Assembly (NCBI RefSeq): GCF_016863395.1
Contig: NZ_BOOU01000067.1
Span: 1-64,000, forward strand
Direction: 5' to 3'
Length of the DNA stretch: 64,000 bases
Origin: Sphaerisporangium rufum
GTDB taxonomy: Bacteria > Actinomycetota > Actinomycetes > Streptosporangiales > Streptosporangiaceae
Below, one piece after another: positions 1 to 64,000 of the stretch. Under the pieces are notes generated by a model. The model was not told where the DNA came from. It did no database searches and saw only the letters and a list, made by a program, of their open reading frames with translations. A program made the translations under genes and the position numbers. The stretch's first letter is position 1, and the number at the start of each line of letters is the position of its first letter.

Positions 1-468
1 CGCGACCACCTGGTTGCCGCCCAGCACGCTGTGCCGGCCGTCGGTCCGGTTGCCACCCGCACCGCCACCACCGCCGCCGCGGACCGAGGCGCCACCCTCG
101 CAGCCTGCGTCCGACCGTCCCACCAGGGAGACGGCGTTGCCGCAGGCGTTGATCGGCGCGGTGATCGGCGCGACCACCTGGTTGCCGCCCAGCACGCTGT
201 GCCGGCCGTCGGTCCGGTTGCCGCCGGCGCCGCCGTCCCCGCCGCCCTGGACGGACGCGCCGCCCCGCGAGGACGCGGTCGACTCGCCGAGCACGGCCAC
301 CGCGTTGCCGCTGACGTCGACGGGAAGGGTGATGGGGGCCTTGATCTGGTTGCCGCCGCCGACCGAGCCGGAACCGTCGGTGTCGGCCAGGGCCGGGCCG
401 TTGCCGAGCGTCATCACGGCCAGTGCGAGTAGAGCAGCGGGAGCGGAGCCCTTCGCCCACGTACGCAT
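1..468 (-). CDS. Chaplin-like repeat surface protein (C-terminus outside window)
   Basis: Secreted protein of the chaplin type (hydrophobic surface proteins coating aerial hyphae), 156 codons in the window, continuing past base 1. A signal peptide (MRTWAKGS start, ALA-D cleavage near residue 29) is followed by at least three repeats of a GGNQ-x-x-APIT-x-P pattern ending in GNAV. The repeats have an exact 168-nt (56-residue) period; the last two are identical over about 54 nt (1-55 and 169-223). Unit 2 carries the chaplin-like Cys pair (NACGNAV and DAGCEG); unit 1 has Ser in place of the first Cys. Linkers are Gly-rich. The ATG at 468 has AAGGAGC just upstream. The repeat core fits chaplins, but the regular Gly-rich linker and number of repeats are unusual, so a chaplin-like adhesin or cell-wall protein is possible. 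Confidence 0.72.
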   Translation of the reverse strand, partial: MRTWAKGSAPAALLALAVMTLGNGPALADTDGSGSVGGGNQIKAPITLPVDVSGNAVAVLGESTASSRGGASVQGGGDGGAGGNRTDGRHSVLGGNQVVAPITAPINACGNAVSLVGRSDAGCEGGASVRGGGGGGAGGNRTDGRHSVLGGNQVVA

Positions 469-774
469 ACAGATGCTCCTTGATTCGGGGGGATGTTTCA
501 TGACATGTCGCGCTTTCAGGGGCCGGCCGACCGGTCGGATGCGGCACGGCCGGCGGACCCACGACGGACCGCACCACCGGACCACGGCCGTCACGAAGGG
601 CCGGAAGGTGGAGAAAGGTGAGATGAGACGGCACGCGCGCGTACGGCACCGCCGGGGGCGGCGGAGGTCGCCAGTGGGATCTCCACCGGCCGCCACGGTC
701 CACCATCGATGGGCGGACCATCGGTCAAGCGGCCGATACGAGATCCGGACGGCCGCGCCGGCTCGGTGCCCCGA
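469..774. other. Intergenic region upstream of the chaplin-like gene
   Basis: About 306 bases between the chaplin-like start and the 3' end of the next minus-strand gene. It must hold the chaplin-like promoter. A GC-rich palindromic patch (GGCCGGCCGACCGGTCGG) lies near 521-538. I see no further coding sequence or RNA gene. Confidence 0.5.
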
Positions 775-1473
775 TCAGTCGGGGGAGAAAGAAGGATCGT
801 CCACGGCCGGGCGGACGACGGGGATCGTCGCGCTCGCCGTCCGGGCGGGCGCGATCATGAGCCGCGGGTCGAACCCCGACCGCGCGACATCCCCGAAAGC
901 CGGCCCGGACGGGCCGGAGCCGCCACCACGGGGCACGAAACCGTTCGCCCCCGCCGAATGGTCGGCGCTCGCCGGCTCGGGTGCGGCCGGCGTCGACTGG
1001 CTGGTCAGCCCGTCGACGCGCCGCCCGACCATCGCTCCGGCATCGGCCGGAGCACTGTCGCCCGCCGTGGGGAAACCGCCGGCCGACGCCGGCCCGGGGG
1101 CGACATGAGGAACCGCGGAGCCTTGACGGCGCACCTCGCGAGTATCGGTGACCTCCATGTCGGCGGCCGCTTGCCAGGCGGCGCCGATTTCATGGGAGGC
1201 CTCGGTGGCCGGGACGCGACCCGCCGGAACGGTGACCTCCGCCGCGGCGGGATCCGCGCCGACGACGGCGAGCACGACACCGGCCAGCCAGCCGAGGAGG
1301 ATCAGGCCGCCGGCGGCGAGCAGCCGATCGAGCAGGTGGCCGGCCACGACCCGTGCCATCCGGCGCACCCGCGCGATGATCGCTGCGGACCGGTCCCCCC
1401 GGAAGGTTACGGGCACGCACCGGACGAGGGCGGATGATCCACCCAGAGTCCACCCTTCCGGTGTGCGTGCCAC
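775..1473 (-). CDS. Membrane-anchored or secreted protein of unknown function
   Basis: I do not recognise the family. One strong hydrophobic segment (LLAAGGLILLGWLAGVVLAV) is followed by AAA, then about 170 residues rich in Ala, Pro, Gly and Ser with no Cys. This fits a signal-anchor or cleaved signal peptide with an exported, disordered tail. The start is uncertain. GTG at 1473 has GGGAGG four bases upstream and gives 232 residues; ATG at 1359 gives 194 residues with the hydrophobic segment nearer the N-terminus but no clear ribosome-binding site. The GTG start lies inside one arm of a long inverted repeat (1405-1479). The gene is co-directional with the chaplin-like gene, which suggests a cell-surface role; that is inference. 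Confidence 0.5.
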   Translation of the reverse strand: MARTPEGWTLGGSSALVRCVPVTFRGDRSAAIIARVRRMARVVAGHLLDRLLAAGGLILLGWLAGVVLAVVGADPAAAEVTVPAGRVPATEASHEIGAAWQAAADMEVTDTREVRRQGSAVPHVAPGPASAGGFPTAGDSAPADAGAMVGRRVDGLTSQSTPAAPEPASADHSAGANGFVPRGGGSGPSGPAFGDVARSGFDPRLMIAPARTASATIPVVRPAVDDPSFSPD

Positions 1474-1479
1474 GTAACC
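1405..1479 (-). promoter_or_regulatory. Long imperfect inverted repeat over a candidate start codon
   Basis: Arms GGTTACGGGCACGCAC (1405-1420) and its near-complement GTGCGTGCCACGTAACC (1463-1479) match over 16 bases with one inserted base, and pairing can extend inward through CCGG. As minus-strand RNA, the first-transcribed arm contains the GTG candidate start at 1473 and abuts its GGGAGG. A hairpin could therefore hide that start, or act as an attenuator if translation begins at 1359. No known riboswitch consensus was recognised. Confidence 0.45.
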
Positions 1480-1594
1480 TCCCGAGCTCCTCGGCCGACC
1501 CGCCCTGAACGAGCCGGCCGCGGGAACCAACCCCTCAACGGAAAGTCACCGTAGCAGTACGCCACGTGATGGCAACCACTTTTCGAGGAACTCG

Positions 1595-2893
1595 TCAGCA
1601 GCCGTCCAGGAAACGGTCAAGAACCCGGACGCCGAACTTGAGCGAATCCACCGGAACCCGCTCGTCTATCCCGTGAAACATGCCGGAGAAGTCAAGGTCG
1701 GCCGGCAACTTGAGCGGAGCGAACCCGAAGCCCCGGATGCCCAGGCGGCTGAAGGCCTTGAGGTCCGTACCGCCGGACAGCGTGTAGGGCACGGCCCGTG
1801 CCGACGGATCCTCCGCGAGGAGCGCCTCGGACATCGCCCGCACCAGAGATCCCTCGAAAGCGGTCTCGACCGCGATGTCGTGGTGCACGAACTCCCGCGT
1901 CACGTTCGGGCCGAGCAGTTCGTCGATCGTGGCGAAGAACTCCTGCTCGTACCCGGGCAGGAACCGCCCGTCCACGTGCGCCGTCGCGGTCTGCGGGATG
2001 ACGTTGGCCTTGTACCCCGCGTCCAACATCGTCGGATTCGCGGTGTTCTTCAGCGTCGCCCCGATCATGCGGGCCAGCGGGCCCAGCTTGGCGGCCGTCG
2101 CCTCGGCGTCCCCGGCCTCCACCTCGATACCGAACGCCTCCTGGAAGAAGGCCGACACGGTCGGCGTCAGCCGGACCGGCCACTCGTACCGCCCGATCCG
2201 GCCCACCGCCTCAGCGAGCTCGGTGACGGCGTTCTCGGCGTTCAACATCGACCCGTGCCCGGCGCGCCCGGCGGCGGTCAGCCTCATCCAGGCGATGCCC
2301 TTCTCCGCGGCCTCGATCAGGTAGAGCCGCCGCTGCTCGTCCAGCGACACGCTGAACCCGCCCACCTCGCCGATCGCCTCGGTGCACCCCTCGAACAGGT
2401 CGCCGTGATGCTCGGCCAGCCACTGCGCGCCGTACGCGCCGCCGGCCTCCTCGTCGGCGGTGAAAGCCAGCACCACGTCACGCGGCGGACGGCGCCCCTC
2501 GGTCAGGCGCTGCCGCACCACCGCGAGGATCATGGCGTCCATGTCCTTCATGTCGACCGCGCCCCGCCCCCAGACGCACCCGTCGGCGATCTCCCCGCTG
2601 AGCGGATGATGCGTCCAGTCACCGGCGTTGAACGGGACCACGTCCAGGTGCCCGTGCAGCAGCAGCGCGTCCCGGCCGGGGTCGGTGCCCTCGATGCGCG
2701 CGATCACGCTGGTCCGCCGGTCGTCGCTTTCCAGCAGCCGCGGCTCCAGGCCGACCTCGGCCAGCTTGCCGGCGACGTACTCGGCGGCGGCCCGCTCCCC
2801 AGGCCCCGCGTTGTCTCCGGCGTTCGTCGTGTCGATGCGGATCAGGTCGCGGCACAGTCCGACGACCTCCTCCTCACCGTTGAACGAGGTCAT
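1595..2893 (-). CDS. M20 family metallo-amidohydrolase (ArgE/DapE/peptidase-like)
   Basis: Cytoplasmic zinc hydrolase of the M20 (ArgE/DapE/carboxypeptidase G2) family, 432 residues, normal length. Metal-site motifs are visible: HGHLDVVP at residues 80-87 (first His ligand at 82 with following Asp), GRGAVDMKD with Asp114 as likely bridging ligand, and TADEEAGG with the catalytic/ligand Glu pair at 148-149. A central dimerisation lid domain (roughly 195-310) includes AGRAGHGS. It most likely removes an acyl or amino-acid group from a small amide; substrate cannot be told from sequence. The ATG at 2893 has AAGGAGC upstream. It stands alone, oriented away from the tRNA gene. Confidence 0.85.
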   Translation of the reverse strand: MTSFNGEEEVVGLCRDLIRIDTTNAGDNAGPGERAAAEYVAGKLAEVGLEPRLLESDDRRTSVIARIEGTDPGRDALLLHGHLDVVPFNAGDWTHHPLSGEIADGCVWGRGAVDMKDMDAMILAVVRQRLTEGRRPPRDVVLAFTADEEAGGAYGAQWLAEHHGDLFEGCTEAIGEVGGFSVSLDEQRRLYLIEAAEKGIAWMRLTAAGRAGHGSMLNAENAVTELAEAVGRIGRYEWPVRLTPTVSAFFQEAFGIEVEAGDAEATAAKLGPLARMIGATLKNTANPTMLDAGYKANVIPQTATAHVDGRFLPGYEQEFFATIDELLGPNVTREFVHHDIAVETAFEGSLVRAMSEALLAEDPSARAVPYTLSGGTDLKAFSRLGIRGFGFAPLKLPADLDFSGMFHGIDERVPVDSLKFGVRVLDRFLDGC

Positions 2894-3071
2894 GGCTGCT
2901 CCTTCGGGTCGGATTCCGGCTCACCTGCCCATCCTGCCGCCGTACCCCGCAAGGGCGCATCCGGCATCCTTCCCGCCCATGGCCTGTCCAGATGGCGGTA
3001 TGACGCAGTGCCCGGAGTTTGCTAACCTAGTGCAGCCGACGCGGAGAGACGTCTTCCCGTGCAGGCACCAC

Positions 3072-3157
3072 GTCCGGGTGGCGGAATAGGCAGACGCGCT
3101 AGCTTGAGGTGCTAGTGCCCTTCACGGGGCATGGGGGTTCAAGTCCCCCCTCGGACA
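3072..3157 (+). tRNA. tRNA-Leu (anticodon GAG)
   Basis: An 86-nt class II tRNA. Acceptor stem GTCCGGG pairs with CTCGGAC (one G-T pair). The anticodon arm is CTAGC-TTGAGGT-GCTAG with anticodon GAG. A long variable arm TGCCCTTCACGGGGCA follows, then the T arm GGGGG-TTCAAGT-CCCCC and discriminator A. CCA is not encoded. It decodes CUC/CUU leucine codons. Confidence 0.95.
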
Positions 3158-3175
3158 CAAACCGGTACCCATGTG

Positions 3176-3209
3176 GTCCTGGTCGCCGGAAGCGGTGACC
3201 AGGACTTTT
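3176..3209 (+). terminator. Intrinsic terminator of tRNA-Leu
   Basis: Nine-base stem GTCCTGGTC (3176-3184) pairs with GACCAGGAC (3197-3205) and is followed directly by TTTTCGTT. It lies 18 bases after the tRNA, the clearest rho-independent terminator in the window. Confidence 0.88.
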
Positions 3210-3362
3210 CGTTGTGCGGGTTGGCAGGCCGGCCGTGGGCGTACGCCGACATCGCCTTCGCCTCCCGTCTGCCCCCCGGCTCTGATCACGATTCGCCGGT
3301 CCGGCCATCAACTGCCACCCCGCGGTGACCTTGCCGCTCGAACTTCCCCGCCGCCCCGCGGA

Positions 3363-5417
3363 TCAGACGCGGTGGCACAGGAACAGGAAGGCGGTACCCG
3401 GTCTGTCGGCGAGCCGCGGGGCGGGCAGGCCGACAGCGGCGAGGGCGCGACCGGTGAGGCGTATCTGACCCGACGCCCAGTCGGGGCGGCGGTCGGGCGG
3501 TCCGGATACCTGGCCGGGAATGACCTCGACGACGTACTCCGCGTCGGGGTCGAGGCCCGGGAGTCGCATCGGCGCTGTCCGCTCTTCGACGGTGGTCTCC
3601 AACTGCACGTAGGCGTACACGGCCCGGCTCCGGTCGAGCGCGACGATGCCGTGGACCCACGCGGCGGGGTCGGGATGGTCGGCCCGCACCACCTCACCGG
3701 TGTGCAGCAGCGGGCGCAGTTCCTTGTACAGGGCGATCCACCCGGCCAGCGCGGCCCGCTCGGCAGGGGGCCACGCGGTGATGTCGGCCTCGATCCCGGC
3801 ATGTCCGAACAAGGCGGTGGCGGCCCGGAAATCGAGCGTGGTGGCGCGCCCGGTGAGGTGGGACGAGGGGGAGCCGACGTGCGAGCCGATCAACTCGTAC
3901 GGTAGCAGCAGGCTGGTCCAGCGCTGGATGTGCTGCCGTTCGATGGGGTCGAGGTTGTCCGAGCCCCAGACGCGGTCGGTGCGTTCCAGGATGCCGAGGT
4001 CGGCTCGGGCGCCGCCGGAGGAGCACGACTCGATCTCCAGGGTGGGGAACCGGTCGCGCAGATCGTCCAGCAGCCGGTAGACGGCCTCGGTCTGCGTATG
4101 AGTACCGGGCACGCCTTCGTGCACGGGCTCGGCCAGGTCGCGGTTGTGATCCCACTTGATGTAGTCGATTCCGTACTCGGCCACCAGGTCGCCGATCCGG
4201 TCCAGCAGGTAGGCGTACACTTCGGGGCGCGCCAGGTCAAGGGTGTGCTGGTCGCGCCGGGGCAGCGGCCAGCGCCGCGAGTCGGCCAGCAGCCAGTCCG
4301 GATGGGCACGGACCAGGTCGGAGTCGACGTTCGCCATCTCAGGTTCGAGCCACAGCCCGAACTGCATGCCGTGCTCGCGCACCCGGTGGACCAGTTTGTG
4401 GAGGCCGTTCGGCCAGACGGTCTCGTCCACGTACCAGTCACCGAGACCCGCGTCGTCGCTCCTGCGGTGGCGGAACCAGCCGTCGTCGACGACGAACCGC
4501 TCGGCACCCACCTCCGCCGCGACGTCGGCGAGCGCGAGCAGGCGGTCCTCACGGTGGTCGAAGTAGACCGCCTCCCAGGTGTTCATCGTCACCGGACGCG
4601 CCGACCTCGGGTGGGTCGGCCGGGCGCGCACCATGGCGTGGAACCGGCGGCTCAGCCCGTCCAGACCGGCGTCGGAGGTGGCGAAGTACACCCACGGCGT
4701 GCTGTACGACTCCCCTTGGCCGAGTCGTACCTCGCCGGGTTCGAGCAACTCGCCGGCGGCGAGCACGCCGTTCCCCTCGGGGAGCCGTTCGACGTACTGG
4801 ACGTGGTTACCGCTCCAGGCGACGTGCACCGCCCACACTTCGCCGGTCCGGAACCCGAACCCCGGAGTGCCGGCGATGAGCGGGCCGGCGTCGAACCAGG
4901 TCCGACCGCGGCGGTTCTCTCGTGACCAGGCGCCCTGCCGCAGCGGCGCCCGCTGCGGAGACCGCTCCCTGGCCCAGCGGCCGGCGAAGTCGAGCACCTC
5001 CCCGGCCTGTGCGGGCAGCGGCATAAGGCAGGCCAGGCGGTCCAGCGTGTACGGCGAGGTGGCGGTGTTGAGGAGTGTGTGCCGCATCCGCAGCACACCC
5101 TGCGGCGTCAGCTCGATCTCGGTGGCCAGGTCCAGCCCGCAGCCGGGGTCCGTGGCAAGGGCCTCGACCCGGCTTCCGCGCACGGTGACGGCCTGGGCCA
5201 GGGTGAACCGGGGGGGCCGCCAGCCGCCGTCGTGGCGTCCGGACAGGACCGGCCGGCCGAACCAGCCGTCGCCTTGGCTCGGCACCACGTCCTGGCCGGG
5301 CACCGGCGGAAGCCAGGTGAGCGGTCCTGGGTTGACACCCCAGTGCAACACGCGCGGCGTACACGGGCCGGCGAGGTCGAGGACGACGCCGACGTCGTCC
5401 GCGGACAGGACGATCAT
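3363..5417 (-). CDS. Alpha-galactosidase, GH36
   Basis: Cytoplasmic GH36 (clan GH-D) alpha-galactosidase, 684 residues. It would remove alpha-1,6-galactosyl side groups from imported galactomanno-oligosaccharides or raffinose-type sugars. An N-terminal beta-sandwich (about 1-260) precedes the TIM barrel, which has NTWEAVYFD (279-287), DDGWF (311-315), the catalytic nucleophile Asp423 in IKWDHN and the acid/base Asp487 in GSDN. ESCSSGGARAD is also typical. No signal peptide is present. The ATG at 5417 overlaps the stop of the upstream beta-mannosidase gene (TGATG), with GGAG five bases before, so the two are translationally coupled. Together they would strip galactose and mannose from imported galactomannan fragments. 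Confidence 0.92.
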   Translation of the reverse strand: MIVLSADDVGVVLDLAGPCTPRVLHWGVNPGPLTWLPPVPGQDVVPSQGDGWFGRPVLSGRHDGGWRPPRFTLAQAVTVRGSRVEALATDPGCGLDLATEIELTPQGVLRMRHTLLNTATSPYTLDRLACLMPLPAQAGEVLDFAGRWARERSPQRAPLRQGAWSRENRRGRTWFDAGPLIAGTPGFGFRTGEVWAVHVAWSGNHVQYVERLPEGNGVLAAGELLEPGEVRLGQGESYSTPWVYFATSDAGLDGLSRRFHAMVRARPTHPRSARPVTMNTWEAVYFDHREDRLLALADVAAEVGAERFVVDDGWFRHRRSDDAGLGDWYVDETVWPNGLHKLVHRVREHGMQFGLWLEPEMANVDSDLVRAHPDWLLADSRRWPLPRRDQHTLDLARPEVYAYLLDRIGDLVAEYGIDYIKWDHNRDLAEPVHEGVPGTHTQTEAVYRLLDDLRDRFPTLEIESCSSGGARADLGILERTDRVWGSDNLDPIERQHIQRWTSLLLPYELIGSHVGSPSSHLTGRATTLDFRAATALFGHAGIEADITAWPPAERAALAGWIALYKELRPLLHTGEVVRADHPDPAAWVHGIVALDRSRAVYAYVQLETTVEERTAPMRLPGLDPDAEYVVEVIPGQVSGPPDRRPDWASGQIRLTGRALAAVGLPAPRLADRPGTAFLFLCHRV

Positions 5418-7864
5418 CAAAGCTCCAGACCCGTCAGCTCGTTGGCGCTGCGCAGCACGCCGGGAGCGGCGAGGGCGGACGGGTCGTCCAGCACCGCGGA
5501 GGTTCGCACGAGGAAGGTGTGTGATCGTCCGGCCGGCAGGGAGACCAGCATGTCGTCCACCACCGCGTCGGCGGCGACCTTGTCGGGCAGCAGTGCGATA
5601 TCGCGGGTGAAGGAGACCGCCCGCACCCCGACCCGATAGCCGCCGGGCACCCTCTCGACGGTCGTGGTGAGCGACGCGGGCTCGTACGCCAGGTCTCGGT
5701 CCTCCGCGAACAGGTGACAGGCGCGGACGGCGCCGGCGGCCATCACCAGCACCTCTCGCTCGGCGTCGGCCGGTTCGAGCAGGTCGCCGGGCAATTCGAC
5801 GGACGCCACCGAGCGGGGTGGTACGGCGAGGGGCAGATCGGCGCCGGCCAGCACGTTTCCGGCGAACGTCTGCCGGATCGCGACCACCGTCCCCGTCCAG
5901 GTCTCGTCGTGGTCGTTGACGGCCATCAGCATGGTCCGGCCGTCCCTTGGCTGGACGGTGAGCAGCCGGGGTGCGAAGGCGTGCGTGAGGGCGTAGTAGA
6001 GGGGCTTGGGCCGTTCATCGCCGTCCACGGCCGCCCAGGACGTGACCGGCCAGCAGTCGTTGAGCTGCCACACCAGCGCCCCGGCCGTGCGCGGCCACCA
6101 GGAGCGGAAGTGCTCGATGCCGAACGCGACGGCGCGGGCCTGGTTGAGCTGTGCCGCCCAGTGCCAGCCCTCGAAGGAGGTGGGCACGGAAAGGTGCGGT
6201 TCCATCCCCCGGTCGAGCTTGAGGTTCCCGTTCTCGGCCTTCTGGTGGAGCAGGAATCCCGGGGAGGCCGGCGTCATCGGCTCGTCGTGGATCCACCTGG
6301 TCAGGGTGCGCCAGGTGGGCGGTCCCTGGAAGCCGAACTCGGCGCAGAAGCGCGGGACGCGGTCGCGGTAGTGCGTGTAGTCGGCCGAGTTCCAGACGGC
6401 CCATTCGTGCCTGGTGCCGTGATCGTCGCCATTCGGCGGCAGGCCGGCGGGCCCGTAAGGGCTGCCGGGCGCGTATGGCCTGGTGGGGTCGAGCTCGGCC
6501 ACGATCCTTGGCAGCAGTTCGGTGTAGTAGCCGAGCCCCCAGGTGCGCCCCTGCAGCGTGTCGCGCCAGCCGGGCCACTCCTCGAAGGCCTCCAGATTCT
6601 CGTTGTTGCCGTTCCACAGTGCCAGCGAGGGATGGGAGGCCAGGCGGGTGACGTTCTCGCGCGCCTCGGCCTCGACCTCGCTCCGCAGCGGCTCCTCCTC
6701 CGCGTAGAAGGCGCAGGCGAAGGGGAAGTCCTGCCACACGAGCACGCCTCGCTCGTCGCAGACGTCGTAGAAGTCGTCGCTCTCGTAGATGCCGCCGCCC
6801 CAGACGCGCAGCATGTTCATGTTCGCGGCCACGGCCTGATCGACCCGGCGGCCGATCCGCTCACGGTCGACGCGGGTGAGGAAGTGGTCGTCGGGAATCC
6901 AGTTGGCGCCCTTGGCGAAGACGGGCCTGCCGTTGACGACGAAGGTGAACCCGCTGCCGATGTGGTCGGGCTCGGTCTGGAGGGTGATCGTGCGGAAGCC
7001 GACGCGGCGCCGCACGACGTCCACCGGCCGGTCTTCGTGGAGGAGCGTGACCGTCAGGTCGTACAACGGCTGGTCGCCGTAGCCGGCCGGCCACCACAAC
7101 CGCACCTGCGGTGCCAGCACGGTGACGGTGGCCGCGCCGCCGGATACCGGCTCCTGCTCGGAGCGGTCTCCCACGTCGACCGTGATGCTGTAGTCACCGT
7201 CGCCGGCATGGTCGAGTTCCACGTGGACCTCGACGCGGCCGGCGCCGTCCGGGTCCACGGTCACCAGCGGGCGTACCTGGGAGAGCCGGGCAGTGCGCCA
7301 GCGCTCCAGCCGTACCGGCTTCCAGATGCCGGCGGTCTGCAGGTCGGGGCCCCAGTCCCAGCCGAATGAGCAGGCCATCTTTCGGATGGCGTTGTAGGGA
7401 TGCGGGTATGCGCGCTTGCGCGAACCCAGCGTCTCCTCCATCTGCTCGGCATGGTTCAGGGCGGAGTGGATCGCCACCACGAGTTCGTTCGCGCCGTCCC
7501 GCAGTATCTCGCCCACATCGAAGCGATATCCGCGATGCATGTTGGCGGTGCGGCCGAGCGGCCTGCCGTTGAGACGTACCGTCGCGACCGTGTCGATGCC
7601 GTCGAATACCAGGTCGACCCGCTCTCCGGCCCGCCCGGCCCGGGTCTGGAAGGTCGTCGTGTACGTCCAGTCGGCGCGGTGCATCCACACCAGTTCGGCC
7701 TCGTTCCGGTCCAGGTACGGGTCGGGGATGAGGCCGGCCGCCATGAGGTCGAGGTGCGAGCCGCCCGGCACCCGCGCCGGGATGTCGCGGCCGGCGACGG
7801 TATCCGGGATGTCCTCTCCGGCTGCCCGCAGGTGCCACCCTTCCTGCAACATCTCGCGGATCAT
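5417..7864 (-). CDS. Beta-mannosidase, GH2
   Basis: Cytoplasmic GH2 exo-beta-mannosidase, 815 residues. The domain order is typical: jelly-roll sugar-binding domain (about 1-190), Ig-like domain (195-295), TIM barrel (about 300-620), then C-terminal beta domains. The acid/base Glu422 lies in WNGNNEN and the nucleophile Glu509 in CAEFGF, with the family pattern MLRVWGGGIYE (351-361). The ATG at 7864 is chosen over an upstream in-frame ATG because GGGGAGAAGAGGG lies directly before it and its N-terminus (EGWHLR) matches the family start. It is first gene of an operon with the GH36 enzyme, transcribed from a promoter that mirrors that of the divergent sugar-importer operon. Confidence 0.92.
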   Translation of the reverse strand: MIREMLQEGWHLRAAGEDIPDTVAGRDIPARVPGGSHLDLMAAGLIPDPYLDRNEAELVWMHRADWTYTTTFQTRAGRAGERVDLVFDGIDTVATVRLNGRPLGRTANMHRGYRFDVGEILRDGANELVVAIHSALNHAEQMEETLGSRKRAYPHPYNAIRKMACSFGWDWGPDLQTAGIWKPVRLERWRTARLSQVRPLVTVDPDGAGRVEVHVELDHAGDGDYSITVDVGDRSEQEPVSGGAATVTVLAPQVRLWWPAGYGDQPLYDLTVTLLHEDRPVDVVRRRVGFRTITLQTEPDHIGSGFTFVVNGRPVFAKGANWIPDDHFLTRVDRERIGRRVDQAVAANMNMLRVWGGGIYESDDFYDVCDERGVLVWQDFPFACAFYAEEEPLRSEVEAEARENVTRLASHPSLALWNGNNENLEAFEEWPGWRDTLQGRTWGLGYYTELLPRIVAELDPTRPYAPGSPYGPAGLPPNGDDHGTRHEWAVWNSADYTHYRDRVPRFCAEFGFQGPPTWRTLTRWIHDEPMTPASPGFLLHQKAENGNLKLDRGMEPHLSVPTSFEGWHWAAQLNQARAVAFGIEHFRSWWPRTAGALVWQLNDCWPVTSWAAVDGDERPKPLYYALTHAFAPRLLTVQPRDGRTMLMAVNDHDETWTGTVVAIRQTFAGNVLAGADLPLAVPPRSVASVELPGDLLEPADAEREVLVMAAGAVRACHLFAEDRDLAYEPASLTTTVERVPGGYRVGVRAVSFTRDIALLPDKVAADAVVDDMLVSLPAGRSHTFLVRTSAVLDDPSALAAPGVLRSANELTGLEL

Positions 7865-7908
7865 TCGCCCTCTTCTCCCCGATACCGGCACTACGATCTC
7901 AGGAGTAT

Positions 7909-7937
7909 TTCTTAGGTAAGTTACTGAAGTTAGTCAA
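7909..7937 (-). promoter_or_regulatory. Promoter and candidate operator of the GH2-GH36 operon
   Basis: Reading the minus strand: -35 TTGACT (7932-7937), 17-base spacer, -10 TAAGAA (7909-7914). The -35 and start of the spacer form TTGACTAACTTCAGT (7923-7937), which matches 13 of 15 bases with the element in the divergent importer promoter. Overlap of the shared motif with -35 and spacer is what a repressor site would look like; the ROK regulator at 17447-18664 is the obvious candidate. Confidence 0.65.
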
Positions 7938-8209
7938 GTGCCCTGCCGGGAGAAGGTGCCGGCGGAACGCCGAGATCGCGGGTCCGGCCGACCGTGGCAC
8001 CGGCCGGCCGGCATGGCCGCCCGTACCCGCCGGCCCTGATGGCGCCCAGGTGGCGGACCGTTCGCTCAGGTGCGGCCGCGCCCTCGCCGCCGCACTCACC
8101 GCCCGGCCAGGCCGCGGATCCGCCCGCCACGGCGAGCCGTACCAGCCCGGCGCGACCGCCGGGAGCCGGGGAACCGGCCGTACCACCTCCGCTGAAACTT
8201 CCATGGGCA

Positions 8210-8238
8210 TTGACTTACTTAAGTGGACGAACTAACAA
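8210..8238 (+). promoter_or_regulatory. Promoter and candidate operator of the sugar-importer operon
   Basis: -35 TTGACT (8210-8215), 17-base spacer, -10 TAACAA (8233-8238). TTGACTTACTTAAGT (8210-8224) matches the divergent GH2 promoter element at 13 of 15 positions and contains the palindrome ACTTAAGT. The rest of the 7865-8269 divergent region (7942-8206) is GC-rich and shows no gene or other clear element. Confidence 0.65.
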
Positions 8239-8269
8239 TGCTCACCATCGTTCGAGAGGACCAGCTGCC

Positions 8270-9988
8270 ATGTCCATGAAGACCCCACGCGCGTTCACCC
8301 GCGTAGCCGCCGGGTTCGCCGCGTCCATAGTCGTCGCCGGTTGCTCCTCGTCCGCGGGTGCACCGGGACAGGCGGCCGGAGCGTCGTCCGGAGCCGGGGG
8401 CTCGGCGGGAGCCTCGAAGCCCCTGGTGGTCTACACCGGCGCGACCGGCGACATCCAGCCCATCTTCAACCCCTACCTGCCGGGTTCCCTCGGCGGCGGG
8501 GGCATGATCTTCGAGTCGTTGTTCTTCTACAACATCGTCCGCAACGAGGCGCCCCGGCCCCGGCTCGGCGAGAGCTTCTCCTGGAACGACGACGGCACGG
8601 AGCTGTCGATCACGCTGCGCAGCGGCGTCAATTGGTCCGACGGCCGGCCGTTCACCGCCAAGGACGTCGTGTTCACCCTGAACATGATCGCGAAGTACAA
8701 GGCCCTGAACAACACGGGCTACCGGGGCAAGGCGACCGCCACCGACGACACCCACGTAGTGATCAAGTTCGATGAGCCGTCCTTCCTGGACGGCCCGCAG
8801 ATACTCGGCCGGATCTGGATCGTGCCCGAGCACAAGTGGAAGGACTTCCCGGACCCCACCAAGGAGCAGCTCCGAGAGGCCGTCGGCACCGGGCCCTACC
8901 TGGTCGACGATCTCAAGCCCCAGGCGTTCACGTTGAAGGCGAACCCCGGCTACCGGGACGGCGAACCCGCCGTGAAGAAGATCCGTTTCCCCTCGCTGTC
9001 GGGCAACCAGTCCGGCGCCACCGCCCTCAAGGCGGGCCAGATCGACTGGCAGACCGGACCGGTGCCGGACATCGCGAACGTGGAACAGAGCTACCCCGGG
9101 TACAAGCTGATCATCACCCCGCTGAACCAGATGGTGATGGACACCTGCGCCAACGCCGACCTGGGATGCAAGGGCCCGCAGACCGACCCCGCCGTCCGCC
9201 AGGCGATGTACTACGCCGTCAACCGGACCCAGTTGAACGCGCTGGCCTTCGAGAACACCAGCGCCGAGATCTCGCCGAGCATGGCGCTGGTGCAGCGGGA
9301 CCAGGCGGTGATGTCCGGCCGGCTGCAGAACAAGGTCGCGCCGATGCAGCCGGATCCGGCCAAGGCGCAGCAGATCCTCGAAAGTGCGGGCTACGCGAAG
9401 GGCGCCGACGGGATCTACGCCAAGGACGGCAAGCCCGTCAAGCTGACGCTCAAGACGGTCGCCGGATGGACCGACTACATCACCGCGGCCGACACGCTGA
9501 GCCAGCAGCTGGCGAAGTCCGGTATCAAGGTCACCGCGCAACAGCTGTCGTACAACGAATGGGCCGGTGCGCGACAGCGCGGCGACTTCCAACTGATGCT
9601 CGACTCGCTGTTCCAGGGCCCGGCCGCCGACCCGTTCTACGTCTACAGCTACTTCTACAGCACCGACAGCACCGACAAGGTCGGCGGGGCGGCCGGCAAC
9701 AATGTCAGCCGCTTCTCCGATCCTGAGGTGGACAAGGCCCTCGCCGAACTGAAGAAGATCGACATATCGGACACCGCTCCGCGGCAACCGTACTTCGACA
9801 CGATCCAGACGCGCATCGAGCAGGCGATGCCCTACATCCCGCTGCTCACCCAGGGGACGATCAACATCTACAACGCCGGGAAGTTCACCGGCTGGCCGGC
9901 CAAGGAGGACCTGTACGCCTTCCCGGCGGCCTGGCAGGCGCCGGACGCCTCGGAGATCTACCTCCGGCTCAAGCCCACCGGCAAGTGA
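8270..9988 (+). CDS. ABC importer solute-binding lipoprotein (family 5)
   Basis: Extracytoplasmic binding protein of an oligopeptide/oligosaccharide-type ABC importer, 572 residues, family SBP_bac_5 (DppA/OppA fold). It has a lipoprotein signal with lipobox VVAGC (Cys25) and a Ser/Gly/Ala linker, then the mature domain. Family motifs include LRSGVNWSDGRPFTAKDV and the DPAVRQAMYYAVN segment. Family 5 proteins include cello- and manno-oligosaccharide binders as well as peptide binders. The neighbouring mannosidase, galactosidase and GH5 genes favour a manno- or gluco-oligosaccharide ligand (inference). The ATG at 8270 follows GAGAGGA at 8253-8259. It is first gene of the five-gene operon that reaches at least 13602. 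Confidence 0.88.
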   Translation: MSMKTPRAFTRVAAGFAASIVVAGCSSSAGAPGQAAGASSGAGGSAGASKPLVVYTGATGDIQPIFNPYLPGSLGGGGMIFESLFFYNIVRNEAPRPRLGESFSWNDDGTELSITLRSGVNWSDGRPFTAKDVVFTLNMIAKYKALNNTGYRGKATATDDTHVVIKFDEPSFLDGPQILGRIWIVPEHKWKDFPDPTKEQLREAVGTGPYLVDDLKPQAFTLKANPGYRDGEPAVKKIRFPSLSGNQSGATALKAGQIDWQTGPVPDIANVEQSYPGYKLIITPLNQMVMDTCANADLGCKGPQTDPAVRQAMYYAVNRTQLNALAFENTSAEISPSMALVQRDQAVMSGRLQNKVAPMQPDPAKAQQILESAGYAKGADGIYAKDGKPVKLTLKTVAGWTDYITAADTLSQQLAKSGIKVTAQQLSYNEWAGARQRGDFQLMLDSLFQGPAADPFYVYSYFYSTDSTDKVGGAAGNNVSRFSDPEVDKALAELKKIDISDTAPRQPYFDTIQTRIEQAMPYIPLLTQGTINIYNAGKFTGWPAKEDLYAFPAAWQAPDASEIYLRLKPTGK

Positions 9989-9992
9989 TCCG

Positions 9993-10988
9993 ATGCGGTA
10001 CTACCTCCGCAAGTTCGGTTTCTACCTGGCCGCCCTGTGGGCGGCGGTCACGCTGAACTTCTTCATCCCCCGGATGATGCCCGGCGACCCGGTGAGCATC
10101 CTGATGGCGAAGCTGCAGCAGCGGGGCGGCTCGGTGAACCCCGAGGCCCGCAGAGCCTACGAACTGCTGCTCGGCACCGACACGGGTGAGCCGCTGGCCA
10201 GACAGTATCTGTCCTATCTCGGCAACATGCTGCACGGCGACTTCGGGATCTCGGTCAGCGCCTACCCGGTGCCCGTCTCGGAGGTCATCGCCACCTCCCT
10301 GCCCTGGACGGTCGTGCTGGTGGGCATCGCGACGGTGCTGTCGGTCCTGGTCGGCACCGGGCTCGGGATGCTGGTGGGATGGCGGCGGGGCACCTGGCTC
10401 GACGCGCTGGTGCCCGCCACCACGGTGCTGGCGGCGGTGCCGTACTTCTGGCTGGCGCTCGTCCTCGTCGCCGTGCTCGGCTCCGCGCTGGGCTGGTTCC
10501 CGCTCATCGGCGGCTACGACGTCGACTTCACCCCCGGGTGGAACCTCGACTTCCTCGGCTCGGCCGTCCATCACGGCGTCCTGCCCGCGCTGACGATCGT
10601 GATCTCGTCGGTGGGCGGCTGGCTGCTGGGAATGCGCAACATGATGGTGTCCACGCTGTCCGAGGACTACGTGCTCACCGCCACCGCGAAAGGGCTGCCG
10701 AACAGGCGCGTGATGATCTGGTACGCCGCCCGCAACGCGGCGCTGCCGTCGATCGCCGGGTTCGCCATCTCCCTCGGATTCGTGGTGGCCGGTTCCATCG
10801 TCACCGAGCAGGTCTTCTCCTATCCCGGCATCGGCTCGAAGCTGCTGGAGGCCGTGCAGAACAACGACTACGCGCTCATGCAGGGCATCTTCCTGGTCAC
10901 GACCGTGGCGGTGCTCGGAGCCAACCTGGTGGTCGACCTGCTCTACAGCGTCATCGACCCACGGACCCGCGCGGGAGCGAACGCATGA
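9993..10988 (+). CDS. ABC importer permease (DppB/OppB-type)
   Basis: Inner-membrane permease of the family-5 ABC importer, 331 residues. The N-terminus (MRYYLRKFGFYL, then FFIPRMMPGDPV) is typical of OppB/DppB proteins. About six transmembrane segments follow, with the EAA coupling loop around DYVLTATAKGLPNRRV and the terminal motif YSVIDPRTR. It begins 4 bases after the binding-protein stop and overlaps the next gene by ATGA, so coupled translation is expected. It would pair with the DppC-like half of the following fusion protein to form the translocation pore. Confidence 0.92.
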   Translation: MRYYLRKFGFYLAALWAAVTLNFFIPRMMPGDPVSILMAKLQQRGGSVNPEARRAYELLLGTDTGEPLARQYLSYLGNMLHGDFGISVSAYPVPVSEVIATSLPWTVVLVGIATVLSVLVGTGLGMLVGWRRGTWLDALVPATTVLAAVPYFWLALVLVAVLGSALGWFPLIGGYDVDFTPGWNLDFLGSAVHHGVLPALTIVISSVGGWLLGMRNMMVSTLSEDYVLTATAKGLPNRRVMIWYAARNAALPSIAGFAISLGFVVAGSIVTEQVFSYPGIGSKLLEAVQNNDYALMQGIFLVTTVAVLGANLVVDLLYSVIDPRTRAGANA

Positions 10989-12748
10989 CCGATCTCGGTC
11001 CGGATTCCCCGGCGCCCCGGCGCGCCGTGCTGCCCCGGTCGTCGCCCAAGCTGGTCACCGGGCTCGCCCTGATCGCCGCGATCGCCCTTTTCGGCGTCGC
11101 CGGCCCGCTCTTCGTCGGCGAGCCGGGCGCGATCAACGACATCGGACTGGCTCCGCCCGGCGGAGGCCATCTCCTCGGCACCACGCAGCTGGGCCAGGAT
11201 GTACTGGCCCAGATCGCGTACGCGACCAGGGGTTCGCTCTACATCGGCGTGCTCGTCGGCGTGATGGCCACGGTCCTGTCGGCGCTGTTCGGCATCGTGG
11301 GCAGCTACGTCGGCGGCGCGGTGGACGAGGCGTTCTCGCTGTTCTCCAACGTGATGCTGGTGATCCCCGGCCTCCCGCTGGTCATCGTCATCTCCGCGTT
11401 CGTGCCGCCCGAGCAGCGAGGCGCGTGGACCATCGCGGTGGTGCTCGCGGTCACCGGCTGGGCCGGGGCGGCCCGGGTGCTTCGCGCGCAGACGCTGACG
11501 CTGCGCAACCGGGAGTACGTCCTGGCCGCCCGCGTGGCGGGGGAGCCGGCGTGGCGGATCATCGTCGTCGAGATGCTGCCGAACCTCCTGCCGCTGCTGG
11601 CCTCCCAGTTCGTGTTCTCGGTGATCGCGGCGATCCTTTCCGAGGCGGGCCTGTCGTTCCTCGGGCTCGGCGCCTCGAATTCCTCCACCCTCGGCACGAT
11701 GCTCTACTACGCCCAGAACGGTTTCGCGCTGCAACGCGGCGCGTGGTGGTGGTTCGTGCCGCCGGGCCTGATCATCGCACTGTTCGGGTGCGGTCTCGCA
11801 CTGGTCAACTTCAGCATCGACGAGATCATCGACCCCAAGCTGCGCACCGTACCGCGCCGGATCCGGCAGCGGCGGCGCGCCCCGGCACCGGTGGAGCGGC
11901 CCGCGCCGGACACCGCGGTGAGCGTGCGGAACCTCTCGGTGACCTACGGGAACGCGGTGCCGGCGGTCAAGGACGTGTCGCTGGAGGTACGGCGGGGCGA
12001 GATTCTGGGCCTGGCGGGTGAGTCGGGCAGCGGGAAGACGACGCTCGCGTACGCGATCAACCGCCTGCACCGGCCGCCGGCGCAGGTCACCGCGGGGTCG
12101 GTCACCTTTCACGACCGGGACGGCGGGGACGTGGACGTGCTCGCCCTGCCGCCCGGCGAGCTGCGCGCCTTCCGGTGGTCCCAGCTGTCGGTGGTGTTCC
12201 AGGGAGCGATGAACTCGCTGAACCCGGTCATGACGATCCGAGCGCAACTGGAGGACGTACTCGCCACGCACCGCCCCCACCTGTCGCGGAGCGATCGCCG
12301 GGCGCGCTGTGCCAGGTCGCTGGAGTTGGTGGGTGTGGACCCGGCACGGCTGCGCTCCTATCCCCACGAGCTGTCCGGCGGCATGCGACAGCGCGTCATG
12401 ATCGCGATGGCCATGCTGCTAGATCCGCAGGTCATGATCATGGACGAGCCGACCAGCGCCCTGGACGTGGTGGTACAGCGAGGCATCCTCCGCGAGATCC
12501 TGCGCCTGCGTGACGAACTGGGGTTCGCGATCGTGCTCATCACCCACGATCTACCGCTCCTCCTCGAGGTGAGCGACCGCATCGCCGTGATGCTGGGCGG
12601 GGAGATCGTCGAGTGCGCGGCGACCGAGGAGATCCTCGCCGGACCCCGCCATGCCTATACCCGGCGCCTGCTCGAATCGTTTCCCAGCCTCACCGGGGAG
12701 CGCGGCGCGTTCGTCCGCTCCGGTGAGGCCACCGGAGGTGCGCGGTGA
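10985..12748 (+). CDS. Fused ABC permease-ATPase (DppC-DppD type)
   Basis: One 587-residue chain joins a DppC-type permease (about 1-290) to a DppD-type ATPase (about 310-587). The permease half has a TQLGQDVLAQ segment near 67-76, the EAA-like loop EYVLAARVAGEPAW (177-190) and ends IDEIIDPKLR. An Arg/Pro linker (290-310) follows. The ATPase half has Walker A GESGSGKT (345-352), signature LSGGM (463-467), Walker B VMIMDEP (483-489) and the DppD-type C-terminal tail. The start ATG at 10985 overlaps the previous stop (ATGA). There is no stop or frameshift between domains, so this is a true fusion, an arrangement known in some actinobacterial importers. A second ATPase follows, so the complex would hold one free and one tethered nucleotide-binding domain. 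Confidence 0.9.
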   Translation: MTDLGPDSPAPRRAVLPRSSPKLVTGLALIAAIALFGVAGPLFVGEPGAINDIGLAPPGGGHLLGTTQLGQDVLAQIAYATRGSLYIGVLVGVMATVLSALFGIVGSYVGGAVDEAFSLFSNVMLVIPGLPLVIVISAFVPPEQRGAWTIAVVLAVTGWAGAARVLRAQTLTLRNREYVLAARVAGEPAWRIIVVEMLPNLLPLLASQFVFSVIAAILSEAGLSFLGLGASNSSTLGTMLYYAQNGFALQRGAWWWFVPPGLIIALFGCGLALVNFSIDEIIDPKLRTVPRRIRQRRRAPAPVERPAPDTAVSVRNLSVTYGNAVPAVKDVSLEVRRGEILGLAGESGSGKTTLAYAINRLHRPPAQVTAGSVTFHDRDGGDVDVLALPPGELRAFRWSQLSVVFQGAMNSLNPVMTIRAQLEDVLATHRPHLSRSDRRARCARSLELVGVDPARLRSYPHELSGGMRQRVMIAMAMLLDPQVMIMDEPTSALDVVVQRGILREILRLRDELGFAIVLITHDLPLLLEVSDRIAVMLGGEIVECAATEEILAGPRHAYTRRLLESFPSLTGERGAFVRSGEATGGAR

Positions 12749-13602
12749 CCACGCTCGACGTCAAGGATCTCGTCAAGGATTTCCGCATCCGAGACGGCCT
12801 GCGCGGCCGGCGGCTGCGGGCCGTGGACCGCGTGTCGTTCACGCTCACACCCGGCCGTACGGTCGCCCTGGTCGGCGAGTCGGGTTCGGGCAAGTCCACG
12901 ATCGCCAGGATCATCGCCCGGCTCGAACGGCCCACCGCCGGACAGGTCGTCATGACGGACGAGGGCGGCGGCCGGGTGCCCGACCGGGACTATCGCGACC
13001 AGGTGCAGATGGTCTTCCAGGACCCGTTCTCCTCGCTGAACCCCTTCCACACCATCGAGCACCATCTGATCCGGCCACTGCTGCTGCACGGGCGGGCCCG
13101 GGCCGGCGCCGATGCCCGCAAGAAGGTCGCCGAACTGCTGGAACGGGTCAACCTGCCCGCACGCGACATCGCCCACCGCCGCCCGCACGAGCTGTCCGGC
13201 GGCCAGCGGCAGCGGGTCGCCATCGCTCGCGCGCTCGCGCCGGGGGCGAGGGTGATCGTGGCCGACGAACCCGTGTCCATGCTGGACGTCTCCATCCGGC
13301 TGGGCGTGCTGAACCTGCTGGCGCGCCTGCAACGCGAGGAGAACCTGGCCGTCCTCTACATCACCCACGACCTGGCCACCGCACGGCACTTCTCCGACGA
13401 CATCCTCGTGCTCTACCGAGGCCGGGTCGTGGAGCGCGGCCCGGCGGACGAGGTCATCCTCGACCCACGGCACCCCTACACCCGGCTGCTGGCCGCCGCC
13501 TCGCCGAACCCGGAGGCGCGTGGCCGGTCTCTCGACATCGATGCGGCGGCTGTCGTGGCAGCCGGCGAGGCCCCCGCCTACGACCATCGGATCCAGTCGT
13601 GA
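12745..13602 (+). CDS. ABC importer ATPase (OppF/DppF-type)
   Basis: Cytoplasmic ATPase subunit, 285 residues. Walker A GESGSGKST (44-52), Q-loop MVFQDPFSSLNP, signature LSGGQRQR, Walker B VIVADEPVSMLD and the H-loop YITHD are all present, as is the C-terminal oligopeptide-transporter tail HPYTRLLAAA. The GTG start at 12745 overlaps the stop of the permease-ATPase fusion (GTGA), with GGAGG upstream at 12734-12738. It would heterodimerise with the ATPase half of that fusion to drive oligosaccharide uptake. Confidence 0.92.
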   Translation: MTTLDVKDLVKDFRIRDGLRGRRLRAVDRVSFTLTPGRTVALVGESGSGKSTIARIIARLERPTAGQVVMTDEGGGRVPDRDYRDQVQMVFQDPFSSLNPFHTIEHHLIRPLLLHGRARAGADARKKVAELLERVNLPARDIAHRRPHELSGGQRQRVAIARALAPGARVIVADEPVSMLDVSIRLGVLNLLARLQREENLAVLYITHDLATARHFSDDILVLYRGRVVERGPADEVILDPRHPYTRLLAAASPNPEARGRSLDIDAAAVVAAGEAPAYDHRIQS

Positions 13603-13644
13603 GGCGGCAGATCCCCGGATCCACCAGGTAGCAGGAGGAGATCC

Positions 13645-15147
13645 ATGAAACATCGCGTCGCGTTGGCCGCGGCGGCGGCCGTCGGCCTGGTGGCCGTGGG
13701 TGCCGCGCTCGTGAGCCCGCCGGCCTCCGCCGCCGGCAGCGGCTGTTCGGTGAAGTACAAGGTCGCCGGCGAGTGGCAGGGCGGCTTCCAGGGTGACGTC
13801 TCGATCACCAATCTGGGCGATCCGCTGACCGGCTGGACGCTGGAGTTCGACTTCCCCGACTCCGGGCAGCGCGTGAACAACGGCTGGAGCGCCGACTGGT
13901 CGCAGTCCGGCACGCACGTCACCGCCCGGAACATGAGCTGGAACGGCGCCCTGGCCGGCAACGCCTCGGTGTCCATCGGCTTCATCGGCGCGTGGGCCGG
14001 AGCCAACCCGGCGCCCACCGCGTTCAAGGTCAACGGTGTGGCGTGCGGCGGCGGCACGTCGACCCCCACCCCCACCCCCACCCTCACTCCCACGCCGACC
14101 CCCACCCCCACTCCGACGCCGCCGACCGGTCCCGCGCCGCGGTTGCGGGTGTCCGGCAACAAGATCGTCACCGCGGAGGGCAAGGCCTACCGGCTGCTCG
14201 GCGTCAGCCGCTCCGCCGGCGAGTACGCCTGCGTCCAGGGCAAGGGCACCTGGGACTTCGGCCCGGTGGACCAGGCCTCGGTGGACGCGATGAAGACCTG
14301 GAACATCCACGCCGTCCGCATCCCGCTCAACGAGGAGTGCTGGCTCGGCACGAACGGCTCGCCCGGCGGCGCCGCCTACCAGCAGGACGTCAAGGACTAC
14401 GCGAACCTGCTGGTCGCCAACGGCATCACGCCGATCATCGACCTGCACTGGAACTGGGGACAGTTCACCGGCGTCTCCTGGGCGTGCACGGACACCACGG
14501 CGACCTGCCAGAAGCCGATGCCCGACGCGAAGTACGCCCCGCAGTTCTGGACCGGCGTGGCGAACGCCTTCAAGGGCAACGACGCGGTCGTCTTCGACCT
14601 GTTCAACGAGCCGTGGCCGGAGTACGGCACCGGCGACACCACCTCGGGCTGGAAGTGCCTGCGCGACGGCGGGAACTGCCCCGGCTTCACCTACGAGGTC
14701 GCGGGCATGCAGAGCCTGGTCGACGCCGTCCGGGCGACGGGGGCGACCAATATCGTCATGGTCGGCGGCCTCGCCTGGAGCAACGACCTGAGCCAGTGGC
14801 TGCAGTACAAGCCGAACGACCCGACCGGCAATCTGGTCGCCTCGTGGCACTCCTACAGCTTCAACTACTGCTCCAACGAAGCCTGCTGGGACAGCCAGAT
14901 CGCCCCGCTCGCCGCGAAGGTCCCCGTGGTGACCGGCGAGTTCGGCGCGGACAACTGCGGCTACGACTACATGGACCGGCTCACCAGGTGGGCCGACAAG
15001 AACGGCGTCTCGTACCTGGCCTGGACCTGGAGCCCGTGGGGTTGCAGCAGCGGCGCGGTGCTGATCAAGGACTACGACGGCACCCCCGAGCCGGGCATCG
15101 GGGTGGGCTACCGGGCCCACCTGCTCACCCAGAACCCGTACGCGTGA
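13645..15147 (+). CDS. Secreted CBM2-GH5 endo-glycanase (cellulase/mannanase class)
   Basis: Exported 500-residue polysaccharide hydrolase. It has a signal peptide ending ASA-A near residue 29, then a CBM2 (about 31-134; conserved Trp at 44, 64 and 81, Cys34-Cys134 pair). A Thr-Pro linker (139-160) precedes a GH5 catalytic barrel (about 165-500). Acid/base Glu322 lies in LFNEPW and nucleophile Glu432 in TGEFG; several Cys in the barrel suggest disulfides. GH5 members of this type are usually beta-1,4-endoglucanases, but the mannosidase/galactosidase context makes mannan or glucomannan cleavage possible. A strong GGAGGAG precedes the ATG, 42 bases after the ABC ATPase, so it may be co-transcribed with the importer. 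A strong hairpin terminator follows. Confidence 0.88.
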   Translation: MKHRVALAAAAAVGLVAVGAALVSPPASAAGSGCSVKYKVAGEWQGGFQGDVSITNLGDPLTGWTLEFDFPDSGQRVNNGWSADWSQSGTHVTARNMSWNGALAGNASVSIGFIGAWAGANPAPTAFKVNGVACGGGTSTPTPTPTLTPTPTPTPTPTPPTGPAPRLRVSGNKIVTAEGKAYRLLGVSRSAGEYACVQGKGTWDFGPVDQASVDAMKTWNIHAVRIPLNEECWLGTNGSPGGAAYQQDVKDYANLLVANGITPIIDLHWNWGQFTGVSWACTDTTATCQKPMPDAKYAPQFWTGVANAFKGNDAVVFDLFNEPWPEYGTGDTTSGWKCLRDGGNCPGFTYEVAGMQSLVDAVRATGATNIVMVGGLAWSNDLSQWLQYKPNDPTGNLVASWHSYSFNYCSNEACWDSQIAPLAAKVPVVTGEFGADNCGYDYMDRLTRWADKNGVSYLAWTWSPWGCSSGAVLIKDYDGTPEPGIGVGYRAHLLTQNPYA

Positions 15148-15177
15148 CCATCTGTCCCGACCGCAGGTGACCGCGCC

Positions 15178-15210
15178 GGGCCCGGCCATCGGACCGTGAT
15201 GGCCGGGCCC
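15178..15210 (+). terminator. Hairpin terminator after the GH5 gene
   Basis: A perfect 12-base stem GGGCCCGGCCAT (15178-15189) with its complement at 15199-15210 and a 9-base loop, 31 bases after the GH5 stop. No U-run follows, as is common in actinomycete terminators. Confidence 0.75.
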
Positions 15211-15354
15211 TTCCGGCGAATACCGTCCCAGAGCCCGCGCCCGGCCACCCGAACGCCCTGGCCTCGCCCGGTTCTCATCACGCACCGCTTGATCTCCACC
15301 GCCCTGTCATGATCCGTCGCCACCGAAGCGCGGCGACTCACCGAGGAGTGCCAT

Positions 15355-17382
15355 ATGGCCGACCCACGCATGGACGCCTTCCGGAGCCGGCTCGGCGGCC
15401 TGGCCTACGGAGGCGACTACAACCCCGAGCAGTGGGACCGCGCCACCTGGCGGGAGGACGTCCGGCTCATGCGCGCGGCCGGGGTGAACCTGGTCTCGCT
15501 GGGGATCTTCGCCTGGGTCTCGATCGAACCGGAGCCCGGAAGGTACGAGTTCGACTGGCTCGACGAAGTCATGGACCTCCTGCACGAGGGCGGTGTCAGC
15601 GTCAACCTGGCCACCCCCACCGCCGCGCCGCCCGCCTGGCTCACCCGGCTGCACCCGGAAGTGGTCCCCATCATGGAGGACGGCCGGCCGCTCGGCCTGG
15701 GCAGCCGCCAGCACTTCGACCATTCCTCCCCCATCTACCGTCACTACGCGGCGACCATCGCCACCCGGCTCGCCGAGCGCTACTCCTTTCACCCGGCCCT
15801 GGCGATGTGGCACGTCAACAACGAGTACGGCCCCACCTCCTACAGCGAAGCCGCCGCGGCCGGCTTCCGCCGCTGGCTCCGGCGCAGGTATCACGACCTC
15901 GACACCCTCAACGACGCCTGGACCACCCGCTTCTGGGGCCAGGTCTACACCGAATGGGCGCAGATCGAGGTGTCCAACGTCATGGGCGTCTGGATGAACC
16001 CCGCTCGCCGCCTCGACTTCCGGCGCTTCACCTCCGACGCCCTGCTCGAGTGCTACCTCGCCGAGCGCGACATCCTCCGCTCCTTCCGCGACGACATCCC
16101 CATCATGACCAACCTGATGCCCTGCTATCCGCACGCCGACTACTGGAAGTGGGCGCCCGAGCAGGACGTCGCCGCCCTCGACATCTATCCCGACCCCGGC
16201 CACCCCGACGCACACATATCGTCCGCCTTCCACTACGACATGTGCCGCTCGCTCAAAGCCGGCCGGCCGTGGATGGTCATGGAGCAGGCCGCGAGCGCCA
16301 TCAACTCCAGAGACGTCAACCTGGTCAGGGAGCCCGGGCGGATGCGGCTCGGCTCGCTGCAGGCACTGGCACGCGGTTCCGACTCGGTGATGTTCTTCCA
16401 GTGGCGGGCCGCCCGGGGCGGGCAGGAGCGGTTCCACTCCGCGATGGTTCCGCACTCCGGCCCGGACTCGCGGACCTTCCGCGAGGTCGCCGGCCTCGGC
16501 CGCGAGCTGGGACTCCTCGCCCCGGTGGCGGGCACGACCACGCGACGCGCGGACGTCGCGATCCTGTTCGACTGGGACGGCCGGTGGGGGCTTGAGGACA
16601 CCGGGCGGCTGCCCCGCAACGACTTCGACTACACCGGCGTCGTCCTGCGCCACCACCGGCCGCTGTGGGAGCACCACCACCCGGTCGACGTCGTGTCGTC
16701 CAAGAGCGACCTGAATCCGTACCAGGTCCTGATCGTCCCCAACGCGTATCTGATCGACGACGAGGGGGCCGCGGCCGTCACCGAGTTCGCCCATGCCGGC
16801 GGCACGGTGGTGATGTCCTTCTTCTCCGGCGTCGCCGACGAGTGCGACCGGGTCCGCCCCGACGGGTATCCGGGGGCCTTCCGCCGGCTGATCGGGGCGA
16901 AGATCGACGAATACTGGCCGGCGCGTCCCGGCGAGCGGTTCGCGGTCCGGTTCGCCGACGGACGGACCGCCACCGCGAGCTGGTGGCGTGAGGACATCCA
17001 TCTCGAAACCGGCAGCGCGCTGGCGACGTACGCCGACGGGCCGCTGGCGGGGCGCGCCGCGGTCGTCACGAACTCCTACGGCTCCGGACGGGTCGTCTAC
17101 CTCGCGACCCTCCTGGAGGACGCCGCCTTCGACGCCGTCGTGCTGGACGCCGTGCGGAGCTCCGGCGTGGCGGATCCCTTCCCCGGCGTCCCCGCGCACG
17201 TCGAATGCACGGTACGGGAGGACGAGCGGAACGAACACCTCTTCCTGCTCAACCACCACCCTGACGTCCCGGTCACCGTTTCCCTGGACCGCCCGGGAAC
17301 CGACCTTCTCACCGGCGCCCCGGCCGCCGGAGAGATCACCTTGGCCCCCCTCGGCGCCGCGGTCGTCCACCGGACCCGGTGA
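15355..17382 (+). CDS. Beta-galactosidase, GH42
   Basis: Cytoplasmic GH42 beta-galactosidase, 675 residues, no signal peptide. The N-terminal YGGDYNPEQW (18-27) is the family hallmark. The acid/base Glu157 lies in HVNNEYG and the nucleophile Glu310 in MVMEQAAS. An A domain TIM barrel (about 1-385), a trimerisation domain (about 390-600) and a small C-terminal beta domain complete it. It would cleave beta-galactosyl ends of imported oligosaccharides, such as beta-galactose capped xyloglucan or galactoglucomannan fragments. The ATG at 15355 follows GAGGAG. It lies between the importer operon and the ROK gene and has its own 5' region of about 145 bases after the upstream terminator. Confidence 0.92.
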   Translation: MADPRMDAFRSRLGGLAYGGDYNPEQWDRATWREDVRLMRAAGVNLVSLGIFAWVSIEPEPGRYEFDWLDEVMDLLHEGGVSVNLATPTAAPPAWLTRLHPEVVPIMEDGRPLGLGSRQHFDHSSPIYRHYAATIATRLAERYSFHPALAMWHVNNEYGPTSYSEAAAAGFRRWLRRRYHDLDTLNDAWTTRFWGQVYTEWAQIEVSNVMGVWMNPARRLDFRRFTSDALLECYLAERDILRSFRDDIPIMTNLMPCYPHADYWKWAPEQDVAALDIYPDPGHPDAHISSAFHYDMCRSLKAGRPWMVMEQAASAINSRDVNLVREPGRMRLGSLQALARGSDSVMFFQWRAARGGQERFHSAMVPHSGPDSRTFREVAGLGRELGLLAPVAGTTTRRADVAILFDWDGRWGLEDTGRLPRNDFDYTGVVLRHHRPLWEHHHPVDVVSSKSDLNPYQVLIVPNAYLIDDEGAAAVTEFAHAGGTVVMSFFSGVADECDRVRPDGYPGAFRRLIGAKIDEYWPARPGERFAVRFADGRTATASWWREDIHLETGSALATYADGPLAGRAAVVTNSYGSGRVVYLATLLEDAAFDAVVLDAVRSSGVADPFPGVPAHVECTVREDERNEHLFLLNHHPDVPVTVSLDRPGTDLLTGAPAAGEITLAPLGAAVVHRTR

Positions 17383-17446
17383 CCCGCTTCTGTCCGATCA
17401 CGCTCGGCAGGGGCCGGCGCCGGCGGTGAGCGACCACCCGCCGATG

Positions 17447-18664
17447 TCAGGCCCGGGCGTCCAGTTGCAGGGAGGCCATCTCGCTCTGCAGGACGAGTAC
17501 GGCACCGCCGATCGCGGCCGCGTCCGATCCGCTGACCGAGGTGACCACGCGCACCGGGTGCGCCCGCCGGGCGAAGGTACGCCGTTGCACCTCCTCTTCG
17601 ATCACTGACCGGTAGATCGGTCCGGCCGTGGCGAAACTGGGGCCGGCGAGCACGATCAGATCAAGGTCGAACAGGCTCGTCAGGGTGACGGCGGCGGTGC
17701 CGAGGTGGCGGGCGGAGCGCTCGATGAGGGCGCGCGCCGTAGGGTCTCCGGCGATGGCGGCGGTCGCGATCCGCGCGAACCCGGGCAGGACGTCGGTGGC
17801 GGCCGGACTGAGCCCCAGTCGCCGGCCGAGGCTCGGCTCCTCCAGCGCCTGGCCGATCACGGCGGCGGGCTCCGCGTAGTTCGCCAGGCAGCCGTAGTTA
17901 CCGCAAGCGCAAAGTTCTCCGTTGATGTCGATGGTGATGTGGCCGATCTCGACACCGTTGGAGGAGACACCGCGGTACACCTCGCCGTCGACGACCACGC
18001 CCCCGCCGAGTCCGCTGGCCATGTAGAGGCAGCCGAAGGTGTCCTGCTCCACCGCGCCCAGCCAGTGCTCGCCGATCGCCGCGGCCGCCGCGTCGTTGTC
18101 GAGCAGCACCGGCTGGCCCAGGATCTCCGACAGGCGCGGCGCGACCGGGTAGCCGAACCATTCCGCGGTCGGCTGGTGAGTGAGCAGCACGCCCGCTTCC
18201 CGGTCTTGCGGCCCGTAGGTCGCCAGCCCCACTCCGAGCACCTTGCCTCGATCGACCCCGGCGGTGTCGAGCAGGGCGTCCACTCGCGAGGCCACCAGGG
18301 AGAGGGCCTGCTCCGGAGGCAGCAACGCCGTGCCGGGGAAGGAGGTCCTCGCCACCTGCCGCCCCGTCAGATCGACGATGACGATGACGCAGATGTTGCG
18401 TTCGAACAAGATGCCCACGGCGTACCGCGCATGCGGATTGAGCTGCAGCAGCGTCGGAGGCTTGCCGCCGGTCGATACGCCGCGCCCGACCTCCAGGACC
18501 AGCCCAAGGTCCATGAGCTCACGGACGACCTGGGTGATGGTCGCCGCCGTGACTCCGGTACTGGCGGCGAGCTCGACCCGGCTGATGGTGCGTGCCTTCC
18601 GGATGCTGTTGAGCACGGTACCGCGGGTTTTCGGCCTCCCGGCCCCGATGGGGCTGGTCGCCAT
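17447..18664 (-). CDS. ROK-family transcriptional repressor
   Basis: DNA-binding sugar-responsive regulator, 405 residues. The N-terminal winged helix-turn-helix (about 12-75) includes ISRVELAASTGVTAATITQ, followed by a ROK (sugar-kinase-like) domain. The zinc-binding pattern CACGNYGCL and the DLTG and DNDAAAAAIGE segments match ROK repressors. The ATG at 18664 has GAGGAGG upstream, an ideal ribosome-binding site. Its place between GH42 and GH9 genes within the mannan locus makes it the likely repressor of the mirrored promoters at 7909-7937 and 8210-8238, relieved by a sugar or sugar phosphate (inference). NagC and XylR are characterised relatives. Confidence 0.92.
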   Translation of the reverse strand: MATSPIGAGRPKTRGTVLNSIRKARTISRVELAASTGVTAATITQVVRELMDLGLVLEVGRGVSTGGKPPTLLQLNPHARYAVGILFERNICVIVIVDLTGRQVARTSFPGTALLPPEQALSLVASRVDALLDTAGVDRGKVLGVGLATYGPQDREAGVLLTHQPTAEWFGYPVAPRLSEILGQPVLLDNDAAAAAIGEHWLGAVEQDTFGCLYMASGLGGGVVVDGEVYRGVSSNGVEIGHITIDINGELCACGNYGCLANYAEPAAVIGQALEEPSLGRRLGLSPAATDVLPGFARIATAAIAGDPTARALIERSARHLGTAAVTLTSLFDLDLIVLAGPSFATAGPIYRSVIEEEVQRRTFARRAHPVRVVTSVSGSDAAAIGGAVLVLQSEMASLQLDARA

Positions 18665-18831
18665 TAGGCCTCCTCGAAGCCACCGACCGGCCACAGCTTG
18701 TGAGGGTGGTGGGACGTGTTCCAGGTGATGCAGCGCTGACGGTTCATTGGTCGATCGACAGCCATCCTCCCATCGTCCTGCGTGGTTCGCCGTATCCGGC
18801 CACTTCGCCGGCGGTGACGTCCGTCCGGGGA

Positions 18832-20679
18832 TCACCTCGGCGACGTCAGGGTCAGCGCGTACAGGGCGACGGCCGCGAAATCGTCGGCCGGCTCGGACGT
18901 CTGCCAGGAGCGGACGTCGTCCACGAAGCGGCTGCCCCGCCCGGTGAACCTCTTGTACCGGTCGACCTTGCCGGGCGGGCAGGGCGGCATCTCGTCGAAG
19001 CGCTCGCCGAGCCCGTCGGCGAACAGCTTGGCGCCGTTGGGGCCGTTCACCACCGCGCCCGCGGCGGGCCTGCCGGTGATGTTGGCGATCTGGTGGTGGG
19101 GGCAGGCGATCGAGTGCTCCCCGACCTCGGCGATGAACGACACGCCCCACGGGTTCGTACCCTGCGCCCAGTTCCGCTGGCCGGTGCCGAAGGCGTCGTA
19201 GGAGCGGTCGCCGGTCACCGACCGGTACAGTCGCGAGGTGGCGGCCAGGCCGAAGGCGTGCGGCACGGAATCGAACTCGGCGTAGTCGGCCCCGGCCCGG
19301 AAGGGGTCGGCGGCGGCGCGCCGGGCGCCCGTCTCCAGCTGCGCGCGCAGCCCGGCGACCAGGCCGGCTTCGGACACGGCCAGGCCACTTGTCCCGGACC
19401 GGCGGATGGCCCTGATCAGGTCGGTGTGCGCCAGCGCGCTCACGTCGTACAGGTTGAACGTGTCGCCGGTCTCCTTGCCGAGGTACTCGGCGGCCCAGCG
19501 CGCGGCCTGGGCCAGCCAGCGGCCGGCGCGCGGGTCGCCGAGGCGCCGCGCGGCGAGCGCGAGTTGCGCACCGCCCAGCTCCATGTCGTCGCGCCAGACG
19601 CTCTCGGGGTAGAAGGCGTGCGGGAGCGAGGTCACGAGCCGCCCGACGCCGGTGGTCTTCGCCATGGCGTAGACGGAGGCGGCCTTGTCCAGCAGTTCCT
19701 CGGCCCGCTTGCGGGACGGCTCCAGCTGCGCGGCGAGCGCGAACGCGGCGGCGGTGCGACCGGCGAGGTTCGGGCTGATCGGCTTGCCGGGGGCGGCGGC
19801 GCGGAACAGCGGCCGGTGCCGGATGAACCGGCTCCTGCCGCCCTTGGCGGCGTCGTCGGCCTGCGGCAGCCGCCAGATGTCGTGGTCGCCGGCGAAGGTG
19901 CCCGCCTTGTCGCCCGCGCCGATGCCGACCTGGATGTACAGCGTCCTGGTCTTCTGGTCCCACATCTTTTCCAGGTACCGCAGGCCGTGGGCGGCCTCGG
20001 CGCGCAGGTGCGGGACATGCGTGCCGTCCCGTTCCGCGGCCCACAGCAGGGTGTCCACGTAGGAGAGGATGTGGGTGAACTTGAGGTAGTCGCCCGCGTC
20101 GAACCAGCCGCCCTCGGCGTCCACCGGGCCGCCGCCGATTCTGGTCAACCCGCCCTTGATCTGGTCGGTGTCCGGACCGGTGAACTTCGGCCAGGCGTAG
20201 ACCGAGGCCGCCCGGTCGTTCAGGTGGCTCGGCCCGCCCCGCGCCGCCGCTCCGTCGCGCTGGAGGCCGAAGAAGTCCACGATCCGGCGGGCCGGGGCGG
20301 CCGGCAGCCCGGCGGCCACCTCGAACTCCGGGGAGGTCACCGCACCCACCTTGACCCGGTAGGCGCCGGGGGCCCGCAGCCGGGTCAGGTCCAGGTCGTG
20401 GACGTGCGGGTAGCGCGCGTTCCAGGCGCCCAGGTCGCGGCCGGTCGTCCCGGCCAGGACCGTGCGTCCGTGGCGGTCCACCACGCTGAAGCGGCCGGCG
20501 GCGCCGGTACCCGTCTTGGCGGTCATCAGGTAGGCGTGTTTGGCCTCGGCCGGCGCGAAGCCCACCTGGTCCACCCGGATGAAGGCCGCGGGGGCCGAGG
20601 CCGCGTGCGCGGGAGCGCCGGCCGCCAGGGCGGTGGTGAGCGTCGCGAGTGCGAGGGCGGCACGCATCGGTCTCGTCAT
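18832..20679 (-). CDS. Secreted endoglucanase, GH9
   Basis: Exported GH9 family protein, 615 residues. A signal peptide (cleavage near AHA-A, residue 26) precedes an N-terminal Ig-like CelD_N domain (about 30-120; IRVDQVGFAP) and the alpha6 barrel (about 130-605). GGWFDAGDYLKF carries the catalytic-base Asp region, CPHHQIAN matches the conserved PHH motif, and SEPADDFAAVALYAL near the C-terminus supplies the acid Glu region. There is no carbohydrate-binding module. It would cut beta-1,4-glucan or glucomannan outside the cell, supplying oligosaccharides for the importer. ATG at 20679 is preferred over the ATG at 20667 because it gives the normal Lys/Arg-containing signal peptide; AGGA lies about 9 bases upstream. 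Confidence 0.88.
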   Translation of the reverse strand: MTRPMRAALALATLTTALAAGAPAHAASAPAAFIRVDQVGFAPAEAKHAYLMTAKTGTGAAGRFSVVDRHGRTVLAGTTGRDLGAWNARYPHVHDLDLTRLRAPGAYRVKVGAVTSPEFEVAAGLPAAPARRIVDFFGLQRDGAAARGGPSHLNDRAASVYAWPKFTGPDTDQIKGGLTRIGGGPVDAEGGWFDAGDYLKFTHILSYVDTLLWAAERDGTHVPHLRAEAAHGLRYLEKMWDQKTRTLYIQVGIGAGDKAGTFAGDHDIWRLPQADDAAKGGRSRFIRHRPLFRAAAPGKPISPNLAGRTAAAFALAAQLEPSRKRAEELLDKAASVYAMAKTTGVGRLVTSLPHAFYPESVWRDDMELGGAQLALAARRLGDPRAGRWLAQAARWAAEYLGKETGDTFNLYDVSALAHTDLIRAIRRSGTSGLAVSEAGLVAGLRAQLETGARRAAADPFRAGADYAEFDSVPHAFGLAATSRLYRSVTGDRSYDAFGTGQRNWAQGTNPWGVSFIAEVGEHSIACPHHQIANITGRPAAGAVVNGPNGAKLFADGLGERFDEMPPCPPGKVDRYKRFTGRGSRFVDDVRSWQTSEPADDFAAVALYALTLTSPR

Positions 20680-21085
20680 CTGCTCATCCTGAAGTGGTCG
20701 TGGACTCGGTGGCCGGCGCTCTCCTCCGCGCCGAGCAGGTGCAGGCCGGCAGGCGCGGCGCCCGCCACGAGCGCGGCCGGGCGGAGCGGAACGGGACGAC
20801 GGTACGGGCTCGATCGCCGCCTGCCAAGGCTGCTGCCCGGCCCGCCATGCGGCCACGATCAACCGTTCAATAGCTGGAGCAACCGGGCGGTTGCGCCATT
20901 TCGCCCGGCGCGTGCCTAACCTCCGCCAGGTCGTCTCGGGTCAGACGCCGCCGATCGACCGGCGCCCGGCCCGGCCGGGCCTCACCTCCAGTTGCCTGCG
21001 CGGCACGCTGGAGAACGCGACCAAGTAAGAGACGTGGGCCGGCCCGGGCCGTTCCCGGAAGGCGGACGCCACGGCCGGGCAGGTG
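20680..21085. other. Intergenic region between GH9 and acyl-CoA dehydrogenase genes
   Basis: About 406 bases. It should hold the GH9 promoter. A dyad GCAACCGGGCGGTTGC (20879-20894; 7-base arms around GG) about 200 bases upstream of the GH9 start is a candidate operator. I see no gene; open frames here are GC-driven. Confidence 0.45.
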
Positions 21086-22387
21086 TCAATGACGCCGCCG
21101 CGCCGGTTCGGGCGGTTCCGCGCGTTCGCGATGGGCGCCGGTACTGACGCCGCTGCCGGCGTCTCCGGCCTTACGCTCGTTGGCAGCAGCCTCCGGCAGT
21201 GCCACTTCCGCCGACCCGCCGAACCTTCCAGGACCGTCGCGCAGCACCCGGCGGGCCGTCGCCGTGATGTGCAGCTCATCGGGTCCGTCGAGGATGCCGG
21301 CCGTCCGGCCGGTGCGGAACAGCCTTGGTAGCGCGGTGTCGGGCCCCAGTCCTTCCGCACCGTGGACCTGGATGGCCGCATCGGTCACCTGCCGCAACAT
21401 GCGGGCGGCCGCGACCTTGGCCAGGCCCGTCTCCGTTCTCGCGTCCAGCCCCGCGTCCAGGCGGGCGACGGCCTCGAAGACGAGCGGCCGGGTCGTCCTG
21501 ATGGCGAGCAGCGCGTCGAAGACGAGCTGCTGAACGAGCTGGTGATCGGCCAGCCGTCCCGTTGCGGTCCGCCGGTCACGGGCTCGCCCGCACATGAGGG
21601 TGAAGGCGCGTTCGGCCTGGCCCAGCCAGCGGAGGCACCGAAGGAGACGGCTGAGCCGTACGCGCCGCGCCACCACGCGCAGGCCTTCGCCCTCCTCACC
21701 GGCGAGGTGGTCGGCCGGCACGCGCACGCCGTCCAAGGCGATCTCCCACTGACCACCGGCACCGAGGACGGGCAACTCGCGCACCACCCGAAATCCCGGC
21801 GAGGACGGGGAGACCAGCAACACCGACAGTCCGTTCTTGTCGGGTGGCGCGCCGGCCGTACGGGCGAGCACGGCGGCGAGGCCGGCACCGGCGACTCCGC
21901 TGACGAACCACTTGCCGCCGCGTAATGTCCAAGAGCCATCGGGCTCCCGGGTAGCGCGGGTCGTGGTGAGGGCCGGGTCGGATCCAGAGGTGCCCGGCTC
22001 GGTCATCGCGTTGCACAGCGACAGCCGCCCGTCGGCGACCTGCTCGCGGTAGGCGTCGTGCCCGGCCAGGGTCACCAGGTCGAGCAGCGCCGATCCGCCG
22101 AGCACGGCGGGGCCGTGGTCGCTGGCGCCTTCCGCCTCGGCCACGTGCGCGTACTCCAGCAGGGACAGTCCCGCCCCGCCCAGGTCGCGCGGGAGCGCCA
22201 GTCCCCACAGACCCTCGGTCCGAGCCTGCCGGCCGAGCCGCTCGGTCAGGTCCCGGGCGCGCCTGCCACCGGAATCGAACGTGTCCTCGTGCGGGACGAT
22301 CCGATCGCGGACGAACGCGCTCACTCGCTCGCGCAGTGGGCGGACATGCGGCGGGCAGGCCGGTTCGCCCCATTCAAAGTCCGACAT
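21086..22387 (-). CDS. Acyl-CoA dehydrogenase family flavoprotein
   Basis: FAD-dependent acyl-CoA dehydrogenase homologue, 433 residues. Helical N-domain (about 1-120), beta middle domain with FAD contacts (CNAMTEPGTSGSDP, then LRGGKWFVSG) and C-terminal helical domain with QVHGAEGLG and GILDGPDELH, typical of the ACAD10/11-like branch. The last 35 residues are a charged, disordered tail. It would oxidise an acyl-CoA at alpha-beta with an electron-transfer partner not seen here. It diverges from the CoA transferase-ligase pair across 138 bases; the three together look like activation and dehydrogenation of one carboxylic acid. ATG at 22387 follows GGAAGG. Confidence 0.87.
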   Translation of the reverse strand: MSDFEWGEPACPPHVRPLRERVSAFVRDRIVPHEDTFDSGGRRARDLTERLGRQARTEGLWGLALPRDLGGAGLSLLEYAHVAEAEGASDHGPAVLGGSALLDLVTLAGHDAYREQVADGRLSLCNAMTEPGTSGSDPALTTTRATREPDGSWTLRGGKWFVSGVAGAGLAAVLARTAGAPPDKNGLSVLLVSPSSPGFRVVRELPVLGAGGQWEIALDGVRVPADHLAGEEGEGLRVVARRVRLSRLLRCLRWLGQAERAFTLMCGRARDRRTATGRLADHQLVQQLVFDALLAIRTTRPLVFEAVARLDAGLDARTETGLAKVAAARMLRQVTDAAIQVHGAEGLGPDTALPRLFRTGRTAGILDGPDELHITATARRVLRDGPGRFGGSAEVALPEAAANERKAGDAGSGVSTGAHRERAEPPEPARRRH

Positions 22388-22525
22388 TGCAACCTTCCAG
22401 GCATTCCGGGAACTCGGCGAAATATCCGTACGACTCCTCCACGGGACACGTCGCCGAAAGACGCCGACGAGTTCCCACCCGGGGCATGCACAGCTCGCGG
22501 GGCCTCACCGTGGGGAAGGAGAGTC

Positions 22526-24337
22526 ATGGCACATCCCGAGGCGATTCGATCGGCCCTCCCGCTCACCGGCGCCGTGATGCGTACGGGCGGCCCGCCCGCG
22601 CTCACCTCGACGATCGCGCGCCGGCTCCACCTGCTGGGAGTACCCGACCTCGAAGGGACGCGGGCCGGGAGCGATGGGGTCGTGACGCTCACCGCGGTGG
22701 ACGGAAGCATCAGCGCGGAGATCGCCTGGGCCGGCGTCGCGCCGGCGGAGGAGGTGACCGACGAGGCCACCGCGCAGGCGGCCACCGGAGTCGCGCACGT
22801 GCACGGCCGCCGGGACGGCACCCCCCGCGGGCTCGCGGTCGACTACCTCTCCATGGCCGCCGGAGTCCTGGCATCACAAGGGCTGCTGGCGATTCTGCTC
22901 GGCCGGTCTCGCGGCCTGGCCGTGCAGCGCGTGCGCACCGCCGTGGACCTGGCCGGGCTCCTCGCCGTGGGCCAGTATCTGGCCTGCGCGGCGGCCGAGG
23001 AGGACGAGGCGGTGCCGCTCGACCCGGGCGGGCCGCCGTTCACCACCTCCGACGGCATCGCCTTCGAGGTCGAGACGCTTGACTCCCGGGTATGGGTGGC
23101 GTTCTGGCAGTACCTCGGAACGACCGAGCGCCTCGCGGGCGCCGCCTGGCGGTCCTTCCAGTTCCGGTACGCCACCGCGTGCTGCCCCCTGCCGCCCGAA
23201 CTGCACGCGCGGGCGCGAGCGCACACCTGGGAGGACGTACGGGCCGCCGCGGATCGGTCCGGCATATCGCTGTGCGCTCTCACCCGGCTCGTCGACCGCC
23301 TGACCGATCCGCCCGCGAACGCGCCCTGGCAGCTGTCCCTGCTCGGAGCGGGCGCCACGGCGGGTGCGGCCGGCCGGCCGGCCTCCGCCGACATCGCCCG
23401 GCCGCTCGCCGGGTTCACCGTCGTGGAGGCCGGCCGGCGTATCCAGGCCCCGTTGGCGACCTGCGTCCTGCGCATGCTCGGAGCCGACGTCATCAGGATC
23501 GAGCCGCCCGGTGGCGACCCGCTCAGGGGCATGCCGCCTACCTGCGGCGGACTGTCGGCGCGCTGGCTTGCGCTCAACCGGGGCAAGAAAGCCATCGAGA
23601 TCGACATCAAGTCGGCGGCGGGACGTGCCGAACTGCTCGACCTGGTCGCCGGCGCCGACGTCTTCCTGCACAACTGGGCTCCCGGCACCGCCGAGCGCCT
23701 CGGCCTCGACGGCGGCGATCTGTCGGCCGTCAACTCCCGCCTCGTGTACGCGTACACGAGCGGCTGGGCGGGACGGCTGCCCGGCGCGCCGCTGGGCACC
23801 GATTTCATGGTCCAAGCCCGCTCGGGACTCGCCGAGGCCGTGCGGCCCGCGGGCGAGGACCCGGCGCCGTCTCTGATGACGCTGCTCGACGTCTTCGGCG
23901 GTCTCATCGGGGCCGAGGCCGTGCTGGCCGGGCTCCTGCTGCGCGAACGGGAGCGGCGGGGCGTGCGGGTGGACTCCTCGCTGCTGGGTGCGGCGGAGAT
24001 GCTCATCGCACCCGCGCTGCGCCGGGCGGCCCGAGGTGAACGGCCCCGTGCCCCGGAGGGGTTCCGGCGTCCCCTGGGCGCCGCCGACGGCTGGGTCGCC
24101 GTCGCCGACGACGATGCCGCCGGCGCGCAGGAACTCATCGGTCCCCGCGGCCGGCTGAGCGACCTAGGCGGAATCGCCACGGCGCAGGCGGTCCGCTCCC
24201 TCAGGGCCGAGGGCGTTCGCGCCACGGCGGTGACGGCCCCTCTCGACGCCGTGACCGGTGACCCGCGCTTCGCCGCGGCCCTCACCCGTGACGCGCACGG
24301 CGCTCTTGTCGTGCCGACCCCCTGGAGGTTCTCATGA
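22526..24337 (+). CDS. Two-lobed CaiB/BaiF family (class III) CoA transferase
   Basis: A 603-residue class III CoA transferase. The canonical CaiB-like lobe is C-terminal (about 285-603): GFTVVEAG, then LGADVIRIEPPGGDPLR, LNRGKKAIEIDI, and the catalytic Asp in GTDFMVQARSGL. The N-terminal 280 residues look like a second, diverged lobe (LTGAVMRTGGPP resembles the family's ALTG motif) lacking the catalytic segment. Class III enzymes move CoA between carboxylates without ATP. GGAAGGAGAG precedes the ATG, and the stop overlaps the AMP-ligase start (ATGA). Having both a CoA transferase and a CoA ligase in one operon is notable; they may act on different acids or at successive steps. Confidence 0.85.
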   Translation: MAHPEAIRSALPLTGAVMRTGGPPALTSTIARRLHLLGVPDLEGTRAGSDGVVTLTAVDGSISAEIAWAGVAPAEEVTDEATAQAATGVAHVHGRRDGTPRGLAVDYLSMAAGVLASQGLLAILLGRSRGLAVQRVRTAVDLAGLLAVGQYLACAAAEEDEAVPLDPGGPPFTTSDGIAFEVETLDSRVWVAFWQYLGTTERLAGAAWRSFQFRYATACCPLPPELHARARAHTWEDVRAAADRSGISLCALTRLVDRLTDPPANAPWQLSLLGAGATAGAAGRPASADIARPLAGFTVVEAGRRIQAPLATCVLRMLGADVIRIEPPGGDPLRGMPPTCGGLSARWLALNRGKKAIEIDIKSAAGRAELLDLVAGADVFLHNWAPGTAERLGLDGGDLSAVNSRLVYAYTSGWAGRLPGAPLGTDFMVQARSGLAEAVRPAGEDPAPSLMTLLDVFGGLIGAEAVLAGLLLRERERRGVRVDSSLLGAAEMLIAPALRRAARGERPRAPEGFRRPLGAADGWVAVADDDAAGAQELIGPRGRLSDLGGIATAQAVRSLRAEGVRATAVTAPLDAVTGDPRFAAALTRDAHGALVVPTPWRFS

Positions 24338-25947
24338 CCACTCAGTTGATCGACCTCGTCCCGGCCACGCTGCGCCGGAATTGGGCCGCCGAGGGCACCT
24401 ACCCCGATCTCGCCCTGTACGCGCTCTTCCGGGCACACCGCGTCGCCGATCCCGGCCGGAGCGCGGTCGTCGACGCGGCGGGACACCTGAGCTATGCAGA
24501 ACTCGACATGCTCGCCCGCTCCGCGGCGGCGAGCCTGCGGGCGCTCGGCGTATGCGAGGGCGACGTCGTCGGAGTCCAGTTACCCAACAGCGCGGACGCC
24601 GTGATCGCCGACCTGGCGCTGGCCGCCCTGGGCGCCGTGGTGCTCCCCTTCCCCGTCGGCCGAGACGTCTGCGAAGCGGTCTCGCTGCTCGGTCGCTCCG
24701 GAGCCAGGGCCGTCATCGCCGCCTCCGACCACCGGGGCGTCCGGCATGCGGCCGATCTGGTGGCGGCGAGGGAGCGGCTGCCCGCGCTGCGGCTCGTCGT
24801 CGCGGCCGGACCGGGCGACGCGCCCGCGGGCAGCGTGCCATGGACCGAGTTGACGGCCGGGCACAACCCGGGGTTCGTCCCGGCCCGGCCCGATCCCGAC
24901 GAGGCCGCCCGTATCCTCGTATCCTCCGGCTCCGAGGCCGACCCCAAGATGATCGCCTATTCACACAACGCGCTGGCCGGCGGGCGCGGCAACTTCCTCG
25001 CCACGCTGATGGAGGACGGCCGTCCGCCGCGGTGCCTGTTCCTGGTCCCGCTGGCCTCCGCCTTCGGCAGCAACGGCACCGCCGTGACCATGGCCAGGCA
25101 CGGCGGCACGCTGGTGCTGCTCGATCACTTCAATCCCGGGCGCGCTCTGGCCGCGATCCGCGACCACCGGCCCACCCACGTGCTGGCCGTGCCGACCATG
25201 GTCCGCAAGATGCTCACCGAACCGGCGCCCGAGCCGATGCCGCCGATGACCGCGCTGGTCCTCGGCGGCGCCGACCTGGACCCCCCGACCGCCACGGCGG
25301 CCCGTGAGCGGTTCGGCTGTCCTGTGGTCAACCTGTACGGCTCGGCCGACGGGGTGAACTGCCACGGCGGCCTGCGGCCGGAGCCGCCGGCGGCGGGACC
25401 CGGCACCGTCGTCGGCTCACCGGATCCGCGGGTCACGGACATCCGCATCGATCCCCTCGGAAACGACGATCCGGTGGGAGAGATCATCGCCCGGGGTCCG
25501 ATGACCCCCATGTGCTACGTGGGGGCACCCGAAATGAACCAGCGCTACCGAACCGCTGAGGGCTGGGTACGTACCGGTGATCTGGGACTGATCGACGAGC
25601 ACGGACGTCTGCGTCTGGTGGGCAGGCTGAAGCAGATCGTCATCCGAGGAGGACTCAACATCAGTCCCGCCGAGGTCGAGCGAGCCGTGGCCACCCATCC
25701 CGGGGTGGCCGAAGCGGTCTGCCTGGGGATACCCGACCCGGTGTTCGGCGAGCGGCTCGCCGTATGCCTCGTCGCGCGGCCCGGCACGGCCGTCGACCTC
25801 CCCGAACTGTGCGCGCATCTCACCGCGCAAGGCCTCGACAAGCGCAAGCACCCCGAATCGCTGCTCGTGGTGGAGTACATCCCGCTCAACCCCGCCGGCA
25901 AGCCCGACCGGCGGGCACTGCGCGACCGCCTGCTGAAGTCAGGCTGA
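24334..25947 (+). CDS. AMP-forming acyl-CoA ligase
   Basis: Adenylate-forming (ANL) enzyme, 537 residues, complete. Motifs: P-loop-like VSSGSEADPKM, NLYGSADG (aromatic-binding/A5 region), TGDLG, the hinge GRLKQIVIRGGLNISP, and the C-terminal catalytic Lys in NPAGKPDR. The P-loop has few of the usual Thr residues but is recognisable. It activates a carboxylic acid as acyl-AMP and then CoA thioester; substrate unknown. It is coupled to the CoA transferase by ATGA overlap and ends at a strong bidirectional terminator shared with the convergent sigma gene. No acyl- or peptidyl-carrier protein is nearby, which argues for CoA-ester metabolism rather than an assembly line. Confidence 0.87.
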   Translation: MTTQLIDLVPATLRRNWAAEGTYPDLALYALFRAHRVADPGRSAVVDAAGHLSYAELDMLARSAAASLRALGVCEGDVVGVQLPNSADAVIADLALAALGAVVLPFPVGRDVCEAVSLLGRSGARAVIAASDHRGVRHAADLVAARERLPALRLVVAAGPGDAPAGSVPWTELTAGHNPGFVPARPDPDEAARILVSSGSEADPKMIAYSHNALAGGRGNFLATLMEDGRPPRCLFLVPLASAFGSNGTAVTMARHGGTLVLLDHFNPGRALAAIRDHRPTHVLAVPTMVRKMLTEPAPEPMPPMTALVLGGADLDPPTATAARERFGCPVVNLYGSADGVNCHGGLRPEPPAAGPGTVVGSPDPRVTDIRIDPLGNDDPVGEIIARGPMTPMCYVGAPEMNQRYRTAEGWVRTGDLGLIDEHGRLRLVGRLKQIVIRGGLNISPAEVERAVATHPGVAEAVCLGIPDPVFGERLAVCLVARPGTAVDLPELCAHLTAQGLDKRKHPESLLVVEYIPLNPAGKPDRRALRDRLLKSG

Positions 25948-25950
25948 GCG

Positions 25951-25985
25951 ACTTCCGGGGCCGGAGCGCCTCCGGCCCCAGAAGT
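25951..25985. terminator. Bidirectional hairpin terminator
   Basis: ACTTC-c-GGGGCCGGAG, loop CGC, CTCCGGCCCC-a-GAAGT: a 15-base stem with one mismatch between two convergent genes, starting 4 bases after the ligase stop and ending 18 bases before the sigma-factor stop. Confidence 0.85.
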
Positions 25986-26002
25986 CTCGCGGCGGGAACG
26001 GA

Positions 26003-26581
26003 TCAGGCCGCTCGTTCGGCGGCCAGCAGGGACGCGACGAGTTGGCGGCGGGCCCGCGCCACCCGCGAGCGCACCGTGCCCACCGGACATCCGATCAGCA
26101 CGGCGGCCTCCGCGTAGGACAATCCCATGAGCCGGGTCAGGACGAACGCCTCACGCCGCTGGCGCGGCACCTGGGAGAGCAGGTCGTCGAGGGCCACGCC
26201 GTCCTCGTGACCGGGCAGCCCGCGCGGCAGGCACCGTTCGGCCGCACTCTGCCAGTCGGCGACATCGGCGACGGCCGGACGCGCCGCCGCCGAGCGGAAC
26301 ATGTCGACGACGACCCTCCGGGCGATCGACAGCAGCCAGGTGCGTGCCGACGAGCGGCCGGCGAACCTCGGCAGGCTGCCGAGCGCCCGCACGAAGGTCT
26401 CCTGGGTCAGGTCGTCGGCGGTCTGCACATCGGACAGGTAGGCGAGGAAGCGGCGCACGTCGGGGTAGAACGCGCGGGCGAACGCCTCTACATCCTCGGA
26501 GGTCCCTTCGCGTGCGGCCAGGGCGAGAGCCGTGAGCCGGTGGTCGTCGGCGGATCGATGGTCACTGGTGGCAGAGAACAT
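26003..26581 (-). CDS. ECF RNA polymerase sigma factor (SigC-like)
   Basis: Extracytoplasmic-function sigma factor, 192 residues. Region 2 (about 30-100) carries YLSDVQTADDLTQETFVRAL and the promoter-melting region ARTWLLSIARRVVVDMFR. Region 4 (about 130-185) has RQRREAFVLTRLMGLSYAE and the helix-turn-helix CPVGTVRSRVARAR. It resembles the SigC branch, which also lacks a linked anti-sigma gene; none is visible here. ATG at 26581 follows GGAAGGAACG. It faces away from the MFS-GH88-like pair across about 227 bases, which may include promoters it controls (inference). Confidence 0.92.
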   Translation of the reverse strand: MFSATSDHRSADDHRLTALALAAREGTSEDVEAFARAFYPDVRRFLAYLSDVQTADDLTQETFVRALGSLPRFAGRSSARTWLLSIARRVVVDMFRSAAARPAVADVADWQSAAERCLPRGLPGHEDGVALDDLLSQVPRQRREAFVLTRLMGLSYAEAAVLIGCPVGTVRSRVARARRQLVASLLAAERAA

Positions 26582-26808
26582 GGTGAGCGTTCCTTCCGTC
26601 CCGGGCAGTGGCCGAGCGGCTCGGAGGATGCGGCGTCGGGTGACCGGTGCGCGGACGGGCCACCGGGATCAGGCGGCGGCCCGCGCGTCCGGCGGGACGG
26701 CGTCACCGGAATTCCTCCGTCCGGGAACTCACCGGGGCCCGCCCACGACTGCTGGTGCACGATCGTCGCGCGCTACTGCGGGCGAGATCCCGGCGAGAGG
26801 AGAAGGCC

Positions 26809-27990
26809 ATGCGAACGCCGGTGCGTCCGCCGAACGAGGCGGCCGGGACGAGGAGCGTCACCGCACTGCTCACCGCTGTGATGGGCGTCTCCATGGTGCA
26901 GTTGTTCCTCATCGGGGCGCTCGGCCCGCACCTGGTACAGGCGGGCGTACCGCGCACGGTGCTCGGACTGACGACCACGGCGGGCTTCGGCGTCGCCGCC
27001 GCGCTGTCGTACACGGCGGGCCGATGGGTGGACCGGCTCGGTGCCCGCCGCTGCATCCTCGCCCTGCTGGTGATCGCGGCCGCGGCCCTGGCGCTGATCT
27101 CCGTCTCCGGTGGGCCGTGGATGCTGCTGCCGGCGGTGGCGCTGGGCGGGCTTCCGCAGGCGCTGGCCAATCCCGCGACCAACAAGGTGATCCTTGTCGT
27201 GGTCGAGCCCACCCGGCGCGGCGCGGTCACGGGCTGGAAACAGTCGGGCGTCCAACTCGGAGCGCTCGCGGCCGGACTGCCGCTGGCCATTGTCGCCGCG
27301 TGGGCGGGCTGGCGGGGTGCGGTCGCCGTCTCGGCGGCCATCGCCTTGCTCGTCGCGGTGTGGGCGGCACGCGTCCTGCCGCCCGACCCCGTGCGGGCCT
27401 ACTCGCCGCATTCGGTGGCGCCGCCCGCGAGCGGTGTCGCCGTCCTGGCCTTCTTCTCCTTCCTCCTCGGTTGCGCCATCGCGGCGGTCAACACCTACCT
27501 GTCGCTCTACGGGGCACAGCGGCTCGGGCTGAGCCCGGTGGTCGCGGGGTGGCTGGTCGCGGTGCTCGGCGTCACCGGTGTCGCCGGCAGAGTCGGCTGG
27601 GCACGCCGGGCCGGACGCGTACCCCGGGCCGATGCGCTGCTCGCCCCTTTGGCGGCCGGCGCCTGCGCGGCAGCCCTGCTGCTGTTCGCCTCCGGAAACG
27701 CGTCCGCCCTGGTGTGGGCGGGTGCGGCCGCCGTCGGGGCCTTCGCCGTCGCCGCCAACGCCGTCAGCATGGTCGCGGTGATCAGGCGGTCGGATCCGCG
27801 TACGGCCGGACGCGACTCCGCGCTCGTGTCGGCCGGCTTCTTCGCCGGCTTCGCCGCCGGGCCACCCCTGTTCGGGGTCGTGGTCGACGCCACCGGTTAT
27901 GGCCCCGCGTGGCTGCTGGTCGCCGGCGCGTTCGCCGCGGCGGCCGTCGTCGCGGCGCCTGCGTGGTTCGGATCGAGGGCACGACCGTGA
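26809..27990 (+). CDS. MFS transporter
   Basis: Twelve-helix major facilitator protein, 393 residues. The loop between helices 2 and 3 has the MFS A-like motif GRWVDRLGARRC. The fold is complete and without insertions. Substrate is unknown. The overlap (GTGA) with a GH88-like hydrolase gene suggests uptake of a disaccharide or other glycoside for that enzyme, but export cannot be excluded. ATG at 26809 follows GAGAGGAGAAG. Confidence 0.85.
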   Translation: MRTPVRPPNEAAGTRSVTALLTAVMGVSMVQLFLIGALGPHLVQAGVPRTVLGLTTTAGFGVAAALSYTAGRWVDRLGARRCILALLVIAAAALALISVSGGPWMLLPAVALGGLPQALANPATNKVILVVVEPTRRGAVTGWKQSGVQLGALAAGLPLAIVAAWAGWRGAVAVSAAIALLVAVWAARVLPPDPVRAYSPHSVAPPASGVAVLAFFSFLLGCAIAAVNTYLSLYGAQRLGLSPVVAGWLVAVLGVTGVAGRVGWARRAGRVPRADALLAPLAAGACAAALLLFASGNASALVWAGAAAVGAFAVAANAVSMVAVIRRSDPRTAGRDSALVSAGFFAGFAAGPPLFGVVVDATGYGPAWLLVAGAFAAAAVVAAPAWFGSRARP

Positions 27991-29021
27991 GCTGGGAGCG
28001 GCGGGCCCTCGGCCACATCCTGACGCGGGTGGCGGAGACGGAGTCGCGAGCCGCGCCACGATGGCCGCTGTACGCCGACCCGGCGTCGGGAAGCTGGACG
28101 ACCACCGCTCGCGGTTCATGGGCGGGCGGCTTCTGGGCTGGTCTGCTGTGGTTGCGCGTCATCGTGCACGGAGACGAGGGCGCCAGTGCCGCCGCGCGGT
28201 CGGCGGCACTGGCGCCCTGGCTCGATGCCGACACCGCGGCCCGAGGCCTGATCTTCTGGTACGGCACGTCCCTGGCGCGCGACCGCCCGGAGTCCGAAGC
28301 GCTGCGAGAGCGTGCGGCACAGGCCTGTCTGGACGCCTTCGATCCCACGCTGGGAATGGTGCCGTGGGGCACGGCGTTCGGAGGGCCCCGGGAGCTGGCC
28401 AGGGTCGACGCCCTGCCCGGCCTGGTGCCCCTGCTCGGCCTGGCCGGGCCGCCCGGGGACGCCGCCGCCGGTGCGCAGTTGCGCCTGCAGCTCGACCTGA
28501 CGGACGACGCGGCCGTCCCCGCGTGGGCGCGCCGACCGGACGGCACGTGGCGGCCCCATCCCGAACCGCCCTCCGGGTGGAGCCGCACCATCGGCTGGCT
28601 GGCGCTCGCCTGCGCCGACGCCGCGCACACCGGACAGGTTCTGCCACCCGGCGAGCTGCGCCAAATCCTCGCCCGGCCTTGCGTCGCGGCCCGCTTCGCT
28701 CCCGGCTCGCCCGCGGTGCCTCCCGCCTCGGCCGTGCGGCGGGGCGGTCCGCCCGACACCTCTGCCGCGGCCATCGAGGCCGTGGCGGCCCTCAAGCTGG
28801 CCGCGCTGGCCGAGGGCCGGGCCGCCTCCGCCCTGCGTGACCGGGCGGCGGGCGTGCTCGCCGAACTGGTGGGATCGCATCTGCGTGACGGCCGTCTGCT
28901 CGACGGCTGTTACGACCTCGTCCATGGTGTGGCCACCCGTCATGAGCTGGTGTGGGGAGATTTCTTCCTGGCCGCGGGCCTCGCGATGCTCATCGGGGCG
29001 ATCGGACCGTTCGCCTGCTGA
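27987..29021 (+). CDS. GH88/GH105-like (alpha/alpha)6-barrel hydrolase
   Basis: A 344-residue cytoplasmic protein resembling unsaturated glucuronyl hydrolases. SWAGGFWAGLLWL (about 41-53) matches the family's TxGFWPG motif, GWSRTIGWLALA the barrel-closing motif, DTSAAAIEAVAAL and LVWGDFFLAAGL the last two helices. The usual catalytic Asp in the DxGF motif and the second Asp are not evident at the expected places, so activity on unsaturated uronides is doubtful; it may act on another sugar or be non-hydrolytic. The start is GTG at 27987, overlapping the MFS stop. Its 3' end overlaps a decayed monooxygenase gene on the other strand by about 30 bases. Confidence 0.68.
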   Translation: MSWERRALGHILTRVAETESRAAPRWPLYADPASGSWTTTARGSWAGGFWAGLLWLRVIVHGDEGASAAARSAALAPWLDADTAARGLIFWYGTSLARDRPESEALRERAAQACLDAFDPTLGMVPWGTAFGGPRELARVDALPGLVPLLGLAGPPGDAAAGAQLRLQLDLTDDAAVPAWARRPDGTWRPHPEPPSGWSRTIGWLALACADAAHTGQVLPPGELRQILARPCVAARFAPGSPAVPPASAVRRGGPPDTSAAAIEAVAALKLAALAEGRAASALRDRAAGVLAELVGSHLRDGRLLDGCYDLVHGVATRHELVWGDFFLAAGLAMLIGAIGPFAC

Positions 29022-29351
29022 GCGTCGCGTCCAGCGCCGCGGCGAGCGCGTCTCCGGGATGGCCGGCCGGGGGTGGCGCCAGGCGACGTACCCGTCCGGC
29101 CTGATCAGGACCGCCCGCCGAAGGAGAAGTGCAGGCTCTCCTCGCGGGACCCCCTCTGCCACGACCTGGTCTTCCAGGCCGTAGCCGCGCAGCACCTCCA
29201 CGGTCCGGATGCTGAGCGCCCGGCCGTTGAGGAAGGGTGAGTTCGCGGGGTGTCTTTCGACCGGTGTTGCGGCGACTCCGGCCCGGGACCGGGCGATCGA
29301 CGTGCACAGGCCGACCGGTCCGCCCCCAACGATGAGCACGGGTGTGTCCAC
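28990..29351 (-). pseudogene. Decayed FAD-dependent aromatic monooxygenase
   Basis: Remnant of a PheA/TfdB/MhpA-type FAD monooxygenase (normally about 500 residues). A GTG at 29351 with GGAGGATCCT begins VDTPVLIVGGGPVGL (FAD GxGxxG motif), then PANSPFLNGRALSIRTVEVL. The reading frame is then lost: EESLHFSFGG is in a second frame. The sequence jumps directly to the family's C-terminal VLIRPDGYVAWR in the first frame and ends as GDALAAALDATL in a third. About 350 internal residues are missing and at least two frameshifts are present. The 3' end overlaps the GH88-like gene. It is a relic, probably of an aromatic polyketide or phenol hydroxylase. Confidence 0.82.
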
Positions 29352-29404
29352 AGGATCCTCCAGGGCGGGGGCGGCCACGGGCAGGGCCGCCCCTGGTCGG
29401 CGCG

Positions 29405-30223
29405 TCAGCTGAGTGCGGCGGTGAGGGCGTCGGCGTTGCGCTGGAACACCTCCAGCAGGTCGAGCCCCTGGCCGGGGAAGTTGTCGATGACCACCCGTTC
29501 GGCGTCGACGTTGGCCAGGGCGTCGCCTCCAGGCATCGCGGAGTTGTCCAGAATGAGCTGCGGCTTCTTGGCGGCCAGCTCGGAGACCTGACTCGCCGTG
29601 GGCGGCTGAGGGCCGTAGGTGCCCGCGGGGGTGGCGCCCGCGAGGTCGGCGGCCCAGGCGACGAACGCCTGGGTGACGACGACCGGCGGGGTCCCGCCCG
29701 CGGCGGCGCTGACCTTCTGCTTGAGCGCCGCGTACTCGGTGTCGAAGGAATCGATCCACTTCGTGGCGGCGTCAGCCGTGCCGAACTCGGCCCCCAGCCG
29801 CTGGACCTCGCTCTTGACCGTGGCGGGCGTGTTGTCCAGCGTCAGCGCGATCAGTTTCGCCTTGGATCCCGCCGCATCCTTGATCTTGCCGGCGAACCCT
29901 TCGAAGTCCGCATAGAGCACGATGTCGGCTTGGGCCACCTTGGCCAGGTCGGACGGTTTGGGGTCATAGTCGGGCGCGTGCTGGACGCCGGGAGGGACGA
30001 TGACGGCGACGTCGGTGGCTCCTGCCGCCCTGGCGAAGCCGGCCTCCCATGAGGACGCGGCCACGATCTTCAGTCCCTCGACCGTGGCGGCGGGAGTCGC
30101 CGCCGTGCCGCTCTGCTCGCCGCCGCAGGCGGCGGTGGCGAGGGCGACGGCGGCGGTGGCGGTGGCGGTGGCGGTGGCGGTGGCGGTGGCGACCACGAGG
30201 CGTAGCCGGTGCAGGGTGATCAT
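29405..30223 (-). CDS. Metal ABC importer binding lipoprotein (ZnuA/TroA-like)
   Basis: Cluster A-I solute-binding lipoprotein, 272 residues, for zinc/manganese-type importers. The lipobox is ATAAC. The hydrophobic core of the signal peptide is mostly a perfect Ala-Thr repeat encoded by six GCCACC units. The mature part has the family segment PDYDPKPSD and a central helix with SEVQRLGAEFG. It contains only one His in total (VQHAPDYDP); at the usual third-ligand site VVVTQAFVAWAA has Gln where zinc binders have His. Metal specificity is therefore unclear. The gene overlaps the permease stop (ATGA) and is last in an ATPase-permease-binding protein operon. Confidence 0.82.
   Translation of the reverse strand: MITLHRLRLVVATATATATATATAAVALATAACGGEQSGTAATPAATVEGLKIVAASSWEAGFARAAGATDVAVIVPPGVQHAPDYDPKPSDLAKVAQADIVLYADFEGFAGKIKDAAGSKAKLIALTLDNTPATVKSEVQRLGAEFGTADAATKWIDSFDTEYAALKQKVSAAAGGTPPVVVTQAFVAWAADLAGATPAGTYGPQPPTASQVSELAAKKPQLILDNSAMPGGDALANVDAERVVIDNFPGQGLDLLEVFQRNADALTAALS
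30155..30190 (-). repeat. Hexanucleotide tandem repeat in a signal-peptide coding region
   Basis: Six perfect copies of GGTGGC on the plus strand (GCCACC on the coding strand) encode (Ala-Thr)x6 in the hydrophobic core of the metal-binding lipoprotein's signal peptide. Copy-number change would alter the core by two residues per unit without a frameshift. Confidence 0.9.
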
Positions 30224-31053
30224 CGGGAGATGGCCTTTCTTCGTGGTGCGGAAACGGCGGGTAACGCATGGAGAAGGAGGGTGCACACCCCACCCAGGAG
30301 CACGAGCGTGGGTCCCGGCGGGAAGTCCAAGATCAACGAGATGAAGAAGCCGCCCACGTTGAACACGAGGCCGAAGATCACCGACCAGCGGATCATCGCG
30401 GGCAGGGAACGGCCGACGCGGCGTGCCGCCAGGGCCGGCAGCAGGGTCAGGGCGTCGACGAGCAGGGCTCCGGTCAGCCGGATCGCCGACGCGATGGCCA
30501 CGGCGACCACGACCAGCAGGATGAGGGTCAGCCGTTCGACCGCGACCCCCGAGCACAGCGCGAGCTCCCGATCGTGCAGGAGCAGGGCCAGATCACGGCG
30601 GCGCAGGACGTACAGCAGCGGGACGACGACCGCGAGCACCGCGAGCGCGAGCACGTCGGCGGGCCTAGTGGCCAGGATCGACCCCCACAGCAGCTCGAAG
30701 GCGCCGTTGGCGTTCACCCCCGAGAGCGACAGGACCAGCAGCGCGGCGGCGACCGCGAGCGTCATCAGCAGGCCCATCGCCCCGGAGAGGCCGGTGGCAC
30801 TGCGGGCGAGCGGGGTCAGCGCTCCGCCGGTCAGCCCGCACAGCACCAGCGCGCACAACAGCGGGTCGAGCCCGGTCAGCAGCCCGATCGCGATGCCCAG
30901 CAGCGCCACGTGCATCATCGCGAAGCGGACGGGCATGATGTCCAGCCCCACGATGAAGACCCCGACGATCGGCAGCGCGACGGACCCGAGCACCAGGGCG
31001 ACCAGGGCCAGCCGTACCGATGGGATGTCGAGCAGGACGCCGAGCGAGTTCAC
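30220..31053 (-). CDS. Metal ABC importer permease (ZnuB-like, ABC-3 family)
   Basis: Integral membrane subunit of the metal importer, 277 residues with about eight hydrophobic segments. The ABC-3 family pattern is visible in MPVRFAMMHVALLGIAIG and the LLVDALTLLPALAARR segment near the cytoplasmic coupling loop. The GTG start at 31053 overlaps the ATPase stop (GTGA), and its stop overlaps the binding-protein start (ATGA), so all three genes are translationally coupled. Confidence 0.88.
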   Translation of the reverse strand: MNSLGVLLDIPSVRLALVALVLGSVALPIVGVFIVGLDIMPVRFAMMHVALLGIAIGLLTGLDPLLCALVLCGLTGGALTPLARSATGLSGAMGLLMTLAVAAALLVLSLSGVNANGAFELLWGSILATRPADVLALAVLAVVVPLLYVLRRRDLALLLHDRELALCSGVAVERLTLILLVVVAVAIASAIRLTGALLVDALTLLPALAARRVGRSLPAMIRWSVIFGLVFNVGGFFISLILDFPPGPTLVLLGGVCTLLLHALPAVSAPRRKAISR

Positions 31054-31712
31054 GCGATCTCCCGCAACCGTCCGGCCGCCATCTCGGCGACCCGGCCGCA
31101 GGCCTCGACCATGGCCCGGTCGTGCGTGACCACCACGACCGTCACCGGGAGTTCCGCCAGCACGGCCGCCACCTGCTCCTGCCCCGCGAAGTCGAGCGCG
31201 GCCGTCGGCTCGTCGGCGAGCACCAGCCCGGCACCCGCCGCCACCTGACCCAGAGCGCGAGCCAGGTAGGCCCGCTGCAACTGGCCACCTGACAGCGTGC
31301 CGAGCGGGCGGTCGAGCAGGTCGCCGACGCCAAGCTCGCCGGCGGCACGCACCGACCGCTCCACGTGACCGCCGCTCGCGAGCAACTCGCTCAGCAGGAG
31401 CGGAAAGCGGCCTGCGGTCTGGCGCTGGGGCACCCAGGCCACCTCCGATCGGCGCCGGGCCCAGTCGGCCGTCCCGCCCGCCCGTGCTCCGCCGACCTCG
31501 ATCAGGCCGCTGGTCTCGCGGTGCAGGCCGAGGATCGCGCGGAGCAACGTGCTCTTGCCCGACCCGTTGGTGCCGGTGATGGCCAGATGCTCGCCGGGGG
31601 CAAGGTCGAGATCCACGCGATCCACCGCGGTGAGCCGGCCGTGCCGGCAGGTGACACCGGCGAGGCGGAGCGGGGCGGCGTGCGCGGACAGACCTCGGGG
31701 AGGTGATGACAT
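31050..31712 (-). CDS. Metal ABC importer ATPase (ZnuC-like)
   Basis: ATPase subunit, 220 residues. Walker A GTNGSGKST, Q-loop VPQRQ, signature LSGGQLQRA, Walker B LVLADEPTAALD and H-loop VVTHD are present. Two start codons are possible: ATG at 31718 lies one base after AGGAG, while ATG at 31712 lies seven bases after it, so 31712 is preferred. It is first gene of the metal importer operon; binding protein and permease follow. Confidence 0.9.
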   Translation of the reverse strand: MSSPPRGLSAHAAPLRLAGVTCRHGRLTAVDRVDLDLAPGEHLAITGTNGSGKSTLLRAILGLHRETSGLIEVGGARAGGTADWARRRSEVAWVPQRQTAGRFPLLLSELLASGGHVERSVRAAGELGVGDLLDRPLGTLSGGQLQRAYLARALGQVAAGAGLVLADEPTAALDFAGQEQVAAVLAELPVTVVVVTHDRAMVEACGRVAEMAAGRLREIA

Positions 31713-32023
31713 GGTCATGCTCCTGCGGCAGGCGGGTAGGCACGCGGCCCGGCGCGGACCACGGCGAAGGAACGGCGAAGGAACCGGTGGGCCAGGCGGC
31801 CGACCGGAATCGAGGCAAGCCGGCGATTGACGCGGCCGGCGCCGATCAGCGGCGGGATGACCTCGCGGCTACCCCGGAAGGGCGGTGCGCGACCCGAGCG
31901 GGCGAGTCATCGCCTACGCCGACCGCGGCGCACGGAATGACGCGACGTACCCCAGGTACGTTCCGTCGTGTCGCCCGATAGCGGCATACCGGCAGGAAAC
32001 GACATCGGAGACGTCGACAGATG
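31713..32023. other. Intergenic region upstream of the metal importer, with a dyad
   Basis: About 310 bases upstream of the importer ATPase and downstream of the last copper-locus gene. It contains the perfect inverted repeat ACGTACC-CCA-GGTACGT (31945-31961), flanked by further partial symmetry (GGAA at 31934-31937 and TTCC at 31961-31964; CACG at 31931 and CGTG at 31967). It could be the terminator of the copper locus or an operator for the importer. No canonical Zur or DtxR box was recognised. No gene is evident. Confidence 0.5.
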
Positions 32024-32608
32024 TCAGCCGGCCAGGAAGGACACCGGCGGCCCACGCCGGTGGATCGCCGAGGCGATCTCCCGCCTGCCGCGGTACGCCC
32101 GCGCACCCGCGATCGGCGACACCTGCTGCACGGGCGTCGTGACCGGCGTGGCGCCGCCGAGCAGCCGGCGCAGAACTGTGACCGGGCCCATGGCCAGCAA
32201 GCGCAGCAGAAGCCAGATCGCGACCTCGCCGCGGTGAAGCCACCAGCCGGAGATCGTCCCGATCACGAGATGCACCAGCGCCATGCCGATGCCGAGATGC
32301 CCGTGGTCGGGGTGAGTGCCGTGGGCGAGATGTTCCGCGCCTGACGTCGCCGTCCGGGCGAACAGCTCGTGAAGCAGTGCCTGAGTGCCGATGCTCGTTG
32401 TGAGCAGGACCTCCATCCGAGGCTCGTGTCCGCTGAGCGCGTACGCGAGCACCATGGCCACCAGGGCGCCGGCGCCCAGAACGCCCGGCGGCACCGAGCC
32501 GCCCCCGGCGAAGGCATGGCCACCCGCGGAGATGACGACGCACACCGTCGCGAAGACGAGGGCTCGCAGCACGCGCAGCACCGGATGCCGGGGGGACACG
32601 AACATCAT
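32024..32608 (-). CDS. Small polytopic membrane protein, paralogue A of copper locus
   Basis: A 194-residue protein with about four transmembrane segments and a His-rich loop (HLAHGTHPDHGHLGIGM). It is clearly homologous to the protein at 35472-36035. Shared features in order are a first helix ending in a His, the GGGSV turn, a conserved charged SG-x-E/R-x-M segment, LLHELF/VLHVLF, a His-rich loop, GM-x3-H, and W-x2-RGE-A in the last helix. Position at one end of the CopC-Dyp-PCuAC gene group and the His-rich loop suggest handling of a metal such as copper; function is unknown. Its start has AGG close to tandem ATG codons, so either Met is possible. Confidence 0.7.
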   Translation of the reverse strand: MMFVSPRHPVLRVLRALVFATVCVVISAGGHAFAGGGSVPPGVLGAGALVAMVLAYALSGHEPRMEVLLTTSIGTQALLHELFARTATSGAEHLAHGTHPDHGHLGIGMALVHLVIGTISGWWLHRGEVAIWLLLRLLAMGPVTVLRRLLGGATPVTTPVQQVSPIAGARAYRGRREIASAIHRRGPPVSFLAG

Positions 32609-32757
32609 CCTGTCAGCCTGACGCCTCGCCGAGAAGACCCATCGGAATCAGAGTGGTGAACATCGCCGGTGGACGTGTGGCTTGCCGCCAGGTCTCATCG
32701 GGTGGCTCACCACGTCTTACCACGATGGATCCGCCCACCCAGCCTCGTGAACATGTT

Positions 32758-33486
32758 CTAGGAGGCGGGCGGGCCCGCTCCCCTATGCGGGCCGGCGGGG
32801 TCCTGGCGCCGCCGGCCGCGGCGGCTGCCGACCCACCCCGCGGCCGCTATCGCGACCAGGAAGGCGGTCGCCCACAGCCAGCCGGGAATACCGGAAGATC
32901 CGGCAGCCGGATCGCTTCCTGCCGCCGGTGCGTCCGTCGCCGACGGGGCGTCGGTGGTCGTGGTCGTGGCCGTGACCGTGGCCGGCGGAGAAGCGGTCGG
33001 AGACGATGTCGCCGGCGGCGAGCCGGGTGACGGGGGCGTGCTCGAGACGGTGACGGTGAAAGGGATCTCCCCTTCGATGGGGTGACCGTCGGAGGACACC
33101 ACCCGCCAGCCAATCACGTATCGGCCCGGAGACAGTGGTCCGGTGACATCGACGAGCACCTTGGCCCCGTCCAGGCGCGGCTTGCCGATCGCGACCGCTC
33201 CCGCCGGGCCGCGCAGCACCATGGCCGGGAAGCGGACGCGGGCGGTGTACTCCAACTCGACGCGATCGAGACCGGAGATCTCGGCGTTCCGCTCGGGAGA
33301 GCTGCGCTTGAGCTGGTCGTGCGCGGCGGCGGGGAAGGCCGTCAGACCCGACAACAGCCCCCAGCACGCCAACATCGCCAGCACGGTGGCCATGCGACAC
33401 CACCGCACCGACCGGAGCGGCCGGGCGGTTCGCCGGCGAACGCGGGCGGGGGTGATGGCCGGATGGCGGATGATCGGGAAACTCAT
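32758..33486 (-). CDS. CopC-domain copper-binding membrane-anchored protein
   Basis: Exported copper-resistance CopC-like protein, 242 residues. An N-terminal signal region with hydrophobic segment (about 34-54) ends AAA-HDQLKRSSP, placing the family's N-terminal copper-ligand His at the mature N-terminus. A beta-sandwich follows to about residue 155 (YVIGWRVVSSDGHPIEGE, with the second His ligand in DGH). Then come a Thr/Pro/Ala linker and a C-terminal transmembrane helix (IPGWLWATAFLVAIAAAGWV) with a basic cytoplasmic tail. Its ATG at 33486 overlaps the Dyp peroxidase stop (ATGA). Confidence 0.88.
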   Translation of the reverse strand: MSFPIIRHPAITPARVRRRTARPLRSVRWCRMATVLAMLACWGLLSGLTAFPAAAHDQLKRSSPERNAEISGLDRVELEYTARVRFPAMVLRGPAGAVAIGKPRLDGAKVLVDVTGPLSPGRYVIGWRVVSSDGHPIEGEIPFTVTVSSTPPSPGSPPATSSPTASPPATVTATTTTTDAPSATDAPAAGSDPAAGSSGIPGWLWATAFLVAIAAAGWVGSRRGRRRQDPAGPHRGAGPPAS

Positions 33487-34694
33487 GTCAGCAGGCCCTC
33501 GCCGATCCAGCCACCGGAGTCGCAACCCGGCGGGATGGCGAACACGGCCGAGCCGACCGGCGTGGTCCACTCGTTCAGCAGGTCGACCTCGGCCAGCCGC
33601 CTCTGGACCGGCAAGAACTGGCGGGTGATGTCGGCCTGGTAGGAGGCGAAGACCAGCCCGCTGTCGGCGTGTCCGCCTGCGGACAGACCCTCGTCGTAGT
33701 TGTAGACCCGGCGGTAGATCCGCAGGGCGGGGTCGGCGGTGTGCGCCCGGCGGATGTGGGCGTATTCGGAGATGGCCGGCAGCCCTACCGCGTTCAGCTT
33801 GGTGAAATCGGGTTCGTCGTGCTCGCGGGTACCCGTGAGCGGAGCACCGTTGTCCATACGGCGGCCGATGGTGAACTCCTTTGCGGTCCGATCGGCGGCG
33901 TCCCAGGTCTCCATTTCGGCCCGGATGCGCCGTAGTACCAGGGTGGTGCCGCCATGCAACCAGTCCGGTCCCTCACGCACCCACACCGCGCGGTCGAATT
34001 CGGGGGTGCCAGGCACCGGGTTGACGGTGCCGTCCAGCTGGCCCATGACGTTGCGCTGGGTCTGCCCGGCCTCCTGGATCCCGACGCCGCGCCGGAACCC
34101 GCGCTGCGTCCAGCGCACCCGCGTGAAGGCGCGAACGTCCTTGACGATCATGCGTAGAGCGTGTGTGACGGTCATCGGGTCGTCAGCGCAGATCTGCACC
34201 AACAGGTCACCGCCGCTCCAGCGCTTGTCCAGCTTGTCGATGGAGAAGCCGGGCAGGGGGGCGATCTGCCTCGGGCGAAGGCCGACCGTGCCGGCCGCCT
34301 CGAACAGGCCGGGGCCGAAGCCGAAGGTGACGGTCAACCGGGCGGGCAGCACCGCCAGTTCCGGCTCGGTATCCGCCAGCGCCGGCCTTCCCTCGGCCAG
34401 GCGGCGGGCGTCATCGGTCAACAGCCGCATCATGCGTCCAAGACCCTCCCGGTCGACTCCGGTGCGCAGATCCAGGCCGACGAAGACGGCATGCGCCTGC
34501 GGGCTGGTGGCGATTCCGGCCTGGTGCGATCCGTGGAACGGCTCGACCGCGGTTCCGGACCGCGCGGCCGGAGCCTGCGCGGTGGCGGAAGCCGGGGTGA
34601 AGGCGTGCGCGGTCAGGGCGCCTGCCGCAGCGGCGCCGGAGGTCAGCAGGCCCCGCCGGGTGAGCGGGAGCCCGCCGGTTCGACGGTCCGCCAT
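33483..34694 (-). CDS. Tat-exported Dyp-type heme peroxidase (DtpA/EfeB-like)
   Basis: Dye-decolourising peroxidase, 403 residues. A twin-arginine signal (LTRRGLLTSGAA) precedes the two ferredoxin-like halves of the fold. The distal GxxDG motif is present as MGQLDGTVNP, with the heme-ligand His in SEYAHIRRAH and the distal Arg region DITRQFLPVQ. The C-terminal GSAVFAIPPGC fits the EfeB/DtpA branch. Family members use H2O2 to oxidise dyes or, in EfeB-like enzymes, protoporphyrinogen/heme. In Streptomyces lividans, DtpA is linked with the copper chaperone ECuC and Sco in maturation of the copper oxidase GlxA. The same CopC-Dyp-PCuAC neighbourhood here suggests a similar extracellular copper/peroxidase role. 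Start and stop overlap both neighbours. Confidence 0.92.
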   Translation of the reverse strand: MADRRTGGLPLTRRGLLTSGAAAAGALTAHAFTPASATAQAPAARSGTAVEPFHGSHQAGIATSPQAHAVFVGLDLRTGVDREGLGRMMRLLTDDARRLAEGRPALADTEPELAVLPARLTVTFGFGPGLFEAAGTVGLRPRQIAPLPGFSIDKLDKRWSGGDLLVQICADDPMTVTHALRMIVKDVRAFTRVRWTQRGFRRGVGIQEAGQTQRNVMGQLDGTVNPVPGTPEFDRAVWVREGPDWLHGGTTLVLRRIRAEMETWDAADRTAKEFTIGRRMDNGAPLTGTREHDEPDFTKLNAVGLPAISEYAHIRRAHTADPALRIYRRVYNYDEGLSAGGHADSGLVFASYQADITRQFLPVQRRLAEVDLLNEWTTPVGSAVFAIPPGCDSGGWIGEGLLT

Positions 34695-35308
34695 CAGCCC
34701 TTGTCCCCGCCGTCCTCGCCGCCCATGTCCATGCCGCCCTCGCCGGAGCCGGGCTGGTAATCCTCCTTGCCGCCGGCGAACTCCTTGCCGATCGCGGTGA
34801 ACCGCAGGGTGCCGCCATCGGCCAGGGTCAGGGTGAAGGGGATCTCCGCGCCCGGCTCGACCTTGTCGGCGACGCCCATCAGCATGATGTGATCGCCGCC
34901 GGGCGTCAGCTGGTGGGTACCGCGGGCGGGGATCACGAAGCCGCCCTCCTTGGGGCGCATCACCATCTTGCCGTCGGACTCCACGACCTCGTGTAGTTCG
35001 ATCTTCGGTGACAGCGGGGAAGCACCAGAGACCACCCGCACCTCGGTGTCGGTGTTGTTGACCAGGGTGCCGAAGGCGGCGGTCATGCCCTTATCCGTGG
35101 CCTTGACCCAGGGGTCGATGACCGACAGGACAGATGTAGGAGACGCGGCCGGCGCAGCGGTGGCCGGGGCGCCCGAAGCCGGGGCGGCCGTAGGGGCGGC
35201 GGAGGCGGTGCCGCCGGCCGCGCACCCGCTCACGAGCAGGGCGGCCATGACCAGAGCCGAAGGCGCCAGAGCGGGGAGAACGCGGGAACGCGGGAAGCGA
35301 GAATGCAT
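34694..35308 (-). CDS. PCuAC-type copper chaperone lipoprotein
   Basis: Extracytoplasmic copper(I) chaperone of the PCuAC (DUF461, ECuC-like) family, 204 residues. The lipobox is LVSGC and an Ala/Pro/Ser linker follows. The copper motif is present: LHEVVESDGKMVM then, about 22 residues later, DHIMLMG, i.e. H-x10-M-x22-H-x-M. The C-terminus is a Gly/Asp tail with MDMGG that may add Met ligands. ATG at 35308 is chosen because it gives a normal lipoprotein signal; GGAAGG lies rather far (about 14 bases) upstream. Its stop overlaps the Dyp start (TGATG). It likely delivers copper to a secreted or membrane cuproenzyme. Confidence 0.9.
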   Translation of the reverse strand: MHSRFPRSRVLPALAPSALVMAALLVSGCAAGGTASAAPTAAPASGAPATAAPAASPTSVLSVIDPWVKATDKGMTAAFGTLVNNTDTEVRVVSGASPLSPKIELHEVVESDGKMVMRPKEGGFVIPARGTHQLTPGGDHIMLMGVADKVEPGAEIPFTLTLADGGTLRFTAIGKEFAGGKEDYQPGSGEGGMDMGGEDGGDKG

Positions 35309-35471
35309 GACGTGACAAGGCCTTCCAGGGGATGCCTCGGCAGCAGAGGGTTGAGGGCGTGCCGAAGGCGGATTCACGCAGGTTCGATCAGCGGCCGATG
35401 GACGAGATGGCCGCCGGTTTCCGGGCCGATGGCGCCGGGAATGAAGACGTGCTCCGGCGTCCGCGCGGCGG

Positions 35472-36035
35472 TCAGCCGGAGAAGAAGGGAACCTGCGCGT
35501 ACGGCGGCCCGCGCCGCGGCGCGGCGGTGGCCAGCAGCACCGAGCGCAACCGGTCCGGTTCGGGCGCCGCCACGGCTACGACCGGCTTGTGGGCCGGTTG
35601 CAGGTATGCGAGCAGAACGAGGCGCGAACGCACCGCCAGCCGGCGCAGCATCCCCCACAGCGCGGCCTCGCCCCGGGCCAGCCACAGTGCGCTGAGCCCG
35701 GCCACCCAGGCGTGCGCGACGAGCATGCCCGTACCTGGCGCCTGACCTGACATGTGCATGTGACCTGTGACGCTGTGGACCATGGGAGCGTGATCGAAGG
35801 AGAAGAGCACGTGCAGGACCACCTGCACCGCCGCCAGCAACGGGAAGATCACCGTCATCGGGCGCTCGCGCCCTGAGGCCGCCGTCGCGGCGCCGAAGGC
35901 CAGCAGCAGGGCGCCTGCCGCGGCCGGCGCCGAGACCGAACCGCCGCCCAGGCGATGCGCCGCCACGCTCAGCCCCAGGCACACCACGGCGAACACCGTG
36001 GCGCGGGCAAGACGGAGCGGCAGAGCGGCGGTCAT
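35472..36035 (-). CDS. Small polytopic membrane protein, paralogue B of copper locus
   Basis: A 187-residue protein with about four transmembrane segments and a His/Met-rich loop (HAPMVHSVTGHMHMSG), the best visible metal-binding candidate in this gene. It is homologous to the protein at 32024-32608 (see shared features there). It is first gene of the copper-locus strand, 163 bases before the PCuAC start. The ATG at 36035 lacks a strong ribosome-binding site. Only 10 bases separate this start from the end of the jetD remnant, so the junction between the defence operon and this locus is very tight. Confidence 0.7.
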   Translation of the reverse strand: MTAALPLRLARATVFAVVCLGLSVAAHRLGGGSVSAPAAAGALLLAFGAATAASGRERPMTVIFPLLAAVQVVLHVLFSFDHAPMVHSVTGHMHMSGQAPGTGMLVAHAWVAGLSALWLARGEAALWGMLRRLAVRSRLVLLAYLQPAHKPVVAVAAPEPDRLRSVLLATAAPRRGPPYAQVPFFSG

Positions 36036-36045
36036 TATGCGACCA

Positions 36046-36258
36046 TCATGGCATCTCATCCCCTTGCCCCGGAACCCGGTACCCACCCGGCACTTGGGGC
36101 GGCGTACCCGAGACGCTCGACCGTCGACACGCCGGCGCGGAGTGGGACGGGGAACACGACCGGGTCGCCGCGGTCCACGCACCCGGCTTCCCCCATTTCT
36201 GGTCGATCTTGTGGCGGACGGCCGTGACGGCGTCCTCCGGGGTGACGAGTGGGCTCAT
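36046..36258 (-). pseudogene. jetD: Truncated, frameshifted jetD (Wadjet nuclease) remnant
   Basis: The ATG at 36258 overlaps the jetC stop (ATGA) exactly where jetD belongs. It opens with [23 protein letters not shown], shortened here as TPEDAVTAVRHKIDQKW, which fits the N-terminus of JetD (DUF3322). After about 28 codons the similarity moves to another frame (DPVVFPVPLRAG then VERLGYAA) and stops at 36056-36058. The original frame stops at 36046. An intact JetD is about 380-400 residues with a C-terminal Toprim (DUF2220) nuclease domain; all of that is missing. The next intact gene begins 10 bases later, so the rest of jetD was probably deleted. Confidence 0.78.
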
Positions 36259-39200
36259 GCGTCCGGAACGCCGACCAGGGGCTTGGCCCAGGATCGGCCC
36301 TCGGAGTTCTTGAAGATCAGGTACTCCGCGTCCACATGCGGCTCGATCGCGCTGTGCTTGTCGTTGGGGGCGCCGATGACGAGCTGGAAACCGAGGCCGC
36401 GCCACGCGCCGATGGCCCGGCCGGTGAAGTGCGCGTCCGCCTTGATCAGCGCCTCGTCGAGGAAGACGGGGGCGTAGCGGGGGCGTTCGGCACCCGCGTC
36501 GCCGAGCTGGTACCGCAGTGCGGCCCCGACGATGAAGGCGACCAGCTCCTGCGACTCGCCGCCGGACTTCTCGCCGATGTGGTCGTACACCGCGACGTGC
36601 CCACCGTCGAGATCGCGTTTCTCGGCACTGATCCGGACGTGGTTGCGCACGTCGACGAGGTCGGCGAAGTCGGGCGCGGTGCGTCGGATATGGTCGATCA
36701 CCTTGGTCATCCGGTGATAGGCGCGTTCCCGCTCGTCGTCCGTCGCCGCCTGGTCGATGATGGCGCGTACTTCGCGCAGCTCCTTGCGGAACCGGGCGCG
36801 CACCGCGGAGTGGCTCTCCTGCGGGTCGATGCGCAGCCGGTGTTCGTCGTCGGCGAATGGCAGCTCGGCGAGGATGCGGTTGACCGGGTCGATCCGGTCC
36901 CGGATCTCCCGGACGGCGGCGGCGAGCTCGCTGTCCAGGCCGGTCAGGTCGTTGCCGGACAGCTTGAGCAGGCTGTCCCGCCATTCGATCTCCAGCTCGT
37001 GCAGCCCGCTGGTCTCCAGGTCGGTGAGCAGGCGATCGTAGTCGCGGTACGAGTCGTCCGGGTCGGTGCCGAGGTTCGGGTTCGGCCACCGCTCGACGAA
37101 CGTCGAGAACGCGTCGAGCAGCGCCTTCTTCGACCTGCCGATCGTCTCCGCCGCGGCCCGCCGGTCGGCGTGGAGCCGCTCGGCGGCCCGCTTCACCGCC
37201 GCGTCGAACTCCGCGAGCTCGCCCGCCGCGGTGCCGTCCGGGTCGCCGCCGAACAGCGCCTCCAGGTAGGCCCGGTGTTCCCGAGTGACCTCGGTTCCGG
37301 TCTTCACGGCCGTGTCGAGCGCCTGCTGGGCGCGGTCCACCTCGTCGACGGTCGACTCCCAGGACGTGCGGAGCATCTCCACGTCGTCCTTCTGCCGGCC
37401 GACGCGTTCGGTCAGTTCCCTGACCCGCTCCTTCAGTTCGTCCAGTCGGCCCTGCAGCCGGTCGATCCTCGGGTTGCCCGCGCGGACCTCCTCGACGACG
37501 CGGGTCCAGCGCCCCAGTTCCTCCTTGACGGACTCGACGTCCAGCCGGTCCCACGACAACTCGGTCAGGGTCTGGTAGGTCGTGCGTCCGGCCTCGAACG
37601 AATTGAGGTCCTCCTCCGCCGCCGCCACCCGGCCGACGGCATCGTCGAGGCGTTCCCGCGCCCGGCCGATCCGGCGGTCGAGGTCGGCGAGCGACCTGCT
37701 GTTGGTGAAACCGAGCAGGTTGGCGCGGCCGTGGCCGCCGTGCGCGCCGCGGCCGCCCTCGGAGGTCTGGCCGGTGATCGTGAGCGCCTTGGGGTGCTGC
37801 GCCAGCAGCCTCGGGGTCTCGACGCAGACGAAGTCGAACCGCCGGGCGAGCTCGCTCTTGAGCCAGGGGGTGAACGGCGACGGCCGGTAGTCGAGCCGGC
37901 CGGGGAGCGTCCTGTCGTCCAGCCCGACCTCGTCCCGCAGGCCGGTACGCACGCCCTCGAAGTGGATGCGCCGGGCGACCGGCACCGCGTTGATCGCCTC
38001 GCGGAACGCGTCCAGCCGGCCGATGTCGATCAGCATCCGGGTGGCGAATCCGCCGAGCGCCAGGTTGAACGCCTCGCGCCACGGTTCGAACTCCGTCCGG
38101 ACCTCGATCAGCTCGGCGACGAACGGCACGTCGTCCGGGCCGAGCCCGGCGGCCTCGGCCAGCGCCGCGCGAGCCGCGTGCAACTCGGCCGGGATGTTGC
38201 CCCGCCGGTTCTTGGCCGCCTTGTGCTCGGCGAGCAACCCGGCGAGCTCGCGGCCGGCGTCCTTCTTCTCCGCCATCGCGTCGGCGAACCGCTCCTGGGC
38301 GGCCCGCCTGGCGCCGGCGTCGGCCAGCGACCGGCGCGCCGTCTCGACCAGTGCGGCGAAGTCATCCGCCGTCGACACGCCGGCGCCGATGGTGGCGAGC
38401 GCCCGGTCCAGCCGATCCCGGGCGTGTTCGACATCGGCCAATCGTTGCTCCACGCCGCGGATCTCCCGGAGTGCGTTGTCCAGACGATCACCACCGGACG
38501 TGCGAAGCGTGTCGGCCACCCCATCGCGCTGTGTTTCGGTCGCTTTGACCAGGGCGGCGGTCTCGGTCAGTTCCTCCCTGGCCCGGCGGTGCCGCTCGGC
38601 CAGGTCCGTCTCGGCGGAGCGCAGCAGGTCGAGCCGGCGTTCGTGACGCCACAACGCGGCGGGGGACGACGTGTCGATGAAGGATCCGATCTCGTCGATC
38701 AGGCGCGACCGGTCCGCCGCCTCGTCGATGGCGCGCCGGTGTTCGCGGATCGGGGTCAGCGCCTTCACCTGCCGGCGGGCGGTGATCATCCTGGTCCGGG
38801 TGCCGGACAGCTCGTCGAACTGCTGTACCACCGCGTCCGCCGTGGCCAGGGTGGACGGCTCCTCGAGGACCATCGTCTTGTAGAGCGCGTCGACGGTGGT
38901 GATCTGCTGGCCGGCCTGGATCCGGCCCAGCAGCGCGACCGCCTTGTGCCCGTCGCCCGCGGCGCCGATGCCGAGCGTGGTGTGGAGGCGCGCGGTGAAA
39001 TCACGGTCGGTCTCGCACCAGTTCAAGCCGGTCGCCAGGACCTCGGCACGGGCGAGCTTCCTGTTCGCCGGCCCTTCCAGGGTGCGCAGGTGGTACGAGT
39101 GGTCGCAGGTGGCGCGCACGGCCACGACCTCGTCGAGGCTGCGGGCGGATGACGGGACGTACCAGGCCCGGAGCGCGGTGAACTCGGCGCCGGTGCGGTC

Positions 39201-39596
39201 GGCCCAGGTCATCGCGATGGCGGACCAGGTGTCGCGGCCGTCGCCACGTAGCACCCGCGACTTCGTCTCGCCGTCGCTCCGGGACTCGTCGAGCTTGCCG
39301 CGCGCGTAGGAGAGGATGTTGCGCTGGTCCTTGCCACGGGGCCTGCCGACCACTCCGCCGTTGGACGCCCCGTTGAAGGGGGTCGTGTGCGGCATGAGCA
39401 ACGCGATGTAGGAGTCCATCAGCGTCGACTTGCCGGAACCGGAACCTCCGCTGAGCAGGGTGGCGCCGGGTGCGAACCGCAGGTGGTGATACCCGTCGTA
39501 GCCGCCCCAGTTGACCAGTTGCAGGTCCCGCGCCACCCACTGCCGTCCCCGGGACGCCGCCGGGATCAACCCGAACAGCGTGTCGATCATGCTCAC
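36255..39596 (-). CDS. jetC: JetC: SMC/MukB-like ATPase of a Wadjet system
   Basis: Condensin-type ATPase, 1113 residues. An N-terminal head carries Walker [11 protein letters not shown] (about 49-58) after [14 protein letters not shown]. Long coiled-coil arms (about 250-560 and 700-960) flank a central hinge-like globular part with [14 protein letters not shown]. The C-terminal head has signature [12 protein letters not shown] (about 1011) and Walker [15 protein letters not shown] (about 1045). These match MukB/JetC of the Wadjet (Jet/Mks/Ept) family, which extrudes DNA loops and detects small circular DNA. GTG at 39596 is preferred (GAGG seven bases before, GTGA overlap with jetB); ATG at 39590 is the alternative. 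No frameshift or lost motif is seen, so the motor appears functional although jetD is gone. Confidence 0.92.
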
Positions 39597-40264
39597 GCCG
39601 TGGCCTCGTTCCGTCCGCGCAACCACTCTTCCATCTCGGCGAGCTTCGCGGTGCTCAGCACGACCTCCACCAGCGGGGTGATCCGGTACCGGCCCGCGGA
39701 GTCCTCGGTGAGCAGACCTTCGGTGACCAGCCGTTGCACCGCGTTGCGGACCTCCTGCTGGCCGCGGGCGAGGTTGTGGTCGTTCGGGTCGAAGTAGGTC
39801 AGCACGCTCTGCTCCAGCTCCTCGATGTCCACCCGGGCGGACGCCTCGCCCGTGCCGCGTTCCCGCTGGAAGACGGTCCGCAGGTGCACCAGCACCAAGG
39901 TCTCGGCCCGGTTGTAGGGGTCGTCCTTGAGGAGGATCGGCACGTCCAGCTCCACCGAGCGAACCTGCTGCTTGTAGGCGACGCCCCGGTCGTGGTCGAC
40001 CACGAGCCGGACGAACAGGTCGTGCATCCGCGATTCGATGATCTGCTGGTTCTCCAGCAACGTGCGCCACTGCGCGGGGTTCTTCTCCGCGAGCAGGAAC
40101 TTGCGCCGCAACAGCTGGACCAGCACCCGCCGCACCTCGGCGTCCAGGGTGCCCGCGTCGCCGGCGAACAACTCGGCCGGATCGTCCTCCATCGAGATCG
40201 GGTCGATGAAGCCGGCCGCCGTGCCCGCCGACCAGCCGTCGCCGGCGCCGCCGGGCTCACTCAT
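39593..40264 (-). CDS. jetB: JetB: MukE-like kite subunit (DUF4194)
   Basis: Small winged-helix 'kite' subunit, 223 residues, matching DUF4194. Helical core [14 protein letters not shown], then [30 protein letters not shown] shortened here to its diagnostic [15 protein letters not shown]. The C-terminal wing includes [22 protein letters not shown]. It bridges the JetC heads and JetA. ATG at 40264 follows AGGAG by eight bases and overlaps the jetA stop by eight bases, so the operon is tightly coupled. Confidence 0.9.
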
Positions 40265-41804
40265 CCCCATCACTCCTGTCCGCGCTCGCGGGGTCCGCCG
40301 GGTTCGCCAGGTCCGCCGGGTTGGCCGGGTTGGCCGGGTTGGCCGCCACCACACCGCCGAGGGCGAACCGTCGCCGGGTCCGGTCGGGCCGGACCGTGTC
40401 GACCACCGCGACCTCGGCCGTCTCGGTCATTCCGGCGTCATGGGCGATCTCCAGCAGGCCGAGCAGGTCGACCGGCCGCCGGATGTCCTCGGCCGCCGCG
40501 CGGAACGCGGCCGTCACGTCCACGCTGCCCGCGGCGCCCGCGTACGCCGCCAGGTGCGCGCGCAGCTCGGCGTACCGGGGACCGCCCCATGCCCGGGTGT
40601 CCGCCGCCGGGACGTCCTCGGTCTCGTCCCATTCTCGCAGCGGCGCGGGCGGCTGCGGGGGCCGCAGGTCGCTCATCCGCTGCCGCAGGTGTCCGACGTC
40701 GGCCACCGGCAGGCGGCGGAGCGGCTCGACGGCCTCGCCGCGGCGCGAGCCGGGAACCCACTTGTGCAGACCGGACATCACATCCCGCAGGAGTTCGTCC
40801 ACCTGGCGATCTCGCATCGGATCGTGGTTGCGGACCTGGGTGGTGATCACATGGGATGCCTGCCGCTGCGCGGCCAGCACCTCCTTGACGCCCTGCTCGA
40901 TCCGGCGCGAGATCTCGGTGAGCTCCCGCCGCTGCTGCTCGGGTAGCAGCTCGGTGAACCGGTGCCGCAGCACCGTGCGCAGCTGGTTCCACAGGTCGTC
41001 GATCTGCGCCGGGTCACCGATCAGGCGCAACGCCCCCGCGAACGCCCGGCCTTCCGGTGTCGCGTCGAGGATCTGCCGGCCCCGGGCCAGGTACTCGCGG
41101 AGCACCTCACCGGTCGGCCGCACGTCGTGCCGCAACTCCGCGACGACGTCGCGCTGGATGGCCTTGATCGACTCGGCCACCCGGGCGAAGTCCGCGGGCA
41201 GCTCCCGCACCAGGTGCAGCACGTTCTCGGCCGCCTCGAGCAACTGCTCGTCCTCGACGGTCTCGACGGCGCCCCCCTGTTCGAGCCGGGTGAGCTCCGT
41301 CTGACGATGCCGGATCTCCTCGTGCAGGCGCAGTACCCGGGCCATCGCGTCCGGATCGGCGTCCTGCGCGAGTCGCTCGATCGCGTCCAGCAGCGTCCGG
41401 ACCCGGGACTGCGACACCCTGGTCCGCGCTCCGCCGACCCGTCCGGCGACCTCGAGCGCGCCGACGCCGTAGGCGGACAGCCGGTACACCTCGACATCGT
41501 CGTCAGAGACCTGCCGCACCAGCCACCCGGCCTGCACCCACTGCCGGCACAGGTCCCGCGCGTTGCCGGTGGGCAGCGGCCGGCCGCCCTCGTCGCCATA
41601 GCCCGCGGCCCGCAACTGGTCGAGGGCGTCGTTGATCTCCGCGTGCGAGTCGGCCACCGCCACCCTCGGCCGCTCGGCGGTGAAGACCATCGCCAGCACC
41701 GTCACCACGAACGGCGCGTGCGTCTGGTGGAGCAGGGCGAGCATCGGATTCTGGAACGCCCGGAGCGCGCCCTGGTAAGCGCCTTCTACCCCTCGTGTAC
41801 CCAT
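40257..41804 (-). CDS. jetA: JetA: MukF-like kleisin (DUF3375)
   Basis: Kleisin-like subunit, 515 residues, DUF3375 type. The N-terminal winged helix has [20 protein letters not shown], followed by a long helical middle ([40 protein letters not shown]) and a C-terminal winged-helix part ending in FALGGVV. The last 30 residues are an odd low-complexity tail of Asn-Pro-Ala/Asp repeats from a GGCCAACCC-like tandem repeat (plus strand about 40290-40345). The start at 41804 lacks a clear ribosome-binding site. It is first gene of the jetABC(D) operon; a divergent membrane-protein gene begins 155 bases away. Confidence 0.88.
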
Positions 41805-41959
41805 CGCCAGATAGCGTACGGCGGAGGTACGACACCGCCGGCTTACCCCGCCGTGGCCGCTGCTCCGCCGGCGGGTCCCACTCCTCGGACATCGGTCTCG
41901 ACAAACGATCTGTGACTGCCTATTTTCGTGAGCGGACTGCAGGCGCGAGAGGAGCGGCG

Positions 41960-42643
41960 ATGGCCCGGCGGACGGCGACGGCTCCATCGGCTCCGACCAG
42001 GCCCGGCACGTCCCCACCGCGGCGGCCGGTGGCGGGGTACGCCATCGCGATCCTGCTCACCTTGGTGGTCGCGGGTCCGATCGGTTATCTCCTCGGCCGG
42101 CCCGACGCCACGCAGGCCGCCATCGCCGATCTGCGGGCGGCGGACGCCAGGCGTGACGTCCAGCAGATCGCCGAGCTCACCAAGACGGCGCGCACGACGG
42201 CCGACGAGCTGAAGCCCGTGCTGGCGGGGTTGTACGCGGTGTTCCCCAAGGCCGGCACCGCGAGCGCCGGACCGGGCGGCCCGGCCAGGTTCGACGATTG
42301 GCGACCGGTCCTGCGGCGGGCCGCCGAACGGCACGCCGACAACCCGTCGGGTACCACCGCCACCAACCTGGCGCGATCGGCCTTCCGCACGGCCGTCGAC
42401 GCGCTGGCCGCGGCGATCGACACCTACGCGAGCGCCGAGAAGCTGCCGGCGGACTCCCGGCGCGCGCTCGAGGAGGTGGCCGGGCGGCAACGCTCGGCGG
42501 CGGTGGCCATGTGGTCGGTCGCGGCCACCCAGCTCGACCAGATCAACGTGGACGCGGGCCATGGCCACCAGCACGTGTACCTGACGGACGCGGAGGGGGA
42601 ACACGCGATGACCGAGGACGACGTTCCGGAAGGGCGTGAGTGA
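41960..42643 (+). CDS. Single-pass membrane protein of unknown function
   Basis: A 227-residue protein. One N-terminal transmembrane helix (about 30-50; YAIAILLTLVVAGPIGYLLG) is followed by a largely helical extracytoplasmic domain with no Cys. I do not recognise the family. It ends HGHQHVYLTDAEGEHAM, with a small His cluster, and an acidic tail. ATG at 41960 follows GAGAGGAGCGG. It diverges from jetA; no evidence ties it to the defence system beyond proximity. Confidence 0.68.
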   Translation: MARRTATAPSAPTRPGTSPPRRPVAGYAIAILLTLVVAGPIGYLLGRPDATQAAIADLRAADARRDVQQIAELTKTARTTADELKPVLAGLYAVFPKAGTASAGPGGPARFDDWRPVLRRAAERHADNPSGTTATNLARSAFRTAVDALAAAIDTYASAEKLPADSRRALEEVAGRQRSAAVAMWSVAATQLDQINVDAGHGHQHVYLTDAEGEHAMTEDDVPEGRE

Positions 42644-42689
42644 CGGCCCGGTTGCCGTGAGCGCCGCCCGCATCACGGGATCGACGAAG

Positions 42690-42732
42690 TTATCCACAGG
42701 TTCGTACACAGGTTCGAATTGGATCTCCACCG
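42690..42732. repeat. Intergenic repeat element, copy A (DnaA-box-like)
   Basis: Begins TTATCCACAGG, a perfect E. coli-type DnaA box, followed by a direct repeat of CACAGGTTCG separated by TA, then GAATTGGATCTCCACCG. The same element, with a 9-base TATCCACAG tandem duplication and one internal substitution, recurs at 59091-59142. The rest of the 305-base gap (42644-42948) holds the lexA upstream region and no gene. A perfect LexA box was not found: the two GTTCG half-sites face the same way. Confidence 0.75.
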
Positions 42733-42948
42733 GCGGAGTCGCGCGAAACCTGTGAACATCGCCACTGCGGTCACATCAGGTCCAGGTCCGCGCCGCACGC
42801 GTCCGGCACCGCACCGTGTCCGAGGCGCCGGGTCACCGCCTCGACCCGGGCGGGAGCCGCCGCAGCAGGGTCCCCCGTCGGCGAGGACGGCGTACAGGCA
42901 TGGTCGAGACAGCGCCCCGGCCGCACCGCCACGTCTACCATTTCGCGG

Positions 42949-43602
42949 GTGACCACTTACGAGGATCCTGACGAGTATCTGGACTTCGCGGGCCTGTCAC
43001 CGCGCCGGCGGCGGATCCTCGCGGTGATCCGCGACCGGGTGGTCAGGTACGGTCATCCGCCGAGCACCCGCGAGATCGCCGACGCGGTCGGGCTGCGGTC
43101 GGCGTCCTCGGTGTCGAGGCACCTGAAGATCCTGGAGGAGCTGGGGTTCCTCCGCCGGGGCGCCACGGTGACCCGGCCGATCGACGTGCGCCCGTTCCTG
43201 CGGCCGCCGGCGTCGGAGCCGGCCGCCGACCTGGTGACCGTACCGGTGGTGGGCGAGATCGCCGCGGGTGTCCCCATCCTGGCCGAGCAGTCCATGGACG
43301 AGGCGCTGACCCTGCCCCGCGACCTCACCGGACGCGGCGAGGTGTTCGCCCTGCGGGTGCGGGGGGACTCGATGATCGACGCCGCGATCTGTGACGGTGA
43401 CATCGTCGTGGTGCGGCGGCAGCCCGAGGCGCACTCGGGCCAGATCGTCGCCGCGCTGATCGACGATGAGGCCACCGTCAAGGTGTACCGCCGGAGCGGC
43501 GGGCGCGTCCTGCTCGAACCCCGCAACCCCGCCTACGACGTCATCGACGGTGCCGGCGCCGTGGTGCTGGGCATCGTGGTCTCGGTGCTGCGCAACATCT
43601 GA
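42949..43602 (+). CDS. lexA: LexA SOS repressor
   Basis: SOS-response repressor/autoprotease, 217 residues. N-terminal winged helix (about 15-80) with PSTREIADAVGLRSASSVSRHL. The cleavage site is Ala106-Gly107 (EIAAGVP). The catalytic Ser141 is in RGDSMIDA and Lys178 in ATVKVYR. Start is GTG at 42949. All key residues are present, so this is a functional LexA. It is separate from the jet operon, with an unknown gene and an intergenic repeat between. In the usual scheme it self-cleaves with RecA on damaged DNA. Confidence 0.95.
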   Translation: MTTYEDPDEYLDFAGLSPRRRRILAVIRDRVVRYGHPPSTREIADAVGLRSASSVSRHLKILEELGFLRRGATVTRPIDVRPFLRPPASEPAADLVTVPVVGEIAAGVPILAEQSMDEALTLPRDLTGRGEVFALRVRGDSMIDAAICDGDIVVVRRQPEAHSGQIVAALIDDEATVKVYRRSGGRVLLEPRNPAYDVIDGAGAVVLGIVVSVLRNI

Positions 43603-43635
43603 GCGCCCCGCCACGGGCCGCGCCGGTCGGTGCTC

Positions 43636-44469
43636 TCAGCGGCCTTCGCCGGTCGCCGGTTCCGGCCGGGCCGCGGGCACCGGTTCCGGTCCGGTTCCCG
43701 AGCGGCGGAACGGCCGGCCGATCAGGACGCCGGCCAGGGTGAGGCCGGCGGTCATCAGGAGCAACTGCACGCCGTAGTGGGTGTCCGCGGTGGCCGCCAG
43801 ACGCAGGCCGATGTGCAGGCCGGTGTGCACGCCCACCGCCATCCACACCGCGCCGCCGCGCAGCCGGGCCATGGCACACGCGAACCCCAGCGCGGTGGCC
43901 ATCAGGACGTACAGCAGCCTCTCGGCGAGGGTGTCGGCCGGGCTCTGCGAGATGATGTGCAGCGCCCCGAACCCCACCGACACGGTGGCCACCACCGCCG
44001 CGGTGGACAGCCGGCCGGACAGCGTGTCGTACAGGTGGCCCCGCCACACCAGTTCCTCGGGAAAGGCCTGGGCCAGGACGATGGCGGCGAGCACGACCGG
44101 CAGATTCGACAGCAGCGCCCCGCCCCGCTGCGGCCACTCCGCCCAGCTCGTCACCCCCAGCGCCACCGCGAGGGCGGCGGGAAGCGCGACGGCGGCCACG
44201 CCCGCGGCCAAGCCCGCCAGTGCCTGCGGGACGGCGGCCCACGACCAGGTCAGCCCGACTCCGGACCAGCTCTGCCGATGGAGGAAGCGGCGGACGGCGT
44301 ACACCAGCGGGACCGAGACGAGCGTCACCGACAGCGCGGCGAGGATCCGGATCAGCGGGCCGTCGCGCCCGCCGGCGAGCAGCATCACCAGTAACGGCCC
44401 CGCGGCGGTCTGAACGATCATCACACCGAGCGCTATCAGTACGGCCCAGACGGGTTTGGTGGCTCTCAT
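43636..44469 (-). CDS. CPBP-family intramembrane glutamic protease
   Basis: Polytopic membrane protein, 277 residues, about eight transmembrane segments. The CPBP/Abi motifs are present: EELVWRGHLYD (catalytic Glu pair plus Arg), then FGALHI and GVHTGLHIG with the conserved His. The family includes CAAX-type proteases and bacteriocin self-immunity proteins; the substrate is unknown. It diverges from the histidine-kinase gene across about 125 bases. The C-terminal tail is Pro/Glu rich. Confidence 0.87.
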   Translation of the reverse strand: MRATKPVWAVLIALGVMIVQTAAGPLLVMLLAGGRDGPLIRILAALSVTLVSVPLVYAVRRFLHRQSWSGVGLTWSWAAVPQALAGLAAGVAAVALPAALAVALGVTSWAEWPQRGGALLSNLPVVLAAIVLAQAFPEELVWRGHLYDTLSGRLSTAAVVATVSVGFGALHIISQSPADTLAERLLYVLMATALGFACAMARLRGGAVWMAVGVHTGLHIGLRLAATADTHYGVQLLLMTAGLTLAGVLIGRPFRRSGTGPEPVPAARPEPATGEGR

Positions 44470-44594
44470 GCGGCAACGCTAGGCGTCTCCCCGGGCCTGG
44501 CACATCGAGCGTCGGGTAGAGCCGGACCATGACCAGGGTCATGCTTTCGGCCGGGACGGTCCCATCAGCGTGGCGGAGATCTAGGGTCGGTGGT

Positions 44595-45746
44595 ATGGCG
44601 TGTTTCGACCGGCTGCGCGACACCGACCGGCCGTTCCCGTTCGACCTCGTGTTCTGGGCGGTGATGGCCGTCTTGATCGCGTCCTTGGGGCAGATGGTCG
44701 CGACCGGTATCAGGAGCCCGCTCGAATGCGTCGTCTTCGGCACCAATCTCGTGCTGGTCACGGTGCTGTGGATGGTGCTTCCGTGGCACCCCGCACGGGG
44801 CCGCCGCTGGACCGCTCCGGCCTTCCTCGCCGCGACGATCCTGCTGGGGTGGACCGGTTCGTCGTCGGTTCACATGCCGCTGACCCTCATCGCGGTGGCC
44901 AACCTGCCATTCCTGTACCGCATGCGGTACGTGCTGGCCATCGTCTGCTGTCTGGTGGTCCAGATGGTCCTCGCCGAGCCGCTGCTCTTCGGCAAGACGC
45001 TCGCCTCGGGTCTCGTCCAGGGGGGCGCGGCGGCGGTGTTCTCCACGTTCGTGCTCGGCATGGCCCTCGCCACGCTGGAGGCGCGCCGTCGTCGCGAGGA
45101 GGCCCAGGAACTGCTGGAACGGATAAGGGAGCTGGCCGTGGCCGAGGAACGGGCCAGGATGGCCGCGGAGATGCACGACTCGGTCGGTCACCATCTGACC
45201 GTCATCAAGATGGGCCTGGAGAACGCCGAGCGCTTCCGGCAGCGCCGGCCGGAGGACGCCTGGGCGGAGGTCCGGCAGGCCAAGGACCTCACCGCGGCGG
45301 CGTTGACCGACGCGCGGCGCTGGGTGCGCGTGCTGCGCCCGCTGGCGCTGGACAGCCGGATGGGCAGCGCCGCGCTGGAGGGGCTGGCGGCGTCGTTCGA
45401 CGGCACCGGCGTCAGCGTGCGGTTCGAGGTGCGCGGTATGGAGCGGCGCCTGGAGCCCGACATAGAACTGGTCCTGTACCGGGTGCTCCAGGAAGGGCTG
45501 ACGAACGCCCTGCGGCACTCCGGGGCCGAGCGGGTGCGGGGCACGCTCACCTTCGAGGAGGAGGCGGTCGTCCTGGTCGTCAGCGACGACGGCCGGGGAA
45601 CCGGCGGCGGGGCGACCGGCGGCTTCGGGCTGAGCTCGCTGGCGGAGCGCGCCAGAGCGCTCGGCGGCGCGGTGGCCGGTGCCGACCGGCCCGGCGGCGG
45701 TTTCGAGCTGCGCGCCGAACTCCCGCTGGTGAAGGCCGGGTCATGA
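44595..45746 (+). CDS. Two-component sensor histidine kinase (NarL class, HisKA_3)
   Basis: Membrane histidine kinase, 383 residues. About five or six N-terminal transmembrane segments (about 10-165) without a large extracellular sensor domain precede a HisKA_3 dimerisation helix (AAEMHDSVGHHLTVIKMGL, phospho-His in MHDSVG). An HATPase_c domain has DDGRGTGG and GGFGLSSLAERA. Together with the following response regulator (ATGA overlap) it forms a NarL/LiaRS-like system, likely sensing membrane or envelope conditions. ATG at 44595 is chosen because the membrane domain begins there; an upstream in-frame ATG (44529) would add an improbable extension. Confidence 0.9.
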   Translation: MACFDRLRDTDRPFPFDLVFWAVMAVLIASLGQMVATGIRSPLECVVFGTNLVLVTVLWMVLPWHPARGRRWTAPAFLAATILLGWTGSSSVHMPLTLIAVANLPFLYRMRYVLAIVCCLVVQMVLAEPLLFGKTLASGLVQGGAAAVFSTFVLGMALATLEARRRREEAQELLERIRELAVAEERARMAAEMHDSVGHHLTVIKMGLENAERFRQRRPEDAWAEVRQAKDLTAAALTDARRWVRVLRPLALDSRMGSAALEGLAASFDGTGVSVRFEVRGMERRLEPDIELVLYRVLQEGLTNALRHSGAERVRGTLTFEEEAVVLVVSDDGRGTGGGATGGFGLSSLAERARALGGAVAGADRPGGGFELRAELPLVKAGS

Positions 45747-46390
45747 CGCCGGTCCGGGTCGTGCTGGTGGACGACCAGCTGCTGATCCGCCAGGGGTTGC
45801 GCAAGCTGCTGGAGATCGAGGAGGGCATCGAGGTCGTCGGCGAGGCCGCGGACGGCCCGGAGGCACTGCGGGTGGTCGGGGACCGCCGCCCGCACGTGGC
45901 GCTGGTGGACATGCGCATGCCGGGCATGAACGGGGTGGAGCTGGTCGTCCGGATGGCCGCGGAACATCCGCAGGTGGCGGTCATCGTGCTGAGCACGTTC
46001 GACGAGGACGAATACGTGGTCGGCGCGCTGCGCGGCGGTGCCGCCGGCTACCTGCTCAAGGACTGCTCACCGGACGAGCTGGTGGCGGCCGTGCACCGGG
46101 TGCGCCGCGGGGAGACCGTGCTGGGCGGTCCGGCCGCGGCCCGCCTGGTCGCCGGGCTACGGCGCACGTCGCCCGAACGTGCCGAGCCGCCCGGGTGGGA
46201 GCTGCTTTCGGCCCGCGAGCAGGAGGTCGCGCGGATGGTGGCCGCCGGAGCGGTCAACCGGGAGATCGCCGCGCGTCTGTTCATCACCGAGGGCACGGTG
46301 AAGAACCACGTCTCCAGCGTGCTGCGCAAGCTGGGACTGCGCGACCGCGTCCAGCTCACCGTACGGGTGCACTCGGCGCGGTGGCCGTGA
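45743..46390 (+). CDS. NarL/FixJ-family response regulator
   Basis: DNA-binding response regulator, 215 residues. Receiver domain with acidic pair Asp10-Asp11, phospho-acceptor Asp56 (ALVDMRMPG) and the conserved Lys in GYLLKD. A LuxR-type helix-turn-helix (about 150-212) has LSAREQEVARMVAAG and TEGTVKNHVSSVLRKLG. Its ATG overlaps the kinase stop by ATGA, so the pair are partners. Target genes are not evident; the adjacent divergent CPBP protease and the downstream MarR/exporter are possible. Confidence 0.93.
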   Translation: MTPVRVVLVDDQLLIRQGLRKLLEIEEGIEVVGEAADGPEALRVVGDRRPHVALVDMRMPGMNGVELVVRMAAEHPQVAVIVLSTFDEDEYVVGALRGGAAGYLLKDCSPDELVAAVHRVRRGETVLGGPAAARLVAGLRRTSPERAEPPGWELLSAREQEVARMVAAGAVNREIAARLFITEGTVKNHVSSVLRKLGLRDRVQLTVRVHSARWP

Positions 46391-46428
46391 GGGCGAGGTC
46401 CGGTCACCCGGCCCGTACACTCGCGTAT

Positions 46429-46893
46429 GTGAGTGGGTTCGACCGATCACCGGCCGCTACCGGGATGCCGGAGTCGACGCCGCAGATGCTGCACGAACTC
46501 GCGGTCGCGACCGCTCAAGTGGATCTGCGGATTCGCGAGAAGCTCGGCCTGAATTCGACCGACTACCAGGCCATCAAGCATCTGATCGTTGATCGGGATC
46601 CGATCGGGCCGGTGGGTCTGGGCAGGCTGCTGGGCATTTCCTCCGGATCGGCCACCAGCCTGGTCGACCGCCTGCAGCGCGACGGCCACGTGGAGCGCCG
46701 CCCGCATCCCGCCGACCGCCGCCGGCAGACCTTGGCCGTGACGGAGAGGACGGCCGCGGCGATAGCGGCGGAACTGCGGCCGCTCGCCGACGCGCTCGTC
46801 TCGCTGGAGCTGTCCTTCGGACCGGAGGAGCGCCAGGCGATCCGGCGTTTCCTGACCGCCGCGCTGGACCTTCATCGGGGCGGATCCGGTTGA
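46429..46893 (+). CDS. MarR-family transcriptional regulator
   Basis: Winged-helix regulator, 154 residues. Motifs: LGLNSTDYQAIKHLIVDRDP, the recognition region SSGSATSLVDRLQRDGHVERR and the wing PADRRRQTLAVTE. The GTG at 46429 has no ribosome-binding site, but TACACT lies about 10 bases upstream, so the mRNA may be leaderless; ATG at 46465 is a shorter alternative. Its 3' end overlaps the convergent DHA2 exporter gene by 22 bases. MarR proteins often repress a nearby exporter, so control of that gene is plausible. Confidence 0.88.
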   Translation: MSGFDRSPAATGMPESTPQMLHELAVATAQVDLRIREKLGLNSTDYQAIKHLIVDRDPIGPVGLGRLLGISSGSATSLVDRLQRDGHVERRPHPADRRRQTLAVTERTAAAIAAELRPLADALVSLELSFGPEERQAIRRFLTAALDLHRGGSG

Positions 46894-48539
46894 TCACCGG
46901 ACGCCGGTCCGGCGTCATCGGACCGTACGCCGTCGCCCGCGTCGCCGGGCACCGGGCGCCGGCGGAACACCGACGTCGAGATCAGGCCGAGAATGATCAC
47001 GATACCTCCGGCGAGCGCCGCGTCCCGGGTGGCGGCTGAGAACGCCTCCTCGGCGGCACGCCGGACCGGCAGGTCCGGGATGGCGGGAATCACCGTTCCG
47101 GCGGAACCCACGACCGCCTCGCTGATCGGACCGCGCCGGTCCGCCGCCACGCCCGCGTCCGCCAGCCTTTCGTCGAGGTGGAACGACAGCATGGAGAACA
47201 ACAGGGTGCCGAGGATCGCCACGCCCATGGCCGACCCGATCTCCTGCGCCGTGCCCTGGGTTCCGGCGGCCTGCCCGCTGCCGGCCGCCGGGACGTCGGA
47301 CAGGATCAGGCTGGGCAACTGGGCGTCCGCGGTGCCGACGCCGAATCCGTAGAGCGTCAACGCCGGTACGATCGCCCACGCCGACGCGTCCGGCGTCGCC
47401 GACACCGCCAGGACGGCGAATGCCGCGATCTCCGCGACGAGGCCGATGCGAAGCACCGCCGGGACTCCCCATCGTGGAGCCAGCGCCGGGGTCACTCCCG
47501 CCGCCACGAACGCCCCTATGGCGACCGCGGTGATCATCGCACCGGCCCGGAGGGGTGAGTAGCCGAGGACGTTCTGCAGCCACAGGGGTAGCACGAACAG
47601 CAGGCCGAGCTGTCCGAGCGCGACCACCATGACGACGAGGTTGCCCTGCGCGAATGTCTTGATCTTGAACAGGCTCACGTCCAGGACGACCGACCGGCGC
47701 AGGCGCCGGCGGCGCCGTTGCCACCGGGCGAAGCACAGCAGCGCGCCCAGGGACAGCCCGAAGGCCATCGGCACCGGCGAGAGACCGCTGCCGAGCACAC
47801 CGTCGCCGCCGAGCGCGGTGAACCATCCCTCGCCGCGGCCCTCGATCAGCCCGAACACCAGCGCGGCGACGGCCAGTGCGGACAGTCCCACGCCGAGGAC
47901 GTCGACACCCCGGGGGCCTTCCGCGTCACGCGATTCGCCCACCCACCGCACGATTCCCGCCGTGACGATCGCGCCGAGGAAGACGTTGATCCAGAATGCC
48001 CAGTGCCAGGAGAAGTGGCCGACGAGCCAGCCGCCGAGCAGCGGGCCGAGTGCCGCCACCGCACCGATGGTCGAACCCCAGACGGCGAACGCGGTGGCCC
48101 GCTCCCGGCCGCGGAACGTCGCGTTGATGATGGACAGCGTCGTCGGCAGGATGGCGGCGCCGCCGATGCCCTGGATCACCCGGGCGCCGACCAGCATCGC
48201 TCCGCCGGCCGCCACGGCCGCCACCACGCTGCCCACGACGAACACCAGGATGCCGGCGAGCAGCAACCGGCGCCGGCCGAACAGATCCGCCAGCCGGCCG
48301 GAGCTGAGCAGCAGGGCGGCCAGCGTCAGCGTGTAAGCCTCCTGGATCCACTGGGTCGTTGTCGACCCCACCCGCAGATCGCTCACGATGGCCGGAACGG
48401 CGATGTTGATGATCGTGACGTCCACGATGACCATGGCGACGGCCAGGCTGATGAAGACCAGCCCCCACCAGCGCCTCCGGTCCTTGTCAGCCTTCTTCGG
48501 TCCTGCCCGGGTATCGGATGACGTCGCGACCTCGCGCAT
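46872..48539 (-). CDS. DHA2-family MFS drug exporter (14 TM)
   Basis: Proton-coupled multidrug exporter, 555 residues and about 14 transmembrane segments (EmrB/QacA type). Motif A appears as GRLADLFGRRRLLL, and motif C-like GALGPLLGGWL as LGPLLGGWLVG. The ATG at 48539 has GAGGAGC upstream. The promoter region carries a GTTATCGAGTTAC element close to the start, a possible site for the MarR protein encoded convergently at its 3' end. Substrate is unknown; such exporters often confer resistance to dyes or antibiotics. Confidence 0.9.
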   Translation of the reverse strand: MREVATSSDTRAGPKKADKDRRRWWGLVFISLAVAMVIVDVTIINIAVPAIVSDLRVGSTTTQWIQEAYTLTLAALLLSSGRLADLFGRRRLLLAGILVFVVGSVVAAVAAGGAMLVGARVIQGIGGAAILPTTLSIINATFRGRERATAFAVWGSTIGAVAALGPLLGGWLVGHFSWHWAFWINVFLGAIVTAGIVRWVGESRDAEGPRGVDVLGVGLSALAVAALVFGLIEGRGEGWFTALGGDGVLGSGLSPVPMAFGLSLGALLCFARWQRRRRRLRRSVVLDVSLFKIKTFAQGNLVVMVVALGQLGLLFVLPLWLQNVLGYSPLRAGAMITAVAIGAFVAAGVTPALAPRWGVPAVLRIGLVAEIAAFAVLAVSATPDASAWAIVPALTLYGFGVGTADAQLPSLILSDVPAAGSGQAAGTQGTAQEIGSAMGVAILGTLLFSMLSFHLDERLADAGVAADRRGPISEAVVGSAGTVIPAIPDLPVRRAAEEAFSAATRDAALAGGIVIILGLISTSVFRRRPVPGDAGDGVRSDDAGPASGDQPDPPR

Positions 48540-48685
48540 TAAAGCTCCTCTATAGGGTAACTCGATAACAGAGCGAATCTAGGCCCATAACGTCCGTACC
48601 GCAAGGCCCGCGTGATCGGGCCGGCGGCTCCCGGATAGGAGCGCCGGACGACCCGGAACGCCCGCCCTGCACTGGAGGAGTCGAG

Positions 48686-49447
48686 ATGATCAGGGAAACC
48701 AGACCAGATCTCACCGTGGCCGACCGCCGGCGTATCGCGGCGGTGCTGGTGGCCGGGGCCGCCCAGGCTCTGCTCCCCCTGGCCGGGCCGCTGCTCGGCC
48801 TGCGTCCGGAACCAGAGGTGGCCGGACGCCACCCCACCGTGATCACCCCGCCCGGCCCCGCCTTCGCGGTGTGGGGTCCCATCTACGCCGCCTGCGGGGC
48901 CGCCGGCGTCGTCCAGGCACTACCGGGACAGCGATCCAGCGAGTTGCACCGCCGGACCGGCTGGCCGCTCGCCGGCTCGTACGCCAGTAACGCACTGTGG
49001 GCTTTGATCGTCCAGTCGGGCCGGTGGACGCCCACCCCGCTGGTGCTCGCGACCGGCGTCGGATTCTCCGCCGTCGCGCACCGGCGGCTTCAGTCGTTCG
49101 ACCCGGCCGGGGCCCAGCGCCTCGTCCCGGTCGGCACCGGCCTGCTCCTCGGCTGGACCGGCGTGGCCGCGATCGTCAACGCCGTCAGCGTGGCGACCAG
49201 AGTGCCTCCGCGCTCCCGGCCGGCGGTGATCACCGCGGTGTCCGCGCTGCTGGCCGGGGCGGGCGGGCTGGCAGGTGTCGTCCGCACCAGCCGGCAGGGC
49301 GCGCTCCCGGTCGCCGCGACGGCCGGCTGGGCGCTGGGCACCGTCGCCGCGACCTCGCCGTCCCGTCCCGCCCGAGCGGCGGCCGGCGCGGGGCTGCTGG
49401 CGGTGATCGGTGCCCTCGCCGCCAACCTGCGGAAGCGCCGCCGGTGA
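48686..49447 (+). CDS. TspO/MBR-like tryptophan-rich membrane protein
   Basis: A 253-residue protein with about six hydrophobic segments. PPGPAFAVWGPIYAACG and SNALWALIVQSGRW resemble the conserved WxP/FAVWxxIY and ALW elements of TspO-like tryptophan-rich sensory proteins, though it is longer and more divergent. TspO proteins bind porphyrins and cholesterol-like ligands; whether this one does is unknown. GGAGGAG precedes the ATG. It diverges from the exporter across about 146 bases. Confidence 0.68.
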   Translation: MIRETRPDLTVADRRRIAAVLVAGAAQALLPLAGPLLGLRPEPEVAGRHPTVITPPGPAFAVWGPIYAACGAAGVVQALPGQRSSELHRRTGWPLAGSYASNALWALIVQSGRWTPTPLVLATGVGFSAVAHRRLQSFDPAGAQRLVPVGTGLLLGWTGVAAIVNAVSVATRVPPRSRPAVITAVSALLAGAGGLAGVVRTSRQGALPVAATAGWALGTVAATSPSRPARAAAGAGLLAVIGALAANLRKRRR

Positions 49448-49483
49448 CGCTCCCCGCGTCCGAGCCCGGCCGGGCCCCGCGGG

Positions 49484-50440
49484 TCACAGGTCGAGGACGA
49501 GGCGGGGGGAGCGGGAGCGGGAGACGCAGATGAACATGATGTCGCCGGCCGCGCGTTCCTCCTCGGTGAGCAGGCTGTCACGGTGGTCGGGGACGCCGTC
49601 CAGCACCACGGTCTCGCAGGTGCCGCAGGTGCCCTCCCGGCAGGAGGAGAGCACCGCGACCCCGGCCTCCTCGACGACGTCCAGGATGGGACGGTCGGCC
49701 GGGACGGTGAGCGTCACGCCGGTCTGCGCCAGCTCCACCTCGAACGCCGCCGCCGACCGGCTCTCGTCCGGGGCGGCGGGCACGAACCGTTCGACCCGCA
49801 GGGCTCCGGCCGGCCAGGAGGCGCACCGGTCCTCGACGGCCGCGAGCAGCGGCTCGGGCCCGCAGCAGTAGACGAGCGTGCCCGCGGCTGGGACGCCGAG
49901 CAGAGCCGCCAGGTCGAGCAGGCCGGTGGCGTCCTGCGGGAACAGCTCGACCCGGCCTGGGTGCTCGGCGGCGAGCCGCTCGGCGAACGCCATCGAGGCC
50001 CGGGTCCGCCCGCCGTACACCAGCCGCCAGTCCGCGCCGCGCCGGGCCGCCTCGGCGACCATCGGCAGCAGCGGGGTGATCCCGATGCCGCCGGCGATGA
50101 ACAGGTAGCGGGCGGCGTCGTCCAGCACGAAGCGGTTGCGCGGTCCGCGCACCCGGACCGTGTCGCCCTCGGCGAGCCGGTCGTGCACGTACGCCGAGCC
50201 GCCCCGCCCGGCGGGCTCCCGGAGCACCGCGACCTGGTAGGCGGCGAGGTCGCCGGGATCGCCGCACAGCGAGTACTGCCGGACCAGGTCCGGGGCGAGC
50301 AGCAGGTCGACGTGCGCGCCGGGGGTCCAGGGCGGCAGCGGTCCACCGTCCGGCCGGACCAGGCGCAGCAGGACCACGCCGTCGGCGACCCGCGTCCGGC
50401 CGGCCACCTTCAGGTCGAGCTCCGGTTCGGTGCGGGACAT
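49484..50440 (-). CDS. VanB/phthalate-dioxygenase-type reductase
   Basis: Flavin/2Fe-2S electron-transfer reductase, 318 residues. The N-terminal FMN/FAD domain has RQYSLCGDP, the NAD(P)H domain GGIGITPLLPM and CCGPEPLL, and the C-terminal plant-type ferredoxin domain carries the Cys cluster in SSCREGTCGTC and FICVSR. This order (FMN-NAD-Fe2S) is that of VanB/PDR reductases, which feed electrons to a Rieske oxygenase. The Rieske oxygenase here is upstream on the same strand. ATG at 50440 follows AGGAAGGA. A 250-base gap with tandem repeats separates it from the small Cys protein gene. Confidence 0.93.
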   Translation of the reverse strand: MSRTEPELDLKVAGRTRVADGVVLLRLVRPDGGPLPPWTPGAHVDLLLAPDLVRQYSLCGDPGDLAAYQVAVLREPAGRGGSAYVHDRLAEGDTVRVRGPRNRFVLDDAARYLFIAGGIGITPLLPMVAEAARRGADWRLVYGGRTRASMAFAERLAAEHPGRVELFPQDATGLLDLAALLGVPAAGTLVYCCGPEPLLAAVEDRCASWPAGALRVERFVPAAPDESRSAAAFEVELAQTGVTLTVPADRPILDVVEEAGVAVLSSCREGTCGTCETVVLDGVPDHRDSLLTEEERAAGDIMFICVSRSRSPRLVLDL

Positions 50441-50470
50441 CGCGGTGGTGGTCCTTCCTGGTCGGCGGGC

Positions 50471-50648
50471 GCGTCCGGTGGGGTCGCGGTCAGGCCGGGC
50501 TCGGGCCGAGGCCACATCCGCGGTCCGGTGGTGTCGCGGGTGGGTGCGGCAGGACTCAGGCCGCCATCCGGTGGGGCAGCGGGCGGGCGGGTCAAGGCTC
50601 AGGCCGCGGTCGGGCGGGGCCGCGGGCGGGACGTGCCGGGTTCAGGCG
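50471..50648. repeat. Four imperfect 43-bp tandem repeats
   Basis: GC-rich units start near 50471, 50520, 50563 and 50606; each begins with a G/C-T-CCGGTGGGG-like core and ends CTCAGGC or TTCAGGC, with spacings of about 49, 43 and 43 bases. They fill the gap between the reductase and the small-protein gene (50441-50691). No gene or terminator is evident here. Their role is unknown. Confidence 0.6.
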
Positions 50649-50691
50649 GGCGCGGCGTCCCGGTGACGTCGCCGGCCGGCCCGGTCCGGGG

Positions 50692-50913
50692 TCAGGCGAG
50701 CGCGCCGGCCGGGACCGGGGCGTCGTGCGGCGCGGCGGGGAGAGGGCGGTGGCCCTCCGGGTGGCCGAGCAGCCAGTCCCACAGGACCACCGGGTCCTCG
50801 AACTCCCGCGCCGCCCCGCAGAAGCAGCGGGCGTGCAGCCGGTCGGTGCCCGGCACCCACTCGATGCGGTAGACGGTGCGGCCGGGCCGGGCGCCGGGGT
50901 CCCCGGCGGTCAT
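50692..50913 (-). CDS. Small conserved Cys-motif protein of the oxygenase operon
   Basis: A 73-residue protein overlapping the Rieske gene (ATGA). Centre: RIEWVPGTDRLHARCFCG, then DPVVLWDWLLGHPEGH. The CFCG pair and two His residues could bind a metal or cofactor, but I do not recognise a family. Coupled translation with the Rieske oxygenase argues that it is a real gene and helps that enzyme, perhaps as an electron-transfer or assembly partner (inference). Confidence 0.6.
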   Translation of the reverse strand: MTAGDPGARPGRTVYRIEWVPGTDRLHARCFCGAAREFEDPVVLWDWLLGHPEGHRPLPAAPHDAPVPAGALA

Positions 50914-51971
50914 CGGGCGGCGGTCCGCGGCTCGGCCGCGCCGGCCATCCGGGCGAGCAACCTCCGGGCGGCCAGCCCGCCGGTGTCGATGTTCACCGAC
51001 AGCTCCTGGTAGCGGTCCGGTTCGGCGGCGATGACCTGCTCCAGGGTGTTGAGCGCGGCCACGTCCTGCAGCACGACGGTGCGGTTGCTCTCGCTCAGGA
51101 AGGTGGAGACCTTCTCGTCGTCCAGCGCGAAGTCCCGGGCGACGGCCCAGAAGTCGTAGGTGGTGTTCGCCGTGGACGGGGTGATGGCGTAGACGACCTC
51201 GACGTGGAAGGCGTCGGGGTCGGTGCCGTCCGCCGCGGGCGGGCGCGACCCGACCGGGGCGACCCGGCTGTGCAGCAGGTACAGGCACGGCGGGTGGTAC
51301 TCGATGTCCTGCCAGCGGGTGATCCGGCCCTTGATCCCGGTCGACTCGGCGTAGAACGGCGGGCAGGCCGCGTCGGCCATGTGCCGGCTGACGTAGACCA
51401 CGCCCGCCTCGTCGTCGACCTCGGTGGTGATCGGGGTCTCGGCGACCTCGGGGGTGCCGATGTACCCGCCGTGCAGGTAGGTCTCGTGCGACAGGTCCAG
51501 CAGGTTGTCCACCAGCAGGCCGTACCGCGCGTTCAGCGGCTCCATGCCGCACACCGTGGTGTACCCGGGGGCGACCAGCCAGGGCGCGCGCGGCGGCATG
51601 GTGTCACCCGGTTCGCGGTCGCCGATCCATACCCACACGAACGAGTCCTGCTCCACCACCGGGTAGGTGCGCAGCCGGGCGGTGCGCGGGATGCGCTGCT
51701 GGGCGGGCACCGCGACGCAGACGCCGTCCGGGCCGTAGGTGAAGCCGTGGTAGCCGCACACCACCCGGTCGCCGACCAGGTGGCTGGGCTGCTCCGACAG
51801 CGGGAACCGGCGGTGCACGCAGCGGTCGGCCATCGCGACGGCCCGGCCGTCCTCGGTGCGGTAGAGCAGGATGGGTTCGCCGAGGACGGTGCGGCCGAGC
51901 TGCCGCCGGCCCACCTCGTGGCCGTAGGCGGCGACGTACCACTGGTCGCGGGCGAAATCTGTGACGATCAC
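50910..51971 (-). CDS. Rieske non-heme iron oxygenase (VanA-like)
   Basis: Oxygenase component of an aromatic ring-hydroxylating or O-demethylating system, 353 residues. The Rieske cluster is bound by CVH (Cys51, His53) and CGYH (Cys72, His75). The catalytic domain carries DNLLDLSHETYLHGG, with His162 and His167 as iron ligands and a bridging Asp before them. Length and lack of a small subunit gene fit the VanA/phthalate type, which pairs with a VanB-type reductase; that reductase is the next sizeable gene (49484-50440). Start is GTG at 51971 with GAGGAGCGACC before it, overlapping the ligase stop. Substrate is probably an aromatic acid or ether. Confidence 0.93.
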   Translation of the reverse strand: MIVTDFARDQWYVAAYGHEVGRRQLGRTVLGEPILLYRTEDGRAVAMADRCVHRRFPLSEQPSHLVGDRVVCGYHGFTYGPDGVCVAVPAQQRIPRTARLRTYPVVEQDSFVWVWIGDREPGDTMPPRAPWLVAPGYTTVCGMEPLNARYGLLVDNLLDLSHETYLHGGYIGTPEVAETPITTEVDDEAGVVYVSRHMADAACPPFYAESTGIKGRITRWQDIEYHPPCLYLLHSRVAPVGSRPPAADGTDPDAFHVEVVYAITPSTANTTYDFWAVARDFALDDEKVSTFLSESNRTVVLQDVAALNTLEQVIAAEPDRYQELSVNIDTGGLAARRLLARMAGAAEPRTAAR

Positions 51972-53512
51972 GGTCGCTCCTCGGGATCGGCGGGCATGGG
52001 CATGGCGCGCAGGTCGGGCTTGCAGATCTTGCCGGACCCGGTTCTCGGCAGCGCGCCGACGATGTCGAAGTAGACCGGGATCTTGTACCTGGCCAGCCGG
52101 GGCAGCAGGAAGTCCTGCAGTTCGCCGGGGGTGAGTGCGGCGCCGGCGCCGGGGACGACGAACGCCCGGCCGACCTCGCCCCACCGCTCGTCCGGGACGC
52201 CGACCACCGCGGCCTCGGCGACGGCTGGATGCTCGAACAGGACGCTCTCCACCTCCGCCGGGTAGACGTTCTCCCCGCCGGAGATGTACATGTCCTTCAC
52301 CCGGTCGACGATGTACAGGTGCCCCTCGTCGTCGACGGTGGCGAGGTCGCCGGAGTGGAACCAGCCGCCTTCGGTGAGCGCGGCGGCGGTCGCCTCGGGG
52401 TTCCGCCAGTAGCCGGGGGTGACGTTGGGCCCCTGGATGAGCACCTCGCCCGGCTCGCCGGGGGCGACCGGGGTGAGGTCGGGGCGGACGACCCGGACAT
52501 TGGCGAAGAACACCGGCACCCCGGCGGAGCCGACCTTGCGCACGCTCTCGCCCGCTTCCAGGAAGGTCGCCCCCGGCGCGGTCTCGGTCAGCCCGTACCC
52601 CTGGCAGAAGGTCAGGCCGCGCTCCTGGTAGGTGCGGATCAGCGCGACCGGGATGGCCGCGCCGCCGGACATCAGGGTGCGCAGCGAGGACAGGTCCGCC
52701 CGGGGCCACCGCGGCGAGCGGGCGAACGCGGCGAACATCGCGGTGACCCCGAACATCCAGGTCACGCCGTGCTTCTCGATGAGGTCGTAGCAGAGGTCGA
52801 CGTCCCAGGACGGCATGATCACCGAGGTGCCGCCCTTGAGGAAGGTCGGCAGCAGGGTCTGGTTCAGCGCGGCCACGTGGAACAGCGGCGCGCTGATCAG
52901 CGTCACCTCGGTGCTCGTCACGTCCACCCCGACCAGCAGGTTGACGCAGTTCCACACCAGGTTGGCGTGGCTGAGCATGGCGCCCTTGGGACGTCCGGTG
53001 GTGCCGGAGGTGTAGAGGATGAGGGCGATGTCGTCCAGTGCCACCGGCGTGTCGATGGGCGTGGGGTCGCCCCCGGCCAGCCAGGTCTCGTAGTGGAGTT
53101 CCCCGGCCGCGGGCGACTCCAGCGCAACGAGCGTGCGCGGGCCGGGCCGGCCGGCCGTCGCCGCCGCGCACCGCTCGGCGCACTCGGGGGCGTAGACCAG
53201 GACCGACGCGCCGGAGTCGTCCAGCATGTACGCGATCTCGGGGGCGGCCAGCCGGAAGTTCAGCGGGACGAAGATCGCGCCGAGCACGTGCGCGGCGAAC
53301 ATCGTCTCGGTGAAGGCGACGTGGTTGGGGCCGAGGTAGGCGACCCGGTCCCCGGGCCGCACCCCCGCCTCGCGCAGCCGGGAGGCCAGCCGCGCCGTCC
53401 GCTCGTGGACGGCCGCGTAGCTGAGCGGGCCGTCCGCCGAGACGAAGGCGGTGCGGTGCGGGCTCATCCGGGCCCGCCGGGCGGGCCAGCCTCCCAGTCC
53501 GGCGTTGCGCAT
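51968..53512 (-). CDS. Acyl/aryl-CoA ligase (AMP-forming)
   Basis: Complete ANL ligase, 514 residues. P-loop LYTSGTTGRPKGAML (A3), then YGLTETAPGA (A5), SGDLA, DRVKDMYISGGENVYPAE (A8 hinge) and the C-terminal Lys in RTGSGKICK. These match fatty-acyl or cinnamoyl-CoA ligases. It would make the CoA thioester of the acid imported by the adjacent MHS carrier. It sits between the transporter (stop at 53528) and the Rieske gene, which it overlaps, so one transcript is likely. Confidence 0.93.
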   Translation of the reverse strand: MRNAGLGGWPARRARMSPHRTAFVSADGPLSYAAVHERTARLASRLREAGVRPGDRVAYLGPNHVAFTETMFAAHVLGAIFVPLNFRLAAPEIAYMLDDSGASVLVYAPECAERCAAATAGRPGPRTLVALESPAAGELHYETWLAGGDPTPIDTPVALDDIALILYTSGTTGRPKGAMLSHANLVWNCVNLLVGVDVTSTEVTLISAPLFHVAALNQTLLPTFLKGGTSVIMPSWDVDLCYDLIEKHGVTWMFGVTAMFAAFARSPRWPRADLSSLRTLMSGGAAIPVALIRTYQERGLTFCQGYGLTETAPGATFLEAGESVRKVGSAGVPVFFANVRVVRPDLTPVAPGEPGEVLIQGPNVTPGYWRNPEATAAALTEGGWFHSGDLATVDDEGHLYIVDRVKDMYISGGENVYPAEVESVLFEHPAVAEAAVVGVPDERWGEVGRAFVVPGAGAALTPGELQDFLLPRLARYKIPVYFDIVGALPRTGSGKICKPDLRAMPMPADPEERP

Positions 53513-53527
53513 CGGTGCCGACCCCGG

Positions 53528-54877
53528 TCAGATGGTGGACGGCTCGGCCGGGCCGGCCGCCTGGGGCGCCGGCGCGGAGTCCGCGGCGAGGTCGTGGCCG
53601 CTGGTCTCCCGCAGGGCCAGCAGGCAGACCACGGTCAGCAGGCAGGCGGCCGCGATGACCACCGAGACCATCGTGGTCCCCTTGCCGCCGGATGACGCGT
53701 CGATCTGGGCGAACAGCAGCGGGGCCAGCCCGGCGCCGAGGCCGGCGAGCTGGTAGCCGAGCGAGGCTCCGGTGTAGCGGCTGCCGGTGCGGAACAGTTC
53801 GGCGTACAGCGCGGCGAGCGGGCCGTACATCAGCGGGTGCAGGATCGACTGGCCGAGCACCAGGGCGAGGGTGAGCACGGTGGTGCTGCCGCTGTTCACC
53901 ATGGGGAACAGCACGAAGCCGAACGCGGCCATGAGCACCGCGCCCGCCAGCACGACCGGGCGGCGCCCGATGCGGTCCGACAGCGCCGACCAGCCGATGA
54001 TGCCGAGGACGGCCAGCGCCGACGACAGGGTGAGGGCGTTCAGCACGTCCTGGCGGGGGAAGCCGGTCCGCACGCCGTAGGCGATGAGGTAGGTGGTGAG
54101 CGTCCCCTGGGCGACGAAGGCCGACAGCCCGACGCCGACGCCGAGCAGCAGCGTCTTCGGATGGTTGCGGACGACGTCGAGCAGCGGCGCCTTCTGCCGG
54201 GCGGCCTGGTCGCGGACGGCCTCGAACACCGGGGTCTCCTGGACCCGGCTGCGGACGAACAGCCCGATCCCCAGCAGGACGACGCTGATAAGGAACGGCA
54301 CCCGCCAGCCCCAGCTCAGGAACGCCTGCTCGCCGACGATGGCCGCGGTGCCGGTGAGCGCCGCGGTGGACAGCACCATGCCGAAGGGGGCGCCGGCGTT
54401 GGTGAAGGAGGCCCACAGCCCGCGCCGGCTGGTGGCGTGCTCGGCGGACATCAGCACCGCGCCGCCCCATTCGCCGCCGACGGCGATGCCCTGCAGGATG
54501 CGCAGCACGATCAGGGCGATGGGGGCCAGCACGCCGACCTGCGCGTAGGTGGGGAGCACGCCGATGAGGAAGCTGGCGACGCCCATGAGGACCATGGTCA
54601 GCACCAGCATGCGCTTGCGGCCGAGCCGGTCGCCGAAGTGGCCGAAGAGCACGCCGCCCAGCGGCCGGGCGAGGTAGCCGGTGGCGAAGGTGCCGAAGCT
54701 GGCGACCGTCGCGGCCAGCGGGTCGAGGGCGGAGAAGAAGACCTTGTTGAAGACGACGGCGGAGGCGGTGGCGTACAGCAGGAAGTCGTAGTACTCGATG
54801 ACGCTGCCCAGGAAGGCGGAGGTCACCGCGCGCCGGAGCTGGATCTGGTCGGGGGGTGTGACTGACAGGTTCGGCAT
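53528..54877 (-). CDS. MHS-family MFS transporter (organic/aromatic acid symporter)
   Basis: Twelve-helix transporter, 449 residues, of the metabolite:H+ symporter family (ShiA/ProP/PcaT relatives). The N-terminal IEYYDFLLYATASAVVF and YLARPLGGVLFGHFGDRLGRKR (split here as LARPLGGVLFGHFGD) are characteristic. It probably imports a carboxylate handled by the downstream acyl-CoA ligase. ATG at 54877 has GAGGAGCTCGG before it. An inverted repeat GTTAG-N8-CTAAC lies about 50 bases upstream. Confidence 0.9.
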   Translation of the reverse strand: MPNLSVTPPDQIQLRRAVTSAFLGSVIEYYDFLLYATASAVVFNKVFFSALDPLAATVASFGTFATGYLARPLGGVLFGHFGDRLGRKRMLVLTMVLMGVASFLIGVLPTYAQVGVLAPIALIVLRILQGIAVGGEWGGAVLMSAEHATSRRGLWASFTNAGAPFGMVLSTAALTGTAAIVGEQAFLSWGWRVPFLISVVLLGIGLFVRSRVQETPVFEAVRDQAARQKAPLLDVVRNHPKTLLLGVGVGLSAFVAQGTLTTYLIAYGVRTGFPRQDVLNALTLSSALAVLGIIGWSALSDRIGRRPVVLAGAVLMAAFGFVLFPMVNSGSTTVLTLALVLGQSILHPLMYGPLAALYAELFRTGSRYTGASLGYQLAGLGAGLAPLLFAQIDASSGGKGTTMVSVVIAAACLLTVVCLLALRETSGHDLAADSAPAPQAAGPAEPSTI

Positions 54878-54927
54878 GACCGAGCTCCTCGTCCGGGCGA
54901 GCCGGAGGCTCGCCGTCTCGTCCGGAG

Positions 54928-54945
54928 GTTAGGCATATAACTAAC
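54928..54945 (-). promoter_or_regulatory. Candidate operator upstream of the MHS-ligase-Rieske operon
   Basis: Perfect inverted repeat GTTAG (54928-54932), 8 bases, CTAAC (54941-54945), 50-68 bases upstream of the MHS start. The A/T-rich centre (GCATATAA) stands out in this sequence and could overlap a -10. It differs from the GACGT-type sites near the PaaX gene. Confidence 0.5.
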
Positions 54946-54992
54946 GGAGGTCAATGCTCTGCCCAATATCAGCGGCAGGGGCGTCCAGTGCG

Positions 54993-55451
54993 TCAGGCGT
55001 AGTGCCGGTAGACCGCGCGGGCCACGCACGCGGGCTTGGCGGAACCGTCGGTCTCCACGGTGAAGTCGAGCACCATCTGCACGCCGTTTCCGGGTACGTC
55101 CTCGACCGAGACGACGGTGCCGGCCAGCCGGACCTTGCCGCCGACCCGGACCGCGCTGGGGAAGCGGACCTTCTCCAGGCCGTAGTTGACGCTCATCTTC
55201 ACCCCGCGGATCTCCAGCAGCTCGTTGAACAGCGGGATCAGCAGGGAGAGGGTCAGGTAACCGTGCGCGATCGGGCCGCCGAACGGGCCGTTCGCCGCCC
55301 GTTCGGGATCCACGTGGATCCACTGGTGGTCGTCGGTGGCGGCGGCGAAGGTGTTCACCCGTTCCTGGGTGATCTCCAGCCAGTCGCCGTGGCCGAGGTC
55401 GCGCCCGGCGAGCGCCCTGAGCTCGTCGAGCCCGTCGGCTGTGGTGGTCAT
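54993..55451 (-). CDS. MaoC-like hot-dog dehydratase
   Basis: R-hydratase 2/MaoC-type enzyme, 152 residues. The hydratase active-site motif is FAAATDDHQWIHVDP, with catalytic Asp and His, followed by GPIAHGYLTLSLL. It would hydrate or dehydrate an enoyl-CoA. Its ATG overlaps the amidohydrolase stop (ATGA). With the SDR and amidohydrolase it forms a small beta-oxidation-like module for an aryl or branched acyl-CoA. Confidence 0.92.
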   Translation of the reverse strand: MTTTADGLDELRALAGRDLGHGDWLEITQERVNTFAAATDDHQWIHVDPERAANGPFGGPIAHGYLTLSLLIPLFNELLEIRGVKMSVNYGLEKVRFPSAVRVGGKVRLAGTVVSVEDVPGNGVQMVLDFTVETDGSAKPACVARAVYRHYA

Positions 55452-56353
55452 GCGTCCGTCGTCCTTTCCCGCATGGTGTCCGGATCGCCGAGGCCGAGCA
55501 GGCGCACGGCGTTGTCCCTGAGGATCCGGGGGCGGACCTCGGGCTTGATCTCGAGCTTGTCGAAGTCGGCGAGCCACCGGTCGGGGGTGATCACCGGGTA
55601 GTCGGAGCCGAACAGCACCTTGTCCTTGAGCAGCGTGTTCGCGTACCGGACCAGCTGCGGCGGGAAGTACTTGGGCGACCATCCCGACAGGTCGATGTGG
55701 ACGTACGGCTTGTGGGTGGCCACCGCCAGCGCCGCGTCCTGCCAGGGAAAGGACGGGTGGGCCAGGATGATCCGCAGTTCGGGGAAGTCCACCGCGACGT
55801 CGTCCACCAGCATGGGGTCGGAGTACTTCAGCCGGATCCCGCCGCCGCCGGGGACGCCCGCGCCGATGCCGGTCTGCCCGGTGTGGAACAGCGCGATCGC
55901 CCCGAGTTCCTCGATCGCCTCGTACAGCGGATAGGCCATCGGGTCGTTCGGCGCGAAGCCCTGGAGGCTCGGGTGGAACTTGAAGCCGCGCACCCCGTAC
56001 TCGGTCACCAGCCGGCGCGCCTCGCGGACGCCGGCCCGGCCCTTCCACGGGTCGACGCTGCCGAACGGGATCAGCACGTCCGGGTGCTCGGCGCAGCTCT
56101 CGGCGACCTCCTCGTTGGAGATGCGCGGATGCCCGGTGGCGTGCTCGGCGTCCACGGTGAACACCACCGCCGCCATCCGCCGCTCCCGGTAGTAGGCGGC
56201 CATCTCCGGGATGGCCGGCCTCGGGTGTTCCTTGAAGTACTTCGCCGAGGCACCGAACAGCTCGTCGCTCAGCGAGGCGTGCCCGGTGGCGGAGACCTCG
56301 GCGTGCGTGTGCACATCGATCGCGACCAGGTCCTGGACGTTCATCGGCGGCAC
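55448..56353 (-). CDS. Amidohydrolase-2 family hydrolase/decarboxylase-like
   Basis: TIM-barrel metallo-hydrolase, 301 residues. Metal motif AIDVHTHAE near the N-terminus, FKFHPSLQG, ILAHPSFPW and FGSDYPV are family marks. Relatives include acyl-CoA-linked PhdC-type hydrolases from phenylpropanoid degradation and ACMSD-like decarboxylases; the neighbouring CoA ligase, MaoC and SDR favour the first. GTG at 56353 follows GGAGGG by seven bases and gives VPPMNVQ; an ATG three codons later is less well spaced. Confidence 0.87.
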   Translation of the reverse strand: MPPMNVQDLVAIDVHTHAEVSATGHASLSDELFGASAKYFKEHPRPAIPEMAAYYRERRMAAVVFTVDAEHATGHPRISNEEVAESCAEHPDVLIPFGSVDPWKGRAGVREARRLVTEYGVRGFKFHPSLQGFAPNDPMAYPLYEAIEELGAIALFHTGQTGIGAGVPGGGGIRLKYSDPMLVDDVAVDFPELRIILAHPSFPWQDAALAVATHKPYVHIDLSGWSPKYFPPQLVRYANTLLKDKVLFGSDYPVITPDRWLADFDKLEIKPEVRPRILRDNAVRLLGLGDPDTMRERTTDA

Positions 56354-56356
56354 GGC

Positions 56357-57331
56357 TCAGCCCTCCGGGGTGTTCGGCGTCCCCGGCCGCCCGGGCCGCC
56401 CGGGGTCCTCCGGCGGCTCCGACTGCTCCGGCGGCTTCGGCGCGGGGATGCCGTAGGTCTCGGGGTCGGCGCCCACGCCCGCGGCCCAGGAGGCGGCGAT
56501 GGCCTCGGCGCTCCAGCCGCCCTCGGCGAACGCGACGGCCTTCTCGGCCGGATGCGACCACAGCGCGAGCCGGTCGCCGCCGATGCCGATGGCCTGCCCG
56601 GTCACCGCGGCGGCGGCGTCGGAGGCGAGGAAGACGACGAGCGGGGCGACGTCCTGGACGGTGCCCAGCCCCTCGTCCCGGCGCAGCCACCCGGGGAACG
56701 GCCGCCCGGTCCGCTCGGCCTCCTCGATGACCGGCGCGAAGGCGGGGATCGTCCGGGTCATCTCGGTGGCCGCCACCGGGACGACCGCGTTCACCGTGAT
56801 GTTCGCCCTGGCCAGCTCCATCGCCCAGGTGCGCGCCATGGCGACGATGCCCGCCTTGGCCGCGGCGTAGTTCGTCTGGCCGAAGTTGCCGCGCTGGCCG
56901 GCCGGCGAGGAGACCAGGATCAGCCGGCCGCCGTCGCCCTGCTCGCGCATCCGGGCGGCCGCGGCCCGGGCGCAGGTGAACGTGCCGCGCAGGTGGACGT
57001 CGATCACGGCGTCGAAGTCGTCGTCGGACATCTTCCACAGCACCCGGTCACGCAGGATTCCGGCGTTGGTCACCATCACGTCGAGCCGGCCGAACTCCTT
57101 GACGGCCGTGGTGACCAGCCGGTCGGCGACCTCGGCGGTGCCGACCGGGCCGGCGGCCGCCACGGCGGCGCCGCCCCGCGCGGTGATCTCGCCGGCGACC
57201 GCCGCCGCCGCGTCGCCGTCCACGTCGTTGACGACGACCGCCGCGCCGGCCGCCGCCAGCGCCTCGGCGTACGCGCGCCCGAGACCTCGGCCCGCGCCGG
57301 TGACCACGGCCACCTTGCCCGACAGATCCAT
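56357..57331 (-). CDS. SDR-family dehydrogenase
   Basis: NAD(P)-dependent short-chain dehydrogenase, 324 residues. Nucleotide motif TGAGRGLG, VVNDVDG preferring NAD, NNAG-like VTNAGIL, and the active-site Ser (VSSPAGQ) with Tyr-x3-Lys (NYAAAK). The length and C-terminal extension (Pro/Glu-rich tail after APKPPEQ) resemble HSD17B4-type 3-hydroxyacyl-CoA dehydrogenases. It would oxidise a 3-hydroxyacyl-CoA made by the MaoC hydratase. First gene of the SDR-amidohydrolase-MaoC operon, opposite the PaaX-family gene. Confidence 0.92.
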   Translation of the reverse strand: MDLSGKVAVVTGAGRGLGRAYAEALAAAGAAVVVNDVDGDAAAAVAGEITARGGAAVAAAGPVGTAEVADRLVTTAVKEFGRLDVMVTNAGILRDRVLWKMSDDDFDAVIDVHLRGTFTCARAAAARMREQGDGGRLILVSSPAGQRGNFGQTNYAAAKAGIVAMARTWAMELARANITVNAVVPVAATEMTRTIPAFAPVIEEAERTGRPFPGWLRRDEGLGTVQDVAPLVVFLASDAAAAVTGQAIGIGGDRLALWSHPAEKAVAFAEGGWSAEAIAASWAAGVGADPETYGIPAPKPPEQSEPPEDPGRPGRPGTPNTPEG

Positions 57332-57356
57332 GTACTGGCCCTTCGCCGGATACTGT

Positions 57357-57427
57357 GACGTGTCGAACGTATGGCAGTTGTGTTACCTGGGTCAATAATT
57401 TGCCTGACGTCGAGGAACGTCTACCCT
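57357..57427. promoter_or_regulatory. Twin GACGT...ACGT(C) sites and promoter between SDR and PaaX genes
   Basis: Two related dyads: GACGT-N5-ACGTA (57357-57371) and GACGT-N6-ACGTC (57406-57421). The second lies between TTGCCT (57400-57405) and TACCCT (57422-57427), a -35/-10 pair with 16-base spacing whose start point would fall at or just before the GTG of the PaaX gene. The first lies 26 bases before the SDR start on the other strand. This arrangement fits autoregulation plus control of the SDR operon by the PaaX protein. Confidence 0.6.
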
Positions 57428-57433
57428 TCTGCT

Positions 57434-58267
57434 GTGACCCTCGGCGGCGAAGACGATCAGACGGCGCCATCGCTGCGCCCGCAGTCCCTGATGTTCAGCT
57501 TCCTCGGCATCTACGTGCTGCGCCGCGGCGTCGCCGTCTACTCCGGCAGCGTCATCGACGTCTTCGCCCGGCTGGGCGTCTCGGAGGAGGCCGTCCGCTC
57601 GACCCTGGCCCGGATGGCCAAGCGGAACCTGCTGGTCCGGCACCGGCAGGGCCGGAAAGTGTACTTCGGGCTCACCCCGCACGCCGTGGAGGTCCTGGAG
57701 GACGGCCGCCGCCGGGTGTGGGAGACCGGCGCGGTGAACCGCGACTGGGACGGCACCTGGACGCTCGTCGGGTTCTCGCTGCCGGACAGCCGCCGCAGTG
57801 CCCGCCACGATCTGCGGTCCCGGCTCATCTGGCAGGGGTTCGGGCCGCTGCAGAGCGGGCTGTGGATCGCGCCGGGCGCCAAGGACGTCACCGACGTGCT
57901 GGTCTCGCTCGGCCTGGGGGAGCACGTGACCGTGCTGACCGCGCGGGCGTTCAAGCCGACGGAGGCGGCCGACCTGGTGCGCAAGGCGTTCGACATCGAG
58001 CGGATCGCCGGGCGGTACCGGGCCTTCCTCGCCCAGTGGGACGTGCCCCGGCCGCTGCCGGGCGCGCCGGACAACCTGGCCCGGCAGTTGCTGCTGCACA
58101 CCGACTGGCTGCAACTGGTCCGGCAGGACCCGCACCTGCCGGCCGAGCACCTGCCCGGCGACTGGCCGGCGATCCGGGCCGAGCAGACCTTCCAGTCGCT
58201 CGCCCAGGCGTACGACCGGCCCGCCGCCGACCTCGCCACGGGCGTCCTGGACACCGTGGCCATCTGA
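57434..58267 (+). CDS. PaaX-family transcriptional repressor
   Basis: GntR-superfamily PaaX-like regulator, 277 residues. N-terminal helix-turn-helix with SEEAVRSTLARMAKRNLLVR and a wing (RQGRKVYFGLT), then the PaaX C-terminal domain (WTLVGFSLPDSRRSARHDLRS shortened here to its core LPDSRRSARHDLR; RLIWQGFGPLQSGLWI). PaaX repressors bind aryl-CoA thioesters such as phenylacetyl-CoA. That fits the flanking CoA-ligase and oxygenase genes, so an aryl-CoA is the likely inducer. GTG at 57434 lies six bases after the -10, so the transcript is probably leaderless. A 9-base hairpin terminator follows the gene. Confidence 0.9.
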   Translation: MTLGGEDDQTAPSLRPQSLMFSFLGIYVLRRGVAVYSGSVIDVFARLGVSEEAVRSTLARMAKRNLLVRHRQGRKVYFGLTPHAVEVLEDGRRRVWETGAVNRDWDGTWTLVGFSLPDSRRSARHDLRSRLIWQGFGPLQSGLWIAPGAKDVTDVLVSLGLGEHVTVLTARAFKPTEAADLVRKAFDIERIAGRYRAFLAQWDVPRPLPGAPDNLARQLLLHTDWLQLVRQDPHLPAEHLPGDWPAIRAEQTFQSLAQAYDRPAADLATGVLDTVAI

Positions 58268-58275
58268 CCGCCGCG

Positions 58276-58296
58276 CGTCACCCGTCCCGGGTGACG
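58276..58296 (+). terminator. Hairpin terminator after the PaaX-family gene
   Basis: CGTCACCCG, loop TCC, CGGGTGACG, beginning 8 bases after the stop. A perfect 9-base stem; no U-run follows. Confidence 0.72.
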
Positions 58297-58422
58297 GCGC
58301 CTTGCCCGGCGGGTGTTCGCGGCGCCGGGCGCGTGGCGGCTCCCGGCGGTCTCGAGCTGGTGGCGCCCGGCGGTCGGCCCGGGACCGGCCCGGTGGCCGG
58401 TTCGGCCGGGACGCCGGGGCGG

Positions 58423-58821
58423 CTACTTCTCGCGCGCCTTGCGGGTGCTCCGGTCGTTCGCCTTCTGGATCGCATCCACCAGCTCGGACTTGGTCATCCG
58501 GCTGCGCCCGCTGATGTCCAGCTTCTTCGCCTGGTCCATCAGGTGTTCCTTGCTGGCGTTCGCGTCCACCCCGCCGGCGGTCTTCGCCTTGGTGTCCCGG
58601 CCGCCGGCCGCCTTGGCGTCGCTCGGGCCCTTCTTCGCCTTGGGCTCCCAGTGGTCGCCCGTCTTCTCGAACGAGTGCTTCACCGCGGCGAACGCCGTCC
58701 GGTGCGCCCGCTCGCCCTCGCCGTACTCCTGCACCGCCGCGTCGTGCGCCTTCACATAGGTGTCCTGCGCCTTCTTCGGCGACCGCCGCAGCGTGCTTGG
58801 CATGTCCTTCCGTGCCGGCAT
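58423..58821 (-). CDS. ChaB-like protein with Rho-N/SAP-like C-terminus
   Basis: A 132-residue basic cytoplasmic protein. The N-terminal ChaB-like part (MPSTLRRSPKKAQDTYVKAHD; split here as LRRSPKKAQDTYVKAHD) is followed by a Lys/Ala linker and a C-terminal SAP/Rho-N-like helix pair (SGRSRMTKSELVDAIQKAN) that often binds nucleic acid. ChaB homologues in actinobacteria have no settled function. ATG at 58821 follows AAGGAGG. Confidence 0.83.
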   Translation of the reverse strand: MPARKDMPSTLRRSPKKAQDTYVKAHDAAVQEYGEGERAHRTAFAAVKHSFEKTGDHWEPKAKKGPSDAKAAGGRDTKAKTAGGVDANASKEHLMDQAKKLDISGRSRMTKSELVDAIQKANDRSTRKAREK

Positions 58822-59331
58822 GACAACCTCCTTGGCTCGTCACGAACTCGCGTGCCCCCCGGACCGCCCGCCAAACGCCCGAGGTCACCCGGCCGGCTCG
58901 GGCCGTCTCTGCCGTGGCGGACCGGTAACGCACGTCGACGATGAAGTTCGGCGCGCCGCCGCCGAGCCGGTGAAGCCGATCCGGCACGCCGTCCGGGTGG
59001 TCGGCTCACCGCGGCCGCGGGAGGTGGTCGCCTGCTACGCGCGGCGGATCCGAGCGGCGCCGATCGGCGCGCGGCACGCGGACGGCCGAGTTATCCACAG
59101 TATCCACAGGTTCGTACACAGGTTCGAATTCGATCTCCACCGTCGCGCCGGCCGCTCCCGCGGTGCCGGGGTGGGCCCGTGACGGGGAGGGTTGACGCTC
59201 TAGTGCATCAGTGAGGAAAATGTGGACGCTGTATCCGTTAGGCGAGGAATGGCACTCCTGGTCGGGCGGTTCCCGGTGGTAAATCACGTGGTCGGCGCAC
59301 GTATCCCCTCGACTCCCTCGGAAGGAACTCG
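58822..59331. other. Intergenic region between the ChaB-like and second copper operons
   Basis: About 510 bases with no supported gene. It holds the upstream region of the ChaB-like gene, repeat copy B (59091-59142), and the upstream region of the copper operon, where an AT-richer stretch (59195-59290) should contain its promoter. Confidence 0.6.
59091..59142. repeat. Intergenic repeat element, copy B (DnaA-box-like)
   Basis: TTATCCACAG followed by a second TATCCACAG (9-base tandem copy), then GTTCGTACACAGGTTCG and GAATTCGATCTCCACCG. Same element as 42690-42732 apart from the tandem copy and one base (TTC for TTG within the shared part). It lies in a different context, upstream of a copper operon, about 16.4 kb away. 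Identity across non-coding sequence suggests a dispersed DNA-level element. Confidence 0.75.
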
Positions 59332-60270
59332 TTGCCTTCGCCCACGCCCGCGAATCCTCACCGAGTGCGTTTCGAATCGCCGGCCGGCGCCGGCCGGGCG
59401 GCCGTCCGGTTCCTCCGGCGGGTGCTGCTGCCGGTCGTCACCGGGATGCTCGTCATCGCCGGCCTGGCCCCCGCGGCCGAGGCGCACGGGCAGCTGGCGC
59501 TGTCGATGCCCGCGAAGGACGGCCGGGTGACCGAGCCGCTGGCCGCCGTATCGTTGTATTTCACCGAACGACCGATTTCGTACGCCTATTTCACGGTGAC
59601 CGCTCCGAACGGCGACCGGGTGGACCGCCACTGGACGCACGGTGCGGTGAAACGCCTGGACGAACCGGTCCGCGAGCTGTTCCTCGTCAACGGCGTCTGG
59701 GAGCCGAAGCTGTACCACGAGGGCTTCGAGGCGCGGGTCCCGGTGGCCTACTGGCCGGCCAAGGGCGTCTACGTCGCGAGTTACTGGACCGCGGCCTCCG
59801 ACGGGGACGTGGTGCGGGGCGAGGTCCGGTTCACCTACGCGGGCCGGACCACCAAGGCCCCCAAGGGCTGGCAGACCCCGAAAGATCCGCCCGACCCCGC
59901 GCTGCTCGTCGCGTCCGGCCAGACGCCGACCGACGGGCCGCAGGCCGCGGTGACGGCGAGCGGTGCCCCGTCGGCCGCGTGCACGCCGCGGACCATGCCG
60001 GAGACCGGCTGCGACCACGGCCCGGAACCGGCGGCCGGATCGACTCCGGCGGCCGCGCCGGCGGCCCCGGCGGATTCCGGCGGCGGCCTACTGGTGTGGC
60101 TGCTGCCCGCCCTCCTGGTCATCGGCGCCGGTGTCATGATCGCGCGGGCCGCCCGGCCGCGGGCCGCGGGCGGGCGACCGGCCGCCGGTCGCTCCGGCCG
60201 CCCCGGCGGGTCCGGAAAGCGTCCCGCCGCCCGGCGTCCCGGGAAGGCGCCGCGCGCCGGCCGGCGCTGA
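59332..60270 (+). CDS. CopC-like exported protein with C-terminal membrane anchor
   Basis: A 312-residue exported protein. A signal segment (about 27-52) ends AEA-HGQLALSMP, with His as first mature residue as in CopC proteins. The beta-sandwich includes SLYFTERPISYAYFTV and YVASYWTAASDGD. A long Ala/Pro/Thr linker is followed by a C-terminal transmembrane helix (LLVWLLPALLVIGAGVMI) and a very basic tail. Start is TTG at 59332, preceded by GGAAGGA with good spacing; no better start is seen. It heads a three-gene operon with a cupredoxin lipoprotein and a polytopic membrane protein. Confidence 0.8.
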   Translation: MPSPTPANPHRVRFESPAGAGRAAVRFLRRVLLPVVTGMLVIAGLAPAAEAHGQLALSMPAKDGRVTEPLAAVSLYFTERPISYAYFTVTAPNGDRVDRHWTHGAVKRLDEPVRELFLVNGVWEPKLYHEGFEARVPVAYWPAKGVYVASYWTAASDGDVVRGEVRFTYAGRTTKAPKGWQTPKDPPDPALLVASGQTPTDGPQAAVTASGAPSAACTPRTMPETGCDHGPEPAAGSTPAAAPAAPADSGGGLLVWLLPALLVIGAGVMIARAARPRAAGGRPAAGRSGRPGGSGKRPAARRPGKAPRAGRR

Positions 60271-60349
60271 GTCCGGCACCGAATCCGGCGCCGAATCCGG
60301 CACCGAGCCCGGCGCGGATCCATTCCCCTTCCATCTCAGGAGCTCGAAC

Positions 60350-60736
60350 GTGAAGCGCTTCGCCGCCCGCATCCGATCACTCGCCGCCGCCACGCTGCTC
60401 GGGGCGGCGCTGCTCGGCTCCGCCGCCTGCGGCGGGACCGACGCCGCCGCCCCCGCGCCGGCGGGCGCCCAGCAGGCCAAGGAGATCGCGGTCACCATCA
60501 AGGACCGCAAGGTGACCCCGCCGCCGGGCCGGATCGAGGTGGCCAAGGGGCAGACGGTACGGATCACCGTCACCAGCGACGTCGCCGACCAGGCGCACGT
60601 GCACGGCTACGACAAGGCCGCCGACCTGCGCCCGGGCACCCCGGCCACCGTCGAGTTCGTGGCCGGGCAGACCGGACTGTTCGAGGTCGAGACGCACGAG
60701 CAGGAGCTGCAGCTCTTCCAGCTCGTGGTGCGCTAG
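60350..60736 (+). CDS. Cupredoxin-like lipoprotein
   Basis: A 128-residue lipoprotein. Lipobox SAAC near residue 27 and a short Ala/Pro linker precede a cupredoxin-like beta barrel (VTIKDRKVTPPPGRIEV; KGQTVRITVTSD). Candidate metal ligands are His in QAHVHGYD and His in VETHEQELQ. No Cys other than the lipobox is present, so a normal type-1 copper site is unlikely. GTG start at 60350. It likely passes copper between the CopC-like protein and the following membrane protein (inference). Confidence 0.82.
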   Translation: MKRFAARIRSLAAATLLGAALLGSAACGGTDAAAPAPAGAQQAKEIAVTIKDRKVTPPPGRIEVAKGQTVRITVTSDVADQAHVHGYDKAADLRPGTPATVEFVAGQTGLFEVETHEQELQLFQLVVR

Positions 60737-60746
60737 GCGGCGCCGG

Positions 60747-62066
60747 GTGCTCCCGCTCGCGCATGGCATCGGCGGCCGCCAGGACCTGCCGATCCCGTTC
60801 GCGGCCGCGCTGACCGGCGCCGTGCTGGCACTGGTGCTGTCGTTCGCCGGGCTGGGCATGCTGTGGACCGAGCCGCGGCTGGCCGGGGCGCTCCGGTACG
60901 CCCGCCCGGTGGCGAGGTGGCTGCAGGACCTCGGCGGCGCTCCGGCGTGGCGGTGGTCGGTGCGGATCGCCGGCCTGCTCGGCGCGGCGTACTTCTGCCT
61001 CGGCCTGCTCTTCGGCCCGGACCGGGCCGCCAACCCGACGGCCGGCGTGCTCTACGTGCTGTTCTGGGTGGGTCTCATCCCGCTGTCGCTGCTGTTCGGG
61101 CCGGTCTGGCGGGCGCTGAACCCGTTGCGGACCCTGCATCTACTGGCCTGCGCCGCGCTCCGGCGCGACCCGCGGCGGGGGGTGCGGCCGCTGCCCGAAG
61201 GGCTGGGCTACCGGCCCGCCGCGGCCGGCCTGTTCGCGTTCACCTGGCTGGAGCTGGTCGCGCCCGAGCGCGCCACCCTGCCGGTGATCGGTGCCTGGCT
61301 GGCGGCCTACAGCGTGGCCATGCTCGCGGGGGCGGTGCTCTTCGGCTCCGGATGGTTCGACAAGGGAGACGCCTTCGAGGCCTACAGCGACCTGATCGGC
61401 CGGCTCGCCCCGATCGGCCGCAACCCCGACGGCACCCTCACCTGGCGTAACCCGCTGGACGGCATGGCCGGCCTGGCGCCGGCCCCCGGGCTGACCGGGC
61501 TGGTGGTGGTGCTGCTCGGGTCCACCATGTACGACAGCGTGTCCAACGCGCCGTTCTGGGTGCGATTCGTCCAGGAGAGCGGCACGCCGGCCGTGATACC
61601 GGGCACCACCGGCCTGGTGGTCGTCATCGCCGCGGTGCTGGCCGCCTACCTGGGCGCCACCGCGCTGGCCGGCCGGTGGGGCGGCGCGGCGCCGGGGCGG
61701 ACGGCGGGCGAGCTGGCGCACTCCATCGTGCCGATCGCGGTCGGCTACCTGGTCGCCCACTACTTCACCCTGCTGGTGCTGGAGGGCCAGCGGACGGTGT
61801 CCCTGCTGTCGGACCCGCTGGTCATCGGCGCGGACTGGCTGGGGACGGGCGGGTGGACGGTGAGCGCGGCCGGGCTGAGCCCGGCGGCGGTCGCCATGTT
61901 CCAGGTCACGGTGATCGTGGTGGGCCACGTCATGGGCACCGTGCTGGCCCACGACCGGGCGCTGGCGCTCTTCCCGCGCCGCACGGCCGTGCCGGGGCAG
62001 ATCCCGCTCCTGCTGCTGATGGTCGCCTACACGGTGACCGGCCTGCTGCTGCTCTTCGCCGCCTAG
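60747..62066 (+). CDS. Polytopic membrane protein of copper/cupredoxin operons
   Basis: A 439-residue protein with about ten transmembrane segments. Characteristic stretches are ALNPLRTLHLLAC, the FDKGDAFEAYSDLIGRLAPIGR loop (cited as GDAFEAYSDLIGRLAPIGR), VAHYFTLLVLEGQ and GHVMGTVLAHDRAL. The family accompanies cupredoxin-like genes in other actinobacteria and is, I believe, sometimes labelled fenitrothion hydrolase; that label should not be taken as function. GTG start at 60747, 11 bases after the cupredoxin stop. The few conserved His residues could bind a metal. Ends at a strong shared terminator. Confidence 0.72.
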   Translation: MLPLAHGIGGRQDLPIPFAAALTGAVLALVLSFAGLGMLWTEPRLAGALRYARPVARWLQDLGGAPAWRWSVRIAGLLGAAYFCLGLLFGPDRAANPTAGVLYVLFWVGLIPLSLLFGPVWRALNPLRTLHLLACAALRRDPRRGVRPLPEGLGYRPAAAGLFAFTWLELVAPERATLPVIGAWLAAYSVAMLAGAVLFGSGWFDKGDAFEAYSDLIGRLAPIGRNPDGTLTWRNPLDGMAGLAPAPGLTGLVVVLLGSTMYDSVSNAPFWVRFVQESGTPAVIPGTTGLVVVIAAVLAAYLGATALAGRWGGAAPGRTAGELAHSIVPIAVGYLVAHYFTLLVLEGQRTVSLLSDPLVIGADWLGTGGWTVSAAGLSPAAVAMFQVTVIVVGHVMGTVLAHDRALALFPRRTAVPGQIPLLLLMVAYTVTGLLLLFAA

Positions 62067-62089
62067 CGCCCGGTCCCCCGTCCGCGGGT

Positions 62090-62125
62090 CCGCCCGCCCG
62101 CCACCATGCCGTGGCGGGCGGGCGG
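62090..62125. terminator. Bidirectional hairpin terminator
   Basis: A perfect 15-base stem (62090-62104 with 62111-62125; CCGCCCGCCCGCCAC) around loop CATGCC, between the convergent membrane-protein and GH54 genes. Confidence 0.85.
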
Positions 62126-62135
62126 GGCCGCCGGG

Positions 62136-63590
62136 TCAGTTGCGCAGGGTCCACTGCTGGTTGCCCTGGCCGTTACAGGTCCAGAGGATGAGCTTGGTGC
62201 CGTTGGCCGTGCCCGCGGCGTTGGCGTCCAGGCACTTGCCGGACTGCACGCCGGTGACGGCGCCGCCGGCCGCCAGGTTCCACTGCTGGTTGGCCTGGCC
62301 GTTGCAGTCCCAGATGATCACCTGGGTGCCGTTCGCGGTGCCCTGGCCGTTGGCGTCCAGGCACTTGTTGCCGTACACCTGGAGCTGCTTGGCCGCGGTG
62401 TAGGTCCAGCGCTGCCCGGCGGCACCGCTGGTGCAGTCCCACAGCTGCACCTGGGTGCCGTTGGCGGTGCTGCCGTTCGGCACGTCGACGCACCGGCCGG
62501 ACTGGGCGCCGACGAGTTGGCCGCCCTGCTGCGGAGTGCCACCGCCCGCGCCGTACCCGGCGGCGACGATGTTGGCCTGCACAGCGTCCTCGGTGGCGGC
62601 GGTCGGGTAGCCCGTGGTCATCACGCCCTCGTAGAAGGTGCCGGCGCCGCTGACGCTGTTGTCGCCGCCGATGCCGAGCAGGATCGCGCCCTCCTTCTTC
62701 ATCGGGTGGTAGCCGTTGGGCCGGCGCCCGTCGTAGACGGTGGACAGCCCGCCGGACTGCGCGTTGCCGCCCCGGATGGCCCAGTGGTTCGACTCGCCCT
62801 TGACGATGGCCGTGACGAACCGGTGGTTGACCGGCGGGTTGGGGTTGTAGCCGGCGTTCACCCCGGAGAACAGGCCGAACTCCAGGTCGGCCATGATCCA
62901 CGGCCCGTTGCCGTCCCCGTAGCCCCATTGCCGGTCGGCGCCGAAGTAGACGGTCTCCATGGTGCCGGGCCCGTTGGCCTGGTTGTTGGTCTGGGCGTTG
63001 CCGTAGTCGAAGCAGCACCAGTTGTTGTAGTGGACGCCGTCCACGACGGCGTAGATGCCTTCCGGCTGGTCACCCTTGGCGACGCCGTTGGTGGCGTTGT
63101 TGCGGTAGCCGGTTCCGGGTGAGATGTAGACCCCGTACGCCTTGTTCCCACCGACGGTGATCGGGGCGGCGTTCGCCACGGCGAGCTTGTCCCAGCCGCC
63201 CGGCTCCGGGCCCTTCCAGGTGCCGGGCGGTGCCTGGGTGAGGCGGTTGTTGCGGCCGGACTGGTCATAGATGACGGTGATCAGACAGCTCGTGCCGGCG
63301 CAGAACGAGTCCTGCGCGGCAGCGTCGGCGTACCCCCCGGCGCTCAGCACGCCGATGTCCCGGGTGGTGCTGTCCGACGCCCGCCTGACCTGGTAGAGCG
63401 GGCCGCTGTACGCCGCGTACAGCGCCCGGGTGGTGCTGTGCGCCGCGACGCAGGGCGTGCCGCCCGCGGCGTAGATGTCGCACGGCTGGGACGCCGCGGC
63501 CTGGGCCGGGCCGGCGCCGGTGAGCCCGGCGGCGACGGCCAGGGTGATCGCGCCGGCGGCGAGCACCTTCTTGAGGGTTCCTTGGATCAT
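62136..63590 (-). CDS. Secreted alpha-L-arabinofuranosidase, GH54 with CBM13
   Basis: Exported 484-residue enzyme. Signal peptide (cleavage near AQA-A, about residue 31). Catalytic GH54 domain (about 34-335): PCDIYAAGGTPCVAAHST, LYQVRRASDS, and the Cys-rich VHYNNWCCFDYGNAQ segment. By comparison with Aspergillus AbfB, Glu237 (ADLEFGLFSG) is the likely nucleophile and Asp310 (GIGGDNS) the acid. A ricin-type CBM13 follows (about 345-484) with three QxW-type repeats (GQRWTY, NQQWNL, NQQWTL). It would release arabinose from arabinan or arabinoxylan. A perfect LacI-family operator lies upstream. Confidence 0.92.
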   Translation of the reverse strand: MIQGTLKKVLAAGAITLAVAAGLTGAGPAQAAASQPCDIYAAGGTPCVAAHSTTRALYAAYSGPLYQVRRASDSTTRDIGVLSAGGYADAAAQDSFCAGTSCLITVIYDQSGRNNRLTQAPPGTWKGPEPGGWDKLAVANAAPITVGGNKAYGVYISPGTGYRNNATNGVAKGDQPEGIYAVVDGVHYNNWCCFDYGNAQTNNQANGPGTMETVYFGADRQWGYGDGNGPWIMADLEFGLFSGVNAGYNPNPPVNHRFVTAIVKGESNHWAIRGGNAQSGGLSTVYDGRRPNGYHPMKKEGAILLGIGGDNSVSGAGTFYEGVMTTGYPTAATEDAVQANIVAAGYGAGGGTPQQGGQLVGAQSGRCVDVPNGSTANGTQVQLWDCTSGAAGQRWTYTAAKQLQVYGNKCLDANGQGTANGTQVIIWDCNGQANQQWNLAAGGAVTGVQSGKCLDANAAGTANGTKLILWTCNGQGNQQWTLRN

Positions 63591-63645
63591 CTGCGACCTG
63601 CCTTCCGAGCGGTCGGGAGCGCGGATGACCCGGACCGGCGACGAT

Positions 63646-63659
63646 TGTTAGCGCTAACA
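63646..63659 (-). promoter_or_regulatory. LacI-family operator upstream of the GH54 gene
   Basis: Perfect 14-base palindrome TGTTAGCGCTAACA, 56-69 bases upstream of the GH54 start, with the central CG step typical of LacI/GalR repressors. Expected to repress the gene until arabino-oligosaccharide or sugar inducer is present. No LacI gene is in the window. Confidence 0.82.
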
Positions 63660-64000
63660 CTTGTGCTCGCGGAAGGAGCGGGTACCGCGGAACCGATATC
63701 GGCGGCGGTGACGGCGAGCGGTGTCACGCCGGCGTGCTGGTGGTGGAGCAGGCCAGGCATGCGTACTCTCCCTGGAGGTCAGGTGCGCGGATGCGCACCG
63801 GTGACGCGGAGTCTGATTCCGCGGCGCCGCCGGGTCAAGCACCCGCCCGGAATCCCGCCGGCGAGTAAGGCCGATGCGGCACGCGCCGTGCAACTTTCAC
63901 GCCGCGAACCGCGGCCGGCCGGCCCACGCCCGCCGGGCGGGCGCGCTGGAGCGCGCCCCCGGCACCCCCGGCACCGCCTGCCTCCGGCCATGCCGGACAT
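63660..64000. other. Region upstream of the GH54 operator, to window end
   Basis: About 340 bases. No supported coding sequence; the open frames here are biased by GC content and lack recognisable protein. A neighbouring gene, perhaps a regulator, may begin outside the window. Confidence 0.5.

Follow-up and report, generated by a model that had tools for sequence, protein, structure and literature searches.

A type I Wadjet operon reduced to jetABC in Sphaerisporangium rufum, and probable recurrent jetD loss among its relatives

Introduction

What becomes of a Wadjet complex when the gene for its plasmid-cutting nuclease is gone? Little is settled about how SMC complexes of defence systems and chromosomal condensins interconvert, and a locus of the soil actinomycete Sphaerisporangium rufum bears on this question. 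We analysed a stretch of 64,000 nucleotides (contig NZ_BOOU01000067.1 of assembly GCF_016863395.1, positions 1 to 64,000), referred to below as the window, in which a preliminary description made from the sequence alone had noted jetA, jetB and jetC beside a wrecked jetD. That description left three options: the system is dead, JetABC is kept for another task, or jetD is supplied from elsewhere. We examined the operon, the host genome and related loci, designated here by L numbers (G numbers designate genomes).

Results

The locus retains intact jetABC and a short stub of jetD

The frames of jetA, jetB and jetC are all open (Table 1), and the genes overlap by 8 bp (jetA/jetB) and 4 bp (jetB/jetC). 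JetA matches DUF3375 in Pfam at 373 bits (cut-off 28.6) and JetB matches DUF4194 at 138 bits (cut-off 32.7), while JetC gives Pfam matches to SbcC_Walker_B (77 bits) and AAA_29 (71 bits). PADLOC scores the three proteins as type I subunits with 703 (JetA1), 359 (JetB1) and 1669 bits (JetC1), and the ATPase motifs of JetC are complete, with the Walker A motif GGSGSGKS, the signature KSGGESQ and the Walker B motif YAPVFLDE. The genes were thus rightly described as intact, in the usual order, with coupled starts and full ATPase motifs, and the HMM check proposed for DUF3375, DUF4194 and SMC matched all three. For JetB, DUF4194 fits much better than the MksE model (Pfam PF21980), which stays under its cut-off (24.8 versus 27 bits). 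A promoter scan 5' of jetA returned a single match, which lies on the divergent gene's strand.

Table 1. Features of the Wadjet locus in the window
Feature	Position	Strand	Description
jetA (kleisin, DUF3375)	40257..41804	minus	515 codons, intact; Pfam and PADLOC matches
jetB (KITE subunit, DUF4194)	39593..40264	minus	223 codons, intact; Pfam and PADLOC matches
jetC (MukB-like SMC ATPase)	36255..39596	minus	1113 codons, GTG start, intact; PADLOC match and motifs
jetD remnant	36098..36258	minus	start codon and about 157 bp behind jetC; DNA homology to intact jetDs
First gene after the remnant	35374..36035	minus	predicted protein, 220 codons, unrelated to jetD; membrane character assigned by eye

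The start codon of jetD and the stop codon of jetC overlap (36258-36255), and jetD-like sequence runs on in two frames past jetC. In DNA alignments, homology to intact jetDs ends at about 36098, with 81% identity to L033 and 80% to L035; beyond the remnant no further jetD homology was found, and the next gene begins at 36035. The remnant carries one -1 frameshift, two in-frame gaps and scattered substitutions, whereas the intact jetD of the congener Sphaerisporangium sp. TRM90804 has 410 codons. The reported frameshifted remnant is therefore confirmed, as a 5' stub of about 160 bp from which the rest of the gene is absent. For the gene that follows, Pfam gave nothing at E values up to 1, and there was no match in NCBIfam, G002 or G009.

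By codon position, the stub looks less constrained than an intact gene. Relative to the consensus of four close jetDs it shows 13 differences at codon positions 1 and 2 and only 2 at position 3, as against 25 and 34 in the pooled intact jetDs of L037, L038 and L039 (Fisher p 0.003). Its pattern is not significantly different from that of the intact TRM90804 jetD (8 and 4 differences; p 0.36), the stub being only about 160 bases long.

The sequence marks the locus as type I Wadjet minus jetD. It shares with Wadjet type I (JetABCD) the JetA1, JetB1 and JetC1 families, the gene order and the overlapping starts; it differs in its jetD stub, which makes the defining cleavage of circles impossible by the known route. 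MksBEFG of Corynebacterium glutamicum is also Wadjet type I, and an excerpt of PMC12287153 gives EptABCD of Mycobacterium smegmatis as homologous to this type.

No second JetD was detected in the host genome

JetD was found neither in the operon nor elsewhere in the genome. A search of the whole host genome, confined to the JetD_C domain, gave no match at E<=0.001 and only a weak one of 11 bits (E 0.86). The congener's JetD protein, used as the query, likewise had no match anywhere in the genome. The genome-wide check for a second jetD thus found none, and a supply of jetD from elsewhere is disfavoured within that scope. The host also has ScpA.

jetABC is under purifying selection in lineages without jetD

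On the branch leading to the window, a three-taxon codon model yielded an omega of 0.101 for jetABC, and fixing omega at 1 was worse by 99 lnL units. A codon fit with L033 and L035 gave 0.110 with an upper bound of about 0.14; the dN of this branch is 0.023-0.026. Across seven jetD-less terminal branches omega was 0.043-0.110, and in no case was the difference from the jetD-bearing comparator significant (2dlnL no higher than 3.59). Within older jetD-less clades, all 16 pairs tested gave 0.025-0.073, compared with 0.052-0.102 in jetD-bearing pairs, although divergence is unmatched and dS often exceeds 1. On these codon models, JetABC is under purifying selection in lineages without JetD.

The dN/dS check therefore bears out the suggestion of continued selection on JetABC (0.10-0.11 on the window branch, 0.04-0.11 on jetD-less branches). 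A dead system is disfavoured by this selection standing beside a stub that looks less constrained, and retention for another task is the favoured option of the three. Loss of jetD also recurs across Actinomycetia.

jetD was probably lost repeatedly among relatives

The congener TRM90804 has an intact jetABCD, its jetD being scored as JetD1 by PADLOC, while congener G009, assembled in one contig, carries a jetD stub of its own, shorter than that of the window. The JetC search, which is biased toward loci with intact jetC, recovered 48 named loci, and 20 of these have no full jetD. In a class-wide sample, JetD_C is absent within 10 kb of 39 of 66 near-full JetA (DUF3375) loci, and seven of these 39 have a JetD_C match elsewhere in the genome. 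Each of the 12 recent cases keeps a whole jetC, at or just behind whose end the homology to jetD stops, and stubs or end pieces of jetD are left in, for example, the window, G009, L056, L060 and L063. Close pairs with and without jetD share both flanks (L062/L066) or the downstream flank (L063/L064). For the genes that flank the operon, only distant relatives occur in the 10 other genomes of the genus.

At least 15 switches in jetD state occur on a tree of 106 loci, and a losses-only count on the wide tree gives 22-23 jetD-less clades. Since JetD distances follow JetABC distances (r 0.98; 0 of 1000 permutations as high), most absences of jetD are best read, from these sequences, as losses, with regain possible in places. 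Late gain of jetD was rejected as the main account on the same correlation and on the stubs and end pieces that remain, local regain being possible. The JetD tree conflicts with the JetABC tree at L066 and L064, both of which branch outside the remaining Actinomadura JetDs (95* and 93), so that a replacement or regain of jetD is possible there. The window and G009 are sisters on the tree (96*). Their stubs share no lesion: they end 157 and 92 bp behind jetC, respectively, and the frameshift of the window is absent from G009. Two losses and one unseen older lesion both fit. Taken together, the comparison with relatives suggests that the cutter was lost many separate times while JetABC was kept.

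Discussion

If, as the relatives suggest, the cutter was lost repeatedly while the motor stayed, JetABC may serve the cell in a role of its own. We consider it probable that selection maintains JetABC at this locus as an SMC loop extruder that resembles MksBEF and has no nuclease, its likeliest role being that of a chromosomal accessory condensin. The operon would have turned into a three-subunit SMC complex lacking its nuclease, in which JetC dimers, held by JetA and JetB, would go on binding DNA and using ATP to extrude loops, and a fully extruded circle would stay uncut without the Toprim nuclease JetD. The benefit for which the complex is kept would most likely lie in loop extrusion as such; by analogy, it could act as an accessory chromosomal condensin beside Smc-ScpAB, as reported for MksBEF of Pseudomonas aeruginosa. 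Three points in this account are inferred: production of the complex, its loop extrusion and the chromosome as the substrate.

P. aeruginosa MksBEF, a three-subunit MukBEF-like condensin, likewise combines kleisin, KITE and SMC without a nuclease, a likeness in subunit make-up; the window locus is such a three-gene operon, and it is under selection. Unlike MksBEF, the window lost jetD recently enough to keep a stub, its close kin still have jetD, and its JetB falls under the MksE cut-off. PMC10586767 proposes that MksBEF of P. aeruginosa probably arose through the loss of JetD, a proposal that the present reading extends. An excerpt of PMC6135046 places MSMEG_0370 of M. smegmatis, a MukB-like SMC, beside Smc and EptC; our guess is that it belongs to the jetD-less f6 clade. 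The N-terminal motif region of JetB is retained in jetD-less loci and varies between clades; if the region docks JetD, its retention would be unexplained and would count against the nuclease-free reading.

The same data speak to a system that is simply dying, in which a recent loss of jetD has left jetABC as a relic too young to have decayed. At 80-81% identity the remnant can still be read, and 12 of the 23 jetD-less clades on the wide tree consist of one tip each, a pattern expected of short-lived jetD-less operons. Moreover, jetC is broken in L076 and short in L117, both jetD-less, and L067, where jetD is present, has a frame change near the jetC end. Yet other jetD-less clades hold 11, 6, 6, 4, 4 and 4 loci with the low omega of the pairs tested, and the small dN of the window branch contrasts with a stub that differs at 13 of about 107 first and second codon positions. 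We therefore judge a dying system unlikely. That the stub reflects an assembly or sequencing error is hardly credible: the host genome is a draft of 173 contigs, but the remnant bears several small lesions and scattered substitutions, not one break, and G009 has its own stub on a single contig.

A nuclease-free complex might instead still control plasmids, with JetABC targeting small circular DNA and disturbing its replication, segregation or expression by extrusion or entrapment. JetABC is the sensor part of Wadjet, and eukaryotic Smc5/6 restricts extrachromosomal circular DNA by silencing, according to an excerpt of PMC10586767. The same excerpt, however, states that Bacillus subtilis needs all four subunits against plasmid transformation, and in part of PMC10123090 an mksG deletion of C. 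glutamicum behaves like an mksB deletion; plasmid control without a nuclease strikes us as improbable. We give distinctly less weight to JetD or another nuclease acting in trans from another genome site. The Flavimobilis genome (L079) does carry a JetD_C domain elsewhere, in six of the seven class-wide cases the JetD_C match elsewhere lies beside a second DUF3375 locus, and the host search covered only JetD_C and the congener's JetD. Against this, the host has no JetD_C or JetD match, 20 of 22 jetD-less genomes lack JetD_C at E<=0.001, as do the genomes of 32 of the 39 class-wide loci, and no common replacement gene was seen behind jetC. A general replacement of JetD by another nuclease at that position was rejected on the last ground, from heuristic gene calls inspected by eye.

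Beyond the window, JetD could be a disposable module in Actinomycetia, discarded 15-23 times from a largely co-inherited JetABCD ancestor, with JetABC persisting each time as a selected nuclease-free loop extruder; plasmid immunity would thus be a recurrent source of new condensins, and the window one conversion soon after the event. We regard this broader reading of a nuclease-free JetABC as evenly balanced. With the close pairs that this locus and its relatives supply, one member of each carrying jetD and the other lacking it (L062/L066, L063/L064), what JetABC does once it is unable to cut becomes testable. Scoring matches to JetA, JetB or JetC as Wadjet defence may also overcount anti-plasmid systems, given the share of near-full DUF3375 loci without a nearby JetD_C.

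As separate observations on the region behind jetC, L060/L063 and L069/L071, loci at the same place, share genes there, and L056 has a type II Wadjet set in this position, a single case.

A type I Wadjet operon with a jetD stub

The window locus is a type I Wadjet operon that has become a JetABC system lacking its nuclease, and similar conversions are numerous. PADLOC matches to JetA1, JetB1 and JetC1 assign it to type I; no NCBIfam model scored above its cut-off for window jetA, jetB or jetC. The stop codon of jetC is overlapped by the start codon of jetD, the Toprim nuclease gene. Compared with the intact jetD of relatives, homology ends at about 36098, 157 bp behind jetC, and the stub carries one -1 frameshift and two in-frame gaps. 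The remainder of the gene, 410 codons long in the intact congener copy, is missing from the window, and the gene after the stub, beginning at 36035, is unrelated to jetD. The open, overlapping frames, the Pfam and PADLOC matches and the frameshifted stub bear out the preliminary description of an intact jetABC with a wrecked jetD. Its remnant of about 70 codons holds in part: a 69-codon open frame does end at 36046, but the final stretch of that frame is no longer jetD.

Genes of the jetABC operon in the window; neighbouring frames overlap
Gene	Position	Strand	Frame	Pfam	PADLOC
jetA	40257-41804	minus	open	DUF3375, 373 bits	JetA1, 703 bits
jetB	39593-40264	minus	open	DUF4194, 138 bits	JetB1, 359 bits
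jetC	36255-39596	minus	open	SMC-type ATPase ends	JetC1, 1669 bits

About 15 codons are inserted in frame near the end of jetA (40293-40337), forming a proline/alanine/asparagine-rich repeat that the two congeners lack.

A second jetD elsewhere in the genome, raised earlier as a possible source of the nuclease, was sought with the JetD_C profile and a congener's intact JetD protein, and none was found. At E <= 0.001 no JetD_C domain turned up anywhere in the genome, which is 99.28% complete and spans 7.8 Mb in 173 contigs, while the control genome of C. glutamicum gave a match; with the E limit lifted, the sole match reached 11 bits (E 0.86). The congener protein had zero matches in this genome, and the same search recovered that congener.

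jetD is absent from many actinomycete loci

A JetC-based scan, which may under-report loci with truncated jetC, returned 48 actinomycete loci, 48-89% identical. Directly behind jetC, jetD (at least 399 of 410 query residues) was found in 28 of them and not in the other 20; among these, a C-terminal piece persists in L060 and short pieces in Pseudosporangium ferrugineum (L056). No gene behind jetC common to all 20 was seen. The jetA and jetC frames are broken in the jetD-less L076 (5733-11350), and the contig of L069 holds just 705 bp behind jetC. Two side observations concern single loci: a frame change close to the jetC end in L067 (8010-11350; jetD present), and type II Wadjet JetA2, JetB2 and JetC2 behind the jetD-less type I operon of P. 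ferrugineum (12335-19366).

The genomes of these 20 loci, the Sphaerisporangium congener G009 and the window's own genome were searched whole. JetD_C was not detected at E <= 0.001 in 20 of the 22, the exceptions being Flavimobilis (a copy located elsewhere) and Tessaracoccus (a broken piece). The JetD protein query had no match in 18; in the other four it hit the G009 stub, the L060 remnant, the Tessaracoccus piece and the Flavimobilis copy.

Across 394 genomes of the class, DUF3375 matched in 68 (65 above cut-off) and JetD_C in 39. Among 66 near-full-length DUF3375 loci, 27 share their contig with a JetD_C match no more than 10 kb away, and 39 have none that close; for seven of these 39 the genome has JetD_C elsewhere, in six cases beside a second DUF3375 locus. 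We retrieved 38 of the 39 (the remaining one is the window) and 22 of the 27, leaving out five. With two JetD queries, one supplied by a JetD-bearing locus (L122), tblastn found jetD in 22/22 JetD-bearing loci and in 0/38 of those without nearby JetD_C, of which L103 cannot be judged, its contig ending inside jetC, L083 shows no recognisable jetC and L117 a short one. By hand tally, 3 of 31 JetD_C matches above 100 bits lack DUF3375 on the contig (G420, G148 and G208); these are possible nuclease orphans or contig breaks.

Probable repeated loss of jetD

On a 48-row JetA+JetB+JetC tree, made up of the window, G009 and every named locus except L076 and L051 (46 of 48), the jetD state requires 10 changes; on a wider tree of 106 rows it requires 15, with or without L103, L117, L069 and the Flavimobilis locus (L079). 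If only losses are assumed, the wider tree holds 23 jetD-less clades (22 without L103), although both trees are quick and of a simple model, with long branches flagged and deep joins unsure. On the 106-row tree jetD is present in 15/15 rows of the canonical clade and 33/91 of the window's clade, shares that are not a random sample, as nearly all jetD-less loci were taken against 22/27 with JetD, and L083 (jetD-less, high-scoring JetA) is unplaced.

Across the window's clade, JetD distances among the 33 loci that carry jetD follow JetABC distances (r = 0.98; 0/1000 permutations as high), and most jetD absences are therefore best read as losses. Against a strictly loss-only reading, the JetD tree separates two Actinomadura species (L066, L064) from the remaining Actinomadura, within which the JetABC tree places both; this conflict could arise if jetD had changed fast, been replaced or been regained. 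Recurrent loss of jetD is well supported, with reservations regarding the tree, sampling and possible regain.

Twelve recent cases were each set against one or two relatives that carry jetD: all have a whole jetC, and their jetD homology ends at differing points, from 7 bp before to 157 bp behind the jetC end, the exact point depending on the relative. In L043 and L062 the jetC frame reads on and meets a new stop a few codons later. Homology returns near the jetD end in L060, L062 and L063, indicating that the gene was deleted in place.

JetABC remains under purifying selection

Fitted to three taxa over 1829 codons, a codon model gave omega of 0.101 for the window, 0.063 for G009 and 0.117 for Sphaerisporangium sp. 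TRM90804; fixing omega at 1 costs 99 lnL units for the window and 130 for G009. Seven jetD-less terminal branches had omega of 0.043-0.110 (upper bounds about 0.06-0.14), where loss is placed on or above each branch and part of each may predate it. None differed significantly from its jetD-bearing comparator (largest 2dlnL 3.59), which was the sister in five cases and the near relative L033 for the window and G009. Pairs with both members jetD-less gave 0.037-0.080 (7/7) and 0.025-0.073 (12/12, one without jetC), and jetD-bearing pairs 0.052-0.102 (9/9). The dN/dS comparison suggested earlier thus reveals purifying selection on JetABC in relatives with and without jetD.

By codon position the stub looks less constrained. 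Relative to the consensus of four close jetDs it differs 6:7:2 at codon positions 1:2:3, against 2:3:13, 3:3:7 and 7:7:14 in intact jetDs (L037, L039 and L038; pooled versus stub, Fisher p 0.003). The TRM90804 jetD, at 4:4:4, shows no significant difference from the stub (p 0.36), though counts for TRM90804, L033, L034 and L036 were made with a stricter consensus and are undercounts. For a stub of about 160 bases, this pattern supports relaxed constraint and falls short of proof. Once three to six are subtracted as background, its 13 differences over about 107 first and second positions come to about 0.07-0.09 per site with wide error; over an equal time without constraint, jetABC would be expected to reach a dN above the 0.023-0.026 observed. 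Loss of jetD together with selection on JetABC is well supported.

Possible role of JetABC without the nuclease

Wadjet JetABC is described in a review as a dimer of SMC dimers that probably detects circular DNA via loop extrusion, with JetD cutting once extrusion is complete (PMC10586767). The review regards P. aeruginosa MksBEF as having probably arisen through JetD loss. With JetD gone, the JetABC motor would remain and could serve as an accessory condensin beside Smc-ScpAB, which is presumably present since the genome encodes ScpA. We infer such an accessory-condensin role for JetABC in this genome, although work on C. glutamicum speaks against it; the main functional rival is plasmid control by JetABC without cutting. 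M. smegmatis has a second MukB-like protein, MSMEG_0370, and DNA condensation persists in its triple SMC knock-out, according to PMC6135046. MSMEG_0370 may conceivably belong to the jetD-less f6 clade of the wider tree. The open-access literature searched, available in part, held no report of recurrent JetD loss in actinomycetes, and the phrase 'loss of JetD' was met there in one paper, the above review.

The operon in Sphaerisporangium

Three of the 11 genus genomes contain DUF3375. In TRM90804 jetABCD is complete (jetD at L013 8881-10113; JetD1, 248 bits), and G009, an assembly of one contig, has jetABC with a jetD stub ending 92 bp behind jetC. Between window 36098-41835 and the congener loci L012 and L013, homology begins some 30 bp ahead of jetA and gives out near the point where jetD breaks, so the operon sits in different surroundings in the three genomes, and the unrelated flanks suggest operon movement or heavy rearrangement. 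In TRM90804 (L013 8840-8900) jetC stops three codons early and its overlap with the jetD start is gone. Behind the window operon, at 32758-35377, a group of genes in the ORF list seems by eye to be connected with copper (CopC-like, Dyp-type peroxidase, PCuAC-like).
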